A program made the position numbers and the translations under genes. Of a stretch of DNA of 37,821 bases, positions 1 to 37,821 are shown piece by piece. Origin of the DNA: Ruminococcus sp. (lineage in GTDB: Bacteria > Bacillota > Clostridia > Oscillospirales > Ruminococcaceae); NCBI GenBank assembly GCA_017461395.1, contig JAFTYF010000052.1:1-37821 (forward strand), in the 5' to 3' direction. How positions within the stretch are numbered: the stretch's first letter is position 1; each line of letters starts with the position of its first letter. Under the pieces are notes generated by a model, which ran no database searches, was not told where the DNA came from, and saw only the letters and a list, made by a program, of their open reading frames with translations.

Positions 1-24
1 AGTTATTTGTGTTATAGTATTCAT
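1..24 (-). CDS. Possible N-terminus of a divergent gene (runs off window)
   Basis: On the minus strand an ATG at 24 opens eight codons (MNTITQIT) before the window edge. An AGGAGG lies upstream but about 14 nt from the ATG, which is too far to be convincing. The gene to the right runs the other way, so this would be a divergent pair. Nothing can be said of function. Confidence 0.2.
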
Positions 25-169
25 GGCGGATCAGCTAACCTCCTGTTGCTTTTATTCTCGCAACTTAACTGTAACACAGGTCTATGCTGCTCCGCTACCT
101 TTTTTTGTTAATTGTCTCATATCTATTGTAATCCTACAAAATTCTACATTACGAATTGTAAATAAAATA

Positions 170-198
170 TTGCATTTTAAATAAAAAGGTGATATAAT
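170..198 (+). promoter_or_regulatory. Sigma-A-type promoter for the P-loop ATPase/oxidoreductase cluster
   Basis: TTGCAT (170-175), a 17-bp spacer, then TATAAT (193-198). It lies 33 nt before the ATG at 232. No other clear promoter is seen before the ferredoxin gene, so it may serve the whole cluster to 3649. Confidence 0.7.
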
Positions 199-231
199 AG
201 AAAGGTACAGACATTTTCCGTGGAGGATAAT

Positions 232-891
232 ATGAAAAAGATCACAGTAATTACAGGTCACTACGGCAGCGGAAAGACTAATCTTTCTGTCAATCTTGCG
301 GTGAAAGCCGCTCAGGAAGGCAAAAAAGTTACCGTTGTTGATCTCGACCTCGTTAACCCCTATTTCAGAACAGCGGATTTCAGGGAGATGTTCGCAGATA
401 TGGGAATTAAGCTTATTGCTCCCGATTTCGCCAACAGCAACCTTGATGTTCCGTCCATACAGTTCGATATCGAACAGCTCGCCAAAAACGAGGGCTGTCT
501 TATTATCGACGTCGGCGGAGATGACGCCGGAGCTTTCGCTCTCGGGCGATTCGCTGAGGCTCTTAACAGCTACGGGGAGGAGCTTGATATGCTCTATGTG
601 ATCAATCAGCGGCGTTACTTTACGGAAAATTCCGGTGAGGCTGTTTCACTTATGTTTGAGATCGAAAGAGCGGCACGCATGAAGCATACCGCTGTTGTCA
701 ACAACACGAATCTCGGCTGTGAGACTACACCGGAAATCATAGGCAGATCGGCTGAATTTGCAGAACAGACAGCTGCTGCCGCAGGTCTGCCGCTGGCTTT
801 TACAACCTGTCCGGAAGAACTTTGCGAACTTATGGATGTAAAGAATATTTTTCCTGTAAAGGTATATGTGAAGCCGCTGTGGGATTTATGA
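232..891 (+). CDS. MinD/ParA-like P-loop ATPase (SIMIBI class)
   Basis: A 219-aa cytoplasmic nucleotide-binding protein. The N-terminus reads as beta-strand plus Walker A (GHYGSGKTN, residues 9-17), followed by a VVDLDLVNPYF segment typical of MinD/ParA/CobQ-type ATPases and a Walker-B-like LIIDVGGDD. ATG 232 is chosen over the in-frame GTG at 220 because GGAGG at 222-226 is correctly spaced for it. No DNA-binding partner (ParB) is nearby, so plasmid or chromosome partition is unlikely. It sits just ahead of a 2-oxoacid:ferredoxin oxidoreductase. A role in assembling or regulating that iron-sulfur enzyme is only an inference from position. Fold assignment is confident; cellular role is unknown. 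Confidence 0.8.
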   Translation: MKKITVITGHYGSGKTNLSVNLAVKAAQEGKKVTVVDLDLVNPYFRTADFREMFADMGIKLIAPDFANSNLDVPSIQFDIEQLAKNEGCLIIDVGGDDAGAFALGRFAEALNSYGEELDMLYVINQRRYFTENSGEAVSLMFEIERAARMKHTAVVNNTNLGCETTPEIIGRSAEFAEQTAAAAGLPLAFTTCPEELCELMDVKNIFPVKVYVKPLWDL

Positions 892-959
892 TTATTGCTC
901 CCTCAATTAACTCTTGAAGAATTATATGAAGACTGGGGAGCAAAAATTAAGGAAGAAAG
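892..959 (+). other. Intergenic stretch with short open frames
   Basis: From TTG 895 a 22-codon frame (starting LLPQLTLEELYED) runs to TGA 961-963, where the stop overlaps the ATG of the next small frame. TTGCTCCC near the start and GGGAGCAA near 936 form a small inverted repeat. No terminator with a T-run is seen, so read-through from the ATPase gene into the oxidoreductase genes is likely. This may be the remnant of a gene. Confidence 0.3.
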
Positions 960-1082
960 ATGAAGGAATACTGTCGTATTGCAAGGCTTTCTGACGCAGA
1001 ATTTTGCTCTCCAGGCAAAATAGAAGGTTCAAGAGTTGGTTGGGGGAGCAACGTAAGAAAGAGTGGTGTTTATTTTGGCTAA
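960..1082 (+). CDS. Possible 40-aa small protein coupled to the ferredoxin subunit
   Basis: ATG 960 follows AAGGAAG and opens 40 codons (begins MKEYCRIARLSD, ends GVYFG) that stop at TAA 1080-1082. The stop overlaps the TTG start of the ferredoxin subunit (1075), an arrangement seen in translational coupling. The sequence has two cysteines and no recognisable domain. It could equally be a chance frame or a gene remnant; no homology can be claimed. Confidence 0.25.
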   Translation: MKEYCRIARLSDAEFCSPGKIEGSRVGWGSNVRKSGVYFG

Positions 1083-1281
1083 AATGACTGTTATTACCGA
1101 ACGCTGCAAGGGCTGCGGACTTTGTGTGACAGCCTGTCCTAAGAAGATCGTTTCCCTTCAGAAGGAAAAACGAAACAAAAAAGGATATTTCTACGCTGAG
1201 TGTACAGATATGGATGCCTGCATCGGCTGCGCAATGTGCGCCATGATGTGCCCTGACTGTGCTATCGTTATTGAGAAATAA
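1075..1281 (+). CDS. 2-oxoacid:ferredoxin oxidoreductase delta subunit (2[4Fe-4S] ferredoxin)
   Basis: A 68-aa electron-transfer subunit. It has two CxxCxxCxxxCP clusters: CKGCGLCVTACP near residues 10-21 and CIGCAMCAMMCP near 50-61. These bind two [4Fe-4S] clusters that pass electrons from the thiamine-dependent core to external ferredoxin. The start is taken as TTG 1075 (MAKMTVITERC), since family members usually begin this way and AGTGGTG lies upstream; ATG 1084 has no ribosome site. The alpha subunit follows after 21 nt with a clear AAAGGAG. The family is called KorD or VorD depending on the preferred oxoacid, which cannot be read from sequence. Confidence 0.9.
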   Translation: MAKMTVITERCKGCGLCVTACPKKIVSLQKEKRNKKGYFYAECTDMDACIGCAMCAMMCPDCAIVIEK

Positions 1282-1302
1282 TTACGAAAGGAGCTTTTTG
1301 CT

Positions 1303-2361
1303 TTGGAAAGAAATCTTATGAAGGGCAACGAGGCTCTCGCAGAAGCTGCTATCCGTGCAGGCTGTAAGTGCTTCTTCGGTTACCCGATCACTCCCCAGAC
1401 AGAGCTTGCCGCTTATATGGCAAAGCGCATGAATAAGGCAGGCGGCGTTTTTCTTCAGGCTGAGTCTGAGATCGCTGCTATCAATATGGTTCTCGGAGCT
1501 GCTTCAACCGGCGTCCGTGCAATGACATCTTCCTCATCTCCCGGACTTTCACTCAAGAGCGAGGGTATCTCTTACATCGCTGGTTCTGATCTTCCTGCCG
1601 TTATCATCAACGTTCAGAGAGGCGGCCCCGGTCTCGGCGGAATCCAGCCCTCTCAGGCTGACTACTGGCAGGCAACTAAGGCTCTCGGCCACGGTGACTT
1701 CCACCTTATGGTATTCGCTCCCGCTTCCGTTCAGGAAATGGTAGATATGGTCGTTAAGGCATTCGACAAGGCTGACCAGTACAGATGTCCGGCAATGATC
1801 CTTGCTGACGGACTTCTCGGTCAGATGATGGAGCCTGTTTCATTCCCTGAGATCAACCCTGATTCTCACGACAAGAGCAGCTGGGCTGCTACAGGTCACA
1901 AGGGCGAGAGAGAGCACCACATCATCAACTCACTCTATCTCCAGCCCGATCAGCTTGAAAAATCAGTTGCTGACCGTTTTGAGAGATACGCTCAGATCAA
2001 GGAAAACGAAACAGACGCAGAGCTTTATCTCACTGATGACTGCGATATCCTCCTCTGCGCATTCGGCGCTACAGCAAGAGTTGTAAAGTCTGCTGTAAAC
2101 GAGGCAAGAGCTCAGGGTATCAAGGCAGGACTTTTCCGCCCCAAGACACTCTGGCCTTTCCCTGAAAAGGAACTCAACGAGGCTGCTAAGAACGCTAAGA
2201 AGCTCCTCAGCGTTGAAATGTCAATGGGTCAGATGATCGACGATATCAAGCTTGCTATCAACTGCTCAAAGCCTGTTGAATTCTACGGACGTACAGGCGG
2301 CGTTATTCCCACTCCTGCCGAGGTTCTGGCAGAAATCAAAAAAGTCGGAGGTGCTGAGTAA
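1303..2361 (+). CDS. vorB: 2-oxoacid:ferredoxin oxidoreductase alpha subunit (VorB-type)
   Basis: A 352-aa subunit with the pyrimidine-binding fold of pyruvate/2-oxoacid ferredoxin oxidoreductases. Diagnostic stretches are GNEALAEAAIRAGC and FFGYPITPQTE near the N-terminus, the QAESEIAAINMVLGA segment, and the SSSPGLSLKSEG loop. With the beta subunit it decarboxylates a 2-oxoacid to acyl-CoA using CoA and ferredoxin. The start is TTG 1303, behind AAAGGAG. The stop overlaps the beta-subunit ATG by one base, so the two are translationally coupled. The length and form match proteins called VorB (3-methyl-2-oxobutanoate, i.e. branched chain), but 2-oxoglutarate or an aryl-oxoacid cannot be excluded. 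Confidence 0.92.
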   Translation: MERNLMKGNEALAEAAIRAGCKCFFGYPITPQTELAAYMAKRMNKAGGVFLQAESEIAAINMVLGAASTGVRAMTSSSSPGLSLKSEGISYIAGSDLPAVIINVQRGGPGLGGIQPSQADYWQATKALGHGDFHLMVFAPASVQEMVDMVVKAFDKADQYRCPAMILADGLLGQMMEPVSFPEINPDSHDKSSWAATGHKGEREHHIINSLYLQPDQLEKSVADRFERYAQIKENETDAELYLTDDCDILLCAFGATARVVKSAVNEARAQGIKAGLFRPKTLWPFPEKELNEAAKNAKKLLSVEMSMGQMIDDIKLAINCSKPVEFYGRTGGVIPTPAEVLAEIKKVGGAE

Positions 2362-3116
2362 TGGCTGTTGTATTTGAAAGACCTAAGGCTCTCCTTGATG
2401 TGCCTTTCCACTATTGTCCCGGCTGTACTCACGGTATAGTTCACAGACTGGTTGCTGAAGTTCTTGACGAAATGGGTATTGAAGGCGAGACTGTCGGCGT
2501 ATGTCCCGTTGGATGTTCCGTTATGGCTTACGATTATTTCGGCTGCGATATGATCGAAGCTCCTCACGGACGTGCTCCGGCTGTTGCTACAGGCGTTAAG
2601 AGAACAAATCCTGATAAGTTCGTATTTACATATCAGGGCGACGGAGATCTTGCTGCTATCGGTACTGCAGAGACAGTTCATTCCGCTACAAGAGGCGAAA
2701 ATATCGTTGTAATCTTCATCAACAACACTATCTACGGCATGACAGGCGGTCAGATGGCTCCTACAACTCTGCCCGGACAGGTTACACAGACAACTCCTTT
2801 CGGACGTGATCCTCAGCTTGCCGGATATCCCGTAAGAGTTTGCGAAATGCTCTCAACTCTTACAGGAACAGCTTACGCAGAGCGTGTTGCAGTAGACAGC
2901 GTTCCCCATATCCGTGAGGCTAAGAAGGCTATCAGAAAGGCTTTTGAAACTCAGAAGAACAAGAAGGGCTTCTCTATCGTTGAGGTTCTCTCTACTTGTC
3001 CTACAAACTGGGGACTTACTCCTGTTGAGGCTTTAAAGAGACTTCAGGATGAAATGATTCCTTATTATCCCCTTGGCGTATACAAGGATACTACAGCAGA
3101 GGAGGGCAACAAGTAA
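2361..3116 (+). CDS. 2-oxoacid:ferredoxin oxidoreductase beta subunit (thiamine-diphosphate binding)
   Basis: A 251-aa catalytic subunit. It shows the CPGCTHGI motif near the N-terminus, the [16 protein letters not shown] motif that binds Mg-thiamine diphosphate (GDGD...), and the [16 protein letters not shown] loop conserved in this family. It forms the active site with the alpha subunit. ATG overlaps the alpha stop, and its own stop overlaps the gamma-subunit ATG (TAATG at 3114-3118), so three subunits are made from one tightly coupled message. Family known as KorB/VorA; substrate not determinable here. Confidence 0.92.
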
Positions 3117-3649
3117 TGGCTACAACTGAAATTCTTCTCGCAGGCTTCGGCGGACAGGGCGTTCTCTTCGCAGGAAAAATTCTTGCATACTGCGGTCTTA
3201 TGGATAACAAGGAGCTTTCATGGCTTCCTTCATACGGTCCGGAAATGAGAGGCGGTACAGCTAACTGTTCCGTATGTATCTCAGATGAGCCTATCGGTTC
3301 TCCGCTCGTGCTCACTCCCGATATCCTTATCGCTATGAATCAGCCTTCTTTTGACAAGTTCATCGGCGATGTAAAACCCGGCGGAAAGGTGTTCTATGAC
3401 AGCACTCTTATCGAGGCTGACTGCTCAAGAACTGACATCGAAATTTTCCCTGTTGCTTCTTCACAGCTCGCTGACGATAACGCTCTCAAGGGCGGTTCAA
3501 ATATCATTCTTCTCGGCAAGGTTATTAAGGAAACAGGCGTGTTCTCTCTCGAGACAATGAAAAAGGCTATTGAAAAGGTTGTTCCTCCTTCAAAGGCTCA
3601 GCTTATTCCTAATAACTTCAAGGCTATTGAACTTGGTATGAATTCCTGA
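3116..3649 (+). CDS. 2-oxoacid:ferredoxin oxidoreductase gamma subunit
   Basis: A 177-aa subunit with the CoA-associated gamma-domain fold. It begins with the typical [17 protein letters not shown] segment and has [13 protein letters not shown], both family hallmarks. It completes a delta-alpha-beta-gamma set in the usual clostridial order. A strong terminator follows 6 nt after the stop, ending the transcription unit. Confidence 0.92.
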
Positions 3650-3655
3650 TATAAC

Positions 3656-3687
3656 AAAAAGCTCCCGTTTTTCGGGAGCTTTTTTTA
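3656..3687 (+). terminator. Rho-independent terminator of the oxidoreductase operon
   Basis: AAAGCTCCCG, a T4 loop, CGGGAGCTTT and a run of T. Perfect stem; begins just after the gamma-subunit stop. Confidence 0.93.
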
Positions 3688-3743
3688 ATGCGTAATTGCA
3701 GTGTCCTTTCGGGACGGATATTAAAATAAATTCCGGCATATAT

Positions 3744-3772
3744 AAGGGCGAATCTTGCGGTCGCCCTTTTTA
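3744..3772. terminator. Second hairpin between convergent genes
   Basis: AAGGGCGA, a 9-nt loop, TCGCCCTT, then TTTTT on the plus strand. It sits between the plus-strand oxidoreductase operon and the minus-strand lipoprotein pair. It may back up the first terminator or stop the lipoprotein message; the core resembles the GGGCGA hairpin of the interspersed repeat at 13284-13349. Confidence 0.55.
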
Positions 3773-3813
3773 ACAATGAACGGGAACGTGATTCTTAGAT
3801 ACCGCTGATGCGA

Positions 3814-4506
3814 TTATTCTGACTGGTCTATGATAATATTTTCCATTACATAGCACTGACCGTTGATAGTATACACAACAACGTAAACAAAATCGCCCGA
3901 TTTGTTGCGCATGATTCCGGAGGATGTCGAGTCAGACGAATAATATGTCTCCATAAACACGGTTTTTCTGCCGGTTATCTCTGCATCCCTGTCAGCTCCC
4001 AGAACAATATTGTCATAATATGTATATTCCATTTCTGTATAAAGTCCGCCGGCAATAAGATAATCAAAACTATAATCCTCACCGACAAAATCCCTGTAGT
4101 AATCATAAGCACTCTCAGTAAACGCCTGAATATTTTCAGCCTGTCCGCTTGAAACGATGTGATTCTCCATGCCGTCGTACATAACAGATTTCACCATTTC
4201 GCCGTCACGATTTGACATACCATAAAGATATTTTGCAACAGCAATTGCTTCCTGCTCGCTGATATTTTCCTCAACATATTCCATTTTTATCGGAACTCCG
4301 CTTACAGTCGGCGTAAGAAGCTTAACTGCAGCCGGAAGATCCTCCGGAGAAGCATTTGCGTTATCGTCAATATCTCCGACCATATTGTTATGCTTATGCT
4401 CATGCTCATCTGAGGAAGAATCCTTTTTTCCGCACGAAACAGAAGCCATAAGCAATGCAGAAGCCGCCGCAAGCGCAGAAAGTCTCATAAGAAAATTCTT
4501 TTTCAT
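3814..4506 (-). CDS. Predicted lipoprotein of unknown function
   Basis: A 230-aa protein with a lipoprotein signal: MKKN, a hydrophobic stretch, and the lipobox ASVSC with lipidated Cys near residue 25. Mature protein starts GKKDSSSDEHEHKHNN, a Ser/Asp-rich tether followed by a short His/Glu cluster that could bind metal (inference). The remainder is a globular domain of about 170 residues rich in Tyr/Asp/Glu with no family I recognise; the length and helix-then-sheet pattern would suit an NTF2-like fold. It is 12 nt downstream of another lipoprotein with the same lipobox tail, so they share an operon. Start ATG follows AGGAGG. Confidence 0.75.
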   Translation of the reverse strand: MKKNFLMRLSALAAASALLMASVSCGKKDSSSDEHEHKHNNMVGDIDDNANASPEDLPAAVKLLTPTVSGVPIKMEYVEENISEQEAIAVAKYLYGMSNRDGEMVKSVMYDGMENHIVSSGQAENIQAFTESAYDYYRDFVGEDYSFDYLIAGGLYTEMEYTYYDNIVLGADRDAEITGRKTVFMETYYSSDSTSSGIMRNKSGDFVYVVVYTINGQCYVMENIIIDQSE

Positions 4507-4518
4507 TCTCCTGCCTCC

Positions 4519-5220
4519 TTAACCAAATGTATAGTATCTGCCGTCTTTTTCAGCGAAAAGGATATAGAAGCTGCTTACAAGAAGCGACTCATTGCCGTCC
4601 GTATCCTTTGCCATAACGCTGAAAGTCATGTAGCGCAGATTATCGCTGTCCGCCTTTACAGACGCCTTGTAATCATTGCCAAAGAATTCATTCAGATTAT
4701 CGAGAAACTCATCTGCGCCCACTTCTTCGGATTCGATTTCAATAGGAGGCTCGACCTTGATTCTTGTAATTTCAAAGCTTCCGCCCATATTTGTGTTAAG
4801 GTTATCGCACTGCATCTGGAATGACTTTTCAAGACCATAGCCATAATCCTCCTGCAGTTTCTTTTCCATAGTATCTATATAACTCGGGAAGATATAGTTC
4901 TTATATTCATTATAATCGCCCTTCTGAAAGCTGAGGAAATAGCTTTCAAGAGTGGAGACAAGCTCCTTGGGATATTCAGAATCCTCATAATAAAGCTTTA
5001 TGCCCTTATCACTGATGCGGTATGCGCCGAGTTCGTATTCCTGAGAGTCCTTATCAGGATAAATAAGCTCGCCTGTTCCGGCAGCCTGAGTAGTTTCGGT
5101 CACAGAGCTGTTTTTCACCTCGTCAGAGGATGAGCTGTCTTTTTTCTTGCCGCAGCCTGCAAATGAGCCTGCGCAGAGCACTGCTGATAATATAACAGAA
5201 AGTATTGCAGATTTTTTCAT
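4519..5220 (-). CDS. Predicted lipoprotein of unknown function, paired with its neighbour
   Basis: A 233-aa predicted lipoprotein. The signal is MKKSAILSVILSAVLCAGS then the lipobox FAGC, followed by GKKKDSSSSDE, nearly the same tether as the downstream protein. The mature domain (about residues 55-233) has helices (KELVSTLESYFLSFQKGDYNEYK) and then strands, consistent with an NTF2-like or DUF-type lipoprotein, but no family is recognised. It is the first gene of the pair and has its own promoter at 5239-5267. It and the downstream gene may be distant paralogues; this needs structure comparison. Confidence 0.75.
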   Translation of the reverse strand: MKKSAILSVILSAVLCAGSFAGCGKKKDSSSSDEVKNSSVTETTQAAGTGELIYPDKDSQEYELGAYRISDKGIKLYYEDSEYPKELVSTLESYFLSFQKGDYNEYKNYIFPSYIDTMEKKLQEDYGYGLEKSFQMQCDNLNTNMGGSFEITRIKVEPPIEIESEEVGADEFLDNLNEFFGNDYKASVKADSDNLRYMTFSVMAKDTDGNESLLVSSFYILFAEKDGRYYTFG

Positions 5221-5238
5221 AACATCGCCTCCGATATT

Positions 5239-5267
5239 ATTTTACACTATATTTGTAATAATTGCAA
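5239..5267 (-). promoter_or_regulatory. Promoter of the lipoprotein pair
   Basis: Read on the minus strand: TTGCAA (5262-5267), 17-bp spacer, TAAAAT (5239-5244). It ends 18 nt before the ATG at 5220. Confidence 0.6.
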
Positions 5268-5305
5268 GAGGAAAGCAAGAAAAAGTATGTGTAAAAAATA
5301 TATAG

Positions 5306-5340
5306 GCAATGTAGGGTGCGATGCCCACATCGCACCGCAG
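5306..5340 (+). repeat. Interspersed repeat: TGTAGGG plus variable hairpin
   Basis: AATGTAGGGTGCGATG, CCCA, CATCGCACC: the TGTAGGG head is followed by a 9-bp perfect stem. The head matches those at 13284-13349 and 35540-35612, while the stem sequence differs but still pairs. See findings. Confidence 0.6.
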
Positions 5341-5407
5341 GAAAATTACGTTCATTACGGTTTCATTGAGAATTATAGGGAACGTGTTTCGGGGGCACCG
5401 CTGGTGC

Positions 5408-7234
5408 CTATTTTTTAGCGTTTCCTCTGATTTTAGCTCTCTGTGTATTGCTGAGAACTCTCTTTCTGATTCTCAGTGACTCAGGAGTTACTTCAAGAAG
5501 CTCATCGTCAGCAAGGAATTCAAGAGAATCCTCAAGGCTGAGAACTCTGTGCGGAACAAGACGGAGAGCGTCATCGCTTCCGCTTGCACGGGTATTTGTA
5601 AGGTGCTTTTTCTTGCATACATTTACAACGAGGTCGTCTGTCTTGGGAGAAGCGCCAACGACCATTCCCTCATAAACAGGCACTCCGGCAGGAATGAAGA
5701 GCTGACCTCTTTCCTGTGCGTTGTAAAGACCGTAAGTTACAGCCTCGCCTGTTTCGTGAGAAACGAGAGAACCGGTGTTTCTGCGGTCGATATCGCCCTT
5801 GTAAGGCTCATATCCCTCAAAGACATGGCTCATGATGCCCTCGCCCTTTGTATCTGTAAGGAACTCGCTCTTGTATCCGAAAAGACCTCTTGCCGGCACA
5901 AGGAATTCGATACGCATACGGCTTCCCTGAGGATGCATGGAGACGAGTTCACCCTTGCGGCTTCCCATTTTTTCCATAACGGAGCCGACGCTTTCCTCTG
6001 GAACGTCAATAACAAGGCGCTCGATAGGTTCAAGCTTTCTGCCGTTTTCGTCCTCTTTGAAAAGAACTCTCGGAGTAGAAACAGCAAGCTCATAGCCTTC
6101 ACGGCGCATATTTTCAATAAGAATGGACAGGTGCATTTCTCCACGGCCGGAAACACGGAAGGAATCAGTATTTTCTGTTTCCTGAACACGGAGTGAAACA
6201 TCCTTGAGAAGCTCACGGAAAAGTCTCTCACGGAGCTGACGTGATGTCACGAACTTACCCTCACGTCCGGCGAAGGGGCTGTCGTTTACAGAGAAAGTCA
6301 TTTCAACAGTAGGCTCGCTGATCTTCACGAAAGGCAGAGCTTCGGGAGCCTCAACAGCGCAGATAGTATCTCCGATAGTGATGCCCTCGATACCGGAGAT
6401 CCACACGATATCGCCGACAGAAGCCTCCTGAACGGGAACACGGTTAAGTCCCTGAATCTGGAGAAGTGAAACTATCTTGGAGTTGTAATTTTTCTTGGAT
6501 TCAGTGTAATCGCAGACAGTTACCTGCTGATTTACCTTGATATTTCCTCTAACGATACGGCCGACGCCGATTCTGCCGACATATTCGTTGTAGTCGATAG
6601 AGGAAATAAGCATCTGAAGCGGCTCATTTTCCTCGCCCTTAGGAGGCTCGATGTAGTCGATGATAGTATCGAAAAGCGGCTTGAGATCTGTACCGGCTTC
6701 GTACTGACTGAGAGAAGCAGTACCGCTTCTTCCGGAGCAGAAAAGAATAGGAGATTCAAGCTGTTCATCGCTGGCGTCGAGATCGAGGAGAAGTTCAAGA
6801 ACCTCATCGCCGATCTCGTCAAGACGAGCGTCAGGACGATCGATCTTGTTTACAACAACAATAACCTTGTGTCCCATTTCGAGAGCCTTTGAGAGTACGA
6901 AACGAGTCTGCGGCATAGGACCTTCTGCTGCGTCAACAAGAAGCAGAACGCCGTCAACCATTTCGAGAACACGTTCAACCTCGCCGCCGAAATCAGCGTG
7001 TCCGGGGGTGTCGATGATATTGATTTTGATACCGTTGTAGCAAACGGAAGTATTTTTCGCAAGGATAGTGATACCACGCTCACGCTCTATGTCATTGGAG
7101 TCCATTACACGCTCAGCGACCTCCTGATTTTCACGGAAAACGCCGCCCTGTTTGAGCATTTCGTCAACGAGAGTAGTCTTTCCGTGGTCAACGTGGGCGA
7201 TAATGGCAATGTTTCTTAAATCTTCTCTGATCAT
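5408..7234 (-). CDS. typA: Ribosome-associated translational GTPase TypA/BipA
   Basis: A 608-aa GTPase of the EF-G family, normal length for TypA. Visible motifs: G1 AHVDHGKT (13-20), the RERGITI switch (51-57), G3 DTPGH (75-79), G4 NKID (129-132). Later come the EF-Tu domain-2-like barrel, two EF-G-like alpha/beta domains and the TypA-specific C-terminus (GLYNAQERGQLFIPAGVPVYEGM). It acts on the ribosome in stress adaptation and late 50S assembly. The frame is open for 80 codons upstream, but ATG 7234 is chosen: it follows AGGAGG at the right spacing, and MIREDLRNIAIIAHVDHGKTT is the conserved N-terminus. A GGCACC/GGTGCC hairpin overlaps the 3' end. Confidence 0.97.
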   Translation of the reverse strand: MIREDLRNIAIIAHVDHGKTTLVDEMLKQGGVFRENQEVAERVMDSNDIERERGITILAKNTSVCYNGIKINIIDTPGHADFGGEVERVLEMVDGVLLLVDAAEGPMPQTRFVLSKALEMGHKVIVVVNKIDRPDARLDEIGDEVLELLLDLDASDEQLESPILFCSGRSGTASLSQYEAGTDLKPLFDTIIDYIEPPKGEENEPLQMLISSIDYNEYVGRIGVGRIVRGNIKVNQQVTVCDYTESKKNYNSKIVSLLQIQGLNRVPVQEASVGDIVWISGIEGITIGDTICAVEAPEALPFVKISEPTVEMTFSVNDSPFAGREGKFVTSRQLRERLFRELLKDVSLRVQETENTDSFRVSGRGEMHLSILIENMRREGYELAVSTPRVLFKEDENGRKLEPIERLVIDVPEESVGSVMEKMGSRKGELVSMHPQGSRMRIEFLVPARGLFGYKSEFLTDTKGEGIMSHVFEGYEPYKGDIDRRNTGSLVSHETGEAVTYGLYNAQERGQLFIPAGVPVYEGMVVGASPKTDDLVVNVCKKKHLTNTRASGSDDALRLVPHRVLSLEDSLEFLADDELLEVTPESLRIRKRVLSNTQRAKIRGNAKK

Positions 7235-7340
7235 ATTATTCCTCCTGTAGCGTCCGGATATGCGATGTTGATACAAAAACAATATTTTTTCTGCACAATG
7301 CAGGCTTATTTCCGTGCAACTCCTCTTTTTTTCCGGACAT

Positions 7341-7369
7341 AAAAAAGTCCTTGCAGTAGATCGCAAGGC
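7341..7369 (-). terminator. Second terminator after the tRNA cluster
   Basis: Read on the minus strand: CCTTGC, 8-nt loop, GCAAGG, then ACTTTTTT. It follows the first tRNA terminator by about 10 nt and insulates typA from tRNA transcription. Confidence 0.75.
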
Positions 7370-7378
7370 TTCAGAATC

Positions 7379-7404
7379 AAAAAAACCGCTCATAAATGAA
7401 GCGG
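7379..7404 (-). terminator. First terminator after tRNA-Tyr
   Basis: Read on the minus strand: CCGCT, 9-nt loop, AGCGG, then TTTTTTT. It lies 28 nt after the encoded CCA of tRNA-Tyr. Confidence 0.8.
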
Positions 7405-7431
7405 AGAACGAAAGATAATGTTGTGAAAATG

Positions 7432-7517
7432 TGGTGGGAGAGGATGGATTCGAACCATCGAAGCTTAAAAGCAACAGATTTACAGTCTGCCCCCTTTGGC
7501 CACTCGGGAACTCTCCC
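7432..7517 (-). tRNA. tRNA-Tyr (anticodon GTA)
   Basis: Acceptor GGGAGAG pairs with CTCTCCC, followed by discriminator A and an encoded CCA. The anticodon loop reads CTGTAAA (GUA). A long variable arm is present, as expected for class II bacterial tRNA-Tyr; 86 nt with CCA. The T-arm GGTTCGAATCC is intact. Confidence 0.96.
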
Positions 7518-7558
7518 TTAACATATTCAAAACTTTTTACCGAACAAGCCGATAAAAA

Positions 7559-7634
7559 TGGAGCTGGTGGACGGACTCGAACCCCCGACCTGCTGATTAC
7601 AAATCAGCTGCTCTACCAACTGAGCTACACCAGC
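7559..7634 (-). tRNA. tRNA-Thr (anticodon TGT)
   Basis: Acceptor GCTGGTG pairs with CACCAGC, discriminator T, encoded CCA. The anticodon stem GCTGA/TCAGC holds loop TTTGTAA (UGU, reads ACA). 76 nt including CCA; T-loop GGTTCGAGTCC intact. Confidence 0.96.
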
Positions 7635-7711
7635 GCTTAGTACTTTAATATTATATCACACTTTTTTGAGTTTGTCAAGTACTTTTTTGATTTTTTTCAA
7701 AAAAGTTTTTT

Positions 7712-7788
7712 TGGTCGAGGCGACAGGACTTGAACCTGCGGCATCTTGCTCCCAAAGCAAGCACTCTACCAAACTGAGCTACGCCTCG
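7712..7788 (-). tRNA. tRNA-Pro (anticodon TGG)
   Basis: Acceptor CGAGGCG pairs with CGCCTCG, discriminator A, encoded CCA. The anticodon stem CTTGC/GCAAG holds loop TTTGGGA (UGG, reads CCA). 77 nt including CCA. First tRNA of the three-gene transcript. Confidence 0.96.
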
Positions 7789-7830
7789 ACGCACCCTTTT
7801 GTGGAGCCGTCCGTGTCAGACAGCTTTTAT

Positions 7831-7859
7831 ATTATATCAGCAAATCATGTAATTGTCAA
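7831..7859 (-). promoter_or_regulatory. Consensus promoter of the tRNA cluster
   Basis: Read on the minus strand: TTGACA (7854-7859), 17-bp spacer, TATAAT (7831-7836). Both hexamers are perfect, as expected for stable-RNA genes. It lies about 42 nt before tRNA-Pro. Confidence 0.9.
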
Positions 7860-7926
7860 TAGTCAATCCTGCTTTTTGTATACTTGCACAAAACCAACTC
7901 GATTTTATATACAATATTTACAAAAA

Positions 7927-7955
7927 ACAAAAAGGGAGGATATTTCACCTCCCCA
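7927..7955 (-). terminator. Terminator of the acidic small-protein gene
   Basis: Read on the minus strand: GGGGAGG, short loop, CCTCCC, then TTTTTG. It begins 12 nt after the stop at 7968. Confidence 0.85.
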
Positions 7956-7967
7956 AAGAATCCGGAA

Positions 7968-8240
7968 TTAGTCCTTAAGTTCGTCAGCAACTTCCTCGAT
8001 AGCTTCTTCAACAGCCTCAACTGCTTCCTCAGCAGCCTCAGCAGCTTCTTCAGCAGCGTCCTCAACAGCTTCTTCAGCGTCGTCTACGATCTCAAGATCA
8101 ATATCATCATCGCAGATGTCGAAATCCTCATCAAATTCATCGTAATCTGCGTCGTTGTTGTTTCCCTTGAGTGACTTAACTACAGCGTATCCGGCAGCAG
8201 CAGCGCCAGCAGCTAAAACTGCAAATAATAATTTATTCAT
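7968..8240 (-). CDS. Small membrane-anchored, strongly acidic protein
   Basis: A 90-aa protein. Residues 1-19 (MNKLLFAVLAAGAAAAGYA) form one hydrophobic helix. After KSLKGNN comes a tail that is mostly Asp and Glu, ending in AEEA/EEAVEAVEEA-type repeats likely to form a helix or coiled coil. The start is ATG 8240, preceded by AGAGGAAAA; an upstream in-frame ATG at 8279 lies in the leader and has no ribosome site. It is a single-gene unit with its own promoter and terminator. No family recognised. It resembles YtxH-like or other envelope-tethered small proteins only in layout; function unknown. Confidence 0.75.
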   Translation of the reverse strand: MNKLLFAVLAAGAAAAGYAVVKSLKGNNNDADYDEFDEDFDICDDDIDLEIVDDAEEAVEDAAEEAAEAAEEAVEAVEEAIEEVADELKD

Positions 8241-8372
8241 TTGATTTTCCTCTTTTCTCCGCAAGAAGTAGATTTTCACCGCATCCCTTGCGAACGGATA
8301 ACGGCGGATTTCAGACAGACCGCTTCACGGTTTGCCATGAAGATTAGCTTCATCGGACAGTAATTCTGTCCA
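8241..8372 (-). promoter_or_regulatory. Structured 5' leader of the acidic small-protein gene
   Basis: About 130 nt between predicted transcription start and ATG. In transcript order it holds GGACAG/CTGTCC, ATGAAG/CTTCAT and ACCG/CGGT hairpins, then a CGCAAG/CTTGCG pair bracketing sequence close to the ribosome site. No known riboswitch consensus fits. The density of stems in a leader this short suggests a regulatory RNA, but this is inference. Confidence 0.4.
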
Positions 8373-8378
8373 CAATAC

Positions 8379-8406
8379 ATTATAACATATTCTTTTGAAA
8401 TTTCAA
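8379..8406 (-). promoter_or_regulatory. Promoter of the acidic small-protein gene
   Basis: Read on the minus strand: TTGAAA (8401-8406), 16-bp spacer, TATAAT (8379-8384). It overlaps the 3' end of rsmE, so the two genes are probably separate units. Confidence 0.6.
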
Positions 8407-8410
8407 CCTT

Positions 8411-9133
8411 TTACATATTATTTGTTAAAAACATCAAAATTGAGAGTCCGGTTATTGGTGCAGTTTCACAACGAAGTATTCTTTTTCCGAGCCAGACGCG
8501 TTCCGTTCCGGCATCGACCGCCATTTTCACCTCATCGGCGTCAAAGCCGCCCTCGCTTCCGATAACAAGACCGATATTCTTCACGCCGGAGAGTTCCACC
8601 TCTCCGAAAGGCTTTCCGCCCTCAGCCTCGTAGAACATTATCGTCTTGTCGAGACTGCTCATCATTTCAAGTGCCGTTTTATAGGAAACTATCGGCGTGA
8701 CCTCCGGAATTATTCCCCTGCCGGACTGCTTTGCGGCTTCCTCAGCAATTTTAGTGAGTCTTTTCAGTTTTTTCTCGAAATCACGGCTGTCCGGACGTGA
8801 AATACACCTTCTCGTCAGCATGGGAACTATCCTTGATATTCCAAGTTCAACACTTTTTTGTATGATAAATTCAAGCTTGTCAAGCTTAGGAACTGCCTGA
8901 AACAGCGTCACGCTGATATCAGGTTCCGCCTCGCACTGATGCTTATCTATAAGGTCAAGATACACACAATCACCTGTTATCGAGGATATTTCGCAGTCAT
9001 AGTCAATTCCGCCGCAGCACAGCGTAAGCTGCTCGCCGGGCTTCATTCTCAGGGAAAATCCGACATGATGTGCGTCTGCACCCGTAAGACAGAGGTTATC
9101 CTCGTTAATTTCGTCCTTAAAAAATCTCGGCAT
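8411..9133 (-). CDS. rsmE: 16S rRNA m3U1498 methyltransferase RsmE
   Basis: A 240-aa SPOUT-class methyltransferase that uses S-adenosylmethionine to methylate N3 of U1498 in 16S rRNA. The N-terminal PUA-like part starts MPRFFKDEI and includes the HHVGFSLRMKPGE segment. The C-terminal trefoil knot carries the signature IGSEGGFDADEV (family IGPEGGF) and LGKRILRCETAPITGLSIL. ATG 9133 follows GGAGGG. Length is normal. It stands alone here, without the prmA partner often found beside it. Confidence 0.95.
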   Translation of the reverse strand: MPRFFKDEINEDNLCLTGADAHHVGFSLRMKPGEQLTLCCGGIDYDCEISSITGDCVYLDLIDKHQCEAEPDISVTLFQAVPKLDKLEFIIQKSVELGISRIVPMLTRRCISRPDSRDFEKKLKRLTKIAEEAAKQSGRGIIPEVTPIVSYKTALEMMSSLDKTIMFYEAEGGKPFGEVELSGVKNIGLVIGSEGGFDADEVKMAVDAGTERVWLGKRILRCETAPITGLSILMFLTNNM

Positions 9134-9241
9134 ATCCGCCCTCCTTTTCCGAATTTTCCAACAAATCCAGTATATCAGATTTCACCTGTGATGTCAAGCA
9201 GGTGGAACAGCGTAAATTTGCAGAAATTTTGCCGATATATA

Positions 9242-9270
9242 TTGCATTCTGCTGTTTTTTGTGATATAAT
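9242..9270 (+). promoter_or_regulatory. Promoter of potABCD
   Basis: TTGCAT (9242-9247), 17-bp spacer, TATAAT (9265-9270), 51 nt before the potA ATG. It lies in the divergent gap with rsmE. No operator-like palindrome is evident. Confidence 0.75.
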
Positions 9271-9321
9271 AAATCGTCATGCTTTTTGTCTTGACAATAC
9301 ACAGAAAAAGGAACTGATTCA

Positions 9322-10374
9322 ATGGAAAATATTATCAGTCTTAAGGACATAATTCTTGAATTTGAGGACAACAGCAGAGTCCTCAAAAATATAAGCCTCG
9401 ACATAAAGGACAAGGAATTTGTAACATTCCTCGGTCCGTCCGGTTGCGGAAAAACTACCACCCTCCGCATAATCGCCGGATTTCTGGAACCTACCTCCGG
9501 CGACGTTTTCTTCGACGGTCAGCGTATAAACGGCGTTCCTCCGCACAAAAGAAACGTAAATACCGTTTTCCAGAGATACGCCCTGTTTCCGCACCTCAAC
9601 GTCTACGAAAATATCGCTTTCGGACTTCGTGTAAAAAACGTCCCTGAAAAGGAAATTCTTTCCCGTGTAGGCGAGGCGCTTGAGCTTGTGAACCTCAAGG
9701 GCTTTGAAAAGCGTTCAATTCACAGACTTTCCGGCGGACAGCAGCAGCGTGTGGCAATTGCCCGTGCTCTCGTAAACCGTCCGAAGGTTCTCCTCCTCGA
9801 CGAACCTCTCGGCGCTCTCGACCTCAAACTCCGCAAGGAAATGCAGATAGAGCTCCGCCGTATTCAGCAGGAACTTGAACTCACTTTCGTATACGTTACC
9901 CACGATCAGGAGGAGGCTCTCACAATGAGCGACAGCATCGTGGTCATGAATAACGGTTATATCCAGCAGATAGGCACTCCGACCGATATCTACAACGAGC
10001 CTGTAAATGCCTTCGTTGCAGACTTTATCGGCGAAAGCAACATCATCAACGGCTGTATGCCTGAGGACTGCGTTGTGGAATTCGCCGGCAGACGCTTCGA
10101 ATGCGTTGATAAGGGATTTGATCCCAACGAAACTGTTGACGTCGTTATCCGTCCGGAGGATGTACAGGTCATTCCGGCTGAAAAAGCACGTCTTACCGGT
10201 ATCGTTGAATCTGTCGTTTTCAAGGGCGTTCACTATGAAATGATCGTTGACGGCGTGGATCACAAGTGGATAATCCACTCCACAAAGGCTGAACCCGTCG
10301 GAACTATGATAGGTATGGCTTTTGATCCGTATGATATCCACATCATGAAGAAAACTCCGGAGGTGCAGGAATGA
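9322..10374 (+). CDS. potA: Spermidine/putrescine ABC transporter ATP-binding protein PotA
   Basis: A 350-aa ABC ATPase. It shows Walker [10 protein letters not shown] (residues 38-46), the signature [15 protein letters not shown] (about 136-150), Walker [13 protein letters not shown], and the H-loop [10 protein letters not shown]. The C-terminal third is a regulatory TOBE-type domain ([12 protein letters not shown]). It powers polyamine import by the PotB/PotC channel. ATG 9322 follows AAAAAGGAA. Its stop overlaps the potB start by 4 bp (ATGA), so the genes are coupled. Confidence 0.95.
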
Positions 10375-11177
10375 AGCTCAAATATTTCTCTGCGCCCTAC
10401 CTCGTGTGGATGGTAGTTTTCATCCTTGTTCCGCTTGCGATGATAGGCTATTTTGCATTTACCACTGACGGCGGAGATTTCACTATCCAGAACGTTTCCG
10501 ATGTAGGACAGTACGCCAACATCTTCGTGCGCTCGATATGGCTTTCGCTTATAGCAACGGCGATCTGCCTTGTTATCGCATATCCGGTAGCTTTCATCCT
10601 TTCAAGAATGGACAAGCACAAGCAGGGAACCATGCTGATGATCGTCATGCTTCCCATGTGGATGAACTTCCTTCTCCGTACTTACGCATGGATGACGCTT
10701 CTCGGCAACAATGGTATCATCAACAATATCCTCGGAGCTGTAGGACTTGGTCCCGTACATATGATAAACACCTCCGGCGCTGTTGTTCTCGGAATGGTTT
10801 ACAACTATCTGCCGTTCATGATACTGCCGCTGTACTCCGTTATGGTGAAGATAGATAAATCTCTGCTGGAAGCCGCTTCCGATCTCGGATGCAGTTCTGC
10901 TTCCACGCTTTTCCGTGTAGTCGTTCCGCTCAGTATGCCGGGAATTACATCCGGTATAACTATGGTTTTCGTTCCGGCGATCTCAACATTCATCATTTCC
11001 CGAATGCTCGGCGGCGGCTCGAATCTCCTCATCGGCGACCTAATTGAGATGCAGTTCCTCGGAAATGCCTATAATCCGCACTTGGGAGCAGCTATTTCTC
11101 TTGTTCTCATGGTTATAATCCTCGTTATCATGACCGTCATGAATCAGTTTGATCCTGACGATCAGGTACTTATTTAA
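10371..11177 (+). CDS. potB: Spermidine/putrescine ABC transporter permease PotB
   Basis: A 268-aa inner-membrane permease with about six transmembrane helices. The EAA loop that contacts PotA is visible as [28 protein letters not shown] near residues 165-192. The N-terminal [21 protein letters not shown] helix is typical of PotB. Overlaps potA by 4 bp; potC follows after 12 nt with an AAGGAGG site. Confidence 0.94.
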
Positions 11178-11189
11178 GGAGGTGCAGCG

Positions 11190-11993
11190 TTGAAAAAGCT
11201 TGGAAAAATTTATCTCGCACTCGTACTGCTTTTCCTCTATGTACCAATTTTTGTACTGATAGTATTTTCCTTCAACGAGACAAAAAGCAGTTCTGTTTTC
11301 AGCGGCTTTACACTCGACTGGTACAAAAGACTGTTCAACAACCGCATAATCATCTCATCTCTTGTGAATACAATTATAATCGCCGTTGCCGCCAGCATAA
11401 TCTCCACCATCCTCGGAACCCTTGCGGCTATCGGTATCAACAGCATGAGACGCGTCCCGAAAACCGTTGTCATGAACGTGACTAATATGCCTATCATCAA
11501 CCCCGAAATCGTTACCGGTGTTTCGCTGATGCTTCTTTTCAGCTTCTTCGCCGCAAGAATGACGCTCGAATTCGGCTTTGTTACACTTCTTATAGCGCAT
11601 ATCACATTCAATGTCCCCTACGTTATCCTCAGTGTTATGCCGAAATTCCGCCAGATGGATCCCCATCTCTATGAGGCGGCTCAGGATCTCGGCTGCAGTC
11701 CGTTCAAGGCATTCCGCAAGGTAGTTCTGCCGGAAATCATGCCCGGCGTTGTCAGCGGATTCCTCATGTCGTTCACCTATTCGCTCGACGACTTCGTTAT
11801 CAGCTACTTTACAACAGGCTCAACATCTCAGACGCTTCCTATCACAATCTATTCCATGACAAGAAGAAAGGTTTCTCCCGAGATCAATGCGCTTTCAACA
11901 CTTATTTTCCTCGTGGTAGTCGTGGTGCTCATCGTCAAGAACGTCATTGAAAGCAAAGCCGCTAAAAAGCGTATGAGCGGAGGTGGCTTCTGA
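11190..11993 (+). CDS. potC: Spermidine/putrescine ABC transporter permease PotC
   Basis: A 267-aa permease partner of PotB with about six helices. The start is TTG 11190, preceded by AAGGAGG. The EAA loop reads YEAAQDLGCSPFKAFRKVVLPEIMPGV. The periplasm-side FTYSLDDFVISYFTTGS segment is a strong PotC marker. Its stop overlaps the potD ATG by one base (TGATG). Confidence 0.94.
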   Translation: MKKLGKIYLALVLLFLYVPIFVLIVFSFNETKSSSVFSGFTLDWYKRLFNNRIIISSLVNTIIIAVAASIISTILGTLAAIGINSMRRVPKTVVMNVTNMPIINPEIVTGVSLMLLFSFFAARMTLEFGFVTLLIAHITFNVPYVILSVMPKFRQMDPHLYEAAQDLGCSPFKAFRKVVLPEIMPGVVSGFLMSFTYSLDDFVISYFTTGSTSQTLPITIYSMTRRKVSPEINALSTLIFLVVVVVLIVKNVIESKAAKKRMSGGGF

Positions 11994-13246
11994 TGAAAAG
12001 AAAATTTGCTTTCCTTGCAGCACTCATGATGTCGCTTTCCATGACTGCCGGATGTGCCTCTGACAGCGACAGTGACGAGGAAGAAGACGGTTCCGCACAG
12101 ACTCTTACTATCGAGGACAAGGACTACTACAAACGCTTCAAGGGCGATGATATTTCGATAAACGTCTACAACTGGGGCGAATATATCTCCACAGGCGCTG
12201 ACGAGGGAACTCTCGATGTAAACGCTGAATTTGAAAAACTCACGGGAATCAAGGTCAACTACACAAACTACGCCACCAACGAGGAGCTTTATGCTAAGCT
12301 CAAGGGCGGCGGAACGACCTATGACGTAATTATCCCGTCCGACTACATGATAAGCAAGATGATCAAGGAAAAGCTAATCCAGCCCCTTGATATGGAAAAC
12401 ATCCCCAACTACAAGTACATCATGGATAACTACCGTGATCTTGCCTATGATCCGGAAAATGCCTATTCTGTGCCGTATACATGGGGAACAGTAGGCATAA
12501 TCTACAACGCCGGGGAAATTGATATTCCCCGTGAGGAAATCGACTGGGATATCCTCTGGAACGAGGAGTATAAAGATCAGATACTGATGTTCGACAATCC
12601 CCGTGACGCATTTGCAATTGCAGAAATAATGCTCGGATATTCGCTTAATACAGAGGATCCGGCAGAGCTCAAAGCGGCAGCCGAAAAGCTCCGTGAGCAG
12701 AAGGATGTCGTACAGGCTTACGTCATGGATGAGGTGTTTGACAAAATGGCAGCCGGAGAAGCACTTCTTGCCCCCTACTATGCCGGCGACGCACTGACTA
12801 TCCTTGAGGACAACGAAGATCTTGACTTTGCCGTTCCTAAAAGCGGTACAAACCTCTTTGTCGATGCAATGTGTATTCCCGCATCTGCCAAGCAGAAAGA
12901 AGCCGCTGAAATGTACATAAACTTCATGTGCGAGCCGGATATCGCCTTTGCAAATATTGACTATATCTGCTATTCTACGCCGCACAGCGCCGCCTTTGAA
13001 ATGCTTGACGAGGAAGTTCAGAACGATCCCATTTCATATCCGGACAGCGATTTCATTGCGGACAAAACTACTGTTTTTGTTAACCTTTCCGATGAAGCAA
13101 ACGAAATGATGAGCCAGCTCTGGACGGAAATGAAATCCGAAACAGCAAATACATGGTTTGTGCCGATATTCCTTGTGGTTTGCGTACTTATCATGGCATT
13201 CGTGCTCATACGCCGACATATCAAACGGAAAAAAGATATATTCTGA
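11993..13246 (+). CDS. potD: Polyamine-binding lipoprotein PotD with a C-terminal membrane helix
   Basis: A 417-aa substrate-binding protein for spermidine/putrescine. The lipobox is MTAGC (Cys 21), followed by an acidic tether DSDSDEEEDG. Binding-domain hallmarks are INVYNWGEYIS near residue 56, YDVIIPSDYM, YAVPYTWGT-like YSVPYTWGTVGI, and MFDNPRDAFAIAEIMLGYSLN. Unusual: after the binding domain comes a second hydrophobic segment (WFVPIFLVVCVLIMAFVLI, about 386-404) then RRHIKRKKDIF, a positive-inside stop-transfer. The protein would be held at both ends. Its length exceeds the roughly 350 aa usual for PotD because of this tail. Last gene of the operon. Confidence 0.93.
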   Translation: MKRKFAFLAALMMSLSMTAGCASDSDSDEEEDGSAQTLTIEDKDYYKRFKGDDISINVYNWGEYISTGADEGTLDVNAEFEKLTGIKVNYTNYATNEELYAKLKGGGTTYDVIIPSDYMISKMIKEKLIQPLDMENIPNYKYIMDNYRDLAYDPENAYSVPYTWGTVGIIYNAGEIDIPREEIDWDILWNEEYKDQILMFDNPRDAFAIAEIMLGYSLNTEDPAELKAAAEKLREQKDVVQAYVMDEVFDKMAAGEALLAPYYAGDALTILEDNEDLDFAVPKSGTNLFVDAMCIPASAKQKEAAEMYINFMCEPDIAFANIDYICYSTPHSAAFEMLDEEVQNDPISYPDSDFIADKTTVFVNLSDEANEMMSQLWTEMKSETANTWFVPIFLVVCVLIMAFVLIRRHIKRKKDIF

Positions 13247-13253
13247 TAACAAA

Positions 13254-13283
13254 ACGGACGGCAGAAAGCCGTCCGTACTTATT
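13254..13283 (+). terminator. Terminator of potABCD
   Basis: ACGGACGGC, AGAAA loop, GCCGTCCGT, then a weak T-rich tail (ACTTATTT). It starts 8 nt after the potD stop. Confidence 0.75.
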
Positions 13284-13349
13284 TGCGGGCGAACACAGTT
13301 CGCCCCTACATTGCAACACACAGAATAGCCGTTTGTAGGGGACGGCGCA
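13284..13349 (-). repeat. Interspersed modular repeat copy
   Basis: Read on the minus strand: CCGTCCCCTACA, a middle of about 25 nt containing CGGCTATT, then ATGTAGGGGCGAA, CTGTG, TTCGCCC. The same order and much of the same sequence occur on the plus strand at 35540-35612. The terminal GGGCGAA/TTCGCCC part is a hairpin. Non-coding. Confidence 0.65.
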
Positions 13350-13352
13350 ATT

Positions 13353-13376
13353 AACGGGTTTCCAAAGAAACCCGTT
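13353..13376. terminator. Hairpin between convergent potD and AEC transporter genes
   Basis: AACGGGTTT, 6-nt loop, AAACCCGTT, perfect 9-bp stem, followed by ATTTTTAT on the plus strand. It starts 4 nt past the AEC gene stop on the minus strand, so it could terminate either message. Confidence 0.65.
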
Positions 13377-13380
13377 ATTT

Positions 13381-14337
13381 TTATATATACCCCAGCGATT
13401 TCAGCACAAACATCCACGTCGTCAGTGTAAACGCACTGCAAAGCGTCGCAAGCATTACCGCAAACGCAGTTATCGCTCCCTTGTGACCGAAATTCTTCGC
13501 CATGACGAAACAGCTTCCTGTCGTGGCACTTCCGAGCATTACGAGAATCGCAATGAGCTTTTCTCCCCTGAATCCAAGCCATACCGCCGCCGGAAGAAAT
13601 ATTCCGCAGAACAGCACAAGCTTGATGAAAACAATACCCACCGTAACCGGAATTCTTCCTTTGGCATCGCTGAATTTAAACGATGCTCCGAGCGCAGTCA
13701 GCGACAGCGGAGTCGCCATATTTCCGAGATAAGAAATAGATTTCGACATTATCACCGGCTGAGATATCCCCGACAGCGACCATAAAATACCGACTGCAAT
13801 TCCGATGATAATGGGGTTCGTGATTATTTCCTTTAACGTGCTGAGAGCAAGCTCCCTGCCGCTTTTTGAGTTTCCCTTGTCGGGAGATGTCAGCGAAAGC
13901 ACGATCACGGCAATGATATTGTATATCGGTACTGTTCCGACGATCATCAGCGCCGCCATAGTCGCTTCGCCGTAAATATTTTTCACGAAAGCTATGCCGA
14001 GTATCGCCGCACTGCTCCGGTAGGAAGCCTGTATTATTTCTCCACGCTCTGCTCTGTCCTTGTGGAAAAACGAGAAGCAAAGAGCGATTCCCACGCTGAG
14101 GAGCGTTGCAGTTATGCAGAAGACAACGAACCGCGTATCCCATACCTTTCGGAAATCCGCCGCTGACAGATCCATGAAAAGCAGCGCCGGAAGCAGGGCT
14201 TTGAATACGAATTTATTGAGCTTTGACGTTGTGTGATCGTCCAGCAGACCTATCATTCTTGCGAACCACCCGAAAACCATCATGAGAAATACGGGAACCG
14301 TCGCATTCAGGCTGAAAATAAGGTTATCAAGAAACAA
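13381..14337 (-). CDS. AEC (auxin efflux carrier) family transporter
   Basis: A 318-aa integral membrane protein with about ten transmembrane helices in two five-helix halves, as in bacterial AEC carriers. The N-terminus (SLNATVPVFLMMVFGWFARMIG) and the central GDP/NSKSGRELALSTLKEIITNPIIIG loop-helix unit are typical. Family members export or exchange organic anions such as malate or malonate; the substrate here is unknown. The start is TTG 14337 (MFLDNLIF), with AGGAAG placed right after the stop of the upstream solute-binding gene; the gap is 11 nt, so the two are probably cotranscribed and perhaps coupled. Confidence 0.88.
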   Translation of the reverse strand: MFLDNLIFSLNATVPVFLMMVFGWFARMIGLLDDHTTSKLNKFVFKALLPALLFMDLSAADFRKVWDTRFVVFCITATLLSVGIALCFSFFHKDRAERGEIIQASYRSSAAILGIAFVKNIYGEATMAALMIVGTVPIYNIIAVIVLSLTSPDKGNSKSGRELALSTLKEIITNPIIIGIAVGILWSLSGISQPVIMSKSISYLGNMATPLSLTALGASFKFSDAKGRIPVTVGIVFIKLVLFCGIFLPAAVWLGFRGEKLIAILVMLGSATTGSCFVMAKNFGHKGAITAFAVMLATLCSAFTLTTWMFVLKSLGYI

Positions 14338-14348
14338 TATATCGCTTC

Positions 14349-15761
14349 CTATTTATTATATTCTGCGAGAGCCTTTTCAATTTTGCTCTTGCAGTCATTG
14401 CGCATATCCTCCCACTTGAACTCAGCGGGATTTACCTCCAGCATTTTCATTTCAAGGTTGTTCATAACGCCCCTTGTTTCGTAGGTGTAATTGCCCATTG
14501 TATTCATGGAATTACCCATGCCATAGCCGAATTCCACCGCAGGCGCAAGCTTTTTCGGATCGCAGAAGCTCATCAGAGCGTCATACTGCTCCCCTGTCAT
14601 AACGCTTCTCACAATGCCGGCGGAAGTTTTCACTTCTTCGAGAGCGTGTTTTTTCGCTGATTCAAGACATTTTGCGTCGCTTGCGGCAAGTCTCTCGCAC
14701 TTGATGTAAGTTGCCGCTGCTTCGGGCTTCTGAGAATTTTTCACAATCATTCTTGCGTTATAGCTTCCGCTGAAAGTATAACCGGAAGCCTCCTTTGATT
14801 TCGGAAACGGCACTATCATAATGTCCCTGTCGGGATTCTGAGCATTCGACTGCCCTATCGACCAGCCGTTATCCGCAAAGAAAAGCGTACAGCCGTTTGT
14901 CGGGAACGAACCGAGAACATCACGGCGGTAAAGATTCTTCGCAGAAATACTGCTCATAAGCTCCTGTGCTTTTTTGATTTCCGAAGACATTATATTGCTG
15001 ACGAGCTTTCCGTTTTCATAGCTTATGACGGTTTTTCCGGCTGAGGGAATCACTCCCTGACCGAAGCTTCCGGCGATGCCGTACTTAGGAGTCCAGTCAG
15101 GAGAAGGCTCAGCAACGAATTTTTCCATCATTTCCATAAAGACATCCCACGTCCACATTCCTTCAGTGTAGAGCTTGTAGGGATCGTCAAAGCCATTTTC
15201 CTCCATGACCTTCCGGCTGTATGTAAGCACAAGCGGATCGCTCATAGAATACGGCAGAACATAGTGCTGTCCGTTGTATGCGAATTCCTCTGCGGCAGGC
15301 TTTATATCCTTCCACAGATCGGAGTTGAATTCGAGCGTATCAAAGTAAGGATCAAGCGGTTCAAAGCGGTCTTTGATAATTCCCTGAGGAAAATATTCCG
15401 GATAATATGGGAAAAGATCAAGAGGTTCACCGGCTGCGACCATTGAATCGAGGATAGAGATATTTTCGCCCGGAGTACTTCTTATGTAATTTATTTTTCC
15501 GCCGTACTGATCCTCAAAGAGTGCAAGCGCAGTCGAGCGAGGTTCTCCGGCGTCAGGATTAAGATCGAAATCACCGAGCCATGTGATAGTCATTTTTTCA
15601 GGATCCTCAGTAACAGGCTCTGTCGGCGGCTGAGTCATGGCCTCATTCGCTGAGCTGTCATTTCCGGAGGAATCCGATTTCTTTTTATCGCAGGAAGCCG
15701 TCACGGACAAAATTGCCGCCATTGCGGAAATTCCTGCAAGAGTTCTTTTCAAAAAATTCAC
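14349..15761 (-). CDS. Extracellular solute-binding lipoprotein (sugar-type ABC family)
   Basis: A 470-aa protein with lipobox VTASC (Cys about 24) and a DKKKSDSSGNDSS tether. The mature part follows the family-1 solute-binding pattern: ITWLGDFDLNPDAGE..., ALFEDQYGGKINYI, a GEPLDLFPYYPEYFPQG segment, and a MWTWDVFMEMMEKFVAE helix. Such proteins usually capture sugars or oligosaccharides for an ABC permease, but no permease or ATPase gene is adjacent; an AEC carrier follows instead. It lies just downstream of the GH10 xylanase, so plant-cell-wall oligosaccharides are a plausible ligand (inference). Own promoter at 15788-15816. Confidence 0.88.
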   Translation of the reverse strand: MNFLKRTLAGISAMAAILSVTASCDKKKSDSSGNDSSANEAMTQPPTEPVTEDPEKMTITWLGDFDLNPDAGEPRSTALALFEDQYGGKINYIRSTPGENISILDSMVAAGEPLDLFPYYPEYFPQGIIKDRFEPLDPYFDTLEFNSDLWKDIKPAAEEFAYNGQHYVLPYSMSDPLVLTYSRKVMEENGFDDPYKLYTEGMWTWDVFMEMMEKFVAEPSPDWTPKYGIAGSFGQGVIPSAGKTVISYENGKLVSNIMSSEIKKAQELMSSISAKNLYRRDVLGSFPTNGCTLFFADNGWSIGQSNAQNPDRDIMIVPFPKSKEASGYTFSGSYNARMIVKNSQKPEAAATYIKCERLAASDAKCLESAKKHALEEVKTSAGIVRSVMTGEQYDALMSFCDPKKLAPAVEFGYGMGNSMNTMGNYTYETRGVMNNLEMKMLEVNPAEFKWEDMRNDCKSKIEKALAEYNK

Positions 15762-15787
15762 GATAAAACTCCTTTCTTTTGGTTTAT

Positions 15788-15816
15788 ATTATACATCATC
15801 ATCCACCAAAAGTCAA
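15788..15816 (-). promoter_or_regulatory. Promoter of the solute-binding lipoprotein/AEC pair
   Basis: Read on the minus strand: TTGACT (15811-15816), 17-bp spacer, TATAAT (15788-15793). The -35 overlaps the tail of the xylanase terminator, so the two units are packed back to back. Confidence 0.75.
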
Positions 15817-15840
15817 GGACGGCACAAAGCCGTCCTTGAG
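15812..15840 (-). terminator. Terminator of the GH10 xylanase gene
   Basis: Read on the minus strand: AAGGACGGC, 5-nt loop, GCCGTCCTT, then GACTTTT. Perfect 9-bp stem, 4 nt after the gene. Confidence 0.8.
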
Positions 15841-15844
15841 TGTT

Positions 15845-17782
15845 TTATTTCTTTGGAAGTTCATCTACAAGCTTAAGAAGATATTCCTGAATTGCAAGCG
15901 CATCTGCGTTTGTAAGACCGTCACCGACATTTGCTACGTCAGCATTGATCATACCCTGCTCTGTGATATGTGACTTATCTGAGCCGTCCACGCCGTATTC
16001 ATCGGGATTTCCGATAACCTGCATGATTATAACAGCATCCGAAAGACCGATTTCATTGTCGCCGTTAGCGTCGCCGTAATCAGCTTCAGCCGGCTCGGGA
16101 TCAGGATCGGGCTCATCCACAACAGGAGGAGCTTCTACTCCGTCCATGATTGAATAGTAAGCGTCTTTTGCCTTGTATTCAGCATCAAACAGAAGCGGAT
16201 ACTGACTAGCTCTCCAGCTCTTGTCATCGGTGATTCCCCACCAGATAACAGCGGAAATGCTGTCCTTGTGAGCGTAAATAGCATCGAAAATGCCCTTGTA
16301 GTAGTCAGCCTGAACATCGAAATTAGCATCTGTAGGTGCATTTTCAGGTGTTGTAGCGTCAAGCTCAGTTATCTGAATGTCAAGACCAAGCTCAGCGTAC
16401 TTGTCAAGAGCCTTGTTGTACATTGAAACTGACGGGAAAGCAGCATCGAGGCTCTGACGAGCGTCAAGGTGAGACTGCATACCGATACCGTCGATAAGTC
16501 CCTTTGCCTTGAGGTCTGTTGCCATTTCGATGATAGCGTTCATCTTGCCGTCCATGTATTCGTTGTAGTCATTGTAGTAGAGCTTACAGCCCTTAGGCGC
16601 ATACTTTCTTGCGAAAGTGAAAGCCGGCTCGATAAATGAGTTATCGCCGAAAACCTTTACCCATGCAGAGCTTGAATATGTTCCGGGACCCTGTTCACCG
16701 GGCTGACGGGGCTTTCCATCCTCCATCCATGCTTCGTTTACAACGTCGCAGGCATAGAAATCAACATCGGGATAAAGCTCAATGAGTGTCTCAAAGTAAG
16801 CCTTGATGTAGTTTTCCATACGAAGGAGCATTTTTTCCTTGTCTACCCATTCGCCGTCCTCAGCGAAACCTTCCTTAAAGAACCAGTTCGGAGTCTGGCT
16901 GTGCCATACGAGTGTATGGATTCTTACCGGAATCTTATTTTTCTGACAGTAATTGAGGATAGGCTTTGCTGTTGAGAATGAGATCTGCGGAACTGTATCA
17001 TCGCCTGTTTCTTCAACATAAGCCAGACTTGCTTCCTTATCGAGAACAGCGTCGGGCTTCATTTCATTGCCGACGGTAATGGACTGATTGAAGTGCTTTT
17101 CAAGCAGAGCCATAAACGGCTTGGAGCTGAGGTCACCGACAGTTATAGCCGTACCGACCTTGAAATCCTTAGCGAAAGCGTCGCTGATAGAAACGAGATC
17201 CTTTTCGATCTCAGGAGTTTTAAGTTCAACAACCTTGAAGTCGTCGATGAAGATATCATCCTGACCGCCCTCAACGTAGATCTTTACTTTAGACTGCATA
17301 TCATGGAAGCTTACTCTGAGGTCATCAATAGAAACCCAGTCGCTGCTGCTGATATTCTGCACAAGATTTGAGTAATGCTCTTTACCGTCGAGATCGGTAT
17401 ACTGCATACTTACCATTCCGCCTGTATAGTATCTGCCCTTCATTTTGAAGCTGATACTGTACTCTGTGTAAGGTTTAAGAACGCCGTTGTCAAGCTGGAA
17501 AGACGGACCATTCCAGTCCTTTGATCTTCCGCTTGCAAGGAGAGCCTTATCTCCGCTTACTGACGCCTCATCAGTAACAGAAATAACAGTTGTATCATCG
17601 CCGCCACGGTTTGCGAACATAGATACGTCGCCGTCCTCGAAGTCTGTGGAATAAACTACAGTTCCTTCCACGCCTGCTGATTCAGCTGATACTGTAGCCG
17701 GTGCCATAGCCGGAACATAAGACGCACCCATTGCAACTCCCATGAGTGCTGCTATCAGCTTTTTTGTGTGTTTGCCTTTCAT
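15845..17782 (-). CDS. Cellulosomal GH10 endo-beta-1,4-xylanase with N-terminal binding module and dockerin
   Basis: A 645-aa secreted enzyme. Signal peptide 1-33 (cut near TVSA-E). Residues about 40-187 form a beta-sandwich carbohydrate-binding module of CBM22/CBM4 type (YSTDFEDGDVSMFANRGG..., FIDDFKVVE). GH10 barrel about 195-545: acid/base Glu350 in DVVNEAW, nucleophile Glu473 in ITELDAT; HTLVWHSQTPNW (289-300) and WWGITDDKSW (514-523) complete the cleft. A Pro/Asp linker (DEPDPDPEP) leads to a dockerin (568-641) with calcium loops DANGDNEIGLSD and DVANVGDGLTNADA. It hydrolyses xylan and would dock on a scaffoldin cohesin. ATG 17782 is chosen over one at 17857, since it follows GGAGGG and starts a proper signal peptide. 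Confidence 0.95.
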   Translation of the reverse strand: MKGKHTKKLIAALMGVAMGASYVPAMAPATVSAESAGVEGTVVYSTDFEDGDVSMFANRGGDDTTVISVTDEASVSGDKALLASGRSKDWNGPSFQLDNGVLKPYTEYSISFKMKGRYYTGGMVSMQYTDLDGKEHYSNLVQNISSSDWVSIDDLRVSFHDMQSKVKIYVEGGQDDIFIDDFKVVELKTPEIEKDLVSISDAFAKDFKVGTAITVGDLSSKPFMALLEKHFNQSITVGNEMKPDAVLDKEASLAYVEETGDDTVPQISFSTAKPILNYCQKNKIPVRIHTLVWHSQTPNWFFKEGFAEDGEWVDKEKMLLRMENYIKAYFETLIELYPDVDFYACDVVNEAWMEDGKPRQPGEQGPGTYSSSAWVKVFGDNSFIEPAFTFARKYAPKGCKLYYNDYNEYMDGKMNAIIEMATDLKAKGLIDGIGMQSHLDARQSLDAAFPSVSMYNKALDKYAELGLDIQITELDATTPENAPTDANFDVQADYYKGIFDAIYAHKDSISAVIWWGITDDKSWRASQYPLLFDAEYKAKDAYYSIMDGVEAPPVVDEPDPDPEPAEADYGDANGDNEIGLSDAVIIMQVIGNPDEYGVDGSDKSHITEQGMINADVANVGDGLTNADALAIQEYLLKLVDELPKK

Positions 17783-17818
17783 TGTGTGTAATCCCTCCAA
17801 TAAAAATTTTGCAATTTT

Positions 17819-17847
17819 ATTATAGCATGGTAGTCCGCTAAAGTCAA
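17819..17847 (-). promoter_or_regulatory. Promoter of the GH10 xylanase gene
   Basis: Read on the minus strand: TTGACT (17842-17847), 17-bp spacer, TATAAT (17819-17824), giving a leader of about 30 nt. Confidence 0.75.
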
Positions 17848-18113
17848 CGGAACACAAAAAACTTCACAATAAATGAAAAAAATATTCATTTTTGGTCAGT
17901 CAACACGTTTTTCAACAGTCTGTTGAATTCTGAGTTTAAACAATGATGTTAACATCCACATTGTTGAAAATGTGGAAAACTCTGTTGAATGACGATACTT
18001 AGCCACAAGAATTTAACAATGCTTCATGGAAAAGTTTTTTCATGCAGATTCGCCGTATATTTTCCTGATTCTTTTTATACCGACTGTTTACAACTTGTCC
18101 ATATTCAGGCATA
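17848..18113. promoter_or_regulatory. Non-coding xylanase upstream region with TGTTGA repeats
   Basis: No gene is seen. TGTTGA occurs at 17921-17926, 17962-17967 and 17983-17988, the first facing an inverted TCAACA (17912-17917). GATGTTAACATC (17945-17956) is a perfect 12-bp palindrome and CCACAT/ATGTGG brackets the middle copy. All lie upstream of the xylanase -35, where activator sites would be expected. Confidence 0.4.
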
Positions 18114-18147
18114 AAAAAACCGTACATCCGAAGATGTACGGTCATTT
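18114..18147 (-). terminator. Terminator of the 856-aa GH9 gene
   Basis: Read on the minus strand: CCGTACATC, 4-nt loop (TTCG), GATGTACGG, then TTTTTTT. Very strong; 16 nt past the stop. Confidence 0.93.
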
Positions 18148-18155
18148 TTATTGAA

Positions 18156-20726
18156 TTATTGATATTCCGGCAAGCTTGATGTCAGTCTAAGAATGTATCT
18201 CTGAATTGAGAGTGCATCCTTGTTTGTTACACCGTCACCAGGGTTGCATACGTCAGCGTTTGCTGCGCCCTGAGCTGTAAGCTTATACTGATCGGGATTT
18301 CCGAGATACTGGAGAACGAGAATAGCGTCGTTCAGGAGAACCTGACCATCGCAGTTAACGTCACCAGGTGTAGTAGGCTTAACTGAGGGGTTGGGAGCTG
18401 TAGTAGTTCTTGTAGTTGTTGTTCTTGTTGTAGTTTTTCTTGTTGTTGTAGTTGTTGTATTAGCCTTGTCGAAGTGGAGAACAACCTTGTCGATTGTAAC
18501 GCCATTATCGTGCGGCCACCAGATCATAGCCTTGATTGTTGAACCAGCGTCAGAAGGAATATCGTAGGAAACCTCAACCTTACCGTTCTTTACGTTAACC
18601 TTGAAGTCTTCCTGAACCCATTCGCCGTTCCATGTACCGAAACCGCCTGAGCTTTCTGTGTCATTAGTATTTACTGTGTAGTAAAGTGTGCATGACTTAG
18701 CGCCCTGATGAGCGAATTCAGCGTAGTTGTTTGTCTCGCCGTCGTCGCCGATTTCTGTATCAACTACCATGTCAGAAGGTGTAAGAACAACGTCATTTCC
18801 GCCTGAAGAAGGAGTATTAACTGTTGTAGTTCTTGTTGTTGTAGCTCTTGTTGTTGTTCTTCTTGTAGTTGTTACGTTAACTGAAGGTGTATTTCCGCTG
18901 CTGAGAACAACCTTGTCGATTGTAACAGCGTTGCCGTGAGGCCAGAATACCATAGCCTTTACTGTAGAGCCGACATTTGAAGGAATGTCATAGGAAACCT
19001 CAACCTTACCGTTCTTTACGTTAACCTTGAAGTCTTCCTGAACCCATTCGCCGTTCCATGTACCGAATGCGCCTGAGCTTTCAGTATCTGTTGAATTTAC
19101 TGTGTAGTAAAGTGTTGCCTTCTTAGCATTTCCGGGAGCAAATTCAGCGTAGTTGTTGATTTCGCCGTCGTCGCCGATTTCTGTATCAACTACCATGTCA
19201 GAAGGTAAGAGAACTGTATCTCCGCCTGTTGAAGGATTAGCAGTTGTTGTTGTAATTACAGAAGGATTCTTCTTAGAAGTTGTTGTTGTTACGCCGGGAC
19301 CAGGAGTAACTGAACCGCTGTAGATCTTGTTAACGCCTTCGATAGAAGAAACTGTTTTGCCTGTGCCATAAACTGAGTAGAGACCTGCTGCAGCACCTAC
19401 GAGACCTGCATTGTAGTCAACAGCAACCTCGTTGCACATATAATCGTCGATAACGTCGCTGTACTGACCAGCCTTGTTAGGACCGCCTGTAAGAGCACCG
19501 ATAAGAGTTTTGCCAGCTGTAGGGTGGTAAGACTTTACGCCCTCATAGAATGCATATTCACCTGTATAACCCTGATAGCCTGAAGCTGCTCTGTGGTGAG
19601 TATTCTTTGCAGAATTTGATGCAAAACCTGTTACGAAGCAAACATTAAACGGGTTTTCTCCGAGGATGTAGTTCATCTGACCTTTACACCAGTTAGTGTA
19701 GTCTGCATTTGAGTGCTTGCTTGCGATAAGAGCAGTCATCTGCATTGAGCAGTTAAGTCTTGCGCTTCCCCAGTCATCGAGACAACGATATCCGCTGCCT
19801 GTTGCATTTCCGGCGAGGTAGTTATTTACATTACCCCAGTTGCCTGTGATCTCAGCGTAGAGACAAGCTGCACCGAGAGTAGAGTTTTCCCAGCCATGAA
19901 CCCAACCGGGCTTCTGCTGCTTGCTTGCGCAGTCGTTCTTGTACTTTTCATTGTTTGTAGCAAGATAGAGCCAGCCTGCTGCCCAAGCCTGTTCATCCTG
20001 ACAGCTGCTGTTCCTGTAGAATGTCTGACCGCCTTCCATAGGACCGTCAGTAGCTATTGAGTTGTTCTGTGTTGAGAAGTTGTAAAGTGCCTCAGCATAC
20101 TTAAGGTCTTCTGCGTTGCCGAAGTTTACATAGTTTGCAGCGAGAGCAGCAGCGTACTGAGCTGCGATATCGCTTGCGCTGTTTGAAGTCCAGTACATTC
20201 TTCTTGAACCGCTCTGATTTTCAGGAGAGCCCCAGTACTTGTGGTCTTCAACGCCGCTTCCCTTCTGGTAAAGGAAGTTGGAAACGCTGTTGCCGCTGAG
20301 CTTTGTAGACCTCTTAAAGAAGTCACAGAAGTAGTCAGTGATTGCCTTAAGGTGTTCACCCTGACCTGTTGCGTCGTAAGCGTCCTTGAATTCATAGTAG
20401 CTCCAGCCAAGAGTTGAAGCTGCAAAGCCCTGAGGAAGACCGAACATAACGTGGTCGCCTGCGTCGTGGAAACCGCCGACAACCTCATCGGAGGTATGAC
20501 AGTTGCCTCTCCATGACATAGCAGATGTTCCTTTTACTTCGCCGCACATATTTGCGTCGTAAAAATAGAGTGAATACTGGAGGAGTTTTGCATAATCGTC
20601 TGTAACTGCTGCATTGGCGGTAAGAGAGGGTTTTGCCACATTTGAGGAAAATGGTGCAGCGAGTGCAGATACAGCAACAGCTCCGCCCAGAACTAATGAC
20701 TTGATTCTGTTCATAGTTTTGTGCAT
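18156..20726 (-). CDS. Cellulosomal GH9 glucanase with two tandem accessory modules and dockerin
   Basis: An 856-aa secreted enzyme. Signal peptide about 1-40. GH9 domain about 41-455: nucleophile-activating Asp pair in GFHDAGDHVMFG (Asp88, Asp91), His pair in NTHHRAASG (375-383), acid Glu433 in CNEVAVDYNAG. There is no N-terminal Ig or CBM4 module and no CBM3c after the barrel, so it is not a classic theme-B or theme-D GH9. Thr-rich linkers separate two near-identical 105-aa modules (503-608, 645-752), probably carbohydrate-binding, family not assigned. Dockerin 787-848 (NCDGQVLLNDA, DVCNPGDGVTNKDA). It likely cuts beta-1,4-glucan. ATG 20726 is taken because the signal peptide begins there; the ribosome site (AGAAGTG) is weak. 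ATG 20714 is an alternative. Confidence 0.94.
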   Translation of the reverse strand: MHKTMNRIKSLVLGGAVAVSALAAPFSSNVAKPSLTANAAVTDDYAKLLQYSLYFYDANMCGEVKGTSAMSWRGNCHTSDEVVGGFHDAGDHVMFGLPQGFAASTLGWSYYEFKDAYDATGQGEHLKAITDYFCDFFKRSTKLSGNSVSNFLYQKGSGVEDHKYWGSPENQSGSRRMYWTSNSASDIAAQYAAALAANYVNFGNAEDLKYAEALYNFSTQNNSIATDGPMEGGQTFYRNSSCQDEQAWAAGWLYLATNNEKYKNDCASKQQKPGWVHGWENSTLGAACLYAEITGNWGNVNNYLAGNATGSGYRCLDDWGSARLNCSMQMTALIASKHSNADYTNWCKGQMNYILGENPFNVCFVTGFASNSAKNTHHRAASGYQGYTGEYAFYEGVKSYHPTAGKTLIGALTGGPNKAGQYSDVIDDYMCNEVAVDYNAGLVGAAAGLYSVYGTGKTVSSIEGVNKIYSGSVTPGPGVTTTTSKKNPSVITTTTANPSTGGDTVLLPSDMVVDTEIGDDGEINNYAEFAPGNAKKATLYYTVNSTDTESSGAFGTWNGEWVQEDFKVNVKNGKVEVSYDIPSNVGSTVKAMVFWPHGNAVTIDKVVLSSGNTPSVNVTTTRRTTTRATTTRTTTVNTPSSGGNDVVLTPSDMVVDTEIGDDGETNNYAEFAHQGAKSCTLYYTVNTNDTESSGGFGTWNGEWVQEDFKVNVKNGKVEVSYDIPSDAGSTIKAMIWWPHDNGVTIDKVVLHFDKANTTTTTTRKTTTRTTTTRTTTAPNPSVKPTTPGDVNCDGQVLLNDAILVLQYLGNPDQYKLTAQGAANADVCNPGDGVTNKDALSIQRYILRLTSSLPEYQ
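18477..18794 (-). repeat. Second copy of tandem module in the GH9 gene
   Basis: Codes residues about 645-752. It is paired with the copy at 18897-19216. The segment coding GTWNGEWVQEDFKVNV and the following NGKVEVSYDIP is almost identical at DNA level between copies (about 18550-18645 against about 18980-19075). Confidence 0.85.
18897..19216 (-). repeat. First copy of tandem module in the GH9 gene
   Basis: Codes residues about 503-608. Protein differences from the other copy are few (for example VFWPHGNA against IWWPHDNG). Bordered by Thr-rich linkers coded by low-complexity GTT/GTA-type DNA on the plus strand. Confidence 0.85.
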
Positions 20727-20783
20727 ATTATCACACTTCTTTCTTAAAATATTGAAGGTTTGCCTATAATATGTCGCACTTAT

Positions 20784-20870
20784 ATTATACAATGTTTTTC
20801 CAGATACTTCTTTACAATTTGGTAACAAAACTATTACAATGTAGTTAAATTTAATGGTTTTGTAACAAAA
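20784..20870 (-). promoter_or_regulatory. Promoter and candidate operators of the 856-aa GH9 gene
   Basis: TATAAT on the minus strand at 20784-20789, without a consensus -35 at the expected place. Just upstream lies TTTGGTAACAAA (20818-20829; inverted repeat TTTG-N4-CAAA), and a second, TTTTGTAACAAAA (20858-20870), about 40 bp away, near four helical turns. A poor -35 with upstream sites suits activation, or the sites could bind a repressor. The rest of the 20727-20946 gap holds no gene. Confidence 0.5.
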
Positions 20871-20940
20871 TCATCACATCATGTCAAAAAACACTTGATA
20901 CTTAATTCAGATTTTGACTTTCAGCATCAGCGGTTCCGCA

Positions 20941-20969
20941 AAAAAACGGACGGCTCAGAGGCCGTCCGC
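20941..20969 (-). terminator. Terminator of the 699-aa GH9 gene
   Basis: Read on the minus strand: CGGACGGC, short loop, GCCGTCCG, then TTTTTTT. It starts 12 nt after the stop at 20982. Confidence 0.9.
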
Positions 20970-20981
20970 AGTTTGTTTTAT

Positions 20982-23081
20982 TTACTTTGCATTAGGATTC
21001 AGCGAACCCAAGAGGCTAAGCAGATAGCTCTGAATCTGGAGAGAATCCTGATTTGTGATACCGCTGCCGTTTTCGTATACGTCAGCATTCTTCATACCCT
21101 CATCAGTGATATGATTTGCATCATTGCCGGTTACGCCGAATGCATCGGGATTTCCGATAACCTGCATAACAAGAATAGCGTCATTAAGAAGAACCTGTCC
21201 GTCGCAGTTAGCGTCGCCCCAGATACGCTCCTCAGCCTGAGCCTTTTCAAGCTCAATGTTGATATTTGTTACAGAAGGATTTAAAAGATCAAATCCAATT
21301 TCCCATGTAGTCTGACTGCTTGTATAGCCGTCTGGCATAGATTTCAGAGTAAGTGTATATTTGTCTTGTGACTGAAGTTCCCACGCACCGTCAGTAACCT
21401 GAATTGTCTTGGGATTTTCGTCAGAAGTGTTCCATGTTACAGCATCGCCATAGCTCTTGTGACGTTCCATTTCAAGCTCTGCACCCGAAAGGAGTTCGCC
21501 TGTTTCCTTATCAGTAACCTTTACTTCAACCTTATACTGAATAGGATCAACAACAACCGGCGGCTCATCGGAACCGAACTTGAAGCTGTCGTTGATTTCA
21601 GCAGCACTTGCTTCGATTGCGCTGAATGTAGAGGGATCGCCGCCAAAGAGAGTTGCTGCATAAGCACAAGCTATTGCGAAGCATCCGTTGTAGTCGAGAG
21701 CGCCCTCAGTGTACTGATATCTGTCAGCGTGATCTTCATAGCCGCTTCCGTCGATACCGCCAACGAGCATACCGTAGTTGGTGTACTTGGCAGAGGGATT
21801 CTGTGCGGAAGTTACGCCGTCGCCGCCGGGATTAGCCGCACGGTGGTGGATATGAACAGGCCACTTGTCGCCGTATCCGAGAAGGAAGCTGTAGCCGAGA
21901 TTATTGTTTCCGAGGATGAAATCAAGCTGCCATTTTGCGCCCTGTGCATATTCGGAATTAGGATCTCCGTCAGCGATTGTATAAGCGTCCATCTGGAGTG
22001 CGCAGTTGATTCTTGAAGTTCCCCAGCCGTTAGTATTGTAGGTGCCGACTTTAAGACCATTCTGTCCCTGAAGCTCAACGATAAGCTCATCCTTGAAAGC
22101 CTTGTCGCCGGTAGCCTTGTACATCAGAGCCGCATAACCCTGCCATACCTTATCCCATGAGTAAACCCAGCCGTCATACTGATTTCCGCCGTAGTCCTTG
22201 TTGTTTGGAACTCTTGAAGGCTTGCTGCCCTCGCCGATTATCCAGAGCCATGCCTGAGCAACGGCTTCTTCGTCCTGATACTGAGCATCTGTGCCGTAGA
22301 AATTACTTATACCGCCTGTATTGTTTCCGACGTGCTTTGTACCGAATTCAAGCAGAGCCTTTGCATATTTAGCACATTCTGCGGAATATGTCGGATCGGA
22401 ATCCTTGAAAACGTAAGCCGCAGCAGCAAGACCAGCTGCCATTTCACAGCTTACAGCCGAGTTATTATCGGAAGGAGTAAGCCAGAAGATAGGACGGTCG
22501 TAAGTCTGAACCTCCGGAGGAGTCCAGAAGGAGTGGTCAGTTCCGCCGTCAGCAACGGTATGAGCAACAGCCGCAACCTGTCCCGAGCTGTCGAGGAAGG
22601 TAGTTTTCATGAGGTAATCAGCGCCCCATCTCATTTCATATTCAAAATGATCACGGCAGTTTGCTTTTTCGTATACGCCGGGATTGAAGTATTCAGACAT
22701 ACCGAGACTCGAAAGAGCGAATCCGATAGTGAGATTGAATTTGATGTGGTCGCCGGCATCGTGCCAGCCGCCGGAAACATCAACCTTACCATCGCCGTCG
22801 GGATCTACAACAGACTTCGCAGATCCGCCGAGACTTCCTACAGAAGCCTGTGCGTCGTAGGTGTGGCAGTCACCTCTCCATGTGAGAGGACCGTCAGTTA
22901 TACCCGTACCGCAGGCATTGGAATCGAAAAAGTAGAGGGACATTGCCAGTGCTTCGTAGTAATTGTTTTCCTCTGCTGCCGAAGCGATCGTTCCCGCACC
23001 TGTAAAAGGTATGGATGATGCTGCGATAACAGTTCCCATAAGACCGGCAAGAGTCTTTTTCAGCTTAGAAAAATGTGCCAT
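20982..23081 (-). CDS. Cellulosomal GH9 glucanase with Cna-B-like module and dockerin
   Basis: A 699-aa secreted enzyme. Signal peptide about 1-36 (cut near ASAA-E). GH9 barrel about 40-495: Asp pair in GGWHDAGDHIKFN (Asp108, Asp111), HIHHRAANPGG (410-420), acid Glu459 in YQYTEGALDYNG. The DPDGDGKVDVSGG loop (93-105) looks like a calcium-binding insert just before the catalytic Asp. Residues about 513-613 (YKVEVKVTDKETGELLSGAELEME...) fit a Cna-B/SpaA-like prealbumin fold, not a known CBM. Dockerin 620-692 with NCDGQVLLNDA and DVYENGSGITNQDS. ATG 23081 follows GAAAGGAG; the frame stays open for 50 codons upstream through the structured leader, with no ribosome site there. Confidence 0.94.
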   Translation of the reverse strand: MAHFSKLKKTLAGLMGTVIAASSIPFTGAGTIASAAEENNYYEALAMSLYFFDSNACGTGITDGPLTWRGDCHTYDAQASVGSLGGSAKSVVDPDGDGKVDVSGGWHDAGDHIKFNLTIGFALSSLGMSEYFNPGVYEKANCRDHFEYEMRWGADYLMKTTFLDSSGQVAAVAHTVADGGTDHSFWTPPEVQTYDRPIFWLTPSDNNSAVSCEMAAGLAAAAYVFKDSDPTYSAECAKYAKALLEFGTKHVGNNTGGISNFYGTDAQYQDEEAVAQAWLWIIGEGSKPSRVPNNKDYGGNQYDGWVYSWDKVWQGYAALMYKATGDKAFKDELIVELQGQNGLKVGTYNTNGWGTSRINCALQMDAYTIADGDPNSEYAQGAKWQLDFILGNNNLGYSFLLGYGDKWPVHIHHRAANPGGDGVTSAQNPSAKYTNYGMLVGGIDGSGYEDHADRYQYTEGALDYNGCFAIACAYAATLFGGDPSTFSAIEASAAEINDSFKFGSDEPPVVVDPIQYKVEVKVTDKETGELLSGAELEMERHKSYGDAVTWNTSDENPKTIQVTDGAWELQSQDKYTLTLKSMPDGYTSSQTTWEIGFDLLNPSVTNINIELEKAQAEERIWGDANCDGQVLLNDAILVMQVIGNPDAFGVTGNDANHITDEGMKNADVYENGSGITNQDSLQIQSYLLSLLGSLNPNAK

Positions 23082-23298
23082 AGAAATTACTCCTTTCAGA
23101 TTATAAACGTGAGAGGTTGATTTTTTACGAGGTTGTTGAAAAAATATACAAACAACCATTGGCAGGATTCCAAAGGGGGTGAATTTCAAAACAGTCCGGT
23201 GAACTGTTTTGAAAGAGGGGACGCCTTGCAAGTGAAGGCGTTCCCTTAAAAATATCTTGCTTGTATTTTTTCAACATACTGTTTTTACATAATATTCT
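23082..23298 (-). promoter_or_regulatory. Long structured 5' leader of the 699-aa GH9 gene
   Basis: About 217 nt. Two strong hairpins: 23184-23214 (TTTCAAAACAGT/ACTGTTTTGAAA, 12 bp perfect) and 23217-23245 (10 of 11 pairs, AAGGCGT core). TGTTGAAAAAATA (23134-23146, plus-strand reading) and TATTTTTTCAACA (23264-23276) can form a 13-bp closing stem around both. The downstream arm can instead form a local GGTTGTT/AACAACC hairpin (23131-23157). These two pairings exclude each other, as in a switch. No known riboswitch class is recognised. Confidence 0.55.
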
Positions 23299-23304
23299 TC
23301 ATTT

Positions 23305-23339
23305 ATTATACCATATTTTTTCGATTTTTTGTTACCAAA
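23305..23339 (-). promoter_or_regulatory. Promoter and candidate operator of the 699-aa GH9 gene
   Basis: TATAAT on the minus strand at 23305-23310. Where the -35 should lie is TTTGTTACCAAA (plus-strand reading, 23328-23339), the same TTTG-N4-CAAA inverted repeat found upstream of the other GH9 gene and inside the promoter at 26610-26638. From 23340 to 23418 nothing else is seen, and no clear terminator follows the membrane-stalk gene, so read-through from it is possible. Confidence 0.5.
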
Positions 23340-23418
23340 TTATGTACATTCTGCTAATAACAGTAACTTTGTATATTCCAGCAAAAAGACAGTCTTAATA
23401 TTGTGCAGAATCACTATT

Positions 23419-24564
23419 CTACGAAACCACATAGAGCAGCCATTGATCCATATTCCGGACGTAGACAGCAACACCGTCAAGAGCAGATGTTCCGGAACAG
23501 GTGAACACCTCGCATACGGAGCTTTCGCCGTCAGCCGTCATGACCGTTTCGCAGAGGAATTCTTCCGGCACAACGCCGTCAGCCAGCGGGCCTGCATAGG
23601 TGAAGATCACCGGTTCTGATGTGTTTCCCGAAGGATCGGCAATATCAGCCGGAATCTCAATATCCGGATATTCAACAGGCTGCGGAACCGCAGTTGTGGT
23701 TGCGATCGGAGAAACAGACGTAGCAAAAGTAGTTGTGCTCATTACAGTTGTTGTCGTACCCGTAAATTCCGGAGGTCTTGGACCAGTAACGGTATAAGTG
23801 ACCGTCGTAGTTGTACGCTTCGTCGTTGTCATACTTTGAACCGTTGTCTTGTAAGTCGTAGCAGTAGTTCTTATTATTGTTGTTGCAATAGTAATCTGAG
23901 TTTCTACAGTCGTTGTAGTAGTTCTTTTTGTAGTCGTTACAGTAATATCGGGCTTTGAAGCCGTTGTGGTAGTCCTTTTTGTAGTCGTTGCAACACCCTG
24001 AGTCTTTGAAGTCGTTCTGGTGGTTCTTCTTGACGTTGTCGCCGTACTTTTTGCCGAAGTCGCAGTCGTTGTATTTTCCGTTTCAGTGCCGGTTGTGCGT
24101 GCTGTTGTAGTTCGTGTATCCGGCGGCTGACCGGATGTATGTACGGCTGAAGCTGTCGTTGAGGCAGAAATTTCTATATCTCCGGTGCTTTCAGTTTCGG
24201 AAGCCGTTGTTTCCGGCTCAGGAATTTCAGCTGACACCGTTGTCTGAGCTGTAGTTTCACGGGGAGCTTCATTGTCCGTTGTTGTGATGATGATTTCCGC
24301 ACCGGATGAATCAGTAGTAATAACCGGCGGAACTGTAGTCGGATCAGGCTCTATGGTGATGATATCATCATCGTTGAACTTTTTTTCAAGAGCTTCTCTT
24401 GCTGTTTCGTTTTTGAAAACAAAAATTCCAGTGAGAACAATTGCAAACATACTTGCTAAAGCGAATGTATAGCGCCTTATAAGTGCCGCACGCTTTTTTC
24501 TGGAGGCAAGCCTTTGATCAGCTTCACGGAATACTTTTTCAGCAAATTCGTCATAGCTTTTCAT
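23419..24564 (-). CDS. One-pass membrane protein with Thr-rich stalk; candidate anti-sigma/sensor
   Basis: A 381-aa protein, not assignable to a named family. Residues 1-31 are cytoplasmic, helical and charged (MKSYDEFAEKVFREADQRLA...KKRAALIRR); 32-50 form one membrane helix. Residues about 65-298 are an extended Thr/Ser/Pro stalk, with a TTTKRTTTT-centred repeat (for example 193-201, 210-218, 246-254). Residues about 299-381 form a small globular end with three Cys (338, 351, 356). ATG 24564 overlaps the end of the sigma-factor gene by 14 bp and follows AAGGAGGG, so the two are coupled. That layout is standard for an ECF sigma factor and its membrane anti-sigma factor. The inner part is shorter than typical anti-sigma domains, so the role is inference. 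Confidence 0.75.
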   Translation of the reverse strand: MKSYDEFAEKVFREADQRLASRKKRAALIRRYTFALASMFAIVLTGIFVFKNETAREALEKKFNDDDIITIEPDPTTVPPVITTDSSGAEIIITTTDNEAPRETTAQTTVSAEIPEPETTASETESTGDIEISASTTASAVHTSGQPPDTRTTTARTTGTETENTTTATSAKSTATTSRRTTRTTSKTQGVATTTKRTTTTASKPDITVTTTKRTTTTTVETQITIATTIIRTTATTYKTTVQSMTTTKRTTTTVTYTVTGPRPPEFTGTTTTVMSTTTFATSVSPIATTTAVPQPVEYPDIEIPADIADPSGNTSEPVIFTYAGPLADGVVPEEFLCETVMTADGESSVCEVFTCSGTSALDGVAVYVRNMDQWLLYVVS

Positions 24565-25105
24565 AGACAACACCCTCCTTCTCAAGTTCTGATTTCAGAG
24601 CCTTTTTCGCCCTGTAAATAAGATTTTCGATCTGTCGGTTTGATTTTTTCATTACAGAAGCAGCAGCAGAATTATCAAAGCCCTCAATGTAAATCAGCTG
24701 AAGGACCTGACAATAATCAATCCTGAGCCGCTTCATCGCTCTGTGGACAATTCGGCATTGTTCCTCTTTTATATAATCCTGTTCAAGATCTGTTTCATCA
24801 GCAAGGTCACACAGTTCATCTGTATCGGCTTCTCTGCGTCTTTTGATTTTTCTCAGAAAATCAATGGCAGTATTCCGGCAGATAGTGTAAAGCCATGTTT
24901 TAAATGAGCTTTTTTCTGAATATTTTGTTTTTTTTACTACCAGCTTGATAAATACTTCCTGAACGACTTCCTCGGCGATTGTGATATCATTCACTATACT
25001 CTCGGCGAAAAGTATCATTCCGTCACGATATATTCGGATGATTTCAACAAGCGCTTCACGATCGCCGTTCAGAAAACAGCGATAGTATTCAGCTCCTTTA
25101 TCCAT
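24551..25105 (-). CDS. ECF-type RNA polymerase sigma factor
   Basis: A 184-aa sigma-70-family protein with region 2 and region 4 only. Region 2: IRIYRDGMILFAESIVNDITIAEEVVQEVFIKLVV and SSFKTWLYTICRNTAIDFLRK. Region 4: a helix-turn-helix around QVLQLIYIEGFDNSAAASVMKKSNRQIENLIYRAKKALK. It would direct RNA polymerase to a small regulon. It overlaps a membrane-stalk gene and sits upstream of two GH9 and one GH10 gene on the same strand, so control of cellulosomal genes is a reasonable hypothesis. It is not of the SigI type known in Clostridium thermocellum as judged by its short region 2-region 4 layout. ATG follows AGGAGG. Confidence 0.9.
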   Translation of the reverse strand: MDKGAEYYRCFLNGDREALVEIIRIYRDGMILFAESIVNDITIAEEVVQEVFIKLVVKKTKYSEKSSFKTWLYTICRNTAIDFLRKIKRRREADTDELCDLADETDLEQDYIKEEQCRIVHRAMKRLRIDYCQVLQLIYIEGFDNSAAASVMKKSNRQIENLIYRAKKALKSELEKEGVVYEKL

Positions 25106-25425
25106 AACTCCTCCTTTTTTTCACAAAATTATAGTTTACACTTATTAGTCGTTTTTTATTCCGCATTTCTCTCACCAAAAATACAAATTTCCTCAAAAAA
25201 TTTTTTTGGCGGTAAGGTATTATGTATGGGCAAACACATGGACTCGCCTTTACTCGAATCCCAGATCAATATATTGGTGATTCTGCACACAAAATCAAAG
25301 AAAATCCTATTCATTTTCTCTGCAAAATTTCTGAAACGAAACACGAGAAACAGAGAGAACAAGAGAAAATGCAAGAGAATTAAAAAGAAATAAGGATATA
25401 TATTAAAAAAAATCCGGATTTTCTA
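25106..25425. other. AT-rich intergenic region between divergent sigma-factor and rplM genes
   Basis: A minus-strand TATAAT at 25128-25133 could be the -10 for the sigma gene, but no matching -35 is seen 17 bp upstream, so this promoter may need an activator or another sigma factor. A minus-strand open frame at 25156-25374 has no ribosome site and low-complexity composition and is not called. Nothing else is recognised. Confidence 0.4.
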
Positions 25426-25454
25426 TTGACAAGCCGGTTCTTTTCATGTATAAT
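25426..25454 (+). promoter_or_regulatory. Consensus promoter of rplM-rpsI
   Basis: TTGACA (25426-25431), 17-bp spacer, TATAAT (25449-25454), both perfect. Suits high-level ribosomal protein expression. Confidence 0.92.
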
Positions 25455-25460
25455 AAATTC

Positions 25461-25532
25461 TGTTACTGTGCATGATTCGCACACCGGAGTTTTTTTTACT
25501 CCGGATCACTAAATTCACAGGAGGAATTAATT
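25461..25532 (+). promoter_or_regulatory. 5' leader of rplM with hairpin
   Basis: CCGGAGT, T7, ACTCCGG (25484-25504) forms a 7-bp stem about 12 nt before the ribosome site AGGAGG. L13 leaders that may bind L13 are known in Bacillota; whether this hairpin is one of them cannot be settled by eye. Confidence 0.4.
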
Positions 25533-25961
25533 ATGTCAACTACACTGGCAAAACCTGCTGACGTAAAGCGCACATGGTATATCCTCGACGCAGAAGGCAA
25601 GTCCCTCGGTCGTGTTGCAGCTAAGGCAGCTCATATTCTCAGAGGCAAGCATAAGCCTACTTACACTCCCAACGTAGACTGCGGAGATCACGTTATCGTT
25701 ATCAACTGCGATAAGGCTATCCTTACAGGAAAGAAGCTCGAGCAGAAGAAGTATTACTGGCACACAGGCTGGATCGGCGGTCTTAAGTCCATCTCCTACA
25801 AGGACATGATGGCTAAGGAAGCTGACAGAGCTATGACAATCGCTGTAAACGGTATGCTTCCTAACAACTCTCTCGGCAGAGCTCAGCTCAAGAGACTCAG
25901 AACTTACAAGGGCGCTGAGCACAACAATGCTGCTCAGAAACCCGTTGCTTACGAGCTTTAA
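25533..25961 (+). CDS. rplM: 50S ribosomal protein L13
   Basis: A 142-aa ribosomal protein of normal length. Recognised by KRTWYILDAEGKSLGRVA, the DCGDHVIVINCDKA segment and GMLPNNSLGRAQLKRLRTYKGAEH. It is an early-assembling 23S rRNA-binding protein. Paired with rpsI 18 nt downstream, the standard bacterial order. AGGAGG precedes the ATG. Confidence 0.98.
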   Translation: MSTTLAKPADVKRTWYILDAEGKSLGRVAAKAAHILRGKHKPTYTPNVDCGDHVIVINCDKAILTGKKLEQKKYYWHTGWIGGLKSISYKDMMAKEADRAMTIAVNGMLPNNSLGRAQLKRLRTYKGAEHNNAAQKPVAYEL

Positions 25962-25979
25962 TTAAAGGAGGCGTTTCAG

Positions 25980-26381
25980 ATGTACGAATCAAAAGTTAAA
26001 TACTACTACGGAACAGGCAGAAGAAAGCATTCCGTTGCAAGAGTAAGAATTTATCCCGGTTCAGGCAATGTTACTATCAACGGCAGAGGTATTGACGATT
26101 ACTTCGGTCTTGAGACTCTCAAGCTTATCGTTCGTCAGCCCCTCGCTCTCACAGACAACGTTGAGAAGTTCGATATTATCTGCACCGTTACAGGCGGCGG
26201 CGTTACAGGTCAGGCTGGCGCTATCAGACACGGCCTTTCAAGAGCTCTTCTTGAATTTGATCCTGAGCTTCGTCCTGCCCTCAAGAAGGCTGGTTACCTC
26301 ACTCGTGACCCCAGAATGAAGGAAAGAAAGAAGTACGGTCTCAAGGCTGCTCGTCGTGCTCCTCAGTTCTCCAAGAGATAA
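25980..26381 (+). CDS. rpsI: 30S ribosomal protein S9
   Basis: A 133-aa ribosomal protein. It shows [16 protein letters not shown] near the N-terminus, [19 protein letters not shown] in the middle and the basic tail ending RRAPQFSKR, whose last residues reach the P-site tRNA. AAAGGAGG lies upstream. A strong terminator closes the pair. Confidence 0.98.
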
Positions 26382-26407
26382 TTACATCCCTACTGGGACT
26401 TATACAA

Positions 26408-26441
26408 AATCCCCGATCCTACGCGGTTCGGGGATTTTTTT
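26408..26441 (+). terminator. Terminator of rplM-rpsI
   Basis: AATCCCCGA, 11-nt loop, TCGGGGATT then TTTTT. It starts 26 nt after the rpsI stop. Confidence 0.92.
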
Positions 26442-26466
26442 GTTATACTGAGGACAGCTGAAAATC

Positions 26467-26498
26467 AGGCGGTATACAACGAACTGTCGTATCCGCCT
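26467..26498. repeat. Intergenic inverted repeat
   Basis: AGGCGG and CCGCCT with further pairing of TATAC against GTAT inside. No T-run; role unknown. Confidence 0.4.
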
Positions 26499-26520
26499 AG
26501 TAACATCCCATCCAAAATCA

Positions 26521-26555
26521 AAACCTCACCGAATCCATATAGTTCGGGGAGGTTT
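26521..26555. terminator. Second terminator-like hairpin after rpsI
   Basis: AAACCTC-CCGAA against TTCGG-GAGGTTT with one mismatch. It lacks a clear T-run, so it may act as a back-up terminator or an insulating stem ahead of the next promoter. With the repeat at 26467-26498, this accounts for the gap up to the promoter at 26610. Confidence 0.45.
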
Positions 26556-26609
26556 GTCATTATGATCATTTTTGCAGCTGCATTTTTATGCGTTTTGACG
26601 TACATTTTC

Positions 26610-26638
26610 TTGACATTTGTCACCAAATAATGTATAAT
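26610..26638 (+). promoter_or_regulatory. Promoter with candidate operator for the giant-protein operon
   Basis: TTGACA (26610-26615), 17-bp spacer, TATAAT (26633-26638). The spacer contains TTTGTCACCAAA (26616-26627), a TTTG-N4-CAAA inverted repeat also present at both GH9 promoters. A protein bound here would cover the promoter, so repression is expected. Confidence 0.7.
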
Positions 26639-26762
26639 TAATTTGCAGGTTGAAACATTTTACTATTAGTAATGAATTGTACTGTACAGTACGGAATATT
26701 GTGCTGCATTTTATACTTATAGTTTATGTGATCTGCCACGTTATTTTTAAAGGAGAGATAAT

Positions 26763-26798
26763 ATGAAAATATTCCAGAAAAAGGAGGGGCTGACATGA
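26763..26798 (+). CDS. Possible 11-codon leader peptide
   Basis: ATG 26763 has a good ribosome site (AAAGGAGAGATAAT) and codes MKIFQKKEGLT before TGA at 26796-26798. The stop overlaps the ATG of the next gene (26795). Its own AAAAAGGAGGGG codons form the ribosome site of that gene. It may couple translation to the main gene, or be incidental. Too short to judge by codon use. Confidence 0.35.
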   Translation: MKIFQKKEGLT

Positions 26799-27733
26799 AG
26801 AAATTCCGTTCAAACAGACTTTCTGCTGTTCTTGCGGCAGCTTCCGTATGCAGCGGCGTAACTGCGGCTGTCCTGCTCAGACCGCTCAATTCGTCCGGTA
26901 TCAGCATCAGCAACGACTTCCTTGTGCTTCAGGTTCAGGATGATTCCTCTGAAACAGGATACGGCTCATATCAGCTTTTCAAGAATACCGGAAACTCTCA
27001 GGAGGCTCTTACCTACGCTCAGTTCTACACTTCATTTGCGCAGATCAGCGTGAACGGCAGCGTATGTTCTTTCGGCGAGGGAAAAACTCTCAAGGAGCTT
27101 TACTCCGACGACAAAAAAAGCGTTGTAACTGTCAAGGACTTCAGCGGCGTTGAGATCACTCAGACGCTCTCGTTCTCAACAGGAAATACTTCCAACAACG
27201 ATATGCTTAAAATAGAATACTCAGCTGTCAACAAGAACGACGACAGTGCTGTTGTATCAGTAAGAGCTGTTATTGATCCGACTATCGCTGATTCCGAAAC
27301 TGACAGCATTATCGTCGATAAGGCTGAATATACAAGCGAAACAGGCTTCGGCGGAAATGATATTCCTGCTGACTGGTATGTCAGAGACAAAAACGGCAAG
27401 GCTGTGGCATACGGAATTGTTTCTGACAGCGGCTCAAAGCCGGATTACTTTGACATCGCAGACTGGGAAAATCTCTGGAACGACCGTTTTGATTACTCCC
27501 CTGCTGAGACAATATCCGATAATGCCGCCGCTGTAACATGGTCAGACCGTACGCTAAAAAGCGGTGAAACGCTCGTGTGCTCTACAAAATACGGTCTCTA
27601 CAGCGAGAAGCCCAGCAGCGGAAATCCCCCTAAAACAGGCGATACCGCCGGATATGTATTCGCCGGAATCGGACTCTGCTCCATGACGGCGGCTATCCTT
27701 ACAAGAAAGAGGAGGTCGGATGAAAATGAATAA
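26795..27733 (+). CDS. Sortase-type cell-wall-anchored surface protein, partner of the giant protein
   Basis: A 312-aa protein of no family I recognise. N-terminus: MKKFRSNRLS plus a hydrophobic stretch to about residue 28, a signal peptide. Residues about 35-265 look like an all-beta domain (alternating strands; VTVKDFSGVEITQTLSFSTG). C-terminus: NPPKTGD (277-283), a hydrophobic helix (YVFAGIGLCSMTAAIL) and RKRRSDENE, the layout of an LPXTG-like sorting signal with variant NPPKTG. It should be exported and joined to the wall by a sortase; no sortase gene is in the window. Its stop overlaps the giant-protein gene by 14 bp, so both are made together and probably act together. AAAGGAGGGG precedes ATG 26795. 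Confidence 0.8.
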   Translation: MKKFRSNRLSAVLAAASVCSGVTAAVLLRPLNSSGISISNDFLVLQVQDDSSETGYGSYQLFKNTGNSQEALTYAQFYTSFAQISVNGSVCSFGEGKTLKELYSDDKKSVVTVKDFSGVEITQTLSFSTGNTSNNDMLKIEYSAVNKNDDSAVVSVRAVIDPTIADSETDSIIVDKAEYTSETGFGGNDIPADWYVRDKNGKAVAYGIVSDSGSKPDYFDIADWENLWNDRFDYSPAETISDNAAAVTWSDRTLKSGETLVCSTKYGLYSEKPSSGNPPKTGDTAGYVFAGIGLCSMTAAILTRKRRSDENE

Positions 27734-30700
27734 CTTATTCAAAAAGCTCACTGCGTCTGCCCTTGCTCTTACAACAACGGCAGCCTATTTTCCGACTGCG
27801 GCGCTCGTTCAGGCATTCGCTGAAAACGAGGAGCGTATCCAGATCGACAACAGTCTTATTGCTCTTTACGCTAAGAATTCCATAAAGCTCAACGAAAAAA
27901 GCGTGAACGTAAACGGCGGTGTTTTCTCCGGCAAAGAACTTTCCTACACCGGCAGCAGTGATAAATTTTCCGTAAGCGGTCTGAATGGTTCGGCAAACGA
28001 CGGCATTGAGTGTCCGCTCCCCGACTACACAGACTTCATAAATTCCATTGAGGCTTACGATTTTACATACGATAAGGATACTGTTCTTTACGACTCAGTT
28101 CTTGATCTCACAGTAAATTCCGTTTATTCGGAGGGAAATCTCACCATTGATCACGCTGAACTCAAAGCGTCCGGCAGAATCTCAGCAAAAGGCGATATCA
28201 CCATGAGCATCGCCGAAAACGATGAGCTTCAGCAGACTTATATCATGTCCGAAAACGGCGATATCACCATTGATGCCGCAAATCTTGACTTCGCCGGAGT
28301 CATCTACGCTCCCAACGGCAAGGTCAGGATCAATGCAAAGGATATCAGTCTCATTGGTGCGATATATGCAGACAGCATCGAGATCAACGGAACATCCCTT
28401 ACAGTGGAATACAGAGATCTTTTCAAGCTTACCTGCTCCGCGCACACAACTGATACCGTATATATCAACAGAAACGAAAGCATAACTCTCAGCGGTTCTG
28501 TTTCAAACAACAGCGCAGAGATCAGCTACAAGCTTCCCGCTTCTCAGTCTGAATATGCTGAAATTTCCGGCGAAAATACTCTCAGTCCTGTTCTTTCATT
28601 CTCTGAGCCCGGCGAGTACAGCGTTACGCTTACAGCCTCCTCCGGAAACGAATTCGCAAGAGATACCGTAAAGATCATTGTTTCTTCCGGTCCTGTTGCG
28701 AATTACACAAGCACCGGTGACTTCAATGCCGGAACTCTGACATCCGCAGACGGCAGCAATGATGAGCTTAAGCTTGCCGCTGCAAAGAATGATTCCGCAC
28801 CGGCTCCCAAGACGTATTCTCTCGGCGGCGAAAGCGGTATCAGCGTAAAGTCTTCGCAAAGCAAAAACTCCATTGACTTCGGCGGAGACAAGCTTGATCT
28901 CGGCTTTGAGCTTGAAGGCTACGGTCAGCTTATCACCGGAAACGGCAACGATGTTATCATTGCTATCGACAATTCCGGAAGCGTTTCAAGCATGATCCCG
29001 ACTATCAAGGAAGCTGCTCTCCAGATCATTGAATCAATGGGCCCTAACGACCGTCTCGGAATAACCTCTCTCGGACGTCTCAATACTCCCCTTACTTCTG
29101 ACAAGGATGTTCTTATCGAGGCTTTCAATAAATATAATCTCGACGGAAGCAGCAATATCGGAAGCGGTCTCCAGATAGCCATGACGCAGATGTTCGACGA
29201 GGAAAGCGCAAACCGTGACAAGTTTATCTTCCTCCTCGCTGACGGCGAAAACGGCGTTAACAGCAGCGATGATACGATTGCTCTTGAAATGGCTGCAGCC
29301 GCAAAGGAAAACGGTACAAAAATATATTCCTTTGAGATAAATCCATTCTCCTCCAGTTTCAATGAAACACAGGTGATGCAGCAGGTCGCTATTGATACAA
29401 ACGGCGCATATAAGCTCTGTCCCAACGCAGAAGCTATCAGCAGATTCCTCCTCAATATGGCGGATAATATCTATAACCTCGCTGCAAGAAATGTCACATT
29501 CACCACAACCGTATTAAATGCTGACTGGATAAAAACAGGCTCTATGAAGAAGGCTCCCGACAGCATGGTGACAAATCCCGACGGCTCTGTTACTCTCAGC
29601 TGGAACTTCAACTCATTTGAGATCGGCGCTGCTGAAGATCTCGGAATAAGCCTTAATACCGGTCTTATCACCGATAAGGGATTCGTTCAGGTGACAAAGG
29701 ATACAAAGCTTATCTCATACAACAGAAACGGTGAGGGAAGCGTCCTTTACATCGACGATATTATCGTCGGAAACGACAACTTCGCCGACAACGGCAAGTG
29801 GATCAGCAATGTTTTCGACAGCGGCAGGGAAAACTGTCAGTGGACTTCCGTTAAGTGGAATGCCGATTATTACGGAAATTCTGCAATTGATGTCTACCTC
29901 AGCACAAGTGAAGACGGCGTGAACTTCTCCGACAGGATCAAGGTCACAAACAATCAGAAGGAACTCGTTCTCTCCGGCAGATACATCCGCGCAGAGGTCG
30001 AAATGAAGGCTTCTGACGACGGTTCATCTCCCGTGCTCTACGACCTTACCGTATACTCCGATACTCCTGATTCATCCGATCTCTCAGAGGGCGTGTCTGC
30101 TGCCATAAGAGGAGCACACAACGTCTCCGCAGAAGCACACGTTTCACTCTGGCTCGATATCAGCGGCAAATCCGACAGCGTATCCGATATAAAATGGGAT
30201 CTCGGCGGCGGTCAGGAGCTTGCTTCTGACGAAAATCCTCTCAGAAAAACTATCGTATTCCCCGAAAAGGGTGAATATACCGTAAAGGTATTTGTCACCT
30301 CCGGCGAAACAGTTACAGAAACAGCTGTTAATATCTCCGTTGCTTCAAAGGCTTCTCTTATCGAGGATTTTGAGGACGAGGAAGAAGAATTCAAGGCTGT
30401 TAAAATGGAAGTACCTGAGCTTCCTGAATATGTAACTGACTATAAAACTCCTCTTGAACTCAATATTTCCTTTGAGGATCCTGAGCAGGTTGCATGGGTA
30501 AGAGTACTCTACCATGATTCCAAGAACAATACTGCTCTCCAGCTTGCCTATGTTGACGAGGAAAATGATAACCACATAAGTGTTCCGATCTATTCCTCCA
30601 ACCTTTCCGTGACAGATATCACTATCGAAGCTTACGACTGGTACGGAAACAAAACTGCTGAAACAAGAAAAACAACTCTCGACAGAAAAACGCCGTACGT

Positions 30701-33700
30701 TACCCTGAACAGCAGAAGAAGCTGGGTATATCCGGATAATCCGATAACATTTACTGTTACATCTTCAGATGAGAACAAGCTCGAAAAAACAGCACTTTAC
30801 TGTAACGGCGAAGAAGTTGAACTCACTGCCGGCGAAGAAAACTGGACTTATATATTCAGCAGCAGAACTCCAGGCAAGTATGTATTCATGGCTGAGGCTA
30901 TCGACGTTGCCGGAAACCGTGTTGAAACATCAAAAACTGTAGAAGTCCGTGCCGATGAAGGACTTCCTGCTGCGTACATAAACTCAAACAGCAGCGTTAT
31001 CCTCGGCAACAAGCTTGATATCAAGACTACTGCCTACGATAACGAAACAAGTCTTGAAAAGCTTATACTTTCCGTCCAGAAGGAGGGTGAGGAAAACAGC
31101 ACTGTTATCTTTGATCTCGACAGCAGCAAGGATACCATTGAAAAGGAAAATACCTATACCTTCATCCCCGACAGCACAGGCACATATATCTTTACTGTAA
31201 CTGCCACTGACCGTGAAGGAAATACAGCTTCTGCTTCAAGAAAGGTGACCTGCCGTCCTGATACAAGCGGACCGAGCATTAGTCTGAAGCTCAGCAAATC
31301 TGAGATACTTGCCGGAGACTTCACTGACCTGACAGCTGTTATTACTGATGATGTTGCTGTCAAGGATGTAAAGTTCTTTGTTGACGATCAGGAGGCTCAG
31401 CTCACTGAGGAGGGAACCTTCCATTACATCTCCGACGGAAGCAATGTTGACAGCAACGGTATAAAATACGTTGCATTCAAGGTTACAGCAGTTGATACTG
31501 CCGGAAATGAAAGATCAAACAGCATACGTCTTAAGGTTATTACTGAGGATAAGACTAATCCGAATGTTTCCATAAGCGTTTCAAACAGATATGAATATCT
31601 CAACGCAAACGCATACATGACTGTAAGTGCTTCCGATAATATCGGCGTTGAATCGCTTGTTGTCACTGTAAACGGCGAAGCTGTTACATTAGACGAAAAC
31701 GGAAGATATTACTTCGATACCTCAAAAATCACTGAATATACTGTTATTGCATCAGCTAAGGACGCCGCCGGAAATGAAAGATCAGCAGAAAGAACTGTCG
31801 TTATCTCAGATACTACAAGACCTGCTGTTAAATTCACTCCCGACAAGAACAGCTATAATCAGGGCGAAAGTCCTGTTATCTCCGTTGATGTTACCGACAA
31901 CTACGAATTGAAAACCGTAACTGCCGACCTCGACGGAACTCCTGTTGAAACACAGAACGGAAGCTTCACTTGTACGATAAGCGAAGCTCCTGCCGGACAG
32001 TATGTTCTCACCGTTCACGCTGAGGATATCTTCGGAAACGTTACCGATCAGAAATATACCGTTAAGGTAAGAGATACCGAAGCTCCTGTCATCTCCGTGA
32101 CAGCTGATAAGGAAACTTACGCAAAGAGCGAAATTCCTGATGTTTCATGCGAATACTCCGACAATGTGGGCGTAACAAAGGTTACTGCAAATATCGACGG
32201 AACTGCTCTTACTTTCGACATGGAAACAAATAAGGTCGTTATTCCGGAGGCTCTTGAAGCAGGAGACCACACTATCACCGTTACTGCCCGCGACGCAGCC
32301 GGAAATACTTCCGAAGCCGCAAGCGTAAGCTTCTTTGTTTCATCCTCCGATGACATTATAAGTCCCGTTATTGAAAAGGTTAATGTAATTCCGGAAATTA
32401 TCCGCGTCGGTGATGAGGTAACACTTGCTGTAACTGCATCCGACGACAGCGGAAAAGTAAAGCTTACTGTTACAGTAAACGATACTCCCGTTGAAGAATC
32501 AGCCGCAGCCGGAGAATTTGTATTTACTCCCGATGCAGTAGGCGAACTTAAAATCACTATCAGAGCTGAGGACGAATCCGGCAACTATACACAGCAGGAG
32601 GGTACTCTCAACGTCTTCAGAAATACCGAAAATCACAAGCTTGTGGTTGAAGCTCCGGCTGTTGTAAAGCCCGGCGAAGCTATTACTGCTCTTATCTCTG
32701 TCAAGGATGAAATTCCTTTTGATACTGTTGAACTCTGGCTCGGCGAACAGAATATGTCATCGCTTCTTACTTCCGCCGGAGATGCAAAATATCAGGCGCA
32801 GTTCTCATTCGACGAGACAGGCGACTACACATTAAAGGCAGTCGGAAAGGACAGCGACGGCTATCAGACTGAAACTTTCTTCACTGTTCAGGTTTCAGGA
32901 ACATATGAAACTGAACTTGAATCAGAAGAAATGCAGGCGGCTCTCGCTCAGACATCAGAAACCCGCCTCAACGACGAACTCAAGAAGCTTGCAGCTTCCT
33001 TTGAATCACCTGCCGAGGCTTACGACTACGTTTACAACAACATCGACTTTGAAGCATACACCAACTCAAGAAGAGGTGCTGCTGCAACCTATGAGCTGAA
33101 AAAGGGCAACGACTTCGATCAGGCAAGCCTCCTTATAGGTCTGCTGAGAGAAATGGGCTATCCGGCAAGATACGCTCAGGGAAATGTTATCCTCACCGCT
33201 GAGCAGACAAGAAGCCTTATGGCTATGGAAGACTTTGAATATGCCGCAAATATGCTCGCAAGCTCCGGAAAAAATGCAGCTCTTGTTACGGCGGCTGACG
33301 GAAGCAAGCTCGTTAATATCGAAGAAGCGTTCGTTCAGGTATATGTTCCGGCAAGCGAGATCGGCGAAACTGACGAAATTCTCAAGGATCTCGGCGTATG
33401 GGTAAATCTTGATACATCTATCAAGCCGTCAGAAGCCTGCGGAATCGAGGTTACACCGTCTGAGCAGAAAACTCTTAACATCAACGAATATAAAGAACAG
33501 ATCGCAGGTACGCCATACGAAGCACTTCTCACTGAATTTGAAGCTATGGCTCCGCAGATTACAGAAGCTACAGGAAGCACCGCTATTGAAGAAGCCTTCA
33601 GCGGAACTGTAGGCTATACAAGCGAAGCCGATAATTCCTACGGCAGACAGATCATTACAAAGAATTTCACAAGACTTCCGTCATCGCTCCAGTATACACT

Positions 33701-35444
33701 TGCATCCGATTCGCTCACTGCCTTCAACGAGGTGCCGATAGACAAGGCTGACAACGTTCAGTTTGTTGTACAGCAGGGACTTGGCAGAAAACATCTCGGT
33801 ACATACAAGATCAGCGATATCTACAACAAGAGAGTCACACTCCAGTTCAAGGGAAATACAGGCGGCGGAACTATCTTTGAAATGGGTAAGAATGCGATCT
33901 ACAACAATGCATTCCTCCCTGCAATGTATGTTGACGGCGAACTCACTGGTGAATACAGCTACGATGAGTACAGTGATGACCTTGATGAATACATGATTGA
34001 TCCCGATACTGAATACTATTTCTTAAAGAACAGCTCATGGCGTCTCGGTGAAAAGTGCAAGGTAACTTCGGCTATCTACACCAACGGCAGAACGTCACAG
34101 TGGACTGACGAGGTCGTTATCGGAAGCACATATGCTATGGTATTTGATACCGGCGGAATCACTGAAAGTCAGTATTATGGCGCTCTCAACTCTGCCGCTG
34201 AAAACAACGGCATTGATATGAGCGATCCTGCAAACCCTGTTCCGGCTTCTGATCCGGAAAAAACCGTTAACAATACAAACTACTACGACGAAGCAAAAAT
34301 CGGTTCTTATCTTGACTTTGCCGGAAAATATTACTTCCTCTACTGTGATTTCTACGGCAATCTCAACGCAAGCCGCAAGGATATTGAAGTAGGTCATGAT
34401 ACAAAGATGCTTATGACAAGCTACAGCGTCCGCAGCTACGAGGACGGCTATAACGGATATGCTACAACGGATATCATTCCCGGAAGATTCCAGATTGACG
34501 TATCCTACAACAACGGCTATACATTCAGCAGAATCGGCGACGATGAAGCAAGAAACGAGTATATGTTCAGCACAGCGTACATGGAATCCTACTACGAGGG
34601 CTGGCTCTGGCGCAATCTCCTCAATATCGAAGGAGCTTCAACTGGCTCTATCTTAGATAAGGCTCTGTCTGAGGGCGCAGAAATGCTCTGTATCAACGGC
34701 GCAAACATCGAAGAAATGCTCGCAAAGGCTGATCTTACCGCAGATGAAACAACTGAAATCAGAACCGCAGTTGAAAACGGACTCTCAGTTATCGTTCCCG
34801 ATAAGCGTGTTGCTATCAATGAATGGAGCGGTACGGGCTATATCGTCGGTGATTTTGTGGACTACAACAGCTTCACATTCAAGATTTCCGGCGGAATGAA
34901 CGGCGGTTCGGCTACAGAAGATATAGACCTCAGCCACTACACTATCAATACTGAGCAGGCGTTTACAACTTCATTTGCAGTTGTTCAGTCTCTGTTCTAC
35001 TTCATGCTGGAATACTCTGTAATGTCAGAAGTTATGCCGGCTGTAGGAGCTCTCTCCGCTGCAAGCGGATGCGGTCCGGCTGCTGTATTCATTGGCGGTA
35101 TGGCTCTTTACGACGCTGCAAAACACCTTTCTGATATTCTCGGCTATCGTGCAACAATGCTTGATCTTCTCTACAATTACTGCACAAGTGACAGCAATCA
35201 GGAAGAAATTGAAGCAACTGTCGGCATGATAGAGCTTATGGTCACTATGATAAAGGACCTCGTTTCATCACTTAATCCGTTCAAGGAGGAATCTGATACA
35301 CCTATCCTCGACGGACTTAAAACACTCACTCAGGACCTTTTCGATATATGTGCCGGAGATGAATTTGATGATGATACAAAGGATACTGTTCACGATCTGA
35401 CAGACGAAATCTGGGATATCGTCGGAGAAGATCTGGATAAATAA
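27720..35444 (+). CDS. Giant secreted mosaic protein: VWA, Ig-like repeats, degenerate transglutaminase domain
   Basis: A 2574-aa exported protein. Signal peptide 1-34 (cut near AFA-E). About 150-235: strand-turn repeats with GVIYAPNGKVRIN, as in beta-helical surface proteins. About 240-330: PKD/Ig-like. About 412-590: von Willebrand A domain, MIDAS DNSGS (Asp417, Ser419, Ser421) and LLADGENG (Asp508). About 674-780: beta-sandwich. About 890-1728: at least eight Ig/cadherin-like repeats of about 90 aa, most ending in A-x-D-x-x-GN. About 1745-1905: transglutaminase-like fold, but Cys-His-Asp is replaced by Asp1798, Glu1869, Asp1898. About 1906-2400: unassigned, beta-rich. About 2414-2470: hydrophobic helices; acidic helical end. 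No sorting signal, dockerin or cohesin. GGAGG fits ATG 27720 or 27726. Confidence 0.85.
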   Translation: MKMNNLFKKLTASALALTTTAAYFPTAALVQAFAENEERIQIDNSLIALYAKNSIKLNEKSVNVNGGVFSGKELSYTGSSDKFSVSGLNGSANDGIECPLPDYTDFINSIEAYDFTYDKDTVLYDSVLDLTVNSVYSEGNLTIDHAELKASGRISAKGDITMSIAENDELQQTYIMSENGDITIDAANLDFAGVIYAPNGKVRINAKDISLIGAIYADSIEINGTSLTVEYRDLFKLTCSAHTTDTVYINRNESITLSGSVSNNSAEISYKLPASQSEYAEISGENTLSPVLSFSEPGEYSVTLTASSGNEFARDTVKIIVSSGPVANYTSTGDFNAGTLTSADGSNDELKLAAAKNDSAPAPKTYSLGGESGISVKSSQSKNSIDFGGDKLDLGFELEGYGQLITGNGNDVIIAIDNSGSVSSMIPTIKEAALQIIESMGPNDRLGITSLGRLNTPLTSDKDVLIEAFNKYNLDGSSNIGSGLQIAMTQMFDEESANRDKFIFLLADGENGVNSSDDTIALEMAAAAKENGTKIYSFEINPFSSSFNETQVMQQVAIDTNGAYKLCPNAEAISRFLLNMADNIYNLAARNVTFTTTVLNADWIKTGSMKKAPDSMVTNPDGSVTLSWNFNSFEIGAAEDLGISLNTGLITDKGFVQVTKDTKLISYNRNGEGSVLYIDDIIVGNDNFADNGKWISNVFDSGRENCQWTSVKWNADYYGNSAIDVYLSTSEDGVNFSDRIKVTNNQKELVLSGRYIRAEVEMKASDDGSSPVLYDLTVYSDTPDSSDLSEGVSAAIRGAHNVSAEAHVSLWLDISGKSDSVSDIKWDLGGGQELASDENPLRKTIVFPEKGEYTVKVFVTSGETVTETAVNISVASKASLIEDFEDEEEEFKAVKMEVPELPEYVTDYKTPLELNISFEDPEQVAWVRVLYHDSKNNTALQLAYVDEENDNHISVPIYSSNLSVTDITIEAYDWYGNKTAETRKTTLDRKTPYVTLNSRRSWVYPDNPITFTVTSSDENKLEKTALYCNGEEVELTAGEENWTYIFSSRTPGKYVFMAEAIDVAGNRVETSKTVEVRADEGLPAAYINSNSSVILGNKLDIKTTAYDNETSLEKLILSVQKEGEENSTVIFDLDSSKDTIEKENTYTFIPDSTGTYIFTVTATDREGNTASASRKVTCRPDTSGPSISLKLSKSEILAGDFTDLTAVITDDVAVKDVKFFVDDQEAQLTEEGTFHYISDGSNVDSNGIKYVAFKVTAVDTAGNERSNSIRLKVITEDKTNPNVSISVSNRYEYLNANAYMTVSASDNIGVESLVVTVNGEAVTLDENGRYYFDTSKITEYTVIASAKDAAGNERSAERTVVISDTTRPAVKFTPDKNSYNQGESPVISVDVTDNYELKTVTADLDGTPVETQNGSFTCTISEAPAGQYVLTVHAEDIFGNVTDQKYTVKVRDTEAPVISVTADKETYAKSEIPDVSCEYSDNVGVTKVTANIDGTALTFDMETNKVVIPEALEAGDHTITVTARDAAGNTSEAASVSFFVSSSDDIISPVIEKVNVIPEIIRVGDEVTLAVTASDDSGKVKLTVTVNDTPVEESAAAGEFVFTPDAVGELKITIRAEDESGNYTQQEGTLNVFRNTENHKLVVEAPAVVKPGEAITALISVKDEIPFDTVELWLGEQNMSSLLTSAGDAKYQAQFSFDETGDYTLKAVGKDSDGYQTETFFTVQVSGTYETELESEEMQAALAQTSETRLNDELKKLAASFESPAEAYDYVYNNIDFEAYTNSRRGAAATYELKKGNDFDQASLLIGLLREMGYPARYAQGNVILTAEQTRSLMAMEDFEYAANMLASSGKNAALVTAADGSKLVNIEEAFVQVYVPASEIGETDEILKDLGVWVNLDTSIKPSEACGIEVTPSEQKTLNINEYKEQIAGTPYEALLTEFEAMAPQITEATGSTAIEEAFSGTVGYTSEADNSYGRQIITKNFTRLPSSLQYTLASDSLTAFNEVPIDKADNVQFVVQQGLGRKHLGTYKISDIYNKRVTLQFKGNTGGGTIFEMGKNAIYNNAFLPAMYVDGELTGEYSYDEYSDDLDEYMIDPDTEYYFLKNSSWRLGEKCKVTSAIYTNGRTSQWTDEVVIGSTYAMVFDTGGITESQYYGALNSAAENNGIDMSDPANPVPASDPEKTVNNTNYYDEAKIGSYLDFAGKYYFLYCDFYGNLNASRKDIEVGHDTKMLMTSYSVRSYEDGYNGYATTDIIPGRFQIDVSYNNGYTFSRIGDDEARNEYMFSTAYMESYYEGWLWRNLLNIEGASTGSILDKALSEGAEMLCINGANIEEMLAKADLTADETTEIRTAVENGLSVIVPDKRVAINEWSGTGYIVGDFVDYNSFTFKISGGMNGGSATEDIDLSHYTINTEQAFTTSFAVVQSLFYFMLEYSVMSEVMPAVGALSAASGCGPAAVFIGGMALYDAAKHLSDILGYRATMLDLLYNYCTSDSNQEEIEATVGMIELMVTMIKDLVSSLNPFKEESDTPILDGLKTLTQDLFDICAGDEFDDDTKDTVHDLTDEIWDIVGEDLDK
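30390..32905 (+). repeat. Tandem Ig/cadherin-like repeats within the giant gene
   Basis: Roughly nine protein repeats of about 90 aa. Repeat ends are seen as AYDWYGN, AIDVAGN, ATDREGN, AVDTAGN, AKDAAGN, AEDIFGN, ARDAAGN and AEDESGN, with a divergent ninth (AVGKDSDGY). DNA identity between repeats is low, so the expansion is old, unlike the GH9 modules. Confidence 0.8.
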
Positions 35445-35472
35445 TCTGATATCAGAAAACCCATATATCGCA

Positions 35473-35501
35473 GAAAGCCCCGATCGTAATGATCGGGGCT
35501 G
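35473..35501 (+). terminator. Hairpin ending the giant-protein operon
   Basis: AGCCCCGATC, 5-nt loop, GATCGGGGCT; perfect 10-bp stem about 30 nt after the stop. No T-run follows, so termination efficiency is uncertain. Confidence 0.65.
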
Positions 35502-35519
35502 AAACTGTCCAAAAACCTC

Positions 35520-35612
35520 TGTTTTGTGGGACGTCGAGGACGCCGTCCCCTACAGATGGCTATTTTGCGTGTATAAATGTAGGGACGACCATTCTGCCGT
35601 CACCCATAGGGA
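35520..35612 (+). repeat. Interspersed modular repeat copy
   Basis: GGGACG/CGTCCC hairpin (about 35528-35549), then CCCCTACA, a middle containing TGGCTATTTTG, then ATGTAGGGACGACC with a following GACG...CGTC stem. The central part aligns with the minus-strand copy at 13284-13349. Non-coding. Confidence 0.65.
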
Positions 35613-35629
35613 ACAATAAAAATTTAAGT

Positions 35630-35658
35630 AATACGGAGAGTTTTAAGCTCTCCGTATT
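35630..35658. terminator. Terminator between giant-protein operon and serine recombinase
   Basis: AATACGGAGAG, 7-nt loop, CTCTCCGTATT; perfect 11-bp stem, with T-rich sequence on both sides. It starts 8 nt past the recombinase stop on the minus strand and could act in both directions. Confidence 0.8.
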
Positions 35659-35666
35659 TATTTTGT

Positions 35667-37292
<1,626 letters not shown>

Positions 37293-37336
37293 TCATCAAT
37301 CCTCCTGTTCTGCCACCGTGTCATTCCCGTTTAAGC

Positions 37337-37383
37337 GTGCCGACAAAGTAAACTTCAAGTTCAATTTTGCTTTATGTCGGCAC
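37337..37383 (-). promoter_or_regulatory. Long-range hairpin in the recombinase leader
   Basis: GTGCCGACA (37337-37345) and TGTCGGCAC (37375-37383), 9 bp perfect with a 29-nt loop, inside the predicted leader about 45-90 nt before the ATG. It could be RNA structure limiting recombinase expression, or a DNA recognition site. Confidence 0.45.
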
Positions 37384-37406
37384 AATCGGGTGCGGCGGCT
37401 CGCCGT

Positions 37407-37458
37407 CCAAACCGATTGAGATCACATACAATATATCACAATCGGTTTGGAAAGTCCA
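37407..37458 (-). promoter_or_regulatory. Recombinase promoter flanked by a 12-bp inverted repeat
   Basis: On the minus strand: TGGACT (37453-37458), 17-bp spacer, TATATT (37430-37435). CCAAACCGATTG (37407-37418) and CAATCGGTTTGG (37439-37450) flank the -10; one arm is in the spacer and the other just past the start site. A further CAATCGG is at 37383-37389. This is an operator layout. Confidence 0.6.
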
Positions 37459-37463
37459 GCTAT

Positions 37464-37652
37464 TTACGATAATTTTTCCGCTGCATTTCTAAGCAGAAAT
37501 TTCAGTTTATCCTCTGCTGTGGACTTGGATTTCATATCAAACACAGAATTGATGTGGTAGACAATCCCTCCGATTGTCTTGCTGTGTGTAGTTGTGTAGT
37601 TGTCCTTGTCAGCAAAGGTATTTGTTTTTTCTCTTTTTTCTTCTTTCGGCAT
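37464..37652 (-). CDS. TnpW-like transposon-encoded small protein
   Basis: A 62-aa protein. After a charged N-terminus (MPKEEKREKTNTF) comes YTTTHSKTIGGIVYHINSVF and a helical AEDKLKFLLRNAAEKL end. This matches my memory of TnpW-type proteins carried by Tn4451-like and conjugative elements (a short YTTT...IG...Y.V..F core with an EDK...L..R helix). Function is not established. GGAGG precedes the ATG. It is 171 nt upstream of the recombinase, in the same orientation, with the recombinase promoter between them. Confidence 0.65.
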   Translation of the reverse strand: MPKEEKREKTNTFADKDNYTTTHSKTIGGIVYHINSVFDMKSKSTAEDKLKFLLRNAAEKLS

Positions 37653-37707
37653 ATTCCTCCGTATCTCCGAATATCTTCGGGAAGAATTTTACTTTACGTC
37701 TGAACAT
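37609..37707 (-). CDS. Possible 32-aa basic small protein overlapping the TnpW-like gene
   Basis: ATG 37707 follows CGGAGTG and opens MFRRKVKFFPKIFGDTEEYA... ending in a Lys/Arg-rich tail, stopping at 37609. It overlaps the start of the TnpW-like gene in another frame and contains that gene's ribosome site, suggesting coupling. No family recognised; it may be incidental. Confidence 0.35.
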   Translation of the reverse strand: MFRRKVKFFPKIFGDTEEYAERRKKRKNKYLC

Positions 37708-37760
37708 TTTTAGATCACTCCGTTCTTTAAAATTAAAAGCCGACAGAATATTTCGTTCCG

Positions 37761-37820
37761 TCAGCTGATATCCATATCAATATCTTCTGTATCGGCTTTC
37801 ATTTCTTCAAGCCTTTCCGA
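37761..37820 (-). CDS. C-terminal end of an element-borne gene (runs off window)
   Basis: The last 19 codons of a minus-strand frame (SERLEEMKADTEDIDMDIS, then TGA at 37761-37763) enter from the right edge. Acidic, helical. It ends 54 nt before the small 32-aa frame and is probably part of the same mobile element. Identity cannot be judged. Confidence 0.4.
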   Translation of the reverse strand, partial: SERLEEMKADTEDIDMDIS

Positions 37821-37821
37821 C

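What the first reader, a model, noticed from the sequence alone, without database searches (positions are those of the whole stretch)
26763..35444. Unfamiliar two-gene surface system: wall-anchored small partner plus giant VWA/Ig/pseudo-transglutaminase protein
A 312-aa protein with an NPPKTG sorting signal and a 2574-aa secreted protein with no anchor are coded with a 14-bp overlap, from a dedicated promoter. The giant combines a beta-helix-like region, a VWA domain with its metal site, at least eight Ig/cadherin-like repeats, a substituted transglutaminase fold and about 670 aa I cannot assign. The simplest model is that the small protein holds the giant on the wall, making a long adhesive or fibre-binding appendage (inference). 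I know of no described system with this pair.
Basis: partly seen in the sequence, partly recalled or inferred. Interest (0 to 1): 0.8.

Follow-up and report, generated by a model that had tools for sequence, protein, structure and literature searches.

The report
Wall-tethered toxin-chassis surface protein pair
Two overlapping genes of a plant-fibre-degrading gut bacterium make a small wall-anchored protein and a giant secreted protein whose front half is shared with known antibacterial "polymorphic toxins", so this looks like a surface-displayed toxin chassis, here without a recognisable toxin, rather than an unfamiliar adhesin.

Summary
A 312-aa protein with a sortase-type signal and a giant protein are encoded with a short overlap behind a consensus promoter. 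The pair is real: in 125 genomes of the genus, the small protein and the giant's full head occur in the same 18 genomes, adjacent in all 18, with a 19th pair in another family. The giant is not of unknown kind. Its first ~1,630 residues (52-55% identical) are joined in a sister genome (G105) to RHS repeats, a HINT pretoxin domain, an Ntox47 toxin and an overlapping immunity-like ORF. In the window this rear half is a catalytically substituted transglutaminase module. Elsewhere that module precedes a colicin-type DNase with a SUKH immunity gene, or carries tips with orphan cassettes that begin at an ISGG junction. Inactive transglutaminases in polymorphic toxins are published (PMC3482391); my searches found no description of the small partner. 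Best reading: a polymorphic-toxin chassis held on the wall in trans by the small protein. In this clade no toxin domain or immunity gene is recognisable, so killing is unproven.

The parts
26610..26638 (+). Promoter, TTGACA-17 bp-TATAAT
   Evidence: perfect here; 0-2 mismatches in 12 of 12 close pairs (window included)
26763..26798 (+). 11-codon leader ORF with its own Shine-Dalgarno; its stop overlaps the start of the small gene
   Evidence: such a leader in 10 of 12 close pairs (window included), 0 of 7 distant ones; 13 of 214 control ORF starts
26795..27733 (+). Small partner, 312 aa: signal-peptide-like start (by eye), one conserved domain, C-terminal sorting signal
27626..27640 (+). PPKTG sorting motif of the small partner
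   Evidence: xPKTG in 12 of 12 close (window included) and 2 of 6 distant homologues
27720..35444 (+). Giant protein, 2574 aa as annotated, 2572 aa if it starts at 27726; no anchor of its own found
27825..28709 (+). gN head domain (contains the DUF7305 match), co-occurs with the small partner
28935..29489 (+). VWA domain with DxSxS metal-site motif
30360..32939 (+). Bacterial Ig-type repeat region; about eight repeats by eye
   Evidence: Big_13 6 stretches, Big_7 5
32955..34910 (+). TG-C module: inactive transglutaminase plus about 440 aa, ending at the ISGG junction
34884..34910 (+). ISGGMNGGS junction; in G694 and G719 orphan tip cassettes start at this motif
34911..35441 (+). Tip, 177 aa: weakly hydrophobic stretch plus fast-changing acidic tail; no known toxin domain and no overlapping immunity ORF

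Best explanation
The pair is a two-gene, wall-displayed member of the polymorphic-toxin (RHS/WapA-like) surface proteins. Shown by sequence: the genes overlap and share one promoter; the small protein ends in a C-terminal anchor and none was found in the giant; the giant has a head (gN, VWA, Ig stalk) and a rear that differs between relatives, being either an RHS-HINT-toxin half or an inactive-transglutaminase module (TG-C) with a terminal tip. Inferred: both proteins leave by Sec (signal peptides by eye); sortase fixes the small protein to the wall or membrane; it holds the giant by the head, most likely gN, with which it co-occurs; the VWA/Ig stalk reaches out, and the rear is presented to a neighbouring cell or surface. 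In the window's clade the rear carries TG-C plus a short tip instead of a recognisable toxin and immunity pair, so the present role is more likely contact or binding by a toxin-derived scaffold than killing (my split: about 55 to 45).
For: The same 18 of 125 genus genomes hold the small protein (E<=8.6e-27) and full-length gN (E<=3.7e-99), adjacent in 18 of 18; a 19th pair lies in another family, G402. ATG overlap of 8 or 11 bp in 18 of 18 tested. Head shared with G105 (52% over the first 398 residues; 54.6% over 325-1633), whose rear is RHS x22, PT-HINT, Ntox47 plus an ORF overlapping by 14 bp. G105/G112 nest inside the TG-C clade in the small and gN trees, so the rear changed within the clade (some supports low). 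RHS also in G021 and G091 by Pfam and in G012, G034, G065, G085 by motif counts of 10-15 against 0 in the 11 TG-C giants. A second, Lectin_C-headed group shows both rears: G103 TG-C + Colicin-DNase + SUKH ORF, G077 RHS + HINT. TG-C trunks with tip cassettes in G694, G719, G632. Own genome has 6 sortase matches. Published inactive transglutaminases in polymorphic toxins (PMC3482391, passages).
Against: No structure or interface could be predicted. No toxin domain in the window giant (25 of 29 families shown), no RHS match in its 93%-complete genome, no ORF of 50 aa or more overlapping the 3' end in 11 of 11 TG-C giants with the small partner. 5 of 19 small partners lack xPKTG (G021, G034, G065, G091, G402). 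Four long gN giants lie in genomes without a small-protein match (G002, G063, G077, G103); three of them start with Lectin_C, G063 was not scanned. The small domain is common elsewhere in unrelated settings (98 of 378 phylum genomes, own included). Of the overlapping 'immunity' ORFs only G103's has a known immunity family; four have none at cut-off, and G021 has no such ORF. The distance correlation small-gN (r 0.93 over 66 close pairs) has no species-tree control.
Confidence: 0.62

Rival explanations
1. A plain adhesive or fibre-binding appendage: small anchor plus giant stalk binding plant cell wall or other cells, with no remaining link to toxin delivery.
For: The same window encodes two GH9 enzymes (one with a dockerin match just below cut-off) and a GH10; VWA and Ig repeats are common in adhesins (recalled); a small-type domain is fused to CBM_3 in G260 and G073; no toxin or overlapping immunity ORF in this clade.
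Against: No carbohydrate-binding domain match at cut-off in either protein; head and rear are both shared with polymorphic toxins; an RHS-toxin rear inside the same clade.
Confidence: 0.25
2. The 177-residue tip is an unrecognised membrane-active effector, so the window giant is a working toxin that needs no adjacent immunity gene.
For: In G103 and G694 the stretch behind the ISGG junction is hydrophobic and leads on to a DNase or HINT part; in G632 different tips follow the motif. The tail is incongruent: window vs G098 75-90% identical from gN to TG-C but 33% over the last 54 residues, window vs G018 66-83% but 74% there.
Against: No immunity-like ORF in 11 of 11; hydrophobic segments are weak; the incongruence is one case of 54 residues and could be fast drift.
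Confidence: 0.25
3. The small protein is an independent surface protein merely co-transcribed with the giant; the giant is released or held by another protein.
For: Outside the genus the small domain sits in other proteins: mostly open frames of about 640-760 aa, behind ExbB-, ExbD- and TonB-like genes in 3 of 8 loci fetched, and SLH-bearing proteins in 2 of 3 scanned.
Against: 18 of 18 adjacency and identical set of genomes in the genus; the pair is kept whether the rear is TG-C or RHS. In a second TG-C pair type the upstream partner carries the attachment signal in 10 of 12 (xPxTG), and one of the other two has a CttA_N match.
Confidence: 0.18

Closest known systems
RHS/WapA-type polymorphic toxins of Gram-positive bacteria (e.g. 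S. suis WapA, PMC12704120, passages read)
   Same: Very large exported wall-associated protein; relatives with the window's head carry RHS, HINT and a C-terminal toxin with a downstream immunity-like ORF
   Different: S. suis WapA is thought to be attached by its own LysM region and goes with SecF-like and SrtB genes; here the anchor is a separate small protein, and the window copy has no RHS and no recognised toxin
[quoted passage not shown]
   Same: Catalytic residues lost; sometimes next to bacterial Ig domains in large secreted proteins
   Different: [quoted passage not shown] here it lies behind the Ig stalk, near the C-terminus, with a tip directly behind it
Second anchored + TG-C pair in Ruminococcus
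   Same: Gene of a surface-attached protein directly in front of a TG-C gene
   Different: Upstream protein has 1,465-1,581 residues where complete and no detected similarity to the small protein; TG-C is a separate 940-1070-aa protein
Sortase-dependent pilus tip adhesins with VWA (recalled, no call)
   Same: VWA with metal site on the cell surface
   Different: The giant itself has no sorting signal found, and no sortase match lies on the window's contig

Membership tests
Polymorphic toxin systems | Constant N-terminal export/presentation part with exchangeable C-terminal part | tested here: met
   Head shared with G105, rear differs; met at family level
Polymorphic toxin systems | Recognisable toxin domain at the C-terminus of this copy | tested here: not met
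   Pfam and NCBIfam show none; relatives G105 and G103 have one
Polymorphic toxin systems | Immunity gene directly downstream of this copy | tested here: not met
   No overlapping ORF in the window and 10 other TG-C giants; overlapping ORFs in G105, G012, G065, G091 and G103, of which only G103's has a known immunity family
Polymorphic toxin systems | Orphan tip cassettes near the gene | tested here: inconclusive
   None seen in the 2,377 bases behind the giant, where the contig ends; present for TG-C trunks of G694, G719, G632 and the gN giant of G063
RHS proteins | RHS/YD repeats | tested here: not met
   0 in the giant and no match in the genome
Sortase-anchored surface proteins (small partner) | Motif, hydrophobic stretch and positive tail; sortase in genome | tested here: met
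   TIGR01167 over cut-off; PF00746 below cut-off; 6 sortase matches
Transglutaminase enzymes | Cys-His-Asp triad | tested here: not met
   Asp at Cys place in 20 of 20 rows; His place also changed in the window; positions assigned by motif
Fibre-binding proteins | Carbohydrate-binding domain or measured binding | tested here: not met
   No such domain at cut-off; binding itself not testable here
Small partner as anchor of the giant | Physical complex | not testable with these tools
   Structure prediction switched off

The most novel reading that the evidence does not exclude
Gut Ruminococcus and relatives use a trans-anchored contact toxin system: a small sortase-anchored docking protein, a common gN-VWA-Ig head, and plug-in rear ends (RHS cocoon or TG-C trunk) whose tips are exchanged at an ISGG junction; the window's tip is a new membrane-active effector class.
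Probability: 0.25. Interest if true: 0.8.

Novelty: new variant of a known kind. Interest (0 to 1): 0.58.

Why it matters
It places an apparently orphan giant adhesin in the polymorphic-toxin family and suggests that cellulolytic gut Firmicutes display such proteins by a separate anchor subunit, which is directly testable. It also describes, without RHS repeats, a toxin trunk (inactive transglutaminase module with an ISGG tip junction and orphan cassettes); beyond Transglut_core this module had no Pfam or NCBIfam match in the scans made here. The small domain turns out to be a widespread Firmicutes domain without a match at cut-off in those libraries, also found beside ExbB-ExbD-TonB genes.

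Tried and rejected
Rejected: active transglutaminase crosslinker (triad lost). Rejected: co-varying length of the two proteins as evidence (both nearly constant in the close TG-C group). Inconclusive: small-gN distance correlation, no species control. Not counted: my first VWA profile held five rows of the distant group (no VWA by Pfam in the two of them scanned, G021 and G091), so its hits in G012, G021, G034, G065, G085, G091 are no evidence; a profile from 11 rows replaced it. PDB sequence searches gave nothing for the small protein and, for TG-C, six weak hits, best E 0.0054 to a designed protein and 0.11 to a transglutaminase-like protein. The serine recombinase behind the giant was considered as a tip-switching enzyme: 2 of 22 compared loci have a match (L085 95.6% over 225 residues, L059 42%). 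One 15-nt inverted-repeat pair with one mismatch (34913-34927 and 37777-37791) has an arm just behind the ISGG junction and the other beyond the recombinase, but 7 of 60 shuffles hold at least one such pair, so it is only a passing note.

Dropped rows: G112's rear is unresolved (contig end), G034's 3' end is at a contig end, G087's giant is split over two contigs. G085's is broken by runs of N; an ORF of 258 aa overlaps the end of its last piece and was not counted. G124 and G073 (weak, partial small hits) were left out of the 18. Stand-alone TG-C genes: 13 fetched (11, G105 and G112); 12 have a large gene directly in front, G100 has none; further places were not fetched. One search showed 25 of the giant's 29 families.
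Full report
What is there. The window belongs to a draft genome (2.08 Mb, 80 contigs, 93% complete). Six named records with a relative of the small protein are MAGs, five titled Ruminococcus and one Clostridiales, three of them from sheep or goat gut. ORF calling gives the small gene at 26795-27733 and the giant at 27720-35444. The promoter, TTGACA-17-TATAAT at 26610-26638, is perfect; the best site has 0-2 mismatches in 12 of 12 close pairs, window included, and 3-4 in 5 distant ones. An 11-codon leader ORF with its own ribosome-binding site precedes the small gene; a similar leader is found in 10 of 12 close pairs, 0 of 7 distant ones and 13 of 214 control ORF starts. An ATG giving an 8-bp overlap with the small gene exists in 16 of 18 pairs tested, and an 11-bp one in the remaining two, so 27726 is the likelier start of the giant.

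Domains. The giant has DUF7305, PKD, VWA, many bacterial Ig-type matches and Transglut_core (which showed 25 of 29 families). The DxSxS motif lies at residue 417. The transglutaminase has Asp1798 where Cys is expected and Glu where His is expected (assigned by motif, not by structure); Asp holds the Cys place in 20 of 20 aligned rows. No RHS, toxin or anchor domain, and no carbohydrate-binding domain at cut-off, was found in it.

The pair is real. In 125 genomes of the genus, 20 match the small protein; two of these (G124, G073) are weak and partial. The giant's head domain gN is found at full length in 18 of 125 genomes and weakly in 23 more. The 18 are the same 18 that hold the small protein, and in all 18 the small gene directly precedes the giant (for the window, for the other 17). 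A 19th pair lies in another family of the order, G402. The ribosomal genes L13 and S9, next to the pair in the window, had no match in 22 compared loci of limited length.

What the giant is. The head is shared almost without interruption with the giant of G105 (52% identity over 398 residues; 54.6% over residues 325-1633). There the strong homology stops. G105 goes on with 22 RHS repeats, a PT-HINT domain and an Ntox47 toxin, and a 155-aa ORF overlaps its 3' end by 14 bp. Among the small-partner giants, the window, G098, G018, G106, G001, G075, G096, G024, G081, G087 (split over two contigs) and G402 have the TG-C module; G105, G021, G091 (Pfam) and G012, G034, G065, G085 (motif counts) have RHS repeats; G112 is unresolved. 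PT-HINT was also found in G091 and G065. In trees of the small protein and of gN, G105/G112 sit inside the TG-C clade, so the rear changed at least once there; some supports are modest.

A second group repeats the pattern. Giants headed by Lectin_C, with a partial gN match and in genomes without a small-protein match, end either in TG-C followed by Colicin-DNase/WHH with a SUKH-type ORF overlapping by 41 bp (G103), in RHS and PT-HINT (G077), or in TG-C without a known toxin (G002). G063, a gN giant without small partner and with 9 RHS-type motifs (not scanned with Pfam), is followed by three ORFs that repeat the same start as its C-terminal part.

The TG-C module. It ends in a conserved ISGG..GG motif. 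In G694 and G719, orphan ORFs begin at this motif and repeat the tip of the neighbouring TG-C protein (85.6% over 723 alignment columns and 99.2% over 254 in G694; 100% over 714 in G719), and the G694 tip contains PT-HINT. In G632, orphan pieces carry the end of TG-C, the motif and other tips. In G846 TG-C is followed by 13 RHS-type motifs. TG-C was found in 9 of 378 phylum genomes, own included. On plasmids, 7 records matched weakly and partially, and 5 of them are annotated as RHS proteins. Zhang et al. 2012 (PMC3482391; passages only) describe inactive transglutaminases in polymorphic toxins, always behind the signal peptide or a TM helix and before RHS repeats, with a suggested surface-anchoring role. 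The ISGG junction with tips directly behind TG-C goes beyond those passages; I did not read the whole paper.

The window's own tip. Behind the junction come 177 residues with a weakly hydrophobic stretch and an acidic tail. None of the 11 TG-C giants with the small partner has an ORF of 50 aa or more overlapping its 3' end, whereas 4 of 5 RHS giants with a resolved end do (G105, G012, G065, G091; not G021); G085 (N-broken), G034 and G112 (contig ends) are not counted. Four of those overlapping ORFs have no Pfam family at cut-off; only G103's is a known immunity family. Window and G098 are 75-90% identical from gN to the end of TG-C but 33% in the last 54 residues, while window and G018 are 66-83% and 74%: one incongruent case that hints at exchange.

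The small partner. xPKTG is present in 12 of 12 close (window included) and 2 of 6 distant homologues and absent in G402; the hydrophobic, positively charged C-terminus remains by eye. The own genome has 6 sortase matches. In a second pair type of the genus, a large protein (1,465-1,581 residues where complete) is encoded directly before a stand-alone TG-C gene: 12 of 13 fetched, 10 of the 12 ending in xPxTG. The other two end in dockerin-like sequence by eye, and one (G127) matches CttA_N, named for a cellulose-binding protein. That fits the upstream gene being the attachment part. The small domain itself is widespread: 98 of 378 phylum genomes, own included, mostly in open frames of about 640-760 aa; in 3 of 8 fetched loci (L192, L193, L196) the gene lies behind ExbB-, ExbD- and TonB-like genes (Pfam run on L192 and L196, L193 by similarity).

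Mechanism. Shown: co-encoded, anchor found on the small protein only, rear half differing between relatives with one head. Inferred: export by Sec; small protein binds gN and holds the giant on the wall; the stalk presents the rear. Unknown: what the rear does here. I put the non-killing, contact or binding role slightly ahead of an unrecognised effector.

Literature. Searches for polymorphic toxin with RHS and transglutaminase, RHS with sortase/LPXTG or wall-anchor terms, Ruminococcus with polymorphic toxin or rearrangement hotspot, Ruminococcus with RHS repeat and von Willebrand factor, R. flavefaciens with von Willebrand factor and transglutaminase, RHS/WapA with gut terms and inactive transglutaminase showed no description of this pair; only listings were seen except for PMC3482391 and PMC12704120 (passages). 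The library is partial, so absence in print is not proven.

Noticed in passing
L192:7670-12591, L193:8099-12742, L196:6825-11797: The small-protein domain is the N-terminal part of a Firmicutes protein (with CARDB- or NPCBM-associated- and cohesin-like parts) encoded behind ExbB-, ExbD- and TonB-like genes; the window's small protein itself has no Pfam or NCBIfam match except the anchor.
   Followed up: partly
L165, L166, L167: RHS-free toxin-like trunks with orphan tip cassettes; in L165 and L166 these begin at the ISGG motif.
   Followed up: partly
L087-L091, L093-L097, L067, L068: Second pair: a large sortase-signal (or, in two, dockerin-like) protein directly in front of a stand-alone 940-1070-aa TG-C gene; weak MG2 and WxLIP matches in the upstream protein.
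   Followed up: partly
window 35667-37292 (-): Large serine recombinase convergent with the giant's 3' end; a 95.6% identical piece lies in the G103 toxin locus (L085:19291-19965), which suggests a recently moved element.
   Followed up: partly
window 34913-34927 and 37777-37791: 15-nt inverted repeat with one mismatch, one arm just behind the ISGG junction, the other beyond the serine recombinase; 7 of 60 shuffles hold at least one such pair. If real, the tip could be invertible.
   Followed up: partly
window 26763-26798: Leader mini-ORF with its own ribosome site overlapping the small gene's start, also in 9 of the 11 other close pairs.
   Followed up: partly
L109, L076: Small-type domain fused to CBM_3 cellulose-binding domains, with a CARDB match below cut-off.
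   Followed up: no
L110-L117: In other Oscillospirales-order genomes the small-type domain lies in 2.0-2.9 thousand-residue proteins, with SLH domains in 2 of 3 scanned (G179, G437; not G187); 6 of 8 loci have another ORF of over 2,300 aa next to it.
   Followed up: no
window 15845-23231 (-): GH10 with CBM_4_9 and two GH9 enzymes, one with a dockerin match just below cut-off: the host looks cellulolytic.
   Followed up: no
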